A stretch of 64,000 nucleotides of DNA from Pholiota molesta (taxonomy: Eukaryota; Basidiomycota; Agaricomycetes; Agaricales; Strophariaceae). A program made the translations under genes and the position numbers. Shown piece after piece: positions 1-64,000 of this stretch. A model generated the notes under the pieces. The model saw only the letters and a list, made by a program, of their open reading frames with translations, had not been told where the DNA came from and made no database searches. Numbering within the stretch: the stretch's first letter is position 1; each line of letters starts with the position of its first letter. The DNA lies in assembly GCA_014925825.1 (NCBI GenBank), contig JACGCK010000129.1, positions 1-64,000 on the forward strand. The letters are read 5' to 3'.

Positions 1-181
1 AAAATATCGATCCACTGCAAGAGGTGATCATTGTTCCATCTGGAAACAGCCCAGAAAAAGTACAATTTGAACCTGTTGCATAAACTGTTTCCAAAAAAAA
101 ACTTTGGGAATAGCCTTAAAACCTGTTCACAATAAGCTGTTTCTAAAAGAAACAGCCATTGCCTCCGGCAGTGATCTGTAC
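1..181. other. AT-rich flank, no gene seen
   Basis: This short stretch lies downstream of the stop codon of the minus-strand gene at 182-986. It has A-runs and no open frame or repeat that I recognise. It probably holds the 3' untranslated region of that gene. Confidence 0.4.
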
Positions 182-986
182 TCAACACTGTAACCGATCG
201 ACTTCGCAGTAGGTTGTGCTGAAGAGTTCGACAAAAATATCATAATCATTTGATTTGCTTGGAATAACGCCAGATGGGTACGCTTCAGGGATTGAATGTG
301 TCGAGCATTGGCCGTATCTTGAACGCTGGTAATTGGGATTGAGCGTTGGAAATATTATCGTGGATTCTGAATCCGAACGCGCTGGAGTAATTGAAGTATT
401 AGCTTGCTTGTAGAACACCTCCCTCAGTTCTGGTGATGTTGATATGAAATCTGCAAACGGATAAAATTTAATATGTTAAAACCGTATGATGTATGGATCC
501 GGCTTACTGTTGGCTGTATACGACCATACTGAATATACACCTACATATATCTTGTTAGCTATCGCAATGACGAAACTACCAATGTACCGTTGAAATACCT
601 GCGGGTCCCCATTCGCACAGGAAAGTTCGTCCACCTCGTGCGATGTCATCATCGGCGTTGCTCTGTGTGATACAACCTAGATAGTATCAGCGATAATGAG
701 TGAAAGTCTGCATCTCGACAGTTATACATCACTCACCCTCGCCATATTCCACTTTCGTTTCGTCCGAGTCTACAGAAGACTCGCTATTAGTTGTCCAGCT
801 TGAAATACTCTCGCCCACCGACTTCTCCTGGGGCGCCGTACGAAAGCCGTCCAGGGTAAGTCTGCGATAGTGGTCTCTGATTAACTGCGCCTTGTCCCAG
901 CGAGGAAGAGACTCACCCCGCGTTCGCAGATGGGTGGCATCCGCGTGCGTGAGGGAGATCTGCATCTGATGCGGCGGCATCGTCAT
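182..986 (-). CDS. Hypothetical four-exon protein, 209 aa
   Basis: I do not recognise the family. On the minus strand four exons join in frame: 986-737, 676-599, 540-508 and 450-182. The introns are 60, 58 and 57 nt, each with a GT donor, an AG acceptor and a branch-like CTGAT or CTAAC. The joined frame is 630 nt and ends in TGA. The product begins MTMPPHQMQISL. It has an acidic serine-rich stretch near residues 65-82, then a short block with RTFLCEWGPAG, and a Ser/Tyr-rich tail. There is no signal peptide or membrane segment. Three consecutive typical introns that keep the frame are the main evidence that it is real. A short TATA-like run lies about 70 nt upstream. Confidence 0.6.
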
Positions 987-1056
987 TTCTGATGTGGACG
1001 GAGGCGTGGGTGTTGGCGTTTGGTGAGTCGTCCGTTGGGCATGGGAATCCGATGCG

Positions 1057-1066
1057 ATTTTATAGG
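1057..1066 (-). promoter_or_regulatory. TATA-like element upstream of the 182-986 gene
   Basis: Read on the minus strand the site is CCTATAAAAT, about 70 nt upstream of the ATG at 986, a reasonable fungal TATA position. The assignment rests on position and sequence only. Confidence 0.35.
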
Positions 1067-3169
1067 TTAAATGTTTGAAAAGAGCAAGGCCAAAAGCACT
1101 GCGTCAGTGGCCACCGCCGCCGCTTGACACCGGTGCGGCGATTGCCTTATCAGGAAGTTGTAGACAAGGAAGTGGTTCGGGCGCCGACGGGCGGCACTCG
1201 CGTCAAACGCACGTGGCGAGCGCAATGCACCGCAAAAGGTATGTTCTGCTAATGACGCCGACAAGAAAAAGAAAGGTCTCGCATGGTTTGTTCTTTATTT
1301 TATCCAGGCGTTTGCGACCGTATTCTAACCGTAACTTGTAAGTAAGCGCTTTATTTCCATCTTGCCATCTCAGGGTTCGGTGGCCGTCTGGGTTTGCCAG
1401 TGGTCGCTGCCAGTCTTCCGGTAGCGCTAGTGCTCCGCATATCCTGGCGCATCCCTATGCCAGGTATGCGCTAGGCGCAACATGAATCTGTGGCGCGAAC
1501 CGTGAGGTACTTACTGTAAGTCCTTCGACGTCGAATAGGAAGATAAGTACGCGGAGTACGAAGGCGGCACGGAAGATGTCAAGGACGAGGACGTCCCAGA
1601 GAACGAAGGCACGGAAACAAAACGGAGGCTGAAGACAGAGGTGGGACGTTGAAGCCCTCGTCGCTTGTCTATGCAGCGTATGTTGGTGAGATGACATTGA
1701 TGGATCATCTGGTTTTTCTTCGATGTCTAGTATAGTATATAAAGCTAATATTGCTATGTATGGTGCGAGACTGGTACGCTGACAACTAAACAATACAATC
1801 ACTCAAACAGAACGCCCGTCAGCCAACCGAGGAGTAGCCTTCAGAAAATACCACCTACCATCTCCGAAAATGAGATTCATTCGCGTATGGGCAGCGTCGG
1901 TACAACGATATCAAATCCATGGAAGTAAGTACTTATCTTGTTCTCGCGCTCTCGTCGAACGAACTCGTCGAAATATCGGACCCGTCCAAGGCGGCGGCCA
2001 GGAGTCTAAGATAACCGTTGTGATAGAAACTTTGGCCTAGGCTTAAAAAAAGATACACCATATGCATGTTGTTTCCTGCAAAGGTGCAGGGCGATAATGC
2101 CCGCGTACACATACCGGTATCGAAGGTCGTCGATCGTCGTTGGGAAGCGAAAAAACATAAGCTACCAGCACATAGACAATGGACATGTCCATGGCGTTTT
2201 TATCCCGGTCGCGGAACTAACATATGTGTTGTGGGTGGACTACACGCGCTGGCTGCAAGGCCTACAGCCGTCGATAATCTGCGTGCGGTGACGGATGCCC
2301 GTAATGTGCGAGCGAACGTGGAGAAGATAACGTTTTGGCAGTATGGGGTGCAAATTGTTAGGATGAAGTTCAAGCACTAGTCAGATTTCTGCCTTCTTCG
2401 TAGTACATAGGAAGACTCTCAAAACATCCCCGATGTTTTATTTTTGGCGTCTGGCCAGCGTCTGGCGACTCAATGAGAGCGGGAATGAGGCAAGCGCTTA
2501 ACGGATTCTTGCTAACCGAGAGTCTGAGCCACAATTCGTTCCGAATTCTTTTGTCGTGATGCAGGCAATCGCGCGGAACCGACCTGGTCCGAGGGTGCCA
2601 AGATCACACCAGAAGTGCGATTTGCCCGGAAAGGGAGCTCGAGGCCGATGAGGGGCGATCCAGCCTGGGGGAACCACGGGGTCTGCTGGCCGTGAAATTT
2701 GGGACGGCATGTCGATGGCCGTTGCAGGCCGTTAGAACTTGGATGCGGTATTTATAAGTTATACGAAAGGTGGGAAGAGGATGGGAGAGGAGGACGGTTG
2801 TAATGAGGCTGAAGGTTTATATCTGGAATGGGCGCTGTTGGGCGTGGACGGTTGCGATGCTTCCGACGTCTGGTGTACAAGAGACGAGGAGATGAAAGCA
2901 AGAGGAAACTCAGGAGAGCCAAAATCCAACCAAAATTCGTAGCGGTAAAGAAGTCATTGTTTTGTAAGAAAAACTTCGTGGTTATCGTAGATACCCAGTA
3001 TGAGTTTCAAACGCGAAATGCGTGAATAAAGTTTGACGACATAACATGGGGTTGAGGCTGTGCGCAGGTGAAGGCGATATTAAGCCGTCAAAAGCGGTTA
3101 GCAACGCGGGCCAATCAGCGCCAAGCCCATCAGGCACGCTTCCGGACGAGATCCTTCCCCACTCCTTCC
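1067..3169. other. Gene-poor stretch without a supportable model
   Basis: About 2.1 kb holds only short open frames in several registers. Around 1,375-1,460 on the plus strand a frame reads ...ILAHPYAR before a GTATGC donor, and an acidic open frame follows an acceptor at 1,538. I could not join these into a convincing protein. Another open frame (about 56 codons) begins at 1,870. No repeats, TIRs or RNA genes were recognised. Confidence 0.3.
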
Positions 3170-3245
3170 CACTACTTACCAGCCCCTCCTTCCTTTCATT
3201 TTCATTTCCTTTTCTCTCATTTCCTTATAATTCCTCTCTGCCGTA
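3170..3245 (+). promoter_or_regulatory. CT-rich promoter tract upstream of the aspartic protease
   Basis: A run of about 70 nt is almost entirely C and T on the plus strand (CTTCCTTTCATTTTC and similar) and sits 270-340 nt upstream of the first supported protease exon. Pyrimidine tracts of this kind commonly precede transcription starts in filamentous fungi. No clear TATA box is seen. Confidence 0.35.
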
Positions 3246-3510
3246 GTCGTGGCTACTGACCAACATCGATAACGGACATTCGGCACTCTCGCAAACTGAC
3301 ATAAATTGACAAGCATCTCACGACGTTCCGTTCCGACCTAAACGCTGCATCGACGACTCGCTGGCTGGCCGCTTCGCTTCCCACCCCCACCTCCACGACC
3401 TGGCTGGCTATTCTGACTACGGGCCAAGCGCGAAAGAACCCCATACCAAGTGCACTCGGTGACGAGGCTATTACCGTCGATCACACGCTCAAGACGCTCA
3501 AGAGACCGCT

Positions 3511-6330
3511 ATGCCAAGTTGGAAGGGCAAGGAGCGGCAGATAGAGGCGAGAGATGATGGAGTTGAGGGGAATGGGGGCGCAGATGGCGTCGTGCTCGCC
3601 CTCGACATGGTCGGCACTGGTATATACGACGTGTAAGTCCCACGTTTTGTCTTGCTCCGCCCGATCAATCGTATGTTTCACATTCGAGCGCCTATTTCCA
3701 ATGTTGTGATACGACTGTTTCTCATTCGTATACCACAGCGCGTACACTATTCCCGTCAAATTCGGCGTCACCCAACAGTTCTCGCTCCAAATCGACACCG
3801 GATCTTCCGACCTCGTCAGTCCTCGTTCTTCCTCTCTCGCTGCTGAACTGACGTCTCTTCCAGTGGGTTGCGTCGACTTCGTGTTCCACGTCAAGTTGTA
3901 GCCTTACCAAAGGTCGCCTGTACAACCCAGCGGGTCGCGTTCAACTGGGAAAGACTTCACCATCCCTACCTTGAAGGTTCTGCCTCGGGGCCCATAGTTT
4001 GGGATAATGTTACGCTGGGCGGCTATTCCATCGATAACCAAGCGCTCGGTAAGTATATTCACCCTGCGTATTGAAGTCCTCATCTCACCTCCTCCAACAG
4101 CCGCCGTCAACGATGTCCAATCAGAACCTCTCGCCCCCAACTTCAGCGGCATCCTCGGTCTCGCCCTCCCTCTCAATAGCATCATCGCCAAGACATACCC
4201 CCCGTAACGAATAACGACCCGACGGTGCCGCATGGGCATCGAACTGTTCTCCATCACCCCTGTCGCGACGCCCCTGCTGCACGTTTCCTCTCCCTATCCC
4301 TCGCGCGTCCAGGCTCGAACGCCGTGCCTTCTCTTCTGGCATCGGCCACCATCCAAGTGCGCTCGTCCCAGATCCCAGCAAAATACAGTACTCCACCCTC
4401 GTCAGCGAACGTTCAGGGACGCTGTTCTGGAAAGCGAGCGTGCGCGCGATCACTGTGTACGTCAACAGCGTGCCGAAGCCTATATCGCTCGGGCGGTCGG
4501 TGACGGGCGCTGCCTTCCCAGCGCCGTTCTCGACTCGGGCGTACCCCTGATCTTCACGACGACGGCCGTGGCGAACGCGATCTACGGTGCGTTGGGAGTA
4601 ACACCGGGCAGCGATGGTACCTGTAAGCCCGCTCCCACCTCATCCCCCTCACCCCTCTTGCTGATCCCAACGGAACACGCAGACTACGTCCCATGCCACA
4701 CCCCGCTCAACCTCACGGTGACGCTCGACGACCGCCCCGAGATCCCGATCCACCCGCTCGACCTCACCGCGGAGCCGCCGGACAGCAACCAGGCGCAGTT
4801 CTGCATCGGGCTCATCCAGCCCGCGGACGCCGTGCTCACGAGCCCGACGTCCGCGATCGGCGACATGATCCTCGGCGTGCCCTTCCTGCGGAACACGTAC
4901 ACCGTCATGGCGTACACGCCGCCCAGCTCTGATGGCACCTTTCCCCCGCTCTCCACCACCACCACCACCTCGTCAAGCAACAGCAACAGCAACAGCGTTG
5001 CGAGCGACGACGACCAGCCGCCGTCGCGCGTCGCGACGCAGATCACGCCGCAGCTCGGGCTCCTCCCCTTGACAGACCCCACGCGCGCGCTCGCGGAGTT
5101 CAACACCGTGCGCGTGCTCAACCAGCCCCTCTCCTCCGGCGCCGCCGCCCCCCCTAACACCGGCTCCAACTCCAACACCAAGACCGTGGACGTCGGCGGG
5201 AAGAAGCTGTCCGTGGGCATCGTCATCCTCATCGGGCTCCTGTCCTTCTTCGCTCTGTGCTGCGCTTTGTTCGGCGGGCGGTGGCTGCTGTTCCGGCGCC
5301 GGTATGGGCGGGCGCGCAAGGCCGGGTTTGGCAACGGCGACTCTGCGGAGGGGCTAGATCAGAAGACGGTGTATATGCTGGCGAGAAGGACGAGCCGCGG
5401 GGCGTTGGGCGCGGTGCCCCTCGTCGGCGGCGGCGGGGCGGGGGACGAGGAGACGCTAACGCTGACGGAGGACGAGCTGCGGGAGCGCCGGTACCGCAGC
5501 TACATGCGGAAGAGCGGGAAGCTGTCGGAGAGCACGGTGGGCAGCGAGCGCACGCTGGCCGCGGACCCGTACGCGGCGCCGGGAGAGGACGGCGAGTTCG
5601 GGTACGTCAGGGGGCATAAAACGCGGGACGAGGACGAGGGGCGGAGGATGCGGGCGCGTGGGGCGACGCCACGCTCGTCGCACCGCGCCGGACCGCCGAC
5701 CCAGAGGCGCGCCCCCTCGTCGTCGGCGCCTCGCCACCCTCCTCGCCGCCCTCCTCGCCGGACCAGCCCGCGTTCCCGCACGCGCGCACGTACAGCGACC
5801 CCCCGGAGCCGCCCGCGCCCGACGCCGGCGGGCACGCGCGCACGCCGAGCGCACAGCCGCTGCTGGGCCCGCGCCAGTCCTCGGGCGACCTGGACGAGCT
5901 GGTCGTCGCGAGCCACGCGCGGCTGTTCAGCGTCGACTCCACGGAGGCCTCTGCCGTCGGGGGCGATCTGCTCCAGCCTGTACCCCCCGCTTCGCTGCGG
6001 CTGGTCGCGCAGCCGCCGGCGCGGACGGACTCGAGCGTGCTGGATCTGGCGCAGTTCGGTAGTGGTGCGCCACCATCGCCGACGCTGCGGACGGGCGCGG
6101 GCGAGGAAGGGGGGGATGTGCACACGGGCATGGCGGGCATCGGGAGCGCGTCGCGGGGGTCGCGGTTCCTCGGGATGGGGCCGCGGCCCAGCATCGACTC
6201 GCTGCCGTTCAACCGCGAGAGCCTGATGAGCGTCAGCAGCGTGGGCAGCACGGTCGCCGGGCTTGGGGTGGCGCTTGGGAGCCCGTCTGATGTGGGCGCG
6301 GACAAGAGGGTGGGTGCGTCGTCGCCATGA
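3511..6330 (+). CDS. Membrane-anchored A1 aspartic protease, reading frame broken by single-base slips
   Basis: This is a pepsin-family endopeptidase. Exons are about 3511-3632, 3739-3814, 3864-4048, 4101-4622 and 4683-6330. The first catalytic motif, DTGSSDLW, is split by intron 2. The second, LDSGVPLIF, has its Asp codon at 4532-4534. A membrane segment (GIVILIGLLSFFALCC) at about 5215-5265 is followed by a basic stop-transfer run (RRRYGR) and a long Ser/Pro-rich cytoplasmic tail, as in basidiomycete membrane-anchored members. As read, the frame slips near 3925, 3967, 4200, 4214, 4243, 4271, 4339, 4530 and 5645. Each slip is explained by one missing base, and family-like sequence continues in the next frame. 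A propeptide-like frame upstream joins at 3511 by the same kind of slip, so the true start is probably further 5'. No clear signal peptide was found. It is either a recent pseudogene or a sequence carrying deletion errors. Confidence 0.85.
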
Positions 6331-7095
6331 TGTTGAGTGGCTTCCCTTCACGGTCTCTGGTTTTTTTTTTCTTTTCTTTGCTCTCCTTTGGTTGTATCGC
6401 TTTTGCTTTGGGTTTTGATTTATCTGCCGGTTTTTTTCCACTTTGCTTTATCTCGTCTCGTCTCGTTTTCTGTTTATAATGCGTGGTCACCACCATTCAA
6501 CTATCCTTAATCATCTTTCTTTTCGTGTTATCCATTCTGTTTCCTATATCGTTTTTTTCGTCGCAGTATCTGGACTCTACACTTTCTCTCCGCTCATACC
6601 ATCATCACTCGCTAGTTAGGAAGCCCTCGCTCATTCATTCACCCACGGACATCGTTATCTCTACCTACGTATACGAACCATGCATGTACTTTTAACTCAG
6701 TCAAACAAAACGCGCGTATAGGGCATTTGAGCTCGAGCTCGATGAAGGAGTGACAGATATGCAAGTAATATCGTGAAGAAAGTCATAGACGTGAGCAAAT
6801 GGCGAACCTTTCACAAATCCTTCTCGCCTGTTAGTTTCGGCGTGAGCAGTACTGTACTGGTATCGTACAATTGATGCTCCCATTTTTATCACGAAAATGA
6901 GTTACATTAGGCTTGCCATCGAGGGCTATTTCGATCTGGGTTAAAGCGAGTGACTGGCTGCGGTAACTCTATTCCTATCAATGTGCGGTATCTACTCTGT
7001 TGTTCCCAATTTCTTTGCGATGCCATATTCTGTATCTTTCCAAGGTCGACCCTTTCCACTTAATCTTGAAACACAGTGTTTATGGTTGCTCGAAT
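6331..7095. other. Intergenic region between protease and C2H2 gene
   Basis: It starts with the probable 3' untranslated region of the protease (T- and CT-rich), followed by sequence with no supportable gene. The promoter-proximal segment of the C2H2 gene, which is duplicated at 16.3 kb, begins at about 7,095. Confidence 0.4.
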
Positions 7096-7329
7096 ATTTC
7101 TGCGACTACGATAATAAGCGCCCGTTGCCTGCAAGCTTTTGATTTTTTTCTCACGAATCAAGGGCCGTTGCCGGATTGCAAAATCCTATTATAGCTCGAG
7201 TCAAAACGTACACCTTGGCTTCTGCTATTATGTACTCATCCTCAGGTGACGGCGGTGGGAAAAGGAAGTTTCCTCCAAGTACATAAAGGGCGTCCCCCAT
7301 CGAACACTCCTTCTTCCAAACCACCCACC

Positions 7330-8387
7330 ATGCCCATCGAACACTTCTGCCTCTCTTGCTCGAAGACGTTTGCGACCGTCGCAGGTCTGACGTCGCATGC
7401 TAGAGCTAAGGGACACGTTGCGAATCCTTTCGTCTGCGATGCGTGTGAGGTGTCGTTCGCGTCGTCCATGGCCTTGGAATCCGTGAGTCATTCTTGTGTT
7501 TTCCTGAAATTACACCGGCGAATCAGTGATTCCTTGCTACTCTAGCATATGAACTCTCCAAGACACGCAGATGATTATGCATCGGACGACGACGTATCGG
7601 ACGACGACGTATCGGACGATGATGTATCTGATGATGATGCATCTGACGCCGATGATGTATCTGACGATGCATCCTTCGATGACTCCGACTCCGCTGAAGG
7701 CGACCCGTATTGCAGTGGGTGCGAACGCCAGTTCGTCTGCATGAACGCTCTGAACCAGCACCTGTTTGACTCACCAAAACACAACTGGTGTTTCGATTGC
7801 TCTCGCGACTTCAGCTCCGAAACCGCTCTTTTAAATGTGAGTCGCGTTTACAGTACTGCATTTACTCTTCCCCATTCAAGCAATATTGGTAGCACCAAAA
7901 CTCTCTCGCCCATCGCGGACGTGACTTCCAATGCCCTTTCTGCAACGGGATGTTTAAGAGCCCGTCTGGCATCGCCCAACACATCGAATCCGGATGCCAC
8001 AAGATCACTCGGCACCAAGTCACTGCTGCCGTTCGCAAGTTGCAGATCGTTCCCGACATTTCCATCAAAAGGATCACAGGACCCGTGGACCCTCCTACTA
8101 CCATTCGCACCTACTTCGCCTCCGAGGCGTCCTTCGACGGCTCGGCCTACAAGTGTTATCTCTGCTCCAAATCCTTCCGAACGCTTGCGGGTCTTAACAG
8201 CCATCTCAACTCGCCGGCACACGACGACGACGAGTTCAGATGTCCGAAGTGTAAGACCGAGTTCAAGCTGATCTCTGGGTTCGTCCAACACCTCGAAAGC
8301 CGCTCCTGTGGCTTGGCGGAGACCCCAGAGATTGACAACTACTTCAACGATTTGACCTCTCGGTTCTCTCGCCTGTTAAAGATGTAG
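7330..8387 (+). CDS. Seven-finger C2H2 zinc-finger protein, 312 aa
   Basis: Three exons (7330-7482, 7546-7836, 7893-8387) join in frame through 63- and 56-nt introns. I count seven C2H2 or U1-like fingers: two near residues 5-60, two after an acidic linker, one near 160, and two C-terminal (YKCYLCSKSF..., FRCPKCKTEF...). Introns 1 and 2 each interrupt a finger just before its first zinc-binding His, so splicing completes the finger. Residues about 60-95 form an Asp/Ser-rich linker encoded by a degenerate GAC-GTA-TCG repeat. A CATAAAGGG element lies about 45 nt upstream of the ATG. DNA or RNA binding is inferred from the fingers; targets are unknown. A truncated duplicate lies at 16.6 kb. Confidence 0.85.
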
Positions 8388-8990
8388 GTATCAATAGGCA
8401 CTGAATTCAAGGTGAGTCTCGATATCATCACTCGTTATGTTGCCTCATATTGGTTATGAGGCCGGAACATGGGTGAACATCATCGTCGGATGACGTTTTC
8501 CCATTTTACGACCTTCATCGTCAATGAATCTACATTTTCCCCCTTCCAACTCCTTTATCTTGTGCTCAATGCATGTTGCGTTTCGTAAAAATCTTTCTTT
8601 AGTCGTCCCTACCTCGCTCCGTAATCAATGTCTTGTGTACATACCGCCTACTACTTTTTTGACGGGGTGATTATGTATAATAAATTTCGGTCTTGAATGT
8701 TATCGTTGCTCAATTCTTATTGGTTTGAAATTGAAACGAATTTTTAATAAATCTTTCTCATTAACCTACCGACACTCGCAATCGCCCAATGCAGTGCGTC
8801 CACTGACCTGTGCTTGCTCTAAACCCACTGCTCCGTGTAGAACAGTTACCCAGATCGCCTCCGTGCAGCTCCAAACACCGCCGTCCTCGCACCACGCATG
8901 TGAAGGCGCCGAAGCTACAATGCGATCCGCACAAGACTCCCTTCAGGTGATCACGCAAGGCATCGATTTGGGCACAGGTATTTTGCCGTG
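8388..8990. other. 3' flank of the C2H2 gene, partly duplicated at 16.8-17.1 kb
   Basis: The first 300 nt (from AGGTGAGTCTCGATATCATC) match the sequence after the truncated copy at 16.8 kb, including GGCCGGAACATGGGTGAACA. This marks the duplicated segment as extending to about 8,690. No gene was recognised in the remainder. Confidence 0.5.
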
Positions 8991-8994
8991 CCAT

Positions 8995-9115
8995 GAGCGT
9001 GCAGAGCGTGCATGTGCGTGCATAGTGCGTGCAACCCGAATCAGGGTGCGTGCATACTCATGCGTGCGAAGCAGAAGTGCGTGCATAATTATCTGATATG
9101 CGTGCACGTAGGCGT
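8995..9115. repeat. GCGTGCA motif array 1
   Basis: Eight or nine copies of the heptamer GCGTGCA, most as TGCGTGCA, lie in 120 nt, all in plus orientation and irregularly spaced. Just beyond is the palindrome ATCTGATTATAATCAG. It may be a subterminal repeat block of an unrecognised mobile element. Confidence 0.6.
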
Positions 9116-9890
9116 GCACCAATCAGATATGTTTAAGAACTTCGGCTTTAGTATCTGATTATAATCAGTCAAAACTATATAGCCAGTTGTATTGAAGATG
9201 TACGTAGACTACGAATATAAAATGCTCGGGACTGTCAATCCTCTCAGTAAACGAAAACGGAATTGAAATTAGATCCGCGAGAATAGCTTCCGGAATTGGA
9301 ATGTTGAAAGACAAAGTCCATTTCCCGAGCTAGAAGTGATAAGATTAGCCATTGATCGAGACATTGACAGAAGTTCAAGTAAAGCTACGAGTCCTAGTAA
9401 GTATGGAATAAAGTAGAATATAAGTGAAGGTGGGATTAATTCAGTCAACGAAATAAAATTAACTGAAGAAGCCCGTTTTTCTGTGTACGTCTCGTATGTT
9501 TCAAGCAAATAAGTGTCAGGGAGAAGAAAATATAACAAAGCGCGTACCGGCGCTTACAGGTGCGCGCGTCTGGTGCCCCGTACTCGAAAAGCGAGTCCGC
9601 ACTCCAACAGTATCATTTGATATCAATTCGAAATAATTCAGCACAGGCACGGAGATTAAATAGAACAAAGCAAGTTGATCATTGATGTACAGAGCTTTTA
9701 GAACGAGCTCGGGGACGTATAAAGTCACAGAAAATCAAACTTCAGCGACACATAGCCTCTAGAAAAAACAAATCCAATTCGTCACAGGAACTCAACGTCA
9801 TGAAACTTCAAATTTTATCCTAACAATGAGTCGTTCATCCCTAGAGTATGCAAGTCATGAGCGCCTCTCGCAGTATCTCCTATCTCTACC
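9116..9890. other. AT-rich stretch between motif arrays
   Basis: Two overlapping minus-strand open frames (89 and 70 codons) are present, but they show no recognisable domain or credible introns. The position between two GTGCGTGCA arrays suggests the interior of a decayed mobile element, without direct proof. Confidence 0.3.
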
Positions 9891-10118
9891 CCTGCGTGCA
9901 GTTGCGTGATATGCATATCAACCTGCGTGCACACACTGGCTTGGTGCGTGCACTCAGGTCAACAATGCGTGGACAGTGCGTGCAATTGCGAGCTTTTTGC
10001 AAGCGTTGCGTGCATCTGCGTGCAGTGCGTGCAGGTGCGTGCGTAGATGCGTGCATCAGCGTGCAAGTGCGTGCAAATTTCTGAAGATGCGTGCAAGTGC
10101 GTGCAAGGTGCACGCAAG
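9891..10118. repeat. GCGTGCA motif array 2 (densest)
   Basis: About thirteen copies of GCGTGCA occur in 230 nt, many as GTGCGTGCA, all in plus orientation. Spacing is irregular, so it is not a simple satellite and not CRISPR-like. Confidence 0.6.
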
Positions 10119-11059
10119 TAGTTACAACTACATACATTTCTGTTAAAATGCAGTATATTCTCTAGCTTTAGACCCCTCGGCCCCAGATGCAGAGCAATTG
10201 TATAGGCGCTCGTTGCTGTCAAGGCGCCATTCCCGCTACCTTTAGGTAAGGGTCTTAGGGGGCGACTTTTGTGTCACGTTTTGGCGGGGACTTGTGAGAT
10301 GTTGAGTGTTACCGTCACATTTCTCCCACGTACCCCCTTTTCGGGCCGGGTTACCGCCTCCATATCCAACTTTCTCTTTGTTCTGTGAAACAGCCAGATA
10401 ATGCAACTGTCCTGTTTTCAGCAGCTCTCGAGATCTGGTTTAATTTCTTTCTTCTTACATGCGGCCTAGCTTGAAGTTTTTAAAAAAAGCTTCTCATGAA
10501 TAGCAAACAGGAGCGTACACCTTAGTAATGAATATTTGATGAATATTAAGGTTCGCCATAGATGTTTTTTGTAAACTTTCTTTCTGGACTTGTGTATCGT
10601 AAATCTAACACACTAGGGCTACCAAAGGAAAGTGTTTTCCTTGAAATTTCACTGCTAGCGGGCCATGCCGCTCGTCGGCCTTACCTTATCCATTATTTGG
10701 CTATGTCCGGGAACAAGGGTGATGCCGAATTCGGCTTCTAATGCGACTCCAATGCAATGCAAACTCGAAGAGCGCGCGAAATTGGTATGGATACAGTGAC
10801 GCGCTTAAGCATTGTGCAGATGCAAATAGAATAGGATGTACATATTGTAAAAAATGTCTTCGCAGAGCAGGAAGCTGTAGAATGGGAAAGTTTTAACGAA
10901 GATTGACCACACTTACACCTGCACTCGGCAAGCGGCCATTCTCTTTGTTCTGTATGCACCTCAGACGCTGTAACCTCTGATTTTTGTACTTGATTGTAGC
11001 CTACTACCAAGGCTGTGAATAGTAGATAAGACAAGGGTGGGGTAGCACACATATGGCAC

Positions 11060-11150
11060 CCTTGCGTGCATGCGTGTGTATGAGTGAGCGTGCGTGCAAA
11101 GTGCGTGCAAAACACATCCGGTGCGTGCACGCTTGCACGCACGATGCACG
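11060..11150. repeat. GCGTGCA motif array 3 with inverted copies
   Basis: Five plus-oriented copies are followed immediately by inverted copies (TGCACGC), unlike the first two arrays. The head-to-head arrangement could mark an element end. Confidence 0.5.
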
Positions 11151-11788
11151 CGTGGCACGGGTTTTTCTACCTGCCCCATCGATTTGCAACCGCATCCTCC
11201 ACGCCAACATCGAGAGGTTCCCGAGCCGCCTCTAGTAGCTCACGTAGAGCGAGAACGGCGAAGCCGTGAGATGGACGAGAAGGCATCAGCTTGTACTTGA
11301 GAGAGATGTGCAGATTCCAGATGCCTATCGCAGTCGGTGGGCGAGGAGTGTTCACTTGATATGAGGAAGGTGGGCGCGGGTATGGACGGATGGAGCATGC
11401 AGGCGGAAGTATACGTTTGATGTTGGAACCGTCGCACTGGCGCAGTGGCAATATACATGTCGAATGTGTGAACGGCGCGGTGAAGAGACCGTGGTTCTTC
11501 GTCAATCGGTATACGTGCACAATTTGGTGCTTGAAGCTCCAAATCTGAAGCTTGCAGACTCAGTATTGGAGTTTGGGTAGGCAGTAGATGACGGCTGTGG
11601 AAAGAGTGAGTTAGGCTACGGGACGAGGCGGAAAGGGTGGAAAGTACCACGTACATAGTTCGCCCAAATTGAACGTATGGTAGGCCTATATCGATGCACT
11701 GCTGGAGCGAAAGTCGTCCTGACGTCTATGGAGACATCCACCCACTCCGACTAAAATCAAGACTTCAACGCGCCGTGGGCAATGCGTG

Positions 11789-11850
11789 CACGTGAGCCTG
11801 TCGATGTTATTAATAGATGACAATGCTGCACAAGAATTCCAATCGATAAG
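11789..11850. repeat. CACGTGAG / TATTAATAGA / ATCGATAAG module, copy 1
   Basis: Ordered elements are CACGTGAG at 11789, TATTAATAGA near 11808 and ATCGATAAG at 11842, followed by a CCCACC-rich run. Read on the minus strand the middle element resembles a TATA box. It is one of at least seven copies in the window. Confidence 0.55.
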
Positions 11851-13265
11851 GACGCAGCATCCCACCGCCACCACCATCATTATCCTACATTTTATGAACG
11901 CGGAAAGCTGGTGTGTTATATGAGTTCTTGTATGCTCCTGAGCGCCCAATAAACTGATTGTTCCTCAACTAGACATCTATCTTCGACTCTCTGGGCCGCT
12001 GGTGGAGACAAATGGATACTAGGAATCGCTACGGAGTAAGTCCTCTAGTTGCCGTTGTACACCGTAGTAAGACACCCAACTTCTCTCTGTAGGATGGCTG
12101 GCGTCTCCCGTTGCGCCCAATGAATCGCTGGGGAACTTCATCGCGCCTGCGTATGCCTATTCTTACCCCGGCAACTCGCACCCTGGCATTATTTCTCTGG
12201 CCTCAGGTGCGTATAACAGGGAGATACCCCACCAAGTATACATTTCCTTTGTCATCCCGGCGTTAGAGAGGATTCTGCTGTGGAATATCCGATGTTATGT
12301 GTGTAATCGTCGCACATTGTAGGGGCTGGTAAGCCAGCTGCTGGATCCCCGCCCCTCGCACGGATATCGTAATCCCCAATCGAACTTCTCTCTCGCGGAC
12401 GGCGATTTCAGACTGTGGAATAACGGTTCCTTCACATCCCACATCTCGGAATCCGAGAGTGGCGGGAGGAGCTGCGGCAGAATTTCGTCAGTGCCCGCAA
12501 CTTCTTTTACCTCCGTTCATGCGCGGTTCCCTGATAATATTTTCTGCTGCTTTTCGTTTTGTTTTTTAATCAGCCTCAACGGCTTTTTTTCTGCCGTTCT
12601 CGACACGAGGCGCTGCGACCGCTCGCTCGCGTTCTTCTCCTCTCTCGCATATATCTCGTTCAACTATCCAGCTTTGACTGATTCCCAGAGAAGATGGGTC
12701 GTTGAAAGTACTTATCTCTCTACCCGCGCCCGACTGCGTTGGTGGCAAATTCCCTGTCCCCACATGCGGCATTACGGGTATATGGAATGTTCTTTAAAGC
12801 GGCCACATCTTATCTGAGGGATTCAGGTCGGCGGAGCGACGTGCGTCTTTCTCTCTGCTTACGCCCAGTTGTGTATGGGCGATATCGCCACATTGATTTT
12901 TATTTTTTTTACTCATGATTCCTTGCCTTTGTTCTTCTCCCTTATGCGCCGGCGTGCGAGCTCAGCGTATTGAAGCTTTATCTTGCGCATCTTTTACTGC
13001 TCTTTGGCTTTGGGGCTGGTAATTCTCCCATCCCTGCGCGGAATCTCTCCCAGCAGAGACGTTCAAGAATCTTGTCCCATGGGTTTTTACGTATCAAATT
13101 TATGCTACCATTGCTCCATTTTTTGCGATCATCCCCATCATTCACCTTCTTCTCCCCCGTCTGCATCCCCCGTCTGCAGGCCCGCCTGTGTCAAACCACG
13201 CACCAAGCACCTAACTCACCTGTATGAGAGAGGATATGTCACAACGCCTTCAAACCAATGCCTTG

Positions 13266-13325
13266 CATTTCGCGGCGTAAAGCCGCGTCGCGAATGCGCC
13301 GTGTAAAAACACACGGCGTGCATTG
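13266..13325. repeat. Two adjacent GC-rich hairpins
   Basis: The first inverted repeat is CGCGGC-GTAAA-GCCGCG. The second is GCCGTGT-AAAAAC-ACACGGC and is extended by AATGC/TGCATT. Together they make 60 nt of strong fold-back sequence. Function is unknown; it may be a fragment of a mobile element. Confidence 0.5.
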
Positions 13326-14156
13326 TTTTCTGGGCGATGAAAAATAAATCCTCTCTCTGTGGAATGGGATGTTGTGCCAGATGCGATTGGTGTTGTGACT
13401 CTGTTGTTATCTGTAACCCTCTAGGCACTTCGTCTACACTTTACAGCGCAAATCCTATCCCCTCCCTGAATCCGAGCTTCGGAGAAGCGCTGCTAGCAAG
13501 ATTTCTTTATATCCATACAGAAATAGTGCATGGCACATATCTAACGCTGTGCCATGGTGTTGCCAATGGTCTAACACTTTCTGGTTAGTGCCGCTGTCTG
13601 GATATCATCGCGTTCCTCCAGCTAGTGACACTTTTCTCCCGCGCGTATCGCGGCATGGGTGGTGAAATGCTTGACGTTTGATCACAGCCCGCCTGTTTGG
13701 CTTGAGTTACCCTCTATCTCAGCGTATCTTGCATAGTAGATTATGATACATATATCGGCTATAGTTTAAAGCAGGATCCATATTTGTTTTGTGATCTCTT
13801 CTTTCTAACTCCTCACCCGTACACAAAGTGGTTGTTTCAGTCTTGAGCCTCTCAGATCAAAATCAAGAGCCTCCTAGGCCGATAATCTAATTGTCCAATA
13901 TATGATATCTTGCTTGTAAAGGACGTAAAGGAATGATGCACAATCAAACGAGCCAGAACCTCTGAGTATGCGCGCTCAAGTCCACGATGTGGGAGGTGGG
14001 AACACGGCCCGACGCTCGTGGGAACAGATTTGGCGGGGCTTGGCGGGGCTGAGCTTGAACATGCTTGCTCTTCCTACACTCACACCAACGCCCATAACAC
14101 GTCTGCGCCAGAGCGCCGCCACTTCCCCTCGAACTCTTAACAGATGGGTGACTACG

Positions 14157-16093
14157 ATGCCCCCATCTCCACCAGCCCAAGACTCAGGCAGCGCCAATCC
14201 GACCGCAAGAGAAACGAAACCTGCCATGCGGAGCCAAAACGGTGGCCGAGGGAGAGGACACGGGCCAGGAGGGTTGGCTGAGGATGTTCAGGACGGGATG
14301 GAGGCGAGGCGAGGAGGCTGGAAAGGAAGGGGCGGCCGGGGGCGAAGAGGTGCACGGCCTGCCGACGCTCGCGAGCGCCCCACACACTGTACGCTCGTTG
14401 CCCATCCATATGCCGCGTTATGCTGATTGCTCTAGTTCTTTCCCTTCCCTTGGTACGCTCTCTTGTCCAGAGGAAGCGAGCACACGTTGATCGAGTCGAT
14501 AGCACACCCACGCCGACCTGCGCGACCGCGTTTCCGCCTTCCAAAACGCGCTATTCGCTACTCCATCGTCATCTAGCCCAACTAGCGTAGCCCAGCCGTC
14601 GACTGTGAAAGGAAAACGCCCGCTCAGGGTATCGTCCATTGTTGACGGGCTGGATTCCTCCATCGTCATCGATCCGCGGCGTCTACATATGACCCTCGGC
14701 GTCATGGCCCTCCAAAAGGAGCCCATCCCACCCGCCGCCGCACCAACCGTCGAAGTCCCGGCACCTCCGCGACCCACCTTACCGACCCCATCAACGCCAA
14801 CTCCCACCGCACCGCCCACCAACTCGACTTCCGACGACGCCTCACAGATGATTCCTGCAGAACACCACGACCCCGAAGTGTCTCCAACCCCCGAGCCCGC
14901 TGAGCCACCGCGAACCGTCACCACCGCCCTCGCGCTCCTCCGTTCCCTACAGCCGCAGATCTCCGCCATCCTCGACGGCTCGAGCGGTGTCCAAGTCCCC
15001 CTCGAAGTGTTGGACGTGCTCAAGACTTCGTGGATCACGGCGCCGAGGCCGCGGCGCGAGACGAATGCTGCTGCGCATCACGACAGCGACGCACACGCCG
15101 CCACCCAACACGACGGTGATCCGCCTATAGCTGAAGAGGATCAGAGTACCAGCGGGAACCACGCAGAGCCAGTACAAGAAGCGGAGCACGTCGACAAGGT
15201 CGGCGCGGGGGTGCTCTTCGTCGGCCCGAGGCACGTCGCGCGGGCGGAGGAGGACGACGAGAGGCGCAAGCTGCGCGAGGTGTCTGGTACGCTCTGACCT
15301 CTTACCTTCCCATTTCCTTGTCTAATGATCATTTCGACGTCTGCCCCTCAGAGCTCATCCACCGCGCTTTCAAGGATGCAGGGTACATCACTGAACAAAG
15401 ACCACTGAAGGTACGTCCACCCGTGCATACCTCCCAGCGTCGGCCCTCATTCTCACATCCATCCCCGTGTCCAGCTGCACTGCACGATCCTCAACGCAAG
15501 CCATCGAAAGCCCGCGCGCCGCGCGCCGTTCGCGTACACCGACGTCATCGCCGCGTCCAGCGCGTGTGCTTTGCTCGATATGCCTGGTCCTGTCCCGGCG
15601 GTTGCTCAAGCGCAGGAGGACGAGGTCGGTGCGCCGTCGGTGGTAGTCACTGGGGTACCGCCACGGCCGCCGCCGCCGTCGTCGTCGCACGCGGTCGGGG
15701 TGGACGCGGACGTGCCGTCTTCGTCAGTTTCGCTTGGCGATGCGACGATGGTCGTCGACGGTCTGGAGGAAACATACACGCCTACGGTTACCGCCGCATC
15801 CACCCCCGATGCTCCTCCTCCTCCTCCTTGCGCACCGGCAGCGAACCCGAACGCGAACGCGCAGTCCAAGGCCAAGGCGAAAGAAATGAAGGCGCAGTCG
15901 GATGCGGAGGCGGAGCAGGAGCAGGGCAAGGAGGAGGCGGAACCGCGCCCGCGCTACCGACCCCACCTGCGGTCCCGCCCCGCGCGCGATCGCGCTCGGG
16001 ACGTACCGCGTCGGCGAGGTGCAGCTGTGGGTGATGGGCAGCCGCGGGCGGCGGGGCGAGTACGTGAGCTGCGGCGGGGTGCGGCTGGAGTGA
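14157..16093 (+). CDS. ASCC1/AKAP7-like 2H phosphoesterase, with a 17-nt microexon and 3' frame slips
   Basis: It resembles fungal activating signal cointegrator 1 subunit 1 (2H phosphoesterase, or 2'-5' RNA ligase-like). Exons are 14157-14388, 14436-14452, 14503-15286, 15352-15410 and 15475 onward. Both HxT motifs are visible: RRLHMTLGVM in exon 3 and LHCTIL at the start of exon 5. The 17-nt exon 2 restores RPTHFLSLPL-HTHADLRDRV, the conserved N-terminal strand. The C-terminal block GEYVSCGGVRLE ends at 16093, but in a different frame from exon 5. Two single-base deletions between about 15,930 and 15,990 would join them. An RG-rich, low-complexity N-terminus precedes the domain, and a proline-rich linker separates the second HxT from the C-terminus. 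The role in RNA processing is inferred from the family. Confidence 0.85.
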
Positions 16094-16496
16094 GGGCGGA
16101 TGAGTTGGAGTGGGAGTTCGTATTGTATGTCTGGATGTACGATTTGGACTGGAAGCGATGAGGTTCGGTTTTGATAATATGAAGTTATGGAAGTTTCTAA
16201 GTACCACCAGTCCACCTCTGTGATGAGCACCGGGCACTGCGCCTTGCCCGTGTTTCGATTCTTTCTGCTTAATCGTTCTAATATGCGTTATGGCTGCTTA
16301 AGCACTTAAACGTTGCTGCGACTATAATAATAAGCGCTCGTTGCCTGCATCATCCAACTTGAATGAATCAAGGCCCCGTCGCCGTGGTAAAATCCTGTTA
16401 TAGGTCGACTCAAAAGCTAAACCTCGGCTTCTGCCATCATGCATTATGTATTAATTTCCAGACGACGGAAGTTGGAAAAGAAGGCTCTTGCAACCG

Positions 16497-16504
16497 TATA
16501 AAGG
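16497..16504 (+). promoter_or_regulatory. TATA box of the truncated C2H2 copy
   Basis: TATAAAGG lies about 65 nt upstream of the ATG. The equivalent site in the full-length paralogue is CATAAAGG, so this copy keeps the better TATA match. Confidence 0.5.
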
Positions 16505-16565
16505 ACGTCCCCGCGTAACCCCCATCCGACGCTCCTCCCTGCAAACCACCCACCAAACCGAAACA

Positions 16566-16811
16566 ATGCCCACCGAACACTTCTGCCGCTCTTGCTTGAA
16601 GACGTTTGCGACTATCGGAGGACTAAGGGCGCATGCGAGAGCGAAGAAGCACAGCGCGAATCCGTTCATCTGCGCCGCGTGTAAGGTGTCGTTCGTATCG
16701 TTCAAAGCCTTGGAACAGGTGTGTCAAGTTGTTTTCCCGCAATTGCGCGGGCGAATGAGTAGTTCGTTGTTACTCTAGCACATGAATTCTGCGAGACATG
16801 CACTTGATTGA
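16566..16811 (+). CDS. Truncated two-finger C2H2 paralogue, 61 aa
   Basis: Exon 1 (16566-16718) is exactly as long as exon 1 of the 7.3-kb gene. A 60-nt intron (GTGTGT...CTCTAG) joins it to a 33-nt second exon that ends in TGA at 16811. The product keeps the first two fingers (HFCRSCLKTF..., FICAACKVSF...HMNSARH) and lacks the other five and the acidic linker. An intact frame, splice sites and TATA box suggest that it could still be expressed as a miniature two-finger protein, though it may be a decaying copy. Confidence 0.65.
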
Positions 16812-18598
16812 TGGGTACTCGGCGAGGTGAGTGTCGATATTATCATCACTTATGTTGCCTCATATTAATATTGGTTAGGAGGCCGGAACATGGGTGAACA
16901 TCATCGTCGGATGGTGTTTACCCATTTTGCGACCTTGATCATCACCGGATCCGTTTGGGATCCATACACGTTTTCGTCTTCCAAATCCTCTATGTTGTAC
17001 TCAATACGAATTTTGCTGTTTGAGATTATATGCAATGCTATCGTTCATAGTCCGCAAATTGGTCCCTGATCAACGTCTTGTGCATATACTGCTTGCTACT
17101 CTTTTGACGGAATGATCATGTATATTGAATTTCGATCTTATAGCACAATCCCCGTACGCACGCCGCGCTACCTCACTTACTTAGACAAGCAATCGCCATC
17201 CCGAGCCTCATACCGATGCCCCCAGACCACCCCGGCCATGTTCCCATTCACCCGCGGCACGTCTTCAGCACCGACATCCACAGAGGGTACGTGCGGCGTA
17301 AACCGTGCTGACGACCGTATTGCCTACCCCTGACCGACGCCGGATCTGCTGCACCGTCGTGAATTGAGGGGCCATGAAAGGTGGGGCCGCCACAGAGACT
17401 GCGGGAAGCAGCGGGATGTACCATCGCAGACGAGGCGGACGGAGCACGCGTGGTGCAGGCATCGACTTCTACGGGGCGCGTGCGTGCGTGGGCATGCGGA
17501 ACTGCTGCAAGACGCTGTGGGTGAGCTCGGTCGGGGGTGCTGGCCGGCACGATGGCCGGTACGTGTCCGTATGCTGGGACGAGGATGCGCGCACGCACGA
17601 TGCACGAGACTCGCCTGTGGAGAGCAGGGTGTATCCAGGGATAAATGGGTTCATCGGGTGACAGAGCAGAACGATGGGCGGAAAGAGCGCGGGCATGTGG
17701 ATGCAGTGGCAAGTATATGTACGGACGAATAGGCGGGGGTGGGGTGTTCTCGACATCGGACGCCAGCACCCAAGGATTAGGATTCGAAGGTTCGAGGCTC
17801 CGAGCCAGCGGCAGGCAGTGGGCAGCTGCCAGAGCGATAGATGTAAGTAAGTAAACTGCGCCCCCGTGGAACAACGCAATGAGAGGGACGTACCACATTT
17901 CCCAATCCACACTAACAAGGAGCGCCTGTTCCCATCCTCCATTGGCTGGGGTTTGTCCACGCCGAAGCACGGTGGGTAGCACAAAGGTCGCTCCGCAAAC
18001 GGCTGCGTACCATCCATCCAAATTGATGAGCAAGTCTGTTCCATCCAAATAGTATGGTACTGCAAGGTCAAGACACCTCCAGCGAACGTGATCGTCCTTT
18101 GCTCGTTGTTTCTCTACCGATCGCGTCCGCCGATTCGTAGTCAGCGCCTCGTGTATCGCGTGGTGTATAAACTGTGCATCGTAGCGGAGATCTTGAAGGA
18201 TCGGGAGGTGTACATGCTGACAGTTGGAGATGGACGGGACAGTGGAGAAGACGGAGGCGCGATGCTAAGTAGCAGAGGCGTCGAAGATGCGGCGAAGCAA
18301 CGAGTGGAAGCTGGGTGAGAGATGGAATCACTCAGTGCGACCTGGGCCTGGGAGTTAACAGGGCGGAACGTACGAGGCGTCGTTGACATGACCTGAACGT
18401 GAGCCGGCCATGTTATGGAATATGGCAGCACAGGGAACAGCTAGACCGTGGGCACGGAACATCTGGCAAGTTCCGTGGTGAGCCCATGCTCGCGCGAGGA
18501 TGCATGAGCACGGACATGGGGTAGTTGGTAAGAGGTGGCGACGAAGGGAACACTGAGGACGGCAGGAGGACGGTCACGGTCGCTGGCAAAGCGCGTAC

Positions 18599-18656
18599 GC
18601 ACGTGAGCGTCAGCGCTATTAATAGACGACATTCCCTCGACATCGCAATCGATAAG
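18599..18656. repeat. CACGTGAGCGT / TATTAATAGA / ATCGATAAGA module, copy 2
   Basis: Elements at about 18599 (GCACGTGAGCGT), 18617 (TATTAATAGA) and 18648 (ATCGATAAGA) keep the order and approximate spacing of the other copies. A CCCACCACC run follows. Confidence 0.6.
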
Positions 18657-21483
18657 ATTTCAACGTCCCACCACCAATCCACAGCGTACCAAGGACCAGA
18701 TCCGAGTATACGACCGGCATGCCTCTAGAATCCGTCGTCTCCCCAGTGCTAAAGTCCCGAACCTCTCAGGTGTGTCTTAGGTTCGCCTCATCCGCATTGA
18801 TACATTCACGGGTCCGTCCAACACCCCAAAAAGACCGCTTTCTCCACGAGCGGGTGGAGATATCATAACATGGGGCTGATAAAATAAAGTAGGTGTTTCC
18901 AGGATGGCTATGCGGATGCGCGCTGTGACGTCCGTCATGACAATGCATGCAACGACACAGTGGACAGCGCACGATACATTCACCAGTCCCAGTCCCATTC
19001 ATGGGGGGCCTCATGGGGTCTTGAATGTTCTAGGATCGCACCAATTTGTATCCACTGATGTCGTTGCTACGCCATGGCTTATGGACCCGTAGCTTGTGGC
19101 ATCGTGCGCTCCGTTCGCCGTCGGACACCCTCCACCTCCCAAGCGCAGTCGCGTCCTCGTCGCCATCCGCGCACGAGAGAGGAATCCATGCACTAGATTC
19201 GATGCCGTATAGATCTCACTTCTTTGATTCGAGTTTTGGATGTTGCGGCTGATAAGCGATTCTGCTGGCCCAACATCCCTGGCATCGTCGGAATAGACAT
19301 AATTTGGGGTTCCTCTCTCGCAGAATGCAGATAGTCGAGCGCTGTAATTAGTGCGTGGCACGACCATTCCTTTCCCTGCACCCTCATCTCCCTGCACCCT
19401 CTTCTGTGTTGCACGTCTGGACTCTAGAGAGAGGCAGTGTTAGCACGTCCTCTTTGGGCTCTGATCTCCCTCGCGTCTGCGATTCGTGCATTCGCGTCTG
19501 GGTCTCGCGATGGGATAAAGTTGGCCATCCAGTTCATTGGTTGGCTTTCTCCAGATGGCTCTGACCCAAAGATTATCGAAGGAGTCCCGGAAACACTGCC
19601 CTCTCTCTCTCAATTTCTTCTACGCGTCCAGCACAGTGGTGCAAGCGGCTTTCGGCGGTTTTGAATTTTCATGGTGTGATCATGGTCACTCCCATCCATC
19701 CATTTGTTTATGTCGCTCTCCGTTCGTCTGCGTGTATCCTTCACGATGCGCACATCGCACCAGCGCACGGACGCTATCTATATCACGCTTGTCGTCCTTT
19801 TTTCATACCACTCTCATTCGTACCCACACGCTCTCTCTCTTCCTCTTTCTCCCCACCCACGTGCCTAGCCATGCACCGCGCACCGAGCGCGGATCCCGCC
19901 GCACACCTTTTCCTCTCACCCCCCCCCCCCCACTAACCCACCCCGCCGTGCATCCTGAAACGTGCCCGACGTGGGTTCCATGGAGTGAGAGCACGCGTGT
20001 ACCAGCGGATCCGCGTTCCGAGTCGCGGATGCGCATTGCGCACAATGTAATTGGGCCGTGGGCGGACGTCCCGCTCCCCTGCATGCATCCCATACATCAT
20101 TCTCTTCCGCCCTCATGCTGAGCCCGGAAGCCCGAGAGAGGATTGGCGGACGTACGTGCACATTGTGCGTGATCGCGCACGCCCAGCGGCTGGGGCAGGG
20201 GCGTGATCACGGCACATATTCCGCTGATACGCGCGTTCCGCACGCTCCTCTCTTGCCGCTTCGTGTGGGGAGATGGGTGATGTCCGTTCTGTTTTTTTGT
20301 ATTCCATATTTTTCATTCCTCCTTCCCCTATCAAGGTTTACACGTCCACGCGCCTTCTCAACGGAGGAAGCGCAAAGAAGCGACCCACCCACTGGCATGT
20401 TTCTTTTGTGTCCAGTATCGCGCGTTCCGCGTGTGCGGTGCGCGCCGGATTGTGTTGTTGCCATTTTGGCGAGCAGCGTCACTGGACCAAAATGTCGCTT
20501 CTTTGAAAGCTCATCGCTTCTTTGCCTTCCGAGTATTGTAGGGCGACGACGTGGACGTTATGTTCTTAGATTCTCGTCATTGATATCTCTGAGTATTTTT
20601 CCTTCCAGTTCTGTGATTTTTATTTGTTTTTACAATGACCGCATCTATGTAATCCTATTACGACAGACTTTGAATCTATGCGATACCGTTGCTATCAGGA
20701 ACGTTTGAATGGTTATGCATTGCCCTATTCTACACAGGAAACAAACTCCATGTCCATGTCGCTCCTGAAATACAGAGCCCCGCCGAGAGAACATCTTTCG
20801 TATCTTACTGTTCGCGCCCACGAACTATCCCCTCAGCGCCTCCTGTATCGCGTGGCGTGTCGAAGAGATCCCAAGTAGGTACGGGTGGCTGTAGAACTAG
20901 CGCTGAATGGACAGGACGGAGGCAGGGGATGTAAAACGGCACGTCGAAGCTCCAGTGTAGCGTGTTCGAAAACTCGGGGCGAAGAGAGAAGTTGTGGGCA
21001 CGCGGCCGGGAGAGACGGAAGCTAAAGAGCTGGATATGGGGAGGCTAATGAGCACAACAGGATCGCAATGGTGTTCTTCACACGAAAACCCTTGCCACAC
21101 GCGCAACGGCGAGCGTGAGCGGCGATACCCGTATCCTTGCCCGCGCGCAATGACGGGGTTGTGGGGGCATCGCATCTGTGGGGGAGTGCTACCCACAAAG
21201 TGAGTAGGAGCGAGACGGGTACCGGTAAGTGCCACTCACATGTGTGCTCCGTGCCCTGCCTATACCAGAAGATCTGACCTCCCTTTGTCGTTCCATCCTC
21301 CCAACATCCTCCATTACATATCCCACACGCCCGATACCGCAGAGTGGGTGGGACGGAATTCTGTCGTTAGTGAGCCCATCAGGTTCAGAATCCTAGGCGA
21401 AGGATTGGGAGAAAGATGCAAGACTTTGAGGGTCGTCGTTGTTGCGAACGTTCAACGTCGAGCGACAAACTTTACACTGGGTG

Positions 21484-21543
21484 ACACGTGAACGTGTCAG
21501 CACTATTTATAGATGTTGTACCCCACGAGTCGCAATCGATAAG
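21484..21543. repeat. CACGTG / TATTTATAGA / ATCGATAAGA module, copy 3
   Basis: ACACGTGAACGTGT at 21484 is followed by CACTATTTATAGATG at 21501, which reads CTATAAATAG on the minus strand, a near-perfect TATA box, and by GCAATCGATAAGAG at 21533. This copy best supports a minus-strand promoter reading of the module. Confidence 0.6.
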
Positions 21544-24288
21544 AGTCGACTCTCACCATTCCACCACCACCCCACGTATACCAACGAGAATGTCTAGGAG
21601 AACAAACCAAGTATCTTGATAAATGTTTTCGATGTCTTTTCTCCATGATATCATGCTCAATTCCTGACGGACTCAAGTTTCGAAGTGCGTCTGAATCTTC
21701 AACTCTCTTGATCCCTAGTCAAATCCTCACACAGTCATAGACCTATGGAAGACCACACGAAAACTCATTGTCGAGCAATAAGTTAGCCCGATCTTTACTA
21801 TGGGCAGAGAGGTCAACAAAACATCATCAGCATGGCAGGTGCGCCCTTTGGACCTTTTTTGGATCTTTATTGTGATTATTTTCATCCATGCGTCCGTCTA
21901 TTCCGCTCCCAGTTTCTTTGCACGTGTCTTTCTGCTTCGCTATACGTGCAGCTACGTGCAGCGTATTAGAGCACGAGTTTTCTCTACAATGCTTGCTGTT
22001 CTTGCTTCATATCACTTTCGTTCATACATATATAGATATATACACGCTGTCCATCCTGAGTCACTATCCACCCACCCAATCATGCCACTCGCTGGACCGA
22101 CTGCAGATACACGCCGCATCCATACTCACACCTCACCACATTCTGTGTCGTGAACACATCATCGTGCGTTGATTCGAACACCCACAACGGGGATGTGGCC
22201 GACAGGACTATTGTATCTGTTGCGGCGTTTGCATACTGCAGTCCACTTTGCGATTTATTGGTTATCTTCCCCTTCGTTTCTTCCTCCTCCAACACCAGAA
22301 TTACGGCAATGCCGTACCTGCTTCCAACACCAGCTGATGGCAGATTGGCACCCGTGCTGTTGCCCTCATACTGTGCGTGGCATATACGGGACCCTCGTAC
22401 GCCGCTGGCACTACTCAAAGCACCGTAGCGGACCAGGAGGGCATCGCGCACAGTGTAGTCGCAACAAATATACGGTATGCCCAATCCTTTCATGCGTGCT
22501 CGGGTGGAAGCCTGGCGACATGGACAGTTTACGTTGCGCTTTCATCTTGGTCTGCTCTACATATACCTTCCCCTATCCACACCCAACCTCCACGCGCTTT
22601 CGTCTGGAATGTAGAAGTAAGAAGCGGGCCACACGAGGGCTGCATTTTGGGTTCGCCATTGCGCACATTTTCCGCGCGACAGTGTGCCGCTTGCCCTGGC
22701 GTGTGGCCAGTACATAGCATCGCACGCCCAAAATTCAGGGCCAACTCGAAAAAGTGCGGACCGCTTCTTGGCTTCCAAGCTCTGAGTGTCATAATGTTCC
22801 AGCGACGGTTGGTGTTGCGATCTTTGATTTATTTGTTATGTCGTTAGCGATTTGTTTTGGCTCTATGAATTTGGAAACCTCCTGCCGATCTTTGCGAATC
22901 GCACCGCACCGTGTCTTGTGTATTGACCACATCATCGTGCTCTTATGCGAAAACCCGCCATGGAGACGTGGGCGAACGAATTTGGTGGAGTGGGGCGTCT
23001 GCTTTCTGAAGTTCACTTCACGACTTATTTATCCCTCCCGTTCCTTTCTCGTTTAACACCGCCTCATGCAGATGCAGCTCTATACCCGCTTCCACAGCCC
23101 GCAGCCCGAGCAGACAGAGGACCGGCACCTGCGCCATCCGCTTCAACATTGTGCGTGCCATATGACACGGCCACCCGCGCGGTGCGCTGCCGCCACTGGC
23201 CCTGCTACGACACCCACAGCGGCCCAGGGGCGGCACACACGCACATCGTTCAAGAGTGTTCGGAGCATGCGCGGTCCTTCTCTTGCCCGTGCGGGGCTGG
23301 CAGCGAGCGAATGTCTGTAGTTTCATCTTTCAATGTGTTTGTTATACCTACCACTATCCAGTCTGAGCGTCCATGAATGGACGAAGTGCAAAGACGCGGC
23401 GTGCTTTCTTGTTTCTTTTGGCTCCGATGGCCGGCGCGGCATCCTGCGGTGCGCGCCAGCTGTGCCGCTAGACTTGGCTTTTAGCCAGTAGTGTTCCCTG
23501 TTCCACGGACCGAAATGCATTTCAAAGGTGAAGGAGCCGCTTCTTTTCATTCTGAGTAATGTGGTCCGCCGACGCTCGAAGACGCCGCTATTGTACTTTT
23601 TCACCGTTGATCTGTCTCATTCTTTATTCCCTCCATTTCTACGAATGTACTTATCTTACAACGATGATGAAACTCTGCGGTGTTTGGCTGCTCGTCTGAA
23701 TCTACATGTCCTTATCACAACAGATCATTGAATTCGATAAGACGTGTTTTATATCAGGGATTTTTGTGATGATTGCCCAACTCAAGTATAGCTTTACTTC
23801 CATCGCATTTCACTACCTACTATTTCCTACGGGATACAACACCATTCACATGGCTCCTGACGTGCTCAGGAAAATGAACAACAACCACCATGACCCATGG
23901 CTTGCCGTGTAGTGCGCGATTATCCACCTCCATGGCCCGCACTCCATATCACAATCCAAAGACCAAGCACACGCTCGCTATACAAGCGTGAGCCTGCGAC
24001 TTGACTCGACGAACATGCTGGCAGGAGCATCCGCACTCCCGCCGGGGAATGCCAGCGGCGATAGCCGCCCAAACGTGCACAGCAGCGTACAGCAGGAAGG
24101 CGCTCCGTCGCCACATGTACGCAACAGCGAGCGTCCCGCGCCGGAAGATGCACAGTTCACGCGAGCCCAAAGAAGGGGAACCCAAAAACGCGAAGCTGCT
24201 GGGGGGAAAGAGAGCCGGGAAGAGGAGGCTACGATGAAAGATTCGACGAAAGTTGTCGAATCGCGAACTTTGCGGTGGAGATACACGC

Positions 24289-24702
24289 ACGTGAGCACGT
24301 GTCACGAATCACATGTCACCGCTAATACTGTACCATTTCGAATTGTTCGGCCAGGGGTGTGACATGGGACACGGTGGCCGAAATTTTGTATTTGGCCAAC
24401 CTTGGTGTGACCTGGGACGGCCGATAGAATTCGGCCAAAGTTGGGCCCAAGCGAGAAATTTTAACTTTAACTTCCAAAAAAAATCAGCGAAAAATTTGAT
24501 ATTTGAGCTTTATTTTGCAGCTAGGGCGCATCTGGGCATTTCGGCCAGAAGTGTGACCACTTTTGACCTTCAGCCAACCCTTGTGTGACACTGGACAAAT
24601 GTCCAATTTCGGCCATATCCACTTGCTTTGTGACGCGTGACGGCCGAACAATTCGAAATGGTACAGTAATAGATGTCAAGTAGCTACGCGCCATCGCAAT
24701 CG
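24289..24702. repeat. CACGTGAGC / TAATAGATG / ATCGATAAGA module, copy 4, split by a MITE
   Basis: GCACGTGAGCACGTGTC at about 24290 and TAATAGATG...GCAATCGATAAGAA at 24667-24702 are the two halves of one module. A 339-bp MITE sits inside the central TA-rich element. Removing it with one TA copy restores GCTAATAATAGATG, which aligns with the other copies. Confidence 0.65.
24328..24666. mobile_element. Tc1/mariner-type MITE, 339 bp
   Basis: The 25-bp terminal inverted repeats are perfect: both ends read CTGTACCATTTCGAATTGTT and then CGGCC when read inward. The element is flanked by TA on both sides (24326-24327, 24667-24668), the target duplication of Tc1/mariner elements. It is AT-rich, has no coding capacity, and contains internal TGTGAC...GGCC repeats. 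The class assignment rests on the TA duplication. The family transposase source is not in the window. Confidence 0.85.
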
Positions 24703-26690
24703 ATAAGAACTTTCGACGTCCTACCACTATCCCACAGCCTAATCATCGACAAGAACTGCCAGTACGTATATTCCCAAGCTCTCATCCTCACTTTCTAACT
24801 TACAATGAGCTAAAAGTCAAATGCACAGTGGCTCAAGTATCATCGACTCACCCAATGCGTTCGCTCCAATCGTCATCGACCTATTCCTCAATCAGCAGCC
24901 GATAACCCTTAAACATGGGTGAAGACACACGGAGGAGAGGCCATCGGGGAATGGTCCAACGGCTATACAGGTACGTCCTTCGTTTTCTGACGCAAACATA
25001 ACACATGCTGCTACTTTCGCTACGTGGCGTTATCCACTTGACCTGTCGCGTGTTCTACCATCCTCGCCATTCCCTTGTTTTCCATCTCAAACACACATCA
25101 TGTCGCGAGCACTGAGATTCCACGCACCTCGAGATCGCATTGCCCATATCCCTCCCGTTTGCATCCAATCGAGCGCAGATGGCTACCAAGTGCACTCATC
25201 CCGTATCAGGCGCACCCAGCATCTATCCGCCCGGGTGCGTCGATGTGGGTCCCACTGTTGCAAATATGTCTTCGCTCGTGGAGGCGAGAACGCACACGCG
25301 ACGGCGTCGTTCTAGCGCTCGCAGCATCCAGCGCGGACGCGTGGTGCTCACCTCCAGTCATTCTTGATTGACCGTCCCTTTCTCTTTCCCCGTTCATATC
25401 CGTGGACCGTAGCCTTCACACCCGCATCCGAACTTCCAAAGCTAGGGCTCTAGAGAGGATCGGCGCGCATGTCGCTGTATCCGCTGTGATGGTGCGCATC
25501 ACGCCTGACTATGCGCGCCCGTGTTGCTGGGGCTGGCTAGATAACAATGGCTGGCCCCAGGCAAATCGCGCGGATAATGATACTCGTCACGCTTCACGCA
25601 CGATCCCTCGCGGGTTTGAGCTCGGAGATGCGCATGGAATATGTTCTCTATTTGCATTCCATTTAGTTGTTTTACGCGCGCCTATGTAAATTCCCTGCCG
25701 CCGCCCTTTCAGACGCGCATGGGCGGCGAAGCGGTGTCACCGGGCGTATTTTGGATCTGATGGCCATAGAGGCGCGCCTGCTTCGCGGGGCGGTGGTTGC
25801 ACGGTCCAAAGGTCGACCTTTGTCAACTGGTACCGCTTCTCCCACTTCCGAGTGCTGCATGTCGTGCAGGCGATTCGTGTTTTGGACACCTACACCCGCG
25901 GACCGCATGATGCTCAATCCTGTTATTCGTAACCTGAACTGACCATCTATTTATTCTTTCTACACCAAAGACTACCGAAATACTCCACCCCAGCATCCAC
26001 ACTTCCAAAGCGAGCGGGCTACAGAGGATCGAGCACGTGCCATGCATGGGATCCACTGTGTTGCGTGGCGCGTGTGAACATGCGCGTGCGTTGCTGGGGC
26101 TGGCAATGGCTGGCCACGGTAAAACCACACGGTTAGGGAAATGAGGGCCGCCGCGCACGATCCTTCGCGGGTTCCTATTTGGAGATGGTCGCGCCATAAG
26201 CTCTACATACATTTTGACCAGCTTATTCTGGATTCGATGGCGTGCAAATGGCGCCGCCTTGTCGACGCGCGTTGGGCGCACAGTCCAATGTGCAGCCAGC
26301 GGTGCACCACCGTTGCCCCCGTTCCGCGTTCTGCAGGGCGTGCAAGCGAACCGCGTTTCGGGTGTATGTCGACCCTATGATCCGTGCGTAGCTCTGTGGA
26401 GGTTGTTGCCTGCTGCGGGGCGCAAGTACACGAGGAGTGGGTAGACGCTAAGGATCTTTCCCAGCCCTGTTCCCCTGATAAATTATGTGGCGCTCTTCCA
26501 GTGTGCGTTAGAATGAGGTTCGTTGTCTAATTCTTTTTATTTTTGTGTTGGTAATTGACTCGCTAGCAATGCCTCCCCGATAAGAGATCCGCGTCGTTGA
26601 TTTTATTTTCTAAACTAACTTCTATTCTATGGATCGAGATTCTGTATCATCTCATGACTTGCATGTTCATAAAGTATCTATAATTTGATT
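24703..26690. other. Gene-poor stretch with repeat-family remnants
   Basis: Short frames only. GCGCGC-rich segments near 25.4-26.4 kb resemble pieces at 59-62 kb. No domain, TIR or RNA gene was recognised before the terpene synthase stop codon at 26,698. Confidence 0.35.
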
Positions 26691-26697
26691 CATTGTG

Positions 26698-27955
26698 TCA
26701 CGCGATGACGACTTTTCGAGTCTTCTGAATCTCGGGACCATTGTCACCGAAGTATCTAATTCAAATATGTTAATTCAAGAAGCTCCGAGAACACAATACA
26801 AGATACGCACCTTGCAGAAGCAAACGTCCACTCATCATGACCACGGACCCATTGACCTATGGTGTAAGTAACAGACATTGTAAATGTACAATCCCAAGCG
26901 TGAGCACATACACCGCAATCTGACGGTCCAGATCCTCCCCAAACGACGGGAAGCCGCGCTTGGTCGGTATCATCGCGGAGTTGCAGGCAGCGCTCGACGA
27001 GGCCGTCATATGTATCCGAAATGAACTGTATAGCGCCAGCAACATTCGTTTTGTTGGTCTTTATAATGACTGTCACAGCGTTATAGTCCGCGTCGTCGGC
27101 CAGGACCTCTTTTTTTGTATGAGCAAAGATCCTGCATGGAGATGTTGATCATTGAAAATGGCCGGCATCATAGATATAAATAAGACTTACATTCCCGAAG
27201 GTGAATATATCCGTCACATCTTGATGAAGTTGCACTATATACGGGTGCTCCATCACGGAATACGGAATATCGAGGCCCAAGCAAATTTCCAAGAATACGA
27301 AGGACGGTAGGGTTCCGATGTTGTCTCGCCTCGCAATTGTGTATTCCTCAAGAGTGCAGATATAACGTGAGCGGTCGCGGTGCTGAGCTTGGATGATGGC
27401 AGAGTCAAGATAGGACCGCCAAGATTTAACGAAGCGCTCCTGGGTAGCCTGCGGTGCATTGACCGATGCCCTCTTCCAAAATCTAAGCATAAATGGCAGA
27501 AATTTAATTTATATCTCCTCTACTGAAACCCAAAATACATACTGGCGTGTAATTTCACCGATGAGCGGCTCGCCTTCAGGCCTGATCTTGTCAGGATGAA
27601 GTATTGCATCCATACAGGCGTCGCAATGGACGCGAGCTCCGTCCGCATCTAGCGTATCCGTGTACTCATCCAATACAAAGAATGTGTACATCAACTCGCA
27701 GCACCTGCGAAGCTCGTCTGCCATATACCCAGTCAGCTGTCAGAAATCAGCGCCCGAGTAAGGTACGAGGACCCACAGTGTGCCGCCTGGGGATCGATCA
27801 TCGCCACAAAGAGACCTACATAAAATGACATTAGCACTATGTTCTGCTGGACAGACACCGCGAATCCGACGGAGTCGGATGGACGATTTCGGTCGGAGCC
27901 AACCAGGCCAAACGTCTCGACTCTTCAGCGTTCCTGGGAGGTGCAATGGAGACAT
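26698..27955 (-). CDS. Sesquiterpene synthase (class I terpene cyclase), disrupted
   Basis: It cyclises farnesyl diphosphate by family analogy. The metal-binding motif DEYTD appears in FFVLDEYTD within exon 27543-27717, next to LRRCCELM. The NSE motif appears as GN-DLCSYKKE across the intron between exons 27191-27482 and 26908-27131. WVRGHDEW (exon 26811-26856) and RYFGDNGPEIQKTR (exon 26698-26755) match the usual C-terminal end. The probable start is the ATG at 27955. As read, exon 26908-27131 has an extra A in an A7 run (about 27110-27117) and another +1 slip near 27010, and its junction with the next exon is out of phase. The N-terminal region is also hard to phase. The active-site residues are preserved, so it is either a young pseudogene or mis-sequenced. 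No other pathway gene is adjacent. Confidence 0.8.
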
Positions 27956-29727
27956 GGAAATCCCGGTATTTGTCTTACACCGAGTCTTTGAATATATGTG
28001 TCAGAGCGCAGACGGTAGGGATAAGAGAACGTACCTGTAATCCGCGATTAACGAGAGATGTTGGCTCTCCTTGTCGATAAGGTCATGCGCTGATCCGCCG
28101 ACGGGCAAGAGCGCACGAGCGCGCGCGTCTCGCCATCCCAAGGACATGCGACCCATGGCCCGCCAGGAGTGCTGGTCCTCGCGCCTCACAGCGCTCTCGG
28201 CCGCGTCTGCTGTGTCGTTGCGCAGTGCCGCCCGTATCGCACAGCGCGACGAAGGTGTATCGCTGGCGGAGATCCGGGCGAACTTGTGCACTTGATGCGC
28301 GTGTAGGACGTGGGCGGCAGACACAGCGGCGAGTGGACGCAGCTGGTGGAAGGACCAGGCTGGGAACGTGTATGGGGGCGGTTAGCAGTGGAGCTAGACG
28401 TGCAGATGGGAACCGTAAATTTAAAACGAACCAGATAGCTCGTCCACCACTCGGTCTAATCTCCTCTGTTGCCGCTCTCTGACTCCGTCCATTGCGTTGA
28501 GTTGTGGTACCGATGCTCTGCAGGGGCGCGAAGATCGCTCAGGCGTAGAGAGACGCCACTACGATGGCTGTCGAACTCTATGTTGAACTTATGCGAGGGC
28601 GAAGATGCGCGGAAGGAAATGTTGGTAAGGGCTTGTGCATTGTAGAGTTCGATGATGGGGTCCGCAAGATGATGTACACGGCCGAGCGACCAGTGGATGA
28701 CTAGCTAAGCACGATGGACAGATGAGCCATGGTCAAGCTCTGTGAGGTAGCAAGGATACATACGCGGTATCCTCATCGTACGAGGTAGCGTGTATCTGAG
28801 TGAGAATATGACAGCGCAGGGAGTTGGTGACGCGAAGACCGGCGGGGGCATGCTACGTGGCGCGTAAGCAATCGAAAACGGGCGCTAGCAAGGCGCAAGC
28901 TAGAGGTCATCGTTTCAACGCACTCACATCTGTCAAGAGTCTCGAATCTCCGCCCTGCACTCGAATCCTCTCCCAGCGGCGCTTTGATCACTCATCTACC
29001 GTCCTCCCCTAGCCTGCTTAGGCGTCTGGAATGGCTCGCTCAGCTGGCTTGTCGGTGACATGAGGATGCCATCTGCCTCGGAACTGTAGCCTGTCGACTG
29101 AAGAAAGGGTGAAGCAAGGGTGAAGGCAGAAGCTGGGCAGGCAGAAGTCTTCGTCGTATGCTGTTCGAAGGCGATACACACACGTGAGCGTCAATACCCA
29201 ACACGGCGGACATAGAACGCAAGCGACGGCACGACCTGACAGTTGAATGTTCGCCGTGTAAGTAGGGTGGCTTGGATTTTCAAACATTAGATAGACTAGT
29301 TTACTCTTCGACTACGCTGTAAATTCTCCTAATCTATCAAAAACTACCGGCTGAACTGCGTATGATTTATTTCTATATATTGTACCCCTGCATCATTGGG
29401 CGCCAATTTCCACATGCCAGTACCGCCCTATCAGCGCTCAGCGGTCATCTTGACATCGGCATACACAGCAAAGATGTTGTCAAACATCAAACATTGAAGC
29501 ACCGATGTACATGCCAAGATTTTAAGACCCCAGAACTGTCCATCCAGCATCCAAATTGCTTCAAATAGAATACTTTCGTGCAACTTTCAAGCCATATTCA
29601 TTCTTGTTGGACAATCCTCTTGGGGGTCCTGACAGATTCCGATGATATCGATAAAGTAAGTAACACCGATAATTGAAAAATCTATTTTAACAAACCAGAG
29701 GGGATATCCTCGTCCCGGGTATGCGAT
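27956..29727. other. Gene-poor stretch between terpene synthase and secreted-protein gene
   Basis: A minus frame at 28001-28324 (107 codons, Ala/Arg-rich) ends at a GTACGT donor but has no recognisable domain. Segments resemble the sequence at 58.2-58.5 kb, so it is probably part of the dispersed repeat family. Confidence 0.3.
29177..29195. repeat. CACGTGAGCGT module, partial copy 5
   Basis: ACACACGTGAGCGTCAA is present in the same orientation as the other copies. The TATTAATAGA and ATCGATAA elements are not recognisable downstream. Confidence 0.4.
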
Positions 29728-29737
29728 TAAATATAAA
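29728..29737 (+). promoter_or_regulatory. TATA box of the secreted repeat-protein gene
   Basis: TAAATATAAA lies about 50 nt upstream of the ATG at 29783, within normal fungal spacing. Confidence 0.5.
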
Positions 29738-29782
29738 CACGGCCTGCATCCCATTCCCATCCCCAAAAACGGCCGGTCCGTC

Positions 29783-30823
29783 ATGCAACTCCCCTGGCGA
29801 GCTGGTCTCGTCGCGATTCTTATCTCCTCAGCATTCACACTCGTCTCCGCGGCCCCAGTTCCCACTGCCAGCCCAAATGTATCCCTGTGCGCGTTAAATC
29901 CCCCTACTATCCCCAGCCGTGAAACCGGAGCTGCGCCCCAAGCGCCCATTGAAGGCGTATCCATTTTGAATAAGCGCACCCCCAAGAGAGCTGCAGCACC
30001 GAAGAGAGCCGCCGCGCCCAAACAGCGAGCCGCACCGAAGCCGAAGGCCGCGCCGAAGCAGAGCGCGCCGAAACCGCCCCACAAGAGCATCGGGCAAAAG
30101 CTGCGGGTACGTGCCGTTCTTCTGTGCTGATAATCACGACAGCAGCACTCACACTGTGAGCACAGGAATGGGGTGCGGGTGTCAAGAAACATTTTCAGGT
30201 GCGCAGCATGATTTTATCAACGGGTTCGCCGTCCTTATACAGGTGTCCATCACGTTTTATAGAATATCGGACATAAAATCAAGGAAGGATTCCAGGTGGG
30301 TTACCCACATCCTCGATCCGCGATATGGATAGTCTAACACCGTGCGTTTGATAGAAATTCGGCCAAAAGGTGAAAGCTGGCTTTCAGGTACGCACGATAA
30401 TTCCCATCATCATCTCCGAGCAGCCCATAAACTGATAATTGTGCACTGCAGAACTTCGGCCAGAAAGTCAAAGTAGGCTTCCAGGTATGCCCCGCTCTCC
30501 ACCATTCAGGATCCAAGTGCTCACATTCCCTCTTCCCTCCCTCACAGAAAGTCGGCAAGTGGTTCAAAACCACGGGCGCCAAAATCGCCAAGTTCGGCCT
30601 GAAAGTGATCTCCACGCTCGGGAAGGTTGCGTCCAAGGTCGTCGGGTTCGTCCTCCCCGGCGCGGGGAAGGTCATCGGCAAGGGCCTGGAGGCCGCGAGC
30701 TACGGCCTGGACAAGGCGTCCGCCGCGATCCATGTGAGCCTGGGCGCGAAGCTGGACAAGGGCATGAAGGTGATGGACAAGGTGGACAAGTACGTCGGAT
30801 ATGTCCCGCGTGATCTGTTATGA
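29783..30823 (+). CDS. Secreted cationic protein built from 33-nt repeat exons; 3' end cut off by a retrotransposon
   Basis: Family not recognised. Exon 1 (29783-30106) encodes a signal peptide (hydrophobic LVAILISSAFTLVSA, cleavage expected before APVP), then a Lys/Pro/Ala-rich stretch with dibasic KR sites at residues 64-65, 68-69 and 74-75 that could be Kex2 targets. Four exons of exactly 33 nt follow (30166-30198, 30263-30295, 30355-30387, 30452-30484), all phase 0. They encode EWGAGVKKHFQ, NIGHKIKEGFQ, KFGQKVKAGFQ and NFGQKVKVGFQ. Exon 6 (from 30548) starts with a related unit (KVGKWFKTTG) and continues as Gly/Lys/Val-rich amphipathic sequence. The original frame runs to 30815. The final Leu-Leu and the stop at 30821-30823 come from the inserted LTR. 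The missing C-terminus lies at 55755-55828. A membrane-active or extracellular role is inference only. Confidence 0.8.
30811..30815. repeat. Gypsy target-site duplication TGATC (5' copy)
   Basis: TGATC immediately precedes the 5' LTR and recurs at 55750-55754 immediately after the 3' LTR, a standard 5-bp duplication. Confidence 0.9.
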
Positions 30824-30997
30824 TACACGCGACACGTGACCTTACGTCTATGTCTTTCCGTATCTTTCTTCTCTTTTCTTCATCTTTGTCCACTTTGTTA
30901 TCTAGGTATGTACGACGTACATACTGCCTTTCCTCTATATAACTTCGTTATCTAGACTCTCTCGCGACTGCCTTGCAGCTGTCGACGTGTCCCTACA
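30816..30997 (+). repeat. 5' LTR of the gypsy element, 182 bp
   Basis: It begins TGTTATG and ends CCCTACA (TG...CA termini). It contains TATATAAC near 30937 and ATCTTTGTCCA at 30882-30892, the likely RNA 5' end for self-priming. It matches the 3' LTR except for one T/C difference (CACTTTGTT versus CACTTCGTT). Confidence 0.95.
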
Positions 30998-30999
30998 CT

Positions 31000-31010
31000 T
31001 GGACAAAGAT
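31000..31010 (+). promoter_or_regulatory. Self-priming primer-binding site
   Basis: TGGACAAAGAT lies 2 nt after the 5' LTR, where a tRNA-binding site is expected. It is the exact complement of ATCTTTGTCCA inside the same LTR (30882-30892). This is the layout of Tf1/sushi-type retroelements, whose RNA 5' end folds back to prime reverse transcription. Confidence 0.8.
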
Positions 31011-31057
31011 CTCAAAAGCGTGAGAACACACGCAGAAAATTTTCCGGCCTTTCCCCA

Positions 31058-31878
31058 ATGAGCGATTTCGAGTCCGTGCACTCTCCAGGCGTACCGGCGG
31101 ATGAGGCGGCTGAGCGGAGGTTGGCCCAGCTGGTCTTCGAGGCCATCTCGGGGCAGTTCCAGGCCCAGTTTGATGCCCTGCGTCAGGACATCAACTCGGC
31201 TACGGCAGACATTCACCGCCTCCAGACCCTGGGTGGGCTGTTGTCGACGAGTCTCGCGGCTGCGCAGACTCGGCTAGACCAGGAACTCGCCAACCCGACA
31301 TCTCGTGGTACACAGGCCCCAGCGCCCCGAGTGAACCCGCCAACGCCATTTGCGGGGGACGACAAGAAGCTCGCAGACCGTTTTCTTCGGCAAGTGACCA
31401 CGGCCGCGAAGTTTACAAGCTTCGAAAGCGAGGAGCAGCAGATTGCCTGGGCGGAAACCTTTCTTACAGGCCAGGCCCTTGACTGGTCTGCCGTCATCAC
31501 GTCATCCGCTGCAGACCCTCGTCGTACTAGCTGGGATCTTTGGGTGGAGGCCTTCCGTAGCGTGTTCTGTACGCGCGATGCTGCGAACGAAGCCCTCACC
31601 CGCCTCCAGGGGTTGACGCAAGGCTCGAAGACAATCTCGGCGTATGTCACGGAGTTTCAGGAGTTGCGCAGTAGGTTGGATGTTGGTGATCAGGGTGGGG
31701 CCTGGATTGAGAAGAGGTTTTGGGATGGGTTGAACACCGAGACGATGGAGGCTCTGGCCAGTTCGGACTACAAGACAGTTGAAGAAGCCCAGGAGATTCT
31801 GCTCCGTCACGAGGCACGCCTTGCCTCTCTGAATGCCCGCCGTGCTCAGGCAGCCCGGAACACGACACCTCGCCACAT
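31058..31878 (+). CDS. Gag, 5' part (interrupted)
   Basis: This encodes 273 codons plus two bases of a Ty3-type capsid precursor, beginning MSDFESVHSPGV. The retrotransposon gag domain is represented by FVAWAETF-like IAWAETFLTGQALDW and RLQGLTQGSKTISAYVTEF. After 31878 the frame enters the Plavaka terminal repeat and ends after 18 further codons. Joining 31878 to 50866 restores RHM-QHQTPP and an open frame to the zinc knuckle. Confidence 0.9.
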
Positions 31879-31889
31879 CACGAAAAACG
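31879..31889 (+). repeat. Plavaka left terminal inverted repeat
   Basis: CACGAAAAACG is the inverted counterpart of the right end, which has one extra A. CACG termini are related to the CACTA-type ends of this superfamily. Confidence 0.85.
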
Positions 31890-32125
31890 ATTATATCTCT
31901 AGAGAAATTTCAGTGTCTCTCAAAGACACCTAGAGACTTTAAGAGCACTGAGAGACCCCAAAGACAAAAAGATCTCTAGAGATACGTTATCATCGAACTT
32001 ATCTCTTTGATGTCTCTATAGGTATCAAAGGTCTCTCAGAGTGCTGCTCAAAATGCTCTGGGAGTAAGTGGTATTTTTACCTGATTTACCTGTATGACTT
32101 TGTGAGCCTTTTCAAATATATTTTA

Positions 32126-32445
32126 TGTCTTTTTGAGAATCAAAAAGACAACGCACTATACAAGATATATATATAGCTATCTCTGAGACATTCAGAAAGA
32201 TAAACAAGGACACAAGGTATATATTCTAATGTCTCTGAGATTTTCAAAAAGATAAACAAGGATACAAGGTATATATCCTAATGTCTCTGAGACTTTCAAA
32301 AAGATAACACCGTATACAAGATATATATGTTGATGTCTTTGAAACCTTTGAAAAGATTAGCAAAAATACAAGGCATATAAGTTGATGTCTCTGAGACTTT
32401 TAAAAAAGATAAATATGGATACAAGGTATCAATTTCAAAGTCTCT
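32126..32445. repeat. Subterminal tandem repeat, about 52 bp x 6
   Basis: Each degenerate unit starts TGTCTCTGAGA, continues with TTTCAAAAAGATAAACAAGG and ends near ATACAAGGTATATAT. Six units run in direct orientation, the first and fifth most diverged. They lie 250 bp inside the left end, a typical position for transposase-binding repeats. Confidence 0.75.
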
Positions 32446-32692
32446 GTAATAGCTTGAGAGTTGCAAATAAGCTTTCACACTTGCTCAAAAAGATTCAAAA
32501 AGTGTTGGAAGCTTGGTAGGTCCTTTCGCCAGGTGATTCTCAGAGCACTCTCAGAACCTTTGAAAGTATTCTCAATCTCTCTATGAGGCGCATAAATTTT
32601 CATATTTCAGGGGCCCAGAATGCAAATAGGTAAAAAAAACAAATAAAACGATGGTACGCGCAACATAGATAGAGAGGGAGAGGAGGCTATGT

Positions 32693-34749
32693 CTAATTAT
32701 CATCCTCTTCACCTTCACCTTCTGCCTCACTAGCATCGGCAATTTGATCAAGGGCTGAAAAGTCAACAGGTGCAAGATCTTGATCAGTCGTAGAGCTCGC
32801 AGCTTGCAAAAGAGATTGGCTAGACCTAAATGCAAGATAATTAGATAAGGTAAAACAATTATAATATAACCATACGCGATCTTCATATATAGTGTTCTGA
32901 GCCAAAATCCTGTCCATTTCTTAGTCGCCATCTCCAATTTGTTCCAATTAGCCTTATGACGGTTTGAGCTAATGGAAGGGTGATTTAGATAACATATCCT
33001 AATGTAGAGAAATAATGAAATAATGCTTACGATGATTTCATAGCTTCTTCAGAGAAAGGTAGAACAGATTTTGTACCTTCCTTCCATTCCTTCAATGAAT
33101 GTTCGATCTGAGTGGGGAGAGTGATCAGCAGATAGTCAAAAAATTAAATGTTAGAACAGTTACAGCAGCTAGAGTCACCAAAATAATAGTGACCGGGATC
33201 GTCTTTTCTTCTATGATGCGGGCAGTTGTTTCTTGATCAGCCTTTGATTTCGATGTCGAACAAAACCATTGGTCTTGGATGACCTCTATCATTAGTTCAG
33301 AACCAAACGGTTTATTGGAATCAAATGTCTGATTCTATACAATGTATTAGCCATGATCAATTGTATATTATAAACATACCTGTAAATTGATACCCCCAAA
33401 CATAAACTTGGCATCTTCAAGAAGCCAAGCAACGTCGGAACGTATCTTGTCGGTAGTTCCAGTAAGACCATAGCTCCCTTTAACCTTCATGCGAGATTTG
33501 GAAATGAGGGAGCTTAGGAGATTTGTGCGAGCATATAACGCCTACACCAATAAACGTGAGTATAAGTTACTGGTTAGAAGTAGCACGTACAAAGGTTACG
33601 AGGTTCTTTTTCTTTGCCATGTCATGGGAGTTCTTCTTGAATGCTGCAATCGTATTGGCATTCTTGGATTTCTGTGCAGCTTTCTGGATTGCATTCCATG
33701 CAAAGTCAAAACGCTTTGGGCCACTAGCGTCACTCATATCTCCAAAAACCATTTGATACCTAACTTGGGCTTTGGCAGCAATAGTGAGTGCCCGGGAACT
33801 TGGAGAAAAATGAGCCTCTGTCACCTTACTTCCACTACCAGTGGCAGCCGCATGTGCATTAGAAGCAGCCTTCGAAGATGAAGATGCTGTCGATGGAGCC
33901 AATGAGGCCGACCTTGAGGGTGTTTTTGAAGCTGAGCGGCTTTTGAGTGATGCAATGGAATGTGTATCATCATCGACAGTTATCTATCAATTCAAGTTTA
34001 GCACAATAACCATGAATACTTTCTAAACGCACCCCATTATCAGCAAAAAAAACTGCCTCTCCTACTTGCTGTTCATCTTCATCAAGATCATTCCCTCCAG
34101 CCTGGCTGCCATCCTCGCCGTCACCGTCGTCAAAGCCAGTCTCAGCGTCTTCATCTTCTTCATTTGCAGGAGGTAGAGGCTGCAGTAAACGTTTTGGTTG
34201 AGAAGAGCCACTGCCTTTAGGTTTGGACGTTGCGGGAAGGGTGCCAAGAGACTGAAATAACTCTTCCTCTTCATCATCCAGGGCTAAGCGTTGTTTCTTA
34301 TGATGACGACTTGGAGGTATATCGTCCTCCTCTCCCTCTTCCTCCACATCCTCTTCTTCTATCTCAGGTTCCTCTGTTGGAAATATATAAGTATATGTTC
34401 AAAAATAGGCGATATACATACCTTCTAAATCCTTCTGCAAATGTTTTAGCATTTGCATTTTCTCAGCAAGAGACATGTCGTCAGTTTCCAGCGCTGGAGT
34501 ACTCCCCTTTCTTGGGGCTTTGCTTATGGTTGATGCCTTTCTTTTCTTTACAGAGACCTCTTCCTCTTCCTCTTGATCGTGATGATTCGCAGGGGGTCGG
34601 CCCTTAGGATGTGCCTTTGAAGGGGGGCGTTTGTTGGCAGGGAGGCTGGCGGTGGATGAATTGGCTGCGAGATTGGACCGGTTGGACCCTCCTCGGGTCT
34701 GGATACCTTGGGTACCCTTTTTCGCTGAGTTGCGGGTAGTAAGAGTCAT
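32693..34749 (-). CDS. DUF6532-like protein, 565 aa, eight exons
   Basis: Exons 34749-34422, 34373-34033, 33983-33591, 33541-33380, 33334-33164, 33107-33031, 32968-32876 and 32825-32693 join without a slip through seven introns of 45-62 nt (1,698 nt). The start MTLTTRNSAKKG was chosen because the basic N-terminus begins there. Residues about 40-220 are Lys-rich then acidic and probably disordered. The C-terminal half carries the pattern I associate with DUF6532 of mushrooms: a SYGLTG block, FMFGGINL, PFGSELMIEVIQDQWF, then TIPVTIILVTLAA-IEHSLKEW. Biochemical function is unknown. It is convergent with nothing; its 3' end faces the left terminus. The intact frame suggests it is maintained with the transposon. 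Confidence 0.8.
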
Positions 34750-34903
34750 AGTAAATAATAGGGAGAAAAGCTTTGCAAAATGAGACGTATGGGATGTAGG
34801 ACGTTGGAGGTTAGGAATGAAATTCGAACCATGGGAAACTATATTTGATGAACACATTGAAGCGGACATTAAAATATTCTATGTACTCCCCGCTAGCTAG
34901 GCA

Positions 34904-37900
34904 TTAAATTTGGCCCCCTCCACGAGTCGAAGTAGTCATATAGATAGACTTATCCCATCCATTACGATCTTTAACCCAGGCTTGTCCATCTTTATCAGAA
35001 TGAAAGACAATAGATGCACGTCTACCTTTGAAATGCAGATTAAAATGACTCAATTCACTTGAGCGAAAGAGCACTACATCTCCATGGCGAAGCTCCAACC
35101 GTATGCCTGGCTCCATAAAGCATAGGTCACCACCCTCACAGGCTTCAGAAAGTACCATAACCATGCAAAACTTGAGGTCATTCCAGTCCCGATGAAGATT
35201 TGTCGACACGTTGAAGTTTATGACAAATCCGCTAAAGGGGTAGGCTGGAGAAAAGCCCCCAGCAGGCAGAACGTCTGCAAACTGTGCAATGGCATCGTAC
35301 TCATCAGGAATCAATTGCTTGACCTAAGAAAAAAATTAACAATAGAGAAAGAGTATTTGAAGAAAAGAAAACATACAGCAGTAGCGAGCCATTCAAAGAT
35401 ATCTTCAAAGCTCTCTTCCAGCAATTTATACTGTGTTGAGTGCGTTTGAAGCTCCTTAGACGTTCTAGGAACACATTGGGCAGTCTTGACCTGTTTGCTA
35501 CTGCCTGCTCTTTGATGGGCGGCAGGCTCTATGTCAATAGGAACTTTATCGCCCTATCCAAGAAATTAAAATATGTAAATACAGGAAATAAGACAGAAAA
35601 CATACCCTTTTTGAGTAGCGATTATACCATGAGAAATGCACACTCTCAAAGGTATGCTGATGTTTTGCACTCCATGTATCCGTTTCAACTAGGTTTTCAG
35701 GATATGCAGCTGTGAGATACCGCATTGCCTTTTCCTTGAGCTCGGTAGGCATATCAGGAATGACAATAATCATAGGCTGATCGTTAACGTCATTGATACA
35801 TAGACGTCTGCTCAACAGAGATGAGAAAACAAAATACGCTTTAATAATGGAGACGTACTTGTTGATAATATTCGCAGGAATATGAATGTATTTTTTGCTT
35901 TCGCGATAACCAGAGGCGAGGAGCTGTTTAAGCTATGAAGACAGATCAGACTATGCCAAGGACTAAAAAAGATGATATACCTTGGCTTGGAGATCCTCAA
36001 TCGATATCGCAGCTTCAGCTGCCTGTGCGGGCTTACGCTGTTTTTGTGTTGCAAAGTAGCGATTGCGTGCCTTCCCAGTATGATAATCGACTTTGATGTT
36101 TTTGTCGTCTTTTGGATCGAAAGCAGTGTTGATACAGATTACCTCACTGGGGGCTGGGAGGACAGCCGGAGGAAACATTTCAAAGTCACTGTCATAGTCA
36201 GTCAAAGGTGATAAAGGGGATTCCGTTGACTGGTCAACTCTAAAAGGAGCAATAGACCCATCAGCTGTGGGCATTAATGAAAGAGTAGCATGGTTGATGA
36301 GATAAAATGGTTGCGGATGCAGATAATTGGGTAATGAGGTATAACAGGATGACCAAACATCTGAGCGAGGTCTCAAAATTGTACTAGCTCACATTTTAGT
36401 AGGGATTGATGTAGAAGAAAGAAAGAGACTCACTCAAAAATCATCTGGTTGAAAAACATGTCTGAACGCGCAAAATCCCCAAATTCTACTGTGGGTAGAG
36501 TATTCTGACTTTTCAGGAGAGGTTGGTTGAACATTGTAGAGAATGTGATTCGATATTTATTCCTCATTCTGGAAATAGCAGGAATAATATCTTTGATGAC
36601 CAACTGGCCATCAACGCTATCTAGAATCATATAAGCATTGAAAATAAAGGCTAAAGAGATATGAACATACTGGGATCTGGGCATCTAATAACATAGTTTA
36701 CTCTCATTAGAACATCAGCAGTCAATTCACTCCGTCGAATACGTCCTCGAAGTTCCGCTGCAGCAACAGCGGCTAACAAGAACATAGTCCCTACAGATAT
36801 GACATTAGAGCTCAGAAATAGATTTGATGTATAGCCTACACACCTGCATTCGCCAAGATGGTATATTTATTTCCATCGCGAAAGTACCGGTAAAGCGTGG
36901 ATACATGTTTGCTGCATTTGATTGATTCCAGAACAGCGTTTGTCGTAGACTGTTTTGAAAGAGAAACACTAGAGAAAATTGTTAGATAGGTTCCCCTCAA
37001 AAAAGAAAAAGACGTACCTGATTACTTTATTGCGAAACTGGATACAATTCACCATATAGATGAAATCCATAGTCACGGCGCTTGCATCAGCTCGCATACA
37101 GCGATCTGCAAGGCTGTCCAAGGAATCAACGGCCATTAACAATGGCGCAGGGTTAGTTGCCTTGCCTAAAAGTGCATCGAATATGTCAGCGATGCTTTGT
37201 CGCTTGTTAGATTCACATTGTTGGCAAGCAATAGAAAGTTGGAACAGGAAGGTGGAGGCAGCCGCACTGAGGGTCTGTTTTTCGTGTACTGGCTCCGAAT
37301 TGACCACAGCAGGGGCATAGGTGCATGTATCTTCTTGCGCTTCTTCTTCTTCTTCTTCACCCATAAATGCGTTATTGGACTGGCAGGATGTACTTTGAGC
37401 TGCCAAGCGTGCCAGTATTCCTCCACGCCAACAAACCCATCCGCCTCCGCCTCCTCCTCCTCCTCCTCCTCCACCACCACCACCACCACCACCACCACCT
37501 CCTCCTCCTCCTCCTCCTCCTCCTCCTCCTCCTCCTCCTCCTCCTTGTCCTCGTCCTCCAAATTGATTGGCATTGCCCATACCTAGTCCAGGCAAGCCAT
37601 TATTGAGCCAGCGACGGAGCTCCTCATCATCGTCATCGTCTTCATCACCTGCATCTTCATCATCATTGCCCCCCTCAGCATCCTGCTGGCCATCCACCTC
37701 ATTGGGATGTTCCTGGTCATCCTTATCAGGCTGTTGGTTCTGCATGTGATAGTTTGCGAGATGGTAAAATGCGGAAGCGTAGTGGTGTATGAAGATATCG
37801 TCCGTAGTATTGGGGGATTTAGCAAGGTCGGCAGAGCTATCCAGAGGCTCGCTGTCTTTAGTCATGTCCCCGACGCGAATAGCAACCATCCGACGAATAT

Positions 37901-38691
37901 CATGGGCAGCCACAGAGTCATGTTTAGCATAGGCTAGCACAAAGTGGCGAAATATTTGGGCAGTCGCATAGGCCAGATCATGGTCTTCCTCGGTGTAGAA
38001 TGCTACAATGTTCTCTTTGACGTAATTGGAATCCATAGGGACCTCAGAGCAGGCCTGCTGTAGAGAAGGGCATGGGCTAGAGGTCAGGAATAGGCGCGAA
38101 GGTGGATTTCCAAGATCAGAGGGTTGGGCAGGGGCTACAGATTGACCACGGCAATTCTTAGAATACGGGCTATAGCGGGCATGATGCGCCACTAATCTTT
38201 GAGCACCTGATGTTCGACGGACTGGCGTTTGCGGTACAGATAAACTTTGCGACTCGTATTGAGGCCAATTGAGATGAGCATGCCTGGAATTGGGTGTAGC
38301 AAGAGGGGAACTGTGAGGGCTAGAAGCAGCAAAGGGAGAAGAGGGTGGTAGATTCGGGGAAAAAGTCTAGATGGCAGGACATAAGTTTGTACCCATTGAT
38401 CATGCGACGGAATACGAACTTTCAGGAACATGAACTCCGAATTATCTGGTGCTATGGGCGACGTAACGGCGGCATGGCTAGAGGGCTGCAATGTGAAATC
38501 AAGGTTCAGTTGGACAACGGTTGGGTAAAGCTTTAAAGACTTACTGGAGATAGAATACCAAAACAACGATTGACAGGTAGAGATGCCTCCAATTTCGAGG
38601 CTATAGTGGCAAGATCATTTGGAAGACTGCTGTTTTGCTTGAGATAAGCCAAAAGGGCTGTAGTCTCAGCAGGATCTAGCAAAGCTGTCAT
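34904..38691 (-). CDS. TET/JBP-family 2OG-Fe(II) dioxygenase with long N-terminal extension, about 1,107 aa
   Basis: Ten exons: 38691-38545, 38485-37018, 36968-36844, 36790-36671, 36620-36434, 36383-35981, 35932-35859, 35807-35606, 35553-35377, 35323-34904. The last exon holds the dioxygenase core: FVINFNVSTNLHRDWND (iron-binding H-x-D), GGDLCFMEPGIRLELRHGD, ELSHFNLHFKGRRAS (distal His and 2-oxoglutarate-binding Arg) and VKDRNGWDKS. Fungal TET/JBP enzymes oxidise 5-methylcytosine or related bases in DNA. Activity here is inferred from the motifs. The large second exon encodes an acidic linker and a poly-glycine tract, then a conserved-looking block continuing through exons 3-6 that I do not recognise. 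That exon is one base short of frame: an apparent T deletion in a T-run near 38,365. All other junctions are in phase. Confidence 0.85.
37441..37560 (-). repeat. Trinucleotide microsatellite encoding poly-glycine
   Basis: About 40 CTC/CAC-type triplets (plus-strand view) encode an almost pure glycine run of roughly 35 residues inside the TET/JBP protein. It is in frame as read, but the length is probably polymorphic and hard to sequence. Confidence 0.85.
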
Positions 38692-38998
38692 GCGGCCCGG
38701 AGAATACTTCGCGCAGAGTGGTTCAGAGTCTGGAGGGTGTAAATTACCCCGGGGCGCTGGCAAGCTGAAAGTCTAGTCCCACGGTTTTGAAAGGGGTACT
38801 TGCTGACTAACACATCTCGTCTCTTCCAAGTTTTCACATATAGTTCCTTAAAGCACTATACTCCAGAAGTTAGAAAATAAATATGAGCAATAACATGTCT
38901 ATTGACATCTGAATCACCCCTAGTTTACATGAGTAGCACTCTATCCTGAATAAGAGTTCAGTAAAGCATGAGATCAAAGACTTTAACGGCAAAACTTA

Positions 38999-39980
38999 CT
39001 ACTGGATATTGTAGTCAAGATCCATACCAAGGTTTGCGTAGATGTAGTCAACGAGAGCTTCAACATCTTGTTTCGAGGTTTGGTTGAAAGGAATGACGGT
39101 GAGAGACGAACCACAACTACTGAAAGACTGGAAGATGCCCTGATAGTATTCGACCGTCTTGCGGCTGTAGCTAGATTTGACGACAGACCACAACTTCAAA
39201 ACATCGTCTTGGACCTTCTGGATGTTGATGGCTCCGGACACGGTATCTCCGCTAGCCATCTCTTCAACATAAGCTTCGAGCTTGCGAACGTTTTCACGAA
39301 CGACTTGCGTATGTTTGATTTCACCCTTTTCGGTGACTGGTTACTTCGGTGTGAGGAGCGGTGGGGAAAGTGACTAAAGGAAAATATATCAGTGGAAGTA
39401 CAAAAACGTCAACTGTGCAAATGCGTACCATCTTTGTAGAGTGGGGGTGTGCCAACAACCTCGCGTGTGTTATCGATGAGTTGCTGACCAAATTCCTTCG
39501 CCAACCTCTATGTCTTGCCCTTTGAAGGATCCGTCCGATCAATGTTGTACTGCATGTACTGGAGCATGTCAGGATCAGCACAATTTAGAAGGGCGATACA
39601 ACGAGCAGTGATTTCGCAATCGACAGTGGTAAGACGGCCAAAGATGATGTCGTAGAACATGATGAGCGCATCCTGGCGAACCCAATTCCACGATGAATCG
39701 AAGTGACGAGCCTTCAAGATATCGAAGCGGGGCTGGATTCCATCGAGGTACGCATCGCCGTGCTCGCGAGTGATGCTGTGTGCTGATCGGCTTGGAACTT
39801 GAGGAGCTCCTCGCTGTTGATAACAGCGCCACCTCCAGCGGCGCCACCGCTCCAGGGCGGAAAGAGAGATCTTCAATGCTAGCCACAGGGCCGGAAGGTG
39901 CAGCAACAGTGATAGGAGCAGCCGCGGCAGCAGCAGAAGTTGCAGCGGCAGTGGGCGCGGCTGAAGAGTGTTGGCAGTAA
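38999..39980 (-). pseudogene. FAS2 (fragment): Captured fragment of fatty acid synthase alpha subunit (FAS2)
   Basis: On the minus strand, in order, it shows SGPVASIEDL (ACP-proximal linker), VINSEELLKFQADQH in another frame, HGDAYLDGIQPRFD with [48 protein letters not shown] after a retained intron, and finally [13 protein letters not shown] and [18 protein letters not shown]. These are landmarks of the fungal type I synthase alpha chain up to the ketoreductase region. ACP and intervening segments are deleted, one TAG interrupts the frame and several slips are present, so it cannot make a working enzyme. The intron shows capture of genomic DNA, not of a spliced transcript. The 5' side is fused to a topoisomerase III fragment. 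Confidence 0.85.
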
Positions 39981-39984
39981 ATGC

Positions 39985-41216
39985 CGGCAGCTTTGTCGTT
40001 CGCGCCAGCACCAAAGCTGCGAGATCGTTTGCTACCCGAGGAATCACCTTGCCCTCCAGGACATACTGTAAGATACATTATTAACTTGAAATGCATCGCC
40101 AACACGTATAAAGAAAGCATACCATTTGCAAAATGGCCCTCTTCGCCACACTAGTTCGATTCGTCAATCGACGCTGCTACCATGAATAAAAGGATGAGGA
40201 ATACCTTGTAACATGAGCCAGAAGCACCGCCGCTATTGAATGATGGAGTAGCGCCCGCACTTCTACCCACTGGTCCACTAGAGGTTCGCGGAGGTTCATC
40301 GTCCCATTCAAAAAATGTGCATGGCGATTGGTCGGCAAGCTTTCTGCACTTCCAGAACTTTCGTCCTTTATTTGGGCCTTCTTTCTGCGTTGTGAGCATG
40401 ATTCCATCTTCTTTACAATTACATTGTCGTGCCTCTCCACCATCATTGTTTGTCTAACAGAAGCTCAGTTCGCATCGGCGCGGAAGAAAATATCAGACTT
40501 ACTGTAGAATATGGGCGTTTCGCAGGAACGCTCGCCACTCCTTCATCAACCCATTGGAAGAAATCGCATGTACGCATGTCGCATGTCCAGAACTTCCTGC
40601 CTTTTGAAGCGGTGTCTGCGGTAACCGTCCTCTGACCAGCAGGCACGTCACAGCGACACAAGTTTATACCATCGTCTGTCATTGAGTTGCTTCGATTGTA
40701 ATCAGCTCGAGGTGGTGGTGGTCGTGGTCGTCTTGCAGATGAAGTCGACGCGGCGGCGGGCGGAGGACCGGCTTGCCAGGTTGGAGACATATATAAAGGC
40801 GCTGTCTGGCGTGAGCTGGAGCCTACGGCAGTCGACGATGTTGTCTATATACTGGTTGTGGTATAAGAGGTATAATCGCGGTATAATCATCCGAGATGGG
40901 CCGGATTGTAGAGATGAGGTTGCTGTTGTTGCAGTGCGCCCAGTATTAGGCGTAGCGAAGTCGTCGTCTAGAGCAAACAAAAATATTAGACAGTTTTGGA
41001 GACGTCAGTAGGCAAGCATACCATCATCAGAGTCGATGGTTACGAATTCAGCAGAACTAGGTGCACGGCCTCGTCCACGACTGCGCGTTGTTGCTGCAGC
41101 GCCGTGTGTGCCCCTTGCAGCACGTCCGCGTGCAGCTCCACGGCCTCTTGCACTCGAATTTCCGCCTCCTCCGCCTTCGTCGTCGCCTCCATTTCCACCG
41201 CCTCCACCGCCTCTAC
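39985..41216 (-). pseudogene. TOP3 (fragment): Captured C-terminus of DNA topoisomerase III with two GRF fingers and a CCHC knuckle
   Basis: The RG/G-rich stretch ARGRGAARGRAARG (about 41,100) leads through a GTATGC intron into a first GRF zinc finger (INLCRCDVPAGQRTV...TCDFFQWVDE), an intron, a second GRF finger (QCNCKEDGIMLTTQKEGPNKG...CTFFEWDDE) and, across another intron, a CCHC knuckle (CYK-CGEEGHFANVC). This domain order is typical of fungal type IA topoisomerase III tails. The catalytic domains are absent. The open frame continues from SKRSRSFGAGANDK into FAS2-derived sequence near 39,980, creating a hybrid. It may be exonic in a chimeric transcript; no independent start codon is evident. 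Confidence 0.8.
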
Positions 41217-41559
41217 CAGCGCCAGGATGTCGAGGTCAGGTGCCATGCGCCGCCAATCCTGGATCTCGACCTTGTCGCGGACCGCCATTCGTTGCCGTTG
41301 AAGGGAGTTCGTGGAGCTTGAAGGCAATCGTGGACAGTACGTGGGATATTCGGTGTTCGTCACTGTTAGGAGGTGTTAGCGGACATGGCCGGCTGTTCGT
41401 CAACGTTGAAATGGCCGTTCCTCGATGTCGACGGTGGTGTGTCGAAGATCCCGGTCGCCATCAACCGGTGGGAGGTGCTGTGCACGCCTGGCCCGCTCCT
41501 TGGTGTCTTGCCAACTGATCCAGGGTGCGAGAGGCTCTGGTTGAAGGCGCGGATGCTCA

Positions 41560-41776
41560 GGTTTGAACCTGCGGACATGAGACAGACATTATTATTGTCA
41601 GGATTTTGTCTTTGAGAGTGACACAGATACACCGCGCACCATTCAGCCTTGACCCATTGCCCATCCTCTGTCTGCTCATAGATGCCCTCTCTCATGGCTT
41701 CAGCGCCCACTGCTTGTACCTTCCCATTGCAATCGTAGTAGATGATAATGTGAATCTTTCCTATCGTCGCCGCCAT
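41560..41776 (-). pseudogene. Captured N-terminal fragment of an Hsp70-like ATPase
   Basis: The segment encodes IIIYYDCNGKVQAVGAEAM and REGIYEQTEDGQWVKAEW, followed by a GTGCGC...CGCAG intron and FKPEHP. This resembles the start of the atypical Hsp70-like proteins abundant in mushrooms (IPSxxYYDxxGxVxAVGAEA...VEWFKLHLRP). The phosphate-1 loop exon that should precede it is not visible. Confidence 0.7.
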
Positions 41777-43099
41777 AAGGTGCTCTTGGAGGTGTAGGAC
41801 TGGAATATCGCGGTCTTGTGCAGGATAACGTGGCTCTCGATTTGTTGGATAGTACTGATCACGGCCATCAAGATACGTCGTAGGTTTAGACGGCCTGTCT
41901 TGATAATAGCACTCATGCTCTTCAGTGCTAACGAGGGAAGATTATTGGAGAGTGATTTCATTGAAGAACCGGTTGTAGCATACTGCATTGTAGCGGACGA
42001 CGGTCCAGCAGACCTCGTCCGTGCGGCCAATCACGGGCACTCAATCCTTCCTCGGCGGCGTCGTCCCCCTCTGGAATGGTTTCTGTCATTGGTCGAATAC
42101 CGGCCCCGGAGCCGTTAGAGCGCATGCTCGTCGTGCTGCCCTGTCGATGCACTTGATTGACATAAGGCTTCGATGTCATGAGTTCGTCCGCAGGGTTTAC
42201 GCTGGGCTTCCAACCTTTGGGCTGAGTAGAAGGTGATCGAGATGTGTGTCCTCGTTTGGACATGGTCATTGACCTTACAGAACCCCCTGAAGATCTGCCC
42301 AACGAACCCTTCCATGGCTGATCAGCAGCCTTATCAGACGAGTATCTCGTAGTGAGCTTGTTCCTCTACCAGCTTCAAAGCCATTTTCCATAACCTTGCT
42401 AGTCGCTTTCATCTCCTTCAACCTCTTGTCAACAGCGCTTCATCGCCGCTGCTGCCGGCACTGCGCCCTCCTCAAGCAGCCATTCGTGTAACTCCTTTAG
42501 CTGGCTCAGCTGCCCCGCTGCGACCGCCATCCGGCCACCCGCCTGCATGATCTTCTGCTCCAGCGAACAAGGCGGACCAGCTGTCAAACGTTAAGGTTGT
42601 CGGGCGGCTGGAGAGTCTGAATTCAGAGATCATGCAGATTGCGGCGAGCATGATGGAGGAGCTGGCGATTGAGGACAAGCAGATCACAGGCGAAGGAGCA
42701 GAAGTTGAACGAAGCATGGGAAGGGTATACGCCTGTGTAGGATACAGTGGCCGAGGATGGCGGAGCTGTTGAAAAATTCAGAGCACAATGAAGGTCCAAT
42801 ATTGGTGCAGCTGGCAGCGCAAGCGAGTATGGCGTATGGCGGCGTTTCGAGTCGCCAGAGGACGAGCATATGCTGAGCGAGAGATATATGCGCGAGTACC
42901 AGAGCCAGGTGAGTAAGGTTTAAAATCAACAGAAACCTCCGACTAACCACATTATATCAGAAGAACATCGCGGAAGTTGACGGCCGTATTGTCGACGTTT
43001 ACACGGCGGCCGTTCATCGACGTTTTGAAGGCCGTTTCTTGATGTTGCCATTGGTTGCTGATGTCTTGCCTGGCCGTTCTTCGACATTGAAGGCGTCCT
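41777..43099. other. Unassigned filler between captured fragments
   Basis: Short frames on both strands show no recognisable domain. Around 41,390-41,425 and 42,985-43,110 the minus strand shows related Asn-Val-Glu-Glu-Arg-Pro-like units (plus-strand GGCCGTTC-TCGAC-TTGAA), a small interspersed repeat shared by the two Hsp70-like pieces. Confidence 0.4.
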
Positions 43100-43585
43100 T
43101 CAACATTGGCTGCCTTTGGGAGACGTTGACAGCGTGTACTTTGTTGAACATATACTCGCTTGCGGCAAAGCCTCCTACAAGAACGACGTGCTATATCACA
43201 TAGCTCAGACAAGCTGTGGAATGTGCGAAGATATAAGTGACACTTACGGAAATAGGTTTGTGTGTAGTCCATTTCTGATCGAGCACGGCCTTGACGATAC
43301 AGTCGATGGAAGGCTCGAAGAATAATGCAACATCCATCCTATGGATCATAGAGAATGATTAGATGAGAATAGTTGACAGCAAAAGGTTGGAGGGAACAGA
43401 CCCTAGGAGTTCGAGCTGTGCGAAGCGGATGTTATGGCTGGGGTAATTGTTTCTGGTCGTGCCAAACTTGACGTATTGTGGTTCTTCTGCATCTCTGAAT
43501 TGTAATTTCGTGGTCTTGTCGAAGCAGCGCATGATAAGTCCGATATCGTCAGCAAAGAGAGATCCAGCCAGGTAGTCCAACATAA
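43100..43585 (-). pseudogene. Captured C-terminal half of an Hsp70-like ATPase domain
   Basis: On the minus strand it shows GLIMRCFDKTTKLQFRDAEE, YVKFGTTRNN, NIRFAQLELLG, then FFEPSIDCIVKAVLDQKW and LVGGFAASEYMFNKV. These follow the order of the second half of Hsp70-like ATPase domains in mushrooms; LVGGFAAS is the adenosine-binding motif. It lies 5' of the N-terminal fragment on the same strand, so the two pieces are in reversed order or come from different paralogues. The frame changes several times. Confidence 0.75.
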
Positions 43586-43589
43586 CTTC

Positions 43590-44209
43590 GACACAAATGC
43601 GGCCTCAATATTCATCAACGTTTCAAAAATAGACTGCTCAGCCCACATTGCATTCCTAGCAGCTCGTTTCCTCTTGATAATGTATTGGTTCCCATTATCG
43701 CGGCGGATGCATGTAGTGGCATTTGCTGTAGTCCCGGATCTTGATAACCTATCGAACGCGTTGAATTCGAATTCGAAGTCGGAAAGAGCAGCGATTGGCT
43801 GTAAATCATCGATCAGGGAAGGATCAATGTAGAGGAGCGCAAGACCTACCGTAATGGAACAGCGCGACTCTCCATGATCTTCGAGGATGGTCGGTAATCC
43901 GTGAGGAGCTCGCCTCTTCGAAGACAAAATGACAATCTCCTGGTCAATATTGCTGGAAGTGGGACTCTTTCTAATTATCGTAATCTTCGAGCTGCTTTCC
44001 AGCGAAGATGAGACACTGTTGATTGGGAGTGAGACCAAATGGTCAGCCAAGTTGCCAACTGGGAAACTGATAACAATGAGATGAGTAAGTAACTTACCTT
44101 TGCTTGTCTTGGATCTTGGCCTTGACTATCGGAGGACTTGTAGATGAGAGAATTATTGATGTTGCCGATGAGATCCTTGGCTGAGTGACAAAGACTCAGA
44201 GTCAGACAT
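43590..44209 (-). pseudogene. Captured kinase-like N-terminal fragment with its own start codon
   Basis: From an ATG at 44209 (MSDSESLSLS) the frame runs, after one apparent single-base slip and two introns (GTAAGT...TATCAG, GTAGGT...TTACAG), through a Ser-rich leader to DFEFEFNAFDRLSRSGTTA and QYIIKRKRAARNAMWAEQSI, FETLMNIEAAFVSKLCWT. This resembles the N-lobe of a basidiomycete protein kinase: Lys-containing strand, then a helix with conserved Glu. It breaks off into the Hsp70-like fragment near 43,590. The kinase assignment is tentative. Confidence 0.5.
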
Positions 44210-44359
44210 GGTAATGCTGGGTCACGCTTGGGTCACGCGTAAACGCGATGCATTTCATGACTGTTTACTATTTAGGTATTGAATCACGTGCACGTCTTGC
44301 AACGTCGACGGCATAAACTTGAATTTGCAATAGCAGCATACCAGAACTAAGATCAAAGA
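44210..44359. promoter_or_regulatory. Divergent promoter interval between the two transposon arms
   Basis: Only 150 bp separate the minus-strand ATG at 44209 from the plus-strand ATG at 44360. All transposon genes to the left read leftward and all to the right read rightward. GGTCACGC occurs twice (near 44,220 and 44,230). A shared bidirectional promoter is inferred from the layout. Confidence 0.4.
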
Positions 44360-45158
44360 ATGGCAAATTCTTCCCCTAGTGTCATTCCAACCTCTCATCA
44401 AAGCGAAATAGAAGTAGGTCATCAATTCTACCTATTGTGTCTATTTATATTGACTTCTTGTATTATCTGGTGTAGTTTGTTGCAGCAACCCCACCGCCAT
44501 ATCAAACCCCAGAAAGGTACCAGGAGGGTCAATGGAAAGGCCTAACATTTACGGAAGCTCGCCTTCTGTACTTAAGGACCAGAAATTCACTGGGAACACC
44601 ACATAGTGGTATTACCGAATTTCCTCAACCTCCGGTATGATTTCTGTATCGTCTTCTATAACCTATCATTATTAACGTCAAGTTTTAGGGTGCCTCATTA
44701 AATGAGAGCCCAATTATGGCTCAAAAACAACGGGAATCTGCAAGAACTTCGGATTATGAGGTAGGACATCATGTTTTCCTTTTGAGTCATACTAAAGTTT
44801 GATGTATTCATAATAGTATACCCCCTGCTCATCTGCCTATATTTGTGAAGGCTCTGACCTTCTTCCTCCAATCAATATTAGGCCACTGCGTATCAAGCCT
44901 GTCGATCTCATTCCTAACCTTGGTGCCTCAAACAACGTGTTAGCTACAAAGATCCTCTCTCAACAATATGCCATATTGCAACGTAGGATACTGCTCACAC
45001 GTCTGGCGCAGAAAAAATGTGTTTCCAGAGCCATTCTAAAGGGAAGAAGCTCTAAAAAACTCATCAGAGCACAGGTGAAAAATGAAGTGGAACGTAGACA
45101 AATTATTCGAGATCGAAAGGTCTTGAAGAAGAAGATAAAGTTTATTCAAGGAAATTAA
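44360..45158 (+). CDS. Plavaka accessory protein 1, basic C-terminus, 208 aa
   Basis: Exons 44360-44413, 44476-44634, 44689-44760 and 44817-45158 join in frame through three introns of 54-62 nt. The family is not recognised. The N-terminal half is Ser/Pro/Thr-rich with ERYQEGQWKGLTFTEARLLY. The C-terminal 70 residues are strongly basic with leucines at heptad-like spacing (QQYAILQRRILLTRLAQKK, RRQIIRDRKVLKKKI), suggesting a helical nucleic-acid-binding or dimerisation region. The intact four-exon frame in a young element argues that it is functional, perhaps as a transposase cofactor. Confidence 0.7.
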
Positions 45159-45660
45159 TGCACTATAGTGAGTTCTCTAGCTTATTCTTATAAAATCTTG
45201 TATTTATCACTATAACAGAAAAATCCCATTAGATTTATAGCTACAATTTGGATAGGGGAATACGTGTTCTGGCGAGTTGGCTGAGCTTTGTTTTATTAAT
45301 GTGTCTAATTTTAGCCGTGTGAATTCTTTGGCAAGGTGAATGAATCTGAGTGTAATTTCCTAGCTTTTACACCATCCCAGCACCAGGGTCGCAATGTTTG
45401 TATTTCGCACAAGCTATTTGCTGTTTCCAACCTGTCTCTCTGAGTCTTGTTACTTGTATTCCAAACACTTTTGGCCCACTCACCTCTCCTTGCGCCAAGC
45501 CCCAGTGAAAACGCTCCTTTTAGACGCCACTTTGTCTCTGTATTCAGCATTTGCCAGGCTTTCTCTCACCGTAGCATTCATCGTTGACATTCACCCACTT
45601 CATTTCGGTAAATGTCACTCAATGTCAAACGTGTTGATGCTTATCTTCGTTACTTCTTAG
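45159..45660. other. Intergenic interval inside the Plavaka right arm
   Basis: It holds AT-rich sequence with one open frame (45394-45660) that ends in TAG directly before the next ATG and shows no domain. It is probably the promoter of accessory gene 2. Confidence 0.4.
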
Positions 45661-46129
45661 ATGTCTACACACCTCAAATGCCTTGAGTGTGGATATGAAT
45701 ATCTCGCAAGTAGAATGGATACCTTGGAGTATGAAAGTTATTGGGCCGCAGAGCAGAGAAATGGTGGCTTTGTCCGCCTCGGGAAGAAGACCATGCTCAT
45801 CATAACAAACTTTTGTAAGCCTACTATGAGTTACTTTAATACTTATTCATTCCTGACATGTGAACTCTTCCCTAGTTCGGAAGATTGCTTCCAAAATTCG
45901 AAAGCTGCGGCCATGCCAGCACATTCATGTAATTGAATCCGTTGATATGGTCTCTGTCAATTCAGAGGAAACTCCCTCGTTCGTTGACATTTCCGAGAAA
46001 GAAGGGGTTCTGGTGGAGGGAAAAATGTCGTTCCACACAGATGATGATGAGGAAATGGACATTGACATTGCTGATGCAATGGGCGTATATTTCACATACT
46101 ACCGTGACTGTGGCTCTGACGAAAGCTAA
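45661..46129 (+). CDS. Plavaka accessory protein 2, acidic, 135 aa
   Basis: Two exons (45661-45814 and 45876-46129) join through a 61-nt intron with GTAAGC donor and CCCTAG acceptor; the frame ends in TAA. The family is not recognised. It has a CLECG pair at residues 7-11 that could be half a zinc site, a basic middle (FRKIASKIRKLRPCQH), and an acidic C-terminal third (DDDEEMDIDIAD). It ends 88 bp before the transposase ATG and is probably a separate transcript. Confidence 0.6.
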
Positions 46130-46216
46130 ACAGCATTTACGCTAGATCCCCTTCTTTGTTCATTGCTATCGCGCTTTATCCTGCTCTCACTCTGTCCATC
46201 TACATTTTGCAATAAA

Positions 46217-49200
46217 ATGCCTAACCATGCCTGCCCCAACTGCGACAGATATTTTGGAACCATCGGAGGGCTTAACAAGCACTTATCATCAGCAAAATCC
46301 TGCCATTGGTTTACTGAAGAACGTTTGCAACAATTGGCTGACACACTCCCTGATCAATCTGACACCGACGACAACACAGAAGAGGAGAATAATAGCAACA
46401 CAGATGGAGCTAATTACGATCCTTTGGGAGACCTCACCCTCGACCTCGATCTTAACATTGAGGACGACATAGATGTTCTTGATGTCCTTGGAGATGCTCC
46501 TAACGAATTTCATTTCGAACCATCGATTGATGATCCCACAACAAACGACGGTAATGCAGAAGCTGGCCCTGGACCTCAAACAGCTGCCTACCGTCTTCGA
46601 CTAGCAGCAATGCGCCACATTTTGGATGATGACGATGATACACGCATCATTGACTCTGATTCAGATTCTGGTCATGTCCTCCGCTATACATCCCCTCCCC
46701 TTCCTATTTCTCTTGATGAAGATGGCGATTCAGAAATGCTTCCAGAGGGCGCAAATTCCCGTTTTTATCCCTTCACATCCGAGCTCGACTGGAAGGTGGC
46801 TCAATGGGCTGTTAAGGATAGTCCAGGTCATAATGCCTTTAATTGTTTGCTAGAGGTTCCTGATGTAAGTTAATAAATCTATTAAAGGGTCTGGTTTATT
46901 GATAATTGTCTATTAGGTCGTAGAAAAACTGGGCCTTTCCTACCATAATATTCGTGCTCTCCATCAAAAGGTCGATTCTTTACCAGTAGTGCTTGGAAGT
47001 CCAGTCTCAAGACTGAAAAAAGACCGGGACTGGACTGGACCTGAACCAGAAAAGACCAGAAATTTGATGGACTGGAAAAGACCGAGACCGTGGTCCGGTC
47101 CATGGTCCAACAGGATTTGAAAAATAGATGGACCGATCAAAAACCGGTCTGGACCAGTCTCAACCAGTCTTTAGCCACGAAAATTTGTAGGCCGATAAAA
47201 CTTTAAAAGTCCTTTCGAACGACACCCAAACCGTATTTTTAGCGTAAGAATTGACAAAGTTATTAATAGTTTCGTTTAAGTAATTACTTTGGGCGTCTAA
47301 AAACGCTTTTAGCCGCAGTGCAAACGTTAATGGGTCGTACCTTTCGCAAACTTGAACACATATAAGAGACATGCAGATCTACATGATGCAATTTAGACCT
47401 TAATATTTAAAAAACATTTGGTTGAGCTATAGTAATATCGATGTTTTCTACTCTTTTGACTACTTCAAAGACGCTTTTGCCTGTGCTTCGTTCAATATAG
47501 ACATCGCCCTTTCGCAAATTGGGCTACAGTTAGATATTAGAATTACCTTTTTAACAAGCATACAATCATAATATATGGTAAGGAAGTGACTGAGATATCA
47601 CAAAATGCGCTCAACCACTGCATTTGCTGGTATTTTAGTTGTTTCTCACTCAATTCTCCACCAATTTTTATATTCTTTGAAGTACTACATACTACATACA
47701 GTATTCTACCTAATTATTACCAGTCTAGACCAGTCTCTGACCGGTTGAGACCGGTTTGGACCGTAACTGGTCTTAACCGGTCTTTGGACCGCTCAAGACT
47801 GCAGTGGACTGGTCTTATGCAGTCCGGTCTGGTTTTTTTCGGTTTTTAAAAATAGATGGACCGGTCTCAGTCTCGGTCCAAGCCCCTGAAGGGTAAAAGA
47901 CCGGACCAGACCGGACTTTCAAGCACTATTTACCAGACAGGGCTGGAATATGGAAGACCAAAAAGCTACGCTTTCCTGATCGGCCAGATGAGATTTTTAC
48001 TCTACGTTACCGAGACCCTGTTGAAGCAATCAAATCACTTTGGAAGGATCCTGAACTATCGCCACAGATGGAATTTGGTCCCACCAAAGTTTATACGGAT
48101 TCAACAAGAAAAGAACGAATATACAGTGAAATGTCATCAGGACTATTGTGGAATGTTCTTGCAGTAAGATACGTTCTCATATATGTTTAAAGTCAATATT
48201 GATGTCGCTCTTCATAGCAAAAACTGCCTGAAAATGGAACCTTAGCACCTGTAATAGTTGGCAGCGATAAAACTCAACTTACGCAGTTCATAGGCAGCAA
48301 ATCGGCATATCCAGTTTATCTCACCATCGGCAATATCCCAAAAGCTACACGGAGAAAACCATCCAAACGTGCTTGTATTCTTATCGCCTATCTATCGGTT
48401 GACAAGTTGTCCCGTATTGGCCTGACTGATAATCAATATCGATCCCGAGTACACCGTCTCTTCCACCAATCCATGCATATCGTTCTTAAGCCCCTTATTC
48501 AAGCTGGAGAAGATGGGGTGGAGATGACAAGTTCTGATGGCGCTGTCCGTCTAGTGTTTCCCATCCTTACATGCTACGTCGCGGATTACCCAGAGCAGTG
48601 TCTCGTAACATGTACGAAATACGGAACTTGCGTAAAATGTCAAGCCCCAGCAACCGATCTTGGAAACTCCACTCCTTCAGAACGTCGCACCCAAGCATGG
48701 ACATTGTCAGTTATCGAGGAGGCCAGAAAAGCGTCAGAAGGAAACTACAATACGTTCTACGCTCACTGTATGTCAAACGATGTTTCTGGGGGTGTTTTTT
48801 CTCCTTTTTGGGAAGGGTTCCCATTAGTCGACATCCACCGCACAATTACTCCCGACGTTCTTCACCAGCTATATCAGGGTGTATTCAAACACTTGGTTGG
48901 TTGGTGTGAGAAACTTCTTCCAAAGGATGAACTAGATCGACGAATTTGCAGCCTTCCACCAGGATATGGGCTTCGACATTTCAAAAAAGGTTTCTCTGGA
49001 CTATCACAAATTACAGGATCTGAACGAAAACATATGGCAAAGATTCTTTTAGGCTGTCTGATTGGGAGTATACCAACTCATGCTGCCGAAGCGATCACCT
49101 CTCTCTTAGACTTCATTTACATTGCCCAATATCCCGCTCATAATTCTACTACTCTGGGCTATCTCTCTGACGCTCTTAAACGCTTCCACGAAAATCGTCA

Positions 49201-50291
49201 CTTCTTTGAAGAAGCACAAATCTGCAAGCATTTCAACATCCCTAAATTTCATTCGCTTCTCCACTACCCCGAATCCATCAAAGAAATTGGGACAACAGAT
49301 AACTACAATACAGAACTGTTTGAACGTCTTCATATCGACTTTGCTAAGCATGGATGGCGAGCATCGAACAAACGGGATGAATTCCCACAGATGATTCGAT
49401 GGCTTTCTCGTCAGGAGAAAGTCGATAGCTTCCGCATACATCTTCAACATACTGGCCACCATACTCCGATGAATATCCAAACCTCCTCTGCTAGGCAACT
49501 CAAATCCATTGCGAAGTCTCCAAACTTTCCAGGTCGAGCTATTTCTCTAATCGAAGAGAAACATAATGCCCCTCACTTTTCTCATTATCTCAAAGTCTAT
49601 ATCAATAATCTACCATCTCAGCAATCACGTCTGTCTTTACGCGACCTAGAACGTACTATTCTGCCTTTCAAAAAGGTAGATGTCTATAATACCTTTCGGT
49701 TCCATTTAGCTAGCATCAACGACGAAGAGCCAGAAATTGATGCCGTTAACGCCATTCCTATATCATCCAAGTACCCCCATGGAAGATTTGATACTGTTGT
49801 CGCTATTGTTAAGCAAGACGCTGAATCAACAGGGCTTATAGGTAATTATTTATTTACTTCACTTTGAATAGAAAGTTAATTTTATATTATTAGGAACGCG
49901 GATCGGTCGTGTAAAAGTAATTTTCACTTTACCCAAAATTCTGGACACCATAACAGGACCTACAAATCCTCCTACCTCCTGGCCTAAAGATCCTTTAGCC
50001 TATATTGAATGGTACTCTCCTCTTCCATCCCGCGCTCTACCAGGAAATGGCATGATGTACCATATCAAAAAGGTCGAGCCAACATCTAGTTCAAGTGATA
50101 TACCCAAGCGTGCCCCAGGTGCTATTATCCCAATAAGCAATATACGACAAAGCTGTATGTTGTTCCCTGCCTTTCCTAAAGATTCAGGACGTACACCTTC
50201 AGATTGGACCACAGATAACGTGCTCGATAAATGTTCTTCATTTTTTGTCAATAATTGGTTAAGTAAATATTCATATCAGTCTATTTGGTAA
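46217..50291 (+). CDS. Plavaka transposase, 988 aa when spliced, interrupted by a MITE in exon 2
   Basis: Exons are 46217-46864, 46917-46986 plus 47937-48163, 48218-49841 and 49894-50291. The start MPNHACPNCDRYF was chosen over an upstream in-frame ATG because the family begins with this C2H2-like finger (CPNCDRYFGTIGGLNKHL). Landmarks in order: YRDPVEAIKSLWKDPELSP, VIVGSDKTQLTQFIGSKSAY, FPILTCYVADYPEQCLVTCT, DIHRTITPDVLHQLYQGVFK, NIPKFHSLLHYPESI, ELFERLHIDFAKHGWRASNK, and a C-terminal block with SNIRQSCMLFPAF. The protein would cut and insert the element by an RNase H-fold mechanism. There are no stop codons or slips apart from the MITE at 46987-47928, whose removal with one 8-bp duplication restores the frame. 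Confidence 0.9.
46987..47928. mobile_element. hAT-like MITE, 942 bp, inserted in the transposase gene
   Basis: It is flanked by the 8-bp duplication TTTACCAG (46979-46986 and 47929-47936). The terminal inverted repeats are TAGTGCTTGGAAGTCC on the left and the complement of TAGTGCTTGAAAGTCC on the right. Subterminal regions are packed with GACCGG/GACCAG motifs in both orientations; the centre is AT-rich and non-coding. An 8-bp duplication with TAGTG ends fits hAT; a KDZ-type origin also gives 8 bp and cannot be excluded. Confidence 0.85.
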
Positions 50292-50467
50292 TTTAAACGA
50301 AGTATTTGTACAAATAAAATATTAATAATGGTACCTACTTCTGCTATTAGTTGTGGTTCTAGATATGAGGGATAATGCTAGCATATCGGTGACCCAAGTT
50401 CGAAATAAGCATGGACAGTTGACAGAGGCTACTATAATATATATTATACAATTATTGAAATGACAAA

Positions 50468-50558
50468 TGCCCTATAGTGTAGTTGGCAATGTGCTGGCTA
50501 AATCCTGGGAAATGGCACGTGAGGTTGCAAGTTCAAACCTCGGTCAGTGCATTATTTT
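50468..50558 (+). ncRNA. tRNA-derived Pol III unit (SINE-like or tRNA pseudogene)
   Basis: An A box (TAGTGTAGTTG, 50475-50485) matches TRGYNNARNNG. A B box (GTTCAAACC, 50531-50539) matches GWTCRANNC. They are 46 nt apart, and a T5 run at about 50554 could terminate transcription. The acceptor and T stems contain mismatches, so it is not a sound tRNA; a tRNA-derived remnant is more likely. Confidence 0.5.
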
Positions 50559-50851
50559 TCCAAGTAAAGTCAAGAGGCATGCATAACGTTCTTGCAAGCT
50601 ATAAAGCTTTGCATATACTTTCGCAGCTTTCTGAGCCTCCAGTGCGCTTTGGGAAATATTCGTAAGTCAAAAGCAAGTGCGTAAGGGATCACTGATTGCT
50701 GAGCGACCTTGTACAGACTTGGGAACTAAAGTATATAGAAAGCCAAACTAAAGGTGCTCTGAGAGCATCTTGGACTGACCTGAAGTGCTCTGGGATGCTC
50801 TGGTATCTCTGGGATGCTCTTGACTTACCTGGCTCAGCTTTAGCGCAAAGG

Positions 50852-50863
50852 CGTTTTTTCGTG
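50852..50863 (-). repeat. Plavaka right terminal inverted repeat
   Basis: CGTTTTTTCGTG reads CACGAAAAAACG inward, matching the left end except for one extra A. AT follows immediately. Confidence 0.85.
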
Positions 50864-50865
50864 AT

Positions 50866-51223
50866 GCAGCACCAAACTCCACCCGCTGCGGCCCCACGCG
50901 CAGCGCCAGCTCAGGCTCAGGCCCAGCCAGCACGTACTCCAGCCCAGCCAGCCCGTGCTTCAGCTCCAACACCCGCGGTCTCAGCAGCGCCACGACCTCC
51001 TGCGGACCCGAATGCCATGGATGTCGATGCTGCCCGTGCTCGCAACAACGGCGGCAGGTCGTACTCGTCGCGGTGCTATGGGTGCGGGGAGGAGGGTCAT
51101 CGTATCAACAACTGCCCTAACCTCCTTGCGAGCATACGTGCTGCGGTGACGGAGGCTGTTAGTGGTGCCTCTGCTCGGGCGCCTGCTCCTGCGGCCAGTG
51201 CCCCCGGTCAGGGTTTTTCGTAG
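50866..51223 (+). CDS. Gag, 3' part with CCHC zinc knuckle
   Basis: It continues gag in frame after removal of the Plavaka element (393 codons in total with 31058-31878, including the stop). It is Ala/Pro/Gln-rich, then carries the nucleocapsid knuckle CYGCGEEGHRINNC near 51,080. It ends in TAG at 51221-51223, just after a slippery heptamer. Confidence 0.9.
51211..51217 (+). promoter_or_regulatory. Probable -1 ribosomal frameshift site GGGTTTT
   Basis: In the gag frame the bases read G GGT TTT, an exact X XXY YYZ heptamer, ending 3 nt before the gag TAG. A -1 slip leads directly into the pol frame, which has no stop from this point to 55452. Confidence 0.7.
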
Positions 51224-54200
51224 GGTTGTCGCCGTCTGTCGTCCCGCGTACAACCAACAAGTTTGATGTACTTGCCCCGTCTAATGATATTTTATTGCTT
51301 GGACCCAACGAGCAGCAGAGTGTGCCCCCTAAGCGCCGGCGTCGTCTTCGTAGCCGCCGGGCAGCTGTGATCCATGCCCGCTCTCCCCGCTCCCCATTCT
51401 CTGCATTTGAATTTCCTGTGACGCTGCATATCCATCATGATTCCCTGACGACATCCTTACCTCTTCGTGTCATCGACACTCGTGCGATGGCTGACTCTGG
51501 GGCGAGCTGTTGCTTCATCAACCCACGTTTTGTGGAGGAGCACCAGATTCCCCTGATAAAAAAGAGACGTCCTTTGCGTCTACGCACCATTGACAATTCT
51601 GAAATAAAATCTGGCCTTATCACACATGAAGTCCATATCCGTGTCTTTATTGGGGACCACTCTGAGGTTATGATCCTTGAGGTGGCTGACATTGGTGACG
51701 ATAACATGATTGTTGGTATCAACTGGCTACGAAAACATGACCCCGACATCAGCTGGCAGCGCTCAACCATGGCTTTTACTTCCGATTATTGCAAGGCCTC
51801 GTGTTTGCCTAAAGTGGCTGCTGTCAAAGGCACGTCCACTCCGTCGGGTGGTCCGCGCTGTCCTCCTCGGAAGGCAGTGCTGGAAAGGGCTCGCCGTGCT
51901 GCGCGTAAGGTGGCAAGGGCTCGAGCACGGGGGGAGGAGGTGGAGGATGTGGAAGAGGCACGGCGGGTGGAGCAGTTGGCGCCGGTAGGTGGGCGGAGTG
52001 TTGAGCTGCCGCGCGCACGGGCGAAGAAGACCAATACAGGTGGACCCCGGGTGTGTGTGCCATCGGAGTCGTTCGCTGGGCTGAAACGTTCGCGCACCCG
52101 TCGCACGCGCTTTGCTCGTGAGGCGCGGAATGAGGCTGTTCGTGCGGCGAAGGCGGCTATTGATGACGTGCTCCGGAGGATCGAGGAGCAGCCTGGGCCT
52201 AGCAATGGCTCGCAGATGTTTTTGGAGCAGAGGTGGGAGGAGGAGTCAGTGAGGAGTGGTGGTGGTCCAGTGTTGCGGGCAGCGGCGGGACAGACTGTGG
52301 CGCAGACATTGGCGGAGGAGGCGGCGAAGGTGGCTGGGAAGCCAGTGCGGACGGTGGAGGAAATGGTCCCGGCGGAATTTCACGAATTTTTGGATGTCTT
52401 TGATAAGGCAAAGTCTGAGCGGCTTCCGGCACACACTCGTCATGACCTCGCAATCGACCTGGAGCCTGGGGCGCCTCTTCCACGCCCAGGTAAACTTTAC
52501 CAGCTGTCAGCCGACGAATTGTCCTCGCTCAAGGAGTTTATCGACGAGAATCTGGCCAAAGGGTATATTCGGCCATCTAGTGCACCTTGCGGGGCACCTG
52601 TCTTCTTTGTGAAGAAGAAGGATGGTTCCTTGCGTTTGGTGGTTGACTTCCGTGCCCTCAACGCTGTGACGCGCCCGGATGCATACCCAATTCCGTTGAC
52701 AAACGAGCTTCTCGATCGGCTGAAGGCAGCCAAGGTCTTCACGACGCTCGACATGCGCTGGGGCTACTACAATGTCCGCATCAGAGAGGGGGATGAGTGG
52801 AAGACGTCATTCCGCACCCGCTACGGCCAGTTCGAGTTTTTGGTGATGCAGTTTGGCCTTCGCAATGCGCCGGCGGCCTTCCAGCGCATGGTGAACGAGC
52901 TGTTCCATGACTTGGTTGATGTCTACGTGGTCTTGTACCTTGATGATATCATCATATTCTCCGATGATCCTTCGAAGCATGATGAGCAGGTGAAGGAGGT
53001 TTTGCGCCGACTGCGCGAGGCCGATTTGTTCCTCAAGCCGGAGAAGTGCCAGTTTCGTACGACGGAGGTCGATTACCTGGGCCTCAAGATCTCGCCTGGG
53101 TGTATTGGGATGGACCCCGTGAAGGTTTCGGGTGTCACGGACTGGCCGACCCCACAGAACGTGAAACAGGTTCAGCGTTTCCTGGGCTTCTGCAACTTCT
53201 ACCGGCGCTTCGTGGCAGACTACGCTGACATTACGCGGCCTTTGGAACGTTTGAAAGGGAAGGATGTGGCCTGGCGATGGGGTGTGGAGGAACAGGCAGC
53301 CTTCGACGGGCTGAAGGAGGCATTTGTGCAGGCACCCGTTCTCATGATGCCGGACATGAATGCACCCTTCCGCGTTGAGACGGATGCCTCGGACTTTGCG
53401 ATGGGTGCGATTTTGTCGCAGGCGGATGAGCATGGTGATTGGCGTCCAGTTGCTTACTTTTCCAAGGCGTTGCAACCTGCGGAACGGAACTATGATGTCC
53501 ACGATAAGGAGTTGTTGTCAGTGGTGCGGGCGCTTGAGATGTGGCGGCCTTACCTCGAGGGCAGCCCTCACAGGGTTGACATTTTCTCCGACCACCGAAA
53601 CCTCGAATTCTTCATGACGACGCGCGACTTGAACCGACGGCAGGCTCGCTGGAGCCTTTTCTTGAACCGTTTCAACTTCGTGATTATTCATCGTCCTGGG
53701 CGCCTAAGTGCTGGCCCCGATGGTCTCTCGCGACGGGCGGACCACGAGGTGCCCGCCGGTTCGCGCGATAACGTTGATCAGAGGATTTTGCCCCCAGAGC
53801 GGCTTGGGCCAGGAGAAGGAAGAGCGGAGGTGGCGGATGGAGGAGCGAAGGAGCAGGGGGACGGGGGTCGATCGAGGCGTATTAAGCGGGCAGTAGTGGT
53901 GGAGCTGGCACGGTGTGCGGCCTCGGAGGTGGTAGAGCGGGTGGAGCAGACGGTTCTGTCCGATGCGGCGATCTTGGAGCGCATACGTGTGGTGGCACGG
54001 TCGGACCCTAAGCTGGAGATGGTATGGGGTTTGCCGTCTGCCCCCGCATCGATTAAGTCCCGGCTGAAGGAGTTCGTGGTGGATGACGGCCTGGTGCGGT
54101 TCAACGGCCTGGTTTACGTTCCGGACGATGACGAGGTGAAGCGGCAGATACTGCAGCTGTATCATGACTCGATCCCGGCGGGCCACCCCGGTCGTGCAAA

Positions 54201-55452
54201 CACACTTGCCCTCATCTCGAGGAATTACTATTGGCCGCGCATGTCAGAATTTGTCAACCGTTATGTGGATGGGTGTTTTACTTGCCAGAAGACGAAGCCG
54301 CGCAGGCAGAAGCCCTACGGTCCCTTGCAGCCTCTCGAGATTCCTGACGGCCCATGGCAGCACATCACGACGGACTATGTCGGCCCCTTGCCTGTCTCGA
54401 ATGGTTATGATGCCGTGCAGGTTATTTGCGACAAGTTGACGAAGCGCGCCCATTTTCTACCGACGCGCTCGACGGATACTGCGGAGGACATGTGTGATGT
54501 TTTCATGACGCGGGTTTGGCCTCTTCATGGCACGCCGAAGAAGATCGTCTCGGATCGGGGGCCCCAATTTATTGCTCGGTATACAGCGCGCATGTGGGAG
54601 CGCATGGGGATCAAACGCGCGTTGTCGACAGCACACCATCCGCAGACCGACGGGCAGACGGAACGAGCCAACCAGGAGCTGGAGGTGTACCTGCGTGCGT
54701 ACGTGGACTTTTATCAGGATGACTGGGCGGATTGGCTCCCTTTCGCGGAGTTCGCCTTCAACAATCGCGTGAACGCGGCTACTGGGATGTCGCCCTTCTA
54801 CGCCGAGTATGGTTACCACCCGACCTTCTCGATTGATCCTGTGAACTCTCAGTCAGTGCCGAAGGCAGATGATCGCCTGGACAGGCTGCATGAAATTCAG
54901 CAGGAACTCACCTCGTTGTTGGAGCTCGCGGCGGAGCGGATGAAGCGCTACCATGACCGGTCGGTGGACACGGCACCAGAATACTCGGTGGGCGACCGTG
55001 TTTTCCTCGAACGCGCCGATCTGCGCTCTACGCGCCCAAGCCACAAGCTAGATTTCAAACGGTTCGGGCCTTTCAAAATTGCGCAGAAGTTATCAGACAC
55101 GGCTTACCGCCTTGAACTACCCGACGGTTGGAACATTCATGATGTTTTCCATGTTTCTTGCTTGGTTCCGGCGCGTGAGGACACAATTCCTGGGCGCAAA
55201 CAGCCGCCGCCGCCACCCGTGCCCATGGAGACTGGAGATGAGGTCGAGATTGAGCGAATCTTGAAAGAGCGGCGGACGAGAGGGGGTGTGGCAGAGTTTT
55301 TGGTGCGATGGAAGGGGTATGACGAGAGTGAAGACGAGTGGCTGAAGGAATATGATTTGACGCACGCGCAGGAGGCGATTGCGGAGTTTCGAGAGCAGCA
55401 AGCAACGCGAGGGCGACGTCGTGGAAGGAGGAAGGGGGTGGTGAAGGAGTAG
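51214..55452 (+). CDS. Gypsy Pol polyprotein with chromodomain
   Basis: The frame is open for about 1,410 codons. Numbered from the TTG at 51226: aspartic protease DSGA at residue 90; reverse transcriptase LVVDFRALN and YLDD (571); RNase H VETDASDFAMGAIL and FSDHRNLEFF; integrase zinc-binding GHPGRANTLALISRNYYWPR, catalytic D1050 (ITTDYVG), D1110 (VSDRGPQF) and E1146 (QTERANQ), giving the D-35-E spacing; and a C-terminal chromodomain (EVEIERILKERR, EFLVRWKGYDESEDEW). It replicates the element through an RNA intermediate. The chromodomain places it in the chromovirus lineage and would direct integration to marked chromatin. It has no own ATG near the 5' end, consistent with expression by frameshifting. 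Confidence 0.95.
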   Translation, partial: FFVGLSPSVVPRTTNKFDVLAPSNDILLLGPNEQQSVPPKRRRRLRSRRAAVIHARSPRSPFSAFEFPVTLHIHHDSLTTSLPLRVIDTRAMADSGASCCFINPRFVEEHQIPLIKKRRPLRLRTIDNSEIKSGLITHEVHIRVFIGDHSEVMILEVADIGDDNMIVGINWLRKHDPDISWQRSTMAFTSDYCKASCLPKVAAVKGTSTPSGGPRCPPRKAVLERARRAARKVARARARGEEVEDVEEARRVEQLAPVGGRSVELPRARAKKTNTGGPRVCVPSESFAGLKRSRTRRTRFAREARNEAVRAAKAAIDDVLRRIEEQPGPSNGSQMFLEQRWEEESVRSGGGPVLRAAAGQTVAQTLAEEAAKVAGKPVRTVEEMVPAEFHEFLDVFDKAKSERLPAHTRHDLAIDLEPGAPLPRPGKLYQLSADELSSLKEFIDENLAKGYIRPSSAPCGAPVFFVKKKDGSLRLVVDFRALNAVTRPDAYPIPLTNELLDRLKAAKVFTTLDMRWGYYNVRIREGDEWKTSFRTRYGQFEFLVMQFGLRNAPAAFQRMVNELFHDLVDVYVVLYLDDIIIFSDDPSKHDEQVKEVLRRLREADLFLKPEKCQFRTTEVDYLGLKISPGCIGMDPVKVSGVTDWPTPQNVKQVQRFLGFCNFYRRFVADYADITRPLERLKGKDVAWRWGVEEQAAFDGLKEAFVQAPVLMMPDMNAPFRVETDASDFAMGAILSQADEHGDWRPVAYFSKALQPAERNYDVHDKELLSVVRALEMWRPYLEGSPHRVDIFSDHRNLEFFMTTRDLNRRQARWSLFLNRFNFVIIHRPGRLSAGPDGLSRRADHEVPAGSRDNVDQRILPPERLGPGEGRAEVADGGAKEQGDGGRSRRIKRAVVVELARCAASEVVERVEQTVLSDAAILERIRVVARSDPKLEMVWGLPSAPASIKSRLKEFVVDDGLVRFNGLVYVPDDDEVKRQILQLYHDSIPAGHPGRANTLALISRNYYWPRMSEFVNRYVDGCFTCQKTKPRRQKPYGPLQPLEIPDGPWQHITTDYVGPLPVSNGYDAVQVICDKLTKRAHFLPTRSTDTAEDMCDVFMTRVWPLHGTPKKIVSDRGPQFIARYTARMWERMGIKRALSTAHHPQTDGQTERANQELEVYLRAYVDFYQDDWADWLPFAEFAFNNRVNAATGMSPFYAEYGYHPTFSIDPVNSQSVPKADDRLDRLHEIQQELTSLLELAAERMKRYHDRSVDTAPEYSVGDRVFLERADLRSTRPSHKLDFKRFGPFKIAQKLSDTAYRLELPDGWNIHDVFHVSCLVPAREDTIPGRKQPPPPPVPMETGDEVEIERILKERRTRGGVAEFLVRWKGYDESEDEWLKEYDLTHAQEAIAEFREQQATRGRRRGRRKGVVKE

Positions 55453-55554
55453 GGCAAAGGGTTTATGTTTCTCTCAGGCTGTCCTGCTTCGTTCCGCGGA
55501 GTCTCAGGCTGTCAAACCTTTTTTTCTATTTTTGGTTCGCTTCTTGACTTTTTT

Positions 55555-55567
55555 GGAAGGGGGATGG
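55555..55567 (+). promoter_or_regulatory. Polypurine tract
   Basis: GGAAGGGGGATGG directly precedes the 3' LTR. It is purine-rich apart from one T, as expected for the plus-strand DNA primer. Confidence 0.75.
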
Positions 55568-55749
55568 TGTTATGATACACGCGACACGTGACCTTACGTC
55601 TATGTCTTTCCGTATCTTTCTTCTCTTTTCTTCATCTTTGTCCACTTCGTTATCTAGGTATGTACGACGTACATACTGCCTTTCCTCTATATAACTTCGT
55701 TATCTAGACTCTCTCGCGACTGCCTTGCAGCTGTCGACGTGTCCCTACA
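55568..55749 (+). repeat. 3' LTR of the gypsy element, 182 bp
   Basis: It matches the 5' LTR at 181 of 182 positions, and is followed by the TGATC duplication (55750-55754). Confidence 0.95.
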
Positions 55750-55754
55750 TGATC

Positions 55755-55828
55755 TGTCCGCGGGCGAATTCGACGAGCGAGATGACGGATGGAACGCGCA
55801 CTTTGTTGCTCGGGAGGACGTTTTTTGA
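55755..55828 (+). pseudogene. Orphaned 3' end of the secreted repeat-protein gene
   Basis: Joined to 30815 (after one TGATC copy) it continues the frame of exon 6 as VPRDL-SAGEFDERDDGWNAH and FVAREDVF, then TGA at 55826-55828. The uninterrupted protein would have been 265 aa. The segment has no promoter of its own other than the LTR. Confidence 0.8.
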
Positions 55829-55984
55829 TCATGGATGGAAGATAGTGTCTTAATACCAGAGAAATCGATATTGTCGAGGTTTGGAAAATGACTCCAGGCT
55901 TACGAGGGTCAGATACATGAACTACGCCGCGAGCTTCTGACATTCACATATAAACATCTTAAACAATCGCCGAGCTTCTAGTAG

Positions 55985-56270
55985 AGAAAATGGCCGCCTA
56001 TTACTACACTCTACTGTTCGACTTCTCTTCCTTCTGCGTGTCGCGGTTCGGGGACGCAGTTTCTGTGTAGGATGTTCGACAATCGATCCTTATTTAACGG
56101 ATAGATAACTTTCCGAACATTTCTTCGTTAAATGTTTGTGCCAGTCAATTACTATCATTACGCAGAAGTTCTACAAAACCTTGCGCGGCGTACCGTACAT
56201 TATCCAACACCAACTAACCGCGAGCGAGCCCTCAACAACGGACCCAACCCGCGGCTCAATACCCCATCCA
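55985..56270. repeat. Diverged repeat unit, copy A
   Basis: It starts TTCTGCGTGTCGCGGTTCGG near 56,030, continues with GGATGTTCGACA and TAC-ACATTATCCA, and lines up with copies B (59.96 kb) and C (62.66 kb), though an internal 150 bp is missing here. Confidence 0.55.
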
Positions 56271-59200
56271 CCTTCTCCACCTCATCTGCGAACAGTCGTC
56301 GAAGAGACGCCCTCCACATACCCGCCGACAACCGCACAAGCGCCACGCGTCGTCCGAACGACGACGCACCGCACCCATTCGCCCCCTACGCCTCAGCACG
56401 TGGAATATGCCCATACCATCGAAGATGGACACCAAAAGAGCACCAGCCCGATACCCGCGCCTCTCGCTCCTTAGTAGATCGCTCGTTGGGCAGTGCGAGA
56501 CAACGAGTCAGAAAGCACTACAGAAAAACAAAAACAAAAAACCAAGAAAGAAAAAGAAAGGAAAAAGCAACGCAACATCCCACAACACCCATCATCCCCG
56601 CCAACACACAGCAAGTCCAAGAGAGGGCATTGTACCGCGAGGATATAGATCTGGACATCGACAGCAGGCCAGGGACACCGCCCGCTACACATCGGCGCAG
56701 TTCATGCATCGAGGGACAATGCAAGACGCGAAAAGGCGCAGATCAAGAACTGCGCAACGCATGCCCTCTCTGGGCGCGACGGAGCAAGGCGCAACGGATG
56801 GATGGGCAGGGAAAAGAAAACAGGAGCGGAGGGATGGGATTGAGGCACGTACCGCCGTTCCGTGTGCTCCGTCAGAGAGGATCGTCCACCCATCCAGCAT
56901 TGCCATCCCTCGCCCAGCAGCGGACGCATGATCAACATCGATCGTGTCGTGCAGCGCAGGGCTGTTTCCGCGGCGACCCTCTCTACGGGTCCATCGGGAA
57001 CAATGCAGATGCGCTCCGGCAGTTGGGCATCGTACGCGGACTACGACAGTGGTAAGTATAACGCCCGCGAACCACTGCGCTGCGAAGAACCGTGGCAGCA
57101 ACGGGCACGGCACGGCACAGCAATCGAAACAATATACCAATAGCGCCCTGAGGACACACGCTATGCGTGCGGTGCTGGTGAGCTATGGGAAGGTGATCCG
57201 ACCAGCCGACGCCGGGGCCTTGCATGCTGTACGCGTTGCGGAACAGTTGGCGGGGACAAGGATGATGGAGGGTGCGCACCTATAGCCACCGATCGCCTCG
57301 GTGGGCTAATGTCTCTTCCTCTGCGGGAGTCCATCGACTGCCTGAGCATCGTTATCGATCGCGTGTCCGTTGAAGTATAGGAACAGTCGGTAATAGGCGT
57401 GCGACGTGCGTTGCGTCGAAGTGCGGGAATTTTCTGCTGGGTAGCACTGTTAGCGATCTTGGAAACATTGGGTCAGATATTGGCAGGAAAGGACACATGT
57501 GTATATAAGATGTATGGCACTCACGGTCGCGCTGCTCTCGAGGGCGGCTGGGGTCAGCGGTAGGTGATCATGAGTGAGAAGGTCATCGGAGGCAGCCCGC
57601 GAACCGTTTTAGAACTCCGCTCAAATATCTTTCCCATCGTCCTCCCCCGCACCCTCTATGCAGCCTCCGTCAGAGACTCTACGCGATGTGGATTTGCGCC
57701 ATTGCGGCACCGGATCTCGCCTCGCCTCACTACCCGCGTCCTTCTCTATATGCGTCGCAGAGTGATTGGATAGCATGAACGAGAGGACGTACATACATAC
57801 CTGAACAGCTGTTCCAATCGTTGCTTCGCCCTAATCCTTGACCAATGAAAAGTCATGCGTCGATGAAGAGGTGGTCTGCGGAGCTACAGCTATCAGCGGA
57901 ATAGAGCCGAAGATCGAGACCCCACACACAGAGCAAGGACTTCTCCGGTGTTGTCGCTCCGAAATGCCTGCAGTATAACCGTCACGTTGAGATTAGAGAC
58001 GGAAAGAGCGCGCGCTCACCCACCCTCCATCCCGTGGAGCACATCCACCGCAACATCTACGGCATCAACGCACGTCGCGGCGCGTGAGGTGTCAGGCAAG
58101 GGTGGCGGAGAACAGCCGTGGGTGGATATGGATACATGGATTGGACCCGTCCACACGAGTGTGGCATGGAAAAGGGGCAATGCTCAACGTACCACACAAG
58201 TAGCGCCCGCCGAACGGAGCCTAGCCCAGCCTGCCCCAGTTTCATCCTGCCCGCATCCATCGGCTGCAGCTCTTGCGTCGACATTCCGCGGACGCGCGCA
58301 GATCGCGCAGCCGTCGGTCATGCGCTTCGCCATCGGGGCATGCCGCGTCATCCGCACAGACGCGCAAAGCCAAGACCCAGCCCGAGATCGTGCTTTCTTC
58401 CACTGCTCGGGTGTCCTCTGGCCGCGTCTGCTGGTTCGTGCCTGGTGCCTCCTGTATGTGCGAGGCACGAGGAGGGCGGCTGATTGGATGGGAGACACGC
58501 ACACGTGAGCGTGTCGAGACCCAATGTTACGTAATAAACCTCTGGCCAGCGCAATCGATAACGCACTCTCCGCATTCCTCCACCTTCCTGCATGCGAACG
58601 ACGAGAATGTCGGTACTCTGTAGCCCCCAGGTCTAGCTGGGCACAGGCACGGTAATGCAGGTATGCACCACCCACCGCATCGTCATGACGTCCGCCCGCA
58701 ACACCGCATGCAACGACACCGCCGTGCGAGATGCCTACCACATTCATTGCCATCCATCCTGCCTAACAGGCCGCATGGGCCGTTGAGTGTTTTTCAATTC
58801 GGCCGGGAGTGTCGTTCATGCTGCGTCACCGCCGTTCGATCATGGGCCCTGCGTCGTCTCACTACGCCTGATCGCACTCCATCCTCCACGAACAACCGAG
58901 CGCGCTGCGCCGATCCCATTCCTTGATCTCCCCGCATGTCGAATATAGGCACTACACGGCACCTGGTGCAGAGCCCGACCCCGAGCGGGGACGCGCGGTA
59001 CATCAACTCATATCCCACCCAGCGCATCTTGCCTCAACTCGATGGCGCTGACGCACGCGGCATCCCCCTGCCCACTGCATCAAGGGTGCAGGATTTCAAA
59101 CGTGCTGATACTCCCCGCTCGCGGATTCGGGAATACCGCCCGGGCCATCAACGCTCCCCGCGCCCACGCGTCGTCTCAGGCCGTCGTCCATCGGCCGTGC

Positions 59201-59290
59201 CTGAGTAGCAGTATGCAGCAATTCCGCCCCAGCTGCGCCCGCCAGCGCCACATCCGACAGAAGACCGGTGCACAGTACGATGACTACGAT
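56271..59290. other. Repeat-family sequence without supportable genes
   Basis: A 307-codon open frame covers 56132-57055, but it is Arg/Thr/Pro-rich, has no domain and overlaps equally open frames, so I do not call it. A segment at about 56,587 (CCGCCAACACACAGCAA-TCC) recurs at 63,927. Parts of 58.2-58.8 kb match 18.6-19.0 and 28.2 kb. Confidence 0.35.
58498..58561. repeat. CACGTGAGCGTGT ... ATCGATAA module, copy 6
   Basis: ACACGTGAGCGTGT at 58501 and GCAATCGATAAC at 58551. The middle element is degenerate (GTAATAAAC). It lies after the nested insertion, in the same orientation as copies 1-5. Confidence 0.55.
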
Positions 59291-59960
59291 CCGACGTGCA
59301 GCGCATCGCGCGTCGTAATCTGCACGCGCGATCGCCGTGCTGCGGATGGTATCTAGAATGATTTCCCGTGCGGTCTTCTCTCGCGTGCTCGGGTTTGGCT
59401 CCAGGAGGGAGTGGCAGTCGTCCTCTTTTTTCTTCTTTTCTTCTTCTTTTCTTTCTTACTATATTTGGGACTGTATCCCTTCCCCAGATACCCGAATCGC
59501 TACTCCCACACCGAGAGCCACAGCCATATCCGCGGCCTAGCGAGGACCGTCGCGCGATGCTAACTACCCGACGTGCAGCGCAGTCGCGCCTCGTATCCCA
59601 ACGCGCGATCGCCGTGCCTGGGCTCTAGCGGGATAAGCACCGCCGGGGCCACGCGCACCACGCACGGATATGATGCTCGTCACACACGGTCCTCCCGCAC
59701 GTGCCGGGGGTTTGAGCGCCATGGAGGGGTCGGTGTGCCGCCGCCCTCTTTTCTTTTTGCGCCTCCTCCTTTCGTCTTCTCGTTCTTGACACTTGTACAT
59801 GTGGGGTGGGTGGATATGCCTTCCCCGTGCCCACCCCACATTCATGACCCGAACAATTCAATTTTTGATGCGGGGAGGGCAGTGCAGCGGTGCAACTGCG
59901 AGGTCGATTTCGGTTCTGGTGTCGAGCGCTTTTATCGTATTCACTCATTACGGGTGGTTA
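59290..59960. repeat. Local duplications within the 59-kb unit
   Basis: A segment with GTGCAGCGCA-CGCGC and CGCGCGATCGCCGTGCTG recurs at about 59,295, 59,570 and 62,308. A CT-rich tract followed by GCCTTCCCC(G/A)TGCCC recurs at 59,815 and 62,520. No coding potential was recognised. Confidence 0.45.
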
Positions 59961-60560
59961 TGGCGCACGACACGTCTGCCGCTAGAGCTAGATCGGGCGT
60001 TTTCGCCCGCAGCGTGCGTAGCACCGATCAAAATGCGTCTTTCTCGAGTCTGCTTCACTTCTCTTCGTTCTGCGTGTCGCGGTTCGGGGGCGTTCGTCGA
60101 ATTAGTTCTTCCGGCTTGTTCATGTAGCTATTCTATGGTTTACCCGTTCCTCTCTGCAAACTACGCTTCAAGGATTAGAATTTGGGGATTTTTGGCTGTC
60201 CGCCGAGCAGATTTCTAAGACGCTGTTTTTATCTGGGATGTTCGACACTCGAATGTTATCTAGCCCACATACACCTTCCTTCTGTCATATCTTACCGCAA
60301 TCCTAATGTTTTCCGTTGAAATAATGGATTATTTAACTACTGTTAATACGCCATATGCTGAACTTCTACACAACCCCTGGCAGCATACCGTGCATTATCC
60401 AGCATCATCCAACGTAGACAAGCCTGCAACTGCGGACCCAACCTCCGGCTCACCATCCCATTCGTCTCCCTGATCGACCAGATGGACGAACTCGCCACTT
60501 TCCAAGGCGCACGCCCCAAGATCGCTGACGATCTCCTCATACCCACGACGAGCGCGCAAG
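59960..60560. repeat. Diverged repeat unit, copy B
   Basis: It matches copy C over about 600 bp: ATCAAAATGCG, TTCTGCGTGTCGCGGTTCGG, GGCTGTCCGCCGAGCAGA, CACCATATGCTGAACTTCTA-like text and CGTCTCCCTGATCGACCAGA. A frame reading IPFVSLIDQMDELATFQGA is conserved between B and C, a hint of coding origin. Confidence 0.65.
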
Positions 60561-62660
60561 CGCAACGCGTCGCTCGCCCTGAACACCCACTGACGAAAGA
60601 GCCCCGCCATGCTCTAAACAGGAACACGAACGACGACTTCGCGCACCCGATCGCAATCATATGCCAATGGGCGCCGCCGCGTCCGCTCCAGCGAGCCCTA
60701 CGCCTACGGCGGCGCATACAATTGGGGACCGGTGCGCCGCCTGCGTGGCACCACACCCCAGCGCACCCTGTGTAGCATGCAGCCTGCCATGTGGTCGAGG
60801 GCGCCGAACGTGGGCCGTCCACGGTGACCGCTGCTTGGCCCGTGCGGCAATTGCAAACAGCACGCTACGCCCGCCTCGACGTGTGGGTCGTCGAGCCGAG
60901 CGCTGTCTCCGCTAGCCACCCAGCCCATTGGGGCACATCGAGGGGTATGGCGAGACTGGCGAGAGCAGCGGGCTTGGAGCGGCCAGGATGAATCGTGCGT
61001 CGTTACAGGCGGGGTCGACGTGAGCGACAGTAGGCTGCACGGTGTGCGGCGGACAGCGAGGTCATGCGCACGGACCATGACGATTGGTGGCGATGTTCGT
61101 GGTTGAGATATGCCGGCGCGAAAATGGGAGCCGCAAGACGCGGTACGTGCTGATCAAGCAGGAGAGGTAGATTGAAGAGATGAAGGAGATGACGGACGGC
61201 GCACTGGTGAATCCGAACAGGTGGTCGACTGGGCAAGCCATGCAAGAGGAGGAGAGCAGAGACGAAGATGGACATCCACAGGCCTCAGCAAAAGGAGTGG
61301 GCTTGAAGACAGAACACGAGCGCGTTCGATGGGTGGGGCGTGCTACGGAGCGAATGAGCAAGATAAGAGCCATTGAGCCCACTCACATCGAGCCCTCACA
61401 CGAATCTCCTCCTCTCCATCCCTAGTGACCTATCTCCCCCCCTTCCTTTGTCTCCTTACGCGTCTCGTCGGGTATATTCCCTGTAAACTGAGCCTATTCG
61501 ATCAGCATGGGAGTCCGAGATAGACGGTAAGAAAAGTCCTTGTTGTTGCAGCTGAGTCGAAGTTCGCACCTCGTGTCAATTGACGAACACGCAGCACGTG
61601 AGCGTGACCATGCCACAAGATTCACACAAATCCGAATCGAATCGATAACAAACTCTCAGCATGGTAAAACGACCAAGTTGTCCATGTCATTCATGCCTCC
61701 CCTTCCTCCCTACTGCCCACAAGACATTAAAACCCGCGCTCGTCTCCGAAGTCAGCCCTCTAGAGAAGAATCGTACCACAAATGCTACTTCAATGCGGAC
61801 CGCTGTCGTGTGTGCGTGCACTCGATAACATTGCATGGGCCGGCAGAATACTTAGTGCTGTCCATGGATAAAGCGCATGGATGATGGGTTTGCGGTCTTC
61901 TCTTGCGGGCTGGGTCTGTGGTCATCGAGACAAGGGAAAAGCCACGGTTATAGTCCGTATTCAACTTCTACTTCATTTGATTTTGGGGCTCCTTCTCCCT
62001 CCGACTCCACGTACGCCAGGTCTCCAGACTCGGAAGCCTAGAGAAGCAGTGTTTTACCCAGCTGATTTTGGGCCCGATGACGTGTGTATTTAGTCCAAAT
62101 GCCGTGCGACAGCGTCGCTGCTACACCTGGCCTTCTGGTCAACAGCGTTTGTCGGACAGTCCAAATCTTCAGCAACGACTGCTCTGCTTCTCTCCCTTCC
62201 GCATACCGCGGCAAGGGGACAGACACGGTGATCATTGACTGTCCCTTACCTTCCTCCCCCTATCCCCCCATCCCATCCGAGAGAAGACCGGCGCACAACA
62301 GCTTCCGACGTGCAGCGCACCGCGCGTCGCATTTAGACGCGCGATTGCCGTGCTGGGCCCTGCCGGAATACGACCTGCCGGGCCACGCGCATCGCGCACG
62401 GATAGTGCCCAGACACTCGTCTTCTCTCGCGGGCTGGGGTTTGAAGCCAGGGGATTTCGGGCGGTTATCCTCTTTTTTTCTCCGTCTCTATTCTTCTTTT
62501 CCTTTGGGCGGGGGGGATACGCCTTCCCCATGCCCCTTCCACATACCCGCGCCTTGCACGACATAAATAAGAAGGGCAGAGAAGCGGGTGTTGAGCGCTC
62601 TTATCTTATTCACTCATTACGGGTGTTTATGGCGTGCGACAGGCTTGCCGCTGGATTGGG
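60561..62660. other. Interval between repeat copies B and C
   Basis: No gene recognised. It contains module copy 7 and the 62.3-kb duplicate of the 59.3/59.6-kb segment. Confidence 0.35.
61594..61648. repeat. CACGTGAGCGTG ... ATCGATAAC module, copy 7
   Basis: GCACGTGAGCGTGACC at 61594 and CGAATCGATAACAAAC at about 61637. The TATA-like middle element is not evident. It is about 3.1 kb from copy 6. Confidence 0.5.
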
Positions 62661-63195
62661 CGTTGTCGTGCGTAGCACCGATCAAAATGCGCCTTTGTCA
62701 TTCTGCTCCACTTCTCTTTCTTCTGCGTGTCGCGGTTCGGGGGCGTTCTTCGAATTAGTTCTTCCGGCTTGCTCGTGCAGCTATCCCATTATTTACCATT
62801 CCTCCCTCAAACCATCCTTCAGGGATTAGATTTTTGGTATTTTCGGCTGTCCGCCGAGCAGAATCACAGGACACTGTTTTTATCTAGGATGTTTGACACT
62901 CGAATGGTATCTAGCCCACATACATCTCCCTTCTGTCATATCTTACCGCAATTCTAACGTTTTCCGTTAGAATAATGGATTCACTTGACTACTATTGATA
63001 CACCATATGCTGAACTTCTATGCAACCCCTAGCAGCGTACCATACATTACGCAGCACCTTCCAACAGTGAACAAACCCGTAACTATGGACCCAACCTCCA
63101 GCTCACAATCCCATTCGTCTCCCTGATCGACCAGATGAACGAACTCGCCACTTTCCAAGGCGCATGCTCTAAGATCGCTGATGATCTCCTGCCGC
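62660..63195. repeat. Diverged repeat unit, copy C
   Basis: It follows copy B by about 2.7 kb in direct orientation with roughly 80-85 percent identity by eye, including GGATGTTTGACACTCGAATG, TTACCGCAATTCTAACGTTT and the IDQMNELATFQGA frame. Confidence 0.65.
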
Positions 63196-64000
63196 GGCAT
63201 CGGATCCAAAAGTATACAGGCCACTTCTGAGGAGCGCTGCTCTGACATCGGCAACAAATCTACGGCATATCGTGAGATCACATAGATGGAGAGAGAAGAG
63301 TGGGAAAGCATAGATTCGAATCAAGAGTCGAAATTGCCAATAGCAAGAGTAACAAACCCGAATCCATGCGACAGGATTGGGCTGGTGCAATGATAAAACA
63401 CACACATCGAGAACCACTACAGTACAAATACATGATAAAAACGAACTGCAAAAGTACACTACCACACTGCGACGCCACACGGACATTGAGCAAGCGACAC
63501 AGAGAAGCACCGATACGGGTATGGGCTACCAAAATATCATTTGGCACTATGGATGTTGCTTGAAAAGCGAACACGTAGTGTGCAGCGGCATGGATGACAT
63601 GTCGACCAAATGAACATGACCTCGATAGCAGTGCCTCTCTTCGGGCTCCCAAGCGGGCCCATGTACAGTGTACCCGAAGTTCATTGAGAAACGAAGCCAC
63701 AAGGGAGTCGGGACGCAACAACAAATTAGAATGAAAATAGAACAGGCGAGCGAAACATTATTCCGAAGATCATCTACACCTGCGAGAGAGGACATCTCTA
63801 CCTCTGTTGATGAGATCTCGCAATCGATTCGGGGCCAGGAACACCACCAACCACACGCATAAGTATGAAAAAAAGATGAGAAAGAAAAGAAGAAAGCAGT
63901 GAAATGCCGCGCTGGAGCCCATTATCCCCGCCAACACACAGCAACTCCAAGAGAGGGCATTGCACCACCAGAGTTTAGATCTCACCATCGATGGCGGGCT
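63196..64000. other. Window end, repeat-family sequence
   Basis: Only short frames occur. The last 90 bp (CATTATCCCCGCCAACACAC onward) resemble 56,583-56,680, so another unit probably continues beyond the window. Confidence 0.4.

Follow-up and report, generated by a model that had tools for sequence, protein, structure and literature searches.

Mosaic of host-gene fragments inside a TET+ PlavakaB transposon of Pholiota molesta

The window (positions 1 to 64,000 of a Pholiota molesta contig, 64,000 nucleotides) contains a DNA transposon in which pieces of several host genes lie side by side, and this raises the question of how they came to be there. In the cited sections of the literature that our search found, multi-fragment capture by cut-and-paste transposons is a plant phenomenon, takes a simpler form in animals and involves one or two genes in fungi. 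Here, a ten-segment mosaic lies in a mushroom transposon that also bears an epigenetic eraser. One genome holds the donors, the junctions, the second copy and a related element, which makes the capture route and order, and the donor and sense bias, directly testable.

The element and its insertion site

The transposon is nested inside a Gypsy element (Table 1). Its ends are CATCACGAAAAACG and CGTTTTTTCGTGATG, which are CATCA..TGATG termini typical of Plavaka, and the target site duplications, CA in the window and CG at a second copy (C1), fall in the 2–3 bp range of Plavaka. With CA counted once, the Gypsy gag frame is open through the CCHC motif to the stop, and with both CA copies the frame is broken. 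A search for an empty site with the joined Gypsy flanks matched the window alone; the 2-bp duplication therefore rests on the two insertions and the gag frame. A predicted 549-aa ORF with the Plavaka transposase domain lies inside the element. The TET/JBP gene also lies within the ends, and its region is present in both the window and C1 copies. TET+ PlavakaB (Kojima 2025, PMC12730594) likewise combines a Plavaka transposase, a TET/JBP gene, these termini, a 2–3 bp duplication and Agaricales hosts, but the cited passages of that paper describe no host-gene fragments, and words beginning with ‘fragment’ or ‘cargo’ are absent from its main text.

Table 1. Positions of the transposon, its genes and its cargo segments in the window.
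Feature	Position	Strand	Donor locus or remark
Target site duplication, left copy	31874..31875	.	CA (2 bp)
TET+ PlavakaB transposon	31876..50866	.	18,991 bp; aligned to C1:8428-26041 up to both ends
TET/JBP dioxygenase exon (PF12851)	34904..35323	-	35.2 bits vs cutoff 34.9
FAS2 (fatty acid synthase alpha) fragment a	39004..39175	-	C604:749534-749705, 4.1% substitutions
FAS2 fragment b, with intron	39173..39779	-	C145:44394-44993, 4.8% substitutions
FAS2 fragment c	39779..39870	-	C145:45111-45213, 1.1% substitutions, 11 gap columns
FAS2 fragment d	39869..39961	-	C145:45679-45777, 10.6% substitutions
Filler, 21 bp	39962..39982	.	
TOP3 (topoisomerase III) C-terminal fragment, two GRF fingers and introns	39983..41225	-	C46:647857-646639, 1.7% substitutions over 39983-41206
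Segment without assigned donor, 324 bp	41226-41549		
HSPA12-type Hsp70-like N-terminal fragment	41550..41758	-	C344:3363-3565 and paralogues
Unnamed conserved protein gene (C257/C258), two fragments	41761..42351	-	C257:75122-74864, 74731-74400
Filler, 21 bp	42352..42372	.	
eIF3c fragment	42373..42436	-	C555:710732-710797
SMC3 fragment	42434..42565	-	C168:19472-19605
Unnamed coiled-coil gene fragment, opposite sense	42566..42967	+	C586:70150-69721; GT..AG intron read in sequence
Segment without assigned donor, 162 bp	42968-43129		
HSPA12-type Hsp70-like C-terminal fragment	43130..43575	-	C110:26709-26256
Protein kinase N-terminal fragment	43576..43960	-	C11:24995-24603 / C601
Filler, 22 bp	43961..43982	.	
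Ubiquitin fragment	43983..44131	-	C223 polyubiquitin, 73%; interrupted by intron-like insert (read in sequence)
MITE-like insertion, 942 bp	46987..47928	.	8-bp TSD TTTACCAG; missing from C1 copy
Plavaka transposase main ORF (PF18759, DUF6830)	48218..49867	+	E 8.1e-86
Target site duplication, right copy	50867..50868	.	CA

Composition of the cargo

Host loci at other places in this genome account for 89% of positions 39004–44131. The donors are FAS2, TOP3, two Hsp70-like segments, a protein kinase, SMC3, eIF3c, ubiquitin, an unnamed conserved protein and a coiled-coil gene. Donor loci were located for 10 segments, the parents of the Hsp70-like, ubiquitin and coiled-coil (C586) segments at family level only; as in Pack-TIR elements, non-TE gene fragments with identifiable parents lie inside the terminal inverted repeats. 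A first-pass annotation made from the sequence alone had named FAS alpha, TOP3, two Hsp70-like segments and a kinase, all on one strand over about 5 kb. All five gene types are present, with best donor identities of 86–98%. The borders are corrected to 39004 and about 44131, and SMC3, eIF3c, ubiquitin, the unnamed gene and the coiled-coil piece are additions. The common strand holds for nine of the ten segments (minus) and fails for the coiled-coil piece, whose sense is plus.

Domain searches identified FAS alpha by PF18314 in window ORFs (two matches, one just under the curated cut-off) and by a PDB match (E 2e-21), and the FAS2 donor locus carries Fas_alpha_ACP and FAS_I_H. The GRF fingers of TOP3 were found by PF06839 in two window ORFs, whereas Pfam gave no recognition of the CCHC knuckle (ORF 39575–40150); the TOP3 donor has Topoisom_bac (PF01131) and its PDB match is TOP3-alpha. 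The kinase donor contains PF00069. Searched singly, the exon-sized Hsp70-like ORFs matched no Hsp70 entry in Pfam or PDB. A 353-aa probe, in which ORF pieces of two Hsp70-like paralogues were joined, matched proteins from Agaricales, among them entries with the name ‘Heat shock 70 kDa protein 12A/12B’. Searches gave no protein identity for the coiled-coil donor and no source for the three fillers (21, 21 and 22 bp).

The proposal that genomic DNA was captured with its introns is borne out. Over 110 bp, the TOP3 intron and the sequence next to it show no difference between donor and cargo; parental loci exist elsewhere in the genome, the breakpoints are sharp, and the same collage occurs in a second copy whose locus is unrelated. 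Introns would be exactly missing after capture of a retrocopy, but the TOP3 intron was kept, and of seven donor gaps inspected none has the form GT..AG. Donor gaps that are multiples of three (6 of 7) were rejected as a signal, because the pattern was lost once the shared junction bases were added.

Copies, divergence and junctions

The C1 copy has unrelated flanks. Since its collage is shared with the window, the cargo has moved, that is, it was mobilised to a new locus as in transduplication. The two backbones differ at 40 of 6,997 sites on the left and 15 of 6,033 on the right; apart from this, the copies are set apart by the cargo deletions, by the MITE and by 60 bp at 37542. Each copy has large private deletions, and the TOP3 stretch is 1.13 kb longer in C1. 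A third locus is represented by two haplotigs, C113 and C99, which end at window position 36688 and so stop short of the cargo. No cargo-free stage was seen among the copies.

The first-pass annotation had suggested looking for different cargo in other copies. C1 differs in its deletion; a related Plavaka (the C587 element) has separate pieces of SMC3 and of the unnamed conserved gene. A further site in the genome has pieces of FAS2 and SMC3. In the sequence compared, to which the C587 cargo contributed 3 kb and C143 230 bases, SMC3 recurs in three collages, FAS2 firmly in two and the unnamed conserved gene in two. The SMC3 pieces of C143 and the window differ at 34 of 133 sites; both depart from the host at 6 sites and are alike at 5. 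Their common descent is unsupported, as the shared differences read largely as donor polymorphism or CpG changes. A FAS2 match in C587/C23 (46 bp, 87%, E 2.8e-6) lies in an alanine-rich stretch and is no longer counted.

A comparison of six donor genes, made without the Hsp70-like, C586 and ubiquitin rows, shows unequal substitution rates (chi-square 78, P 2e-15). With CpG changes removed they still differ among seven rows (59.6, P 5e-11; FAS2 fragments c and d also left out). This unequal divergence from the donors favours stepwise capture. It is no clean clock, as the four FAS2 pieces alone span 1.1–10.6% (P 0.02). The TOP3 value against the nearer donor haplotype, 1.7%, is below the 2.0% between the haplotypes. 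Changes from donor CpG to cargo TpG number 97, against 27 in the reverse direction. The FAS2 cargo has a premature stop. Indels of a length not divisible by three occur in 10 of 14 aligned rows, some of them perhaps within introns; the stop and the frame-breaking indels argue against a maintained chimeric protein. In FAS2 fragment a, the amino acid differs in 6 of the 7 codons that changed, which looks neutral; SMC3 (9 of 17) and C257b (12 of 24) look less so. Judged by this excess CpG loss and the lack of any sign of upkeep as protein, the cargo itself is most likely passive.

Junctions were tested where both sides were assigned (n = 9: four gaps inside one donor gene, three joins between donors and two copy-specific deletions). 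The three junctions with 21–22 bp fillers and the borders with an unassigned side were excluded. Each of the nine shares at least 1 bp, with a sum of 14 (P 0.013 for the sum, P 0.0006 for all nine sharing at least 1 bp). Taken alone, the three between-donor junctions, with 2, 1 and 1 shared bases, do not reach significance (0.08 for all sharing at least 1). For the private deletions, the overlap of 2 in C1 was computed, whereas exact extension for the window deletion halted at a substitution and its overlap of 1 was read from the sequences and BLAST borders. The remaining four joins tested within the cargo may be plain deletions. Alignment to the donors, proposed earlier as a source of breakpoints and microhomology, thus gave sharp breakpoints and 1–3 bp of microhomology. 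The latter lends modest support to template switching in repair of breaks within the element, which is the likeliest mechanism.

Origin of the collage

We consider it probable that PlavakaB, with its own transposase and TET/JBP gene, copied pieces of about ten host genes internally, probably stepwise, and then transposed with the collage. This reading builds on the element and its ends, the donors, kept introns, sharp junctions, unequal divergence, the second copy and the private deletions, all of which are observed. A break inside the element, or a gap after excision, would open repair, and short template switches into unlinked genes would bring in each piece. The captures were probably successive, all into one internal region. 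Internal deletions would trim the captured stretches afterwards, and the element would transpose carrying the finished collage.

Plavaka has been grouped with CACTA/EnSpm relatives (PMC12730594), and therefore the earlier comparison with Pack-CACTA capture is apt. A strict Pack-TYPE label does not fit, since such elements are called non-autonomous (PMC8903248) and this one has its own transposase ORF and TET/JBP gene. The soybean CACTA element Tgm-Express1 carries five unrelated host gene fragments with exons and introns kept (PMC1947982), but it is a 5.7 kb plant element, whereas the Pholiota element is a 19 kb fungal one with its own transposase, TET/JBP and ten segments. Animal Pack-TIRs are explained by gap filling or template switching with microhomology of 1–36 bp (median 2 bp), although the cited sections mention no element that combines many unlinked genes in a mosaic (PMC8277862). 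In Dothideomycetes, DNA transposons capture and mobilise host genes, namely histone H3 by hAT and two coding regions by Tc1/Mariner (PMC6710886, PMC3538342). Those cases concern one or two genes, whereas ten genomic DNA segments are joined here, and the Pseudocercospora histone H3 copy, unlike the Pholiota cargo, has no introns. Our literature search found no multi-gene capture by Plavaka; the fungal cases in it were one- or two-gene transduplications.

The best of the alternatives, though an unlikely one, is nearby tandem insertion, in which complementary ends are lost from two copies that lie close together and the intervening host DNA becomes internal (the Pack-CACTA route proposed from Arabidopsis). 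A review puts it forward for related CACTA elements (PMC13317346), and FAS2, TOP3 and C257 each resemble a single genomic stretch with later deletions. However, the roughly ten donors lie on different contigs and would each need a round of their own, and the 64 bp eIF3c and 132 bp SMC3 pieces would be hard to produce by it.

It is doubtful that another capturing element, for example a Helitron, gathered the fragments and was later inserted into Plavaka. In plants and animals, Helitrons are known to gather gene fragments (PMC4289320), and the orientation shared by nine of the ten segments might suit such an element. Helitrons of Pleurotus ostreatus are also fungal transposons bearing extra genes, but they have other ends and another mechanism, and Castanera et al. 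report them without host gene fragments in the sections cited (PMC4289320). A strict scan found no hairpin-plus-CTRR end in 38750–39250 or 43900–44450. The cargo border sequence was found in C34 and C1 only (one search scored 40 of 234 candidates), and only short, imperfect inverted pairs flank the cargo (21 nt at 71%, 16 nt at 81%). Recurrent or Helitron-like termini of a separate nested element, the counter-evidence foreseen by the first-pass annotation, were thus not seen at the borders in these searches.

Similarly doubtful is the reading of the collage as a chimeric gene, or a source of regulatory RNA, that is under selection and expressed from a promoter near 44.2 kb. The minus-strand bias (two-sided P 0.02), which becomes 11 of 12 pieces opposing the transposase direction when the SMC3 and C257 pieces of C587 are added (P 0.006), and one intron kept whole in the cargo would fit. 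The FAS2 stop, the non-triplet indels, the neutral-looking changes in FAS2 fragment a and the large private deletions in each copy speak against it. Less probable still is a shield. On this reading, mobile elements of the genome would take up parts of the same essential genes again and again, nearly always with their sense against the transposase, and homology-spread silencing from the transposon would strike essential host genes, favouring elements with such pieces beside a TET/JBP demethylation gene. An assembly chimera is very improbable; the assembly is a draft of 625 contigs, but the shared junctions recur in two contigs, which represent different loci and have independent substitutions, the FAS2 junctions being in C34 only.

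The element and its insertion sites

Fungal TET/JBP transposons are reportedly the subject of work by Iyer et al. from 2014. In the 65.6-Mb, 625-contig assembly, positions 8428-26041 of contig C1 match the TET/JBP transposon of the window (31876-50866) up to both ends, and the flanks have no match. The termini are CATCACGAAAAACG and CGTTTTTTCGTGATG, adjoined on both sides by CA in the window and by CG in C1. The window copy lies inside a Gypsy LTR retrotransposon, parts of which occupy 30816-31875 and 50869-55749; the direct repeats of this Gypsy (30816-30997 and 55568-55749) have 99% identity. If CA is counted only once, the gag frame of the Gypsy runs for 424 codons, through a CCHC motif to its stop, whereas with both CA copies a stop is met at codon 400, in another frame. 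A third insertion, in two haplotigs, is cut by contig ends.

The large ORF of the element is a Plavaka transposase, and the TET/JBP domain lies in a minus-strand gene at the left. By the features tested the element is a Plavaka, and these agree with PlavakaB in Kojima's account (PMC12730594). In C1 the transposase ORF (G000:C1:23394-25039) matches as two ORFs; in the window, a 942-bp MITE-like element (46987-47928; ends TAGTGCTTG and CAAGCACTA; 8-bp TSD TTTACCAG) lies upstream of the main ORF. This element is absent from C1 and has at least 36 near-full-length relatives. The two transposase copies may each be impaired in a different way. A 52-bp tandem repeat (32125-32406) is found close to the left end, and a triplet-repeat tract in the left backbone (37440-37560) is 60 bp longer in C1.

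Host-gene fragments in the cargo

The cargo region was searched against its own genome, all 39 candidates were scored, and borders were then refined. The first-pass annotation had proposed fragments of FAS, TOP3, a kinase and two Hsp70-like segments inside the element, and this was borne out. Successive pieces give separate matches in the genome. Donors were identified by Pfam, PDB and protein searches, and the assigned pieces cover 4,576 of 5,128 cargo bases.

Cargo segments and their donor genes (window coordinates)
Donor	Position
FAS2, four pieces	39004-39961
TOP3	39983-41225
Hsp70-like, N part	41550-41758
Unnamed conserved gene (C257), two pieces	41761-42351
eIF3c	42373-42436
SMC3	42434-42565
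Unnamed coiled-coil gene	42566-42967
Hsp70-like, C part	43130-43575
Protein kinase	43576-43960
Ubiquitin	43983-44131

FAS2, TOP3, C257, SMC3, the kinase and the C110/C586 loci each occur twice in the assembly, as expected for two haplotypes, which differ by about 2% for FAS2 and for TOP3; eIF3c occurs once. Parents of the ubiquitin and Hsp70-like pieces can be named only as families because several paralogues exist. A 12-kb host neighbourhood (C586:69721-81731), in which several Hsp70-like matches fall, holds close relatives of three of the ten segments, namely the coiled-coil piece and both Hsp70-like parts, but the best match of the Hsp70-like N part is on contig C344. At the SMC3 locus, one haplotype (G000:C70:10518-12494) has an additional stretch of about 2 kb next to the gene. 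In the two cargo stretches without a donor, a degenerate 17-23 bp motif, GGCCGTTCNTCGACGTT, is repeated (at 41391-41429 and 43008-43088); it is partly common to the related Plavaka element on C587.

Introns are retained, as had been claimed: a TOP3 intron is identical in cargo and donor, inside a 110-bp stretch. GT..AG ends were found at none of seven donor gaps examined (four for the window element, three for C587). Judged by sequence, the captured material is genomic DNA and not RNA. The further claim that all pieces share one strand holds for nine of the ten segments, whose sense strand is minus (two-sided sign test, P 0.02), but the coiled-coil piece is sense on plus, to judge by its donor ORF and by a GT..AG intron read in the sequence. 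The SMC3 and C257 pieces of the C587 element are likewise oriented against the transposase, giving 11 of 12 when pooled (P 0.006), or 12 of 13 with a weak FAS2 match added (P 0.003), with captures taken as independent in these P values.

A premature stop (TAC to TAG) interrupts the second FAS2 piece, FASb. Indels that are not multiples of three occur in 10 of 14 aligned rows, some perhaps in introns, and changed codons alter the amino acid in 6 of 7 cases in FASa, 9 of 17 in SMC3 and 12 of 24 in the second C257 piece. Nothing seen in the reading frames suggests that a chimeric protein is maintained.

Junctions and probable stepwise capture

For seven in-cargo joins, both sides could be assigned. 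The four gaps within one donor gene share 3, 1, 2 and 1 bases, and the three joins between donors share 2, 1 and 1 (the tie method gives 4 for the last of these, with a single exact base). At two deletions by which the copies differ, 2 and 1 bases are shared. By chance, joins of donor sequence would share 0.67 on average. The nine junctions sum to 14 (P 0.013) and all share at least one base (P 0.0006); the corresponding values are 0.024 and 0.003 for the seven in-cargo joins, and P is 0.08 for the three between-donor joins alone. Three further joins carry filler (39962-39982 and 42352-42372, 21 bp each; 43961-43982, 22 bp) and were left out of this test; no source of the filler was found in the donor and copy loci compared.

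The best explanation, and probably the correct one, is that PlavakaB captured host genomic pieces stepwise, by template switching in break repair. Our confidence is limited by the fact that no more than three of the nine junctions lie between different donors. It is unlikely, on searches of the cargo borders of which one scored 40 of 234 candidates, that a Helitron-type capturing element assembled the fragments and then entered the Plavaka; Pleurotus Helitrons are reported not to take up host fragments (PMC4289320). Capture by PlavakaB resembles that of Pack-CACTA elements, as first suggested, and that of Pack-TIR elements, although the element is not Pack-TYPE in the strict sense because it has its own transposase. 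Tgm-Express1 carries five gene fragments (PMC1947982), animal Pack-TIRs have microhomology of 1-36 bp, median 2 (PMC8277862), and fungal hAT and Tc1/Mariner elements transduplicate one or two genes (PMC3538342, PMC6710886). No multi-gene capture by Plavaka was found among the 8 to 25 best-ranked open-access matches of each literature search, which for the most part leave out subscription papers.

The C1 copy lacks window 39001-40615, yet has 1.13 kb of TOP3 absent from the window. The TOP3 pieces of the two copies overlap, so that most simply one ancestor had the full piece and each copy was trimmed privately. The lowest substitution rates relative to donors are 1.1% (FASc) and 1.7% (TOP3), the highest 14-15% (SMC3, ubiquitin). 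Rates are unequal among six donor genes (P 2e-15) and, with CpG changes excluded, among seven rows (P 5e-11). This favours stepwise capture with TOP3 late, by a clock that is rough because the four FAS2 pieces also differ among themselves (P 0.02).

Between window and C1, 47 of 3,000 cargo sites differ (40876-43875), 35 of them at CpG, against 40 of 6,997 in the left backbone and 15 of 6,033 in the right; two short cargo bins, in which 4 of 383 sites differ, are omitted, and the first right bin takes in 256 cargo bases. Donor CpG became cargo TpG 97 times against 27 in reverse (P 2e-10), and CpG>TpG is the largest single substitution class (102 of 316). Observed/expected CpG reaches 1.00 in the cargo, against 0.63 for the left backbone and 0.71-0.82 for the right. 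The CpG>TpG excess would fit methylation of the cargo. That the cargo protects the element, in that silencing spread by homology would also strike essential host genes, is very improbable.

Other collages in the genome

The transposase of the C587/C23 element is 59-61% identical to that of the window, and a 3-kb part of this element is pieced together from the C257 gene, SMC3 and another gene family. SMC3 pieces are present in the window and C1 copies, C587/C23 (two) and C143 (two). Those of C587 derive from another part of the gene, and the C143 and window pieces are too different to stem from a single capture. FAS2 pieces are present in the window, C143 (479 bp, 85%) and C484 (63 bp, 90%); a 46-bp, alanine-rich match in C587/C23 was rejected as weak. 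TOP3 pieces are confined to the window and C1, besides four short matches of 75-82% identity. In a small control of two loci, the only dispersed fragments of sequence beside TOP3 were end segments (query 1-1031 and 7820-8000) that recur at several loci, and none were found for sequence beside polyubiquitin. A search with the Plavaka transposase gave no match on C143. A third collage, on that contig (G000:C143:44798-46755), combines one FAS2 piece with two SMC3 pieces, all in one sense, and also has a family in common with the C587 cargo.
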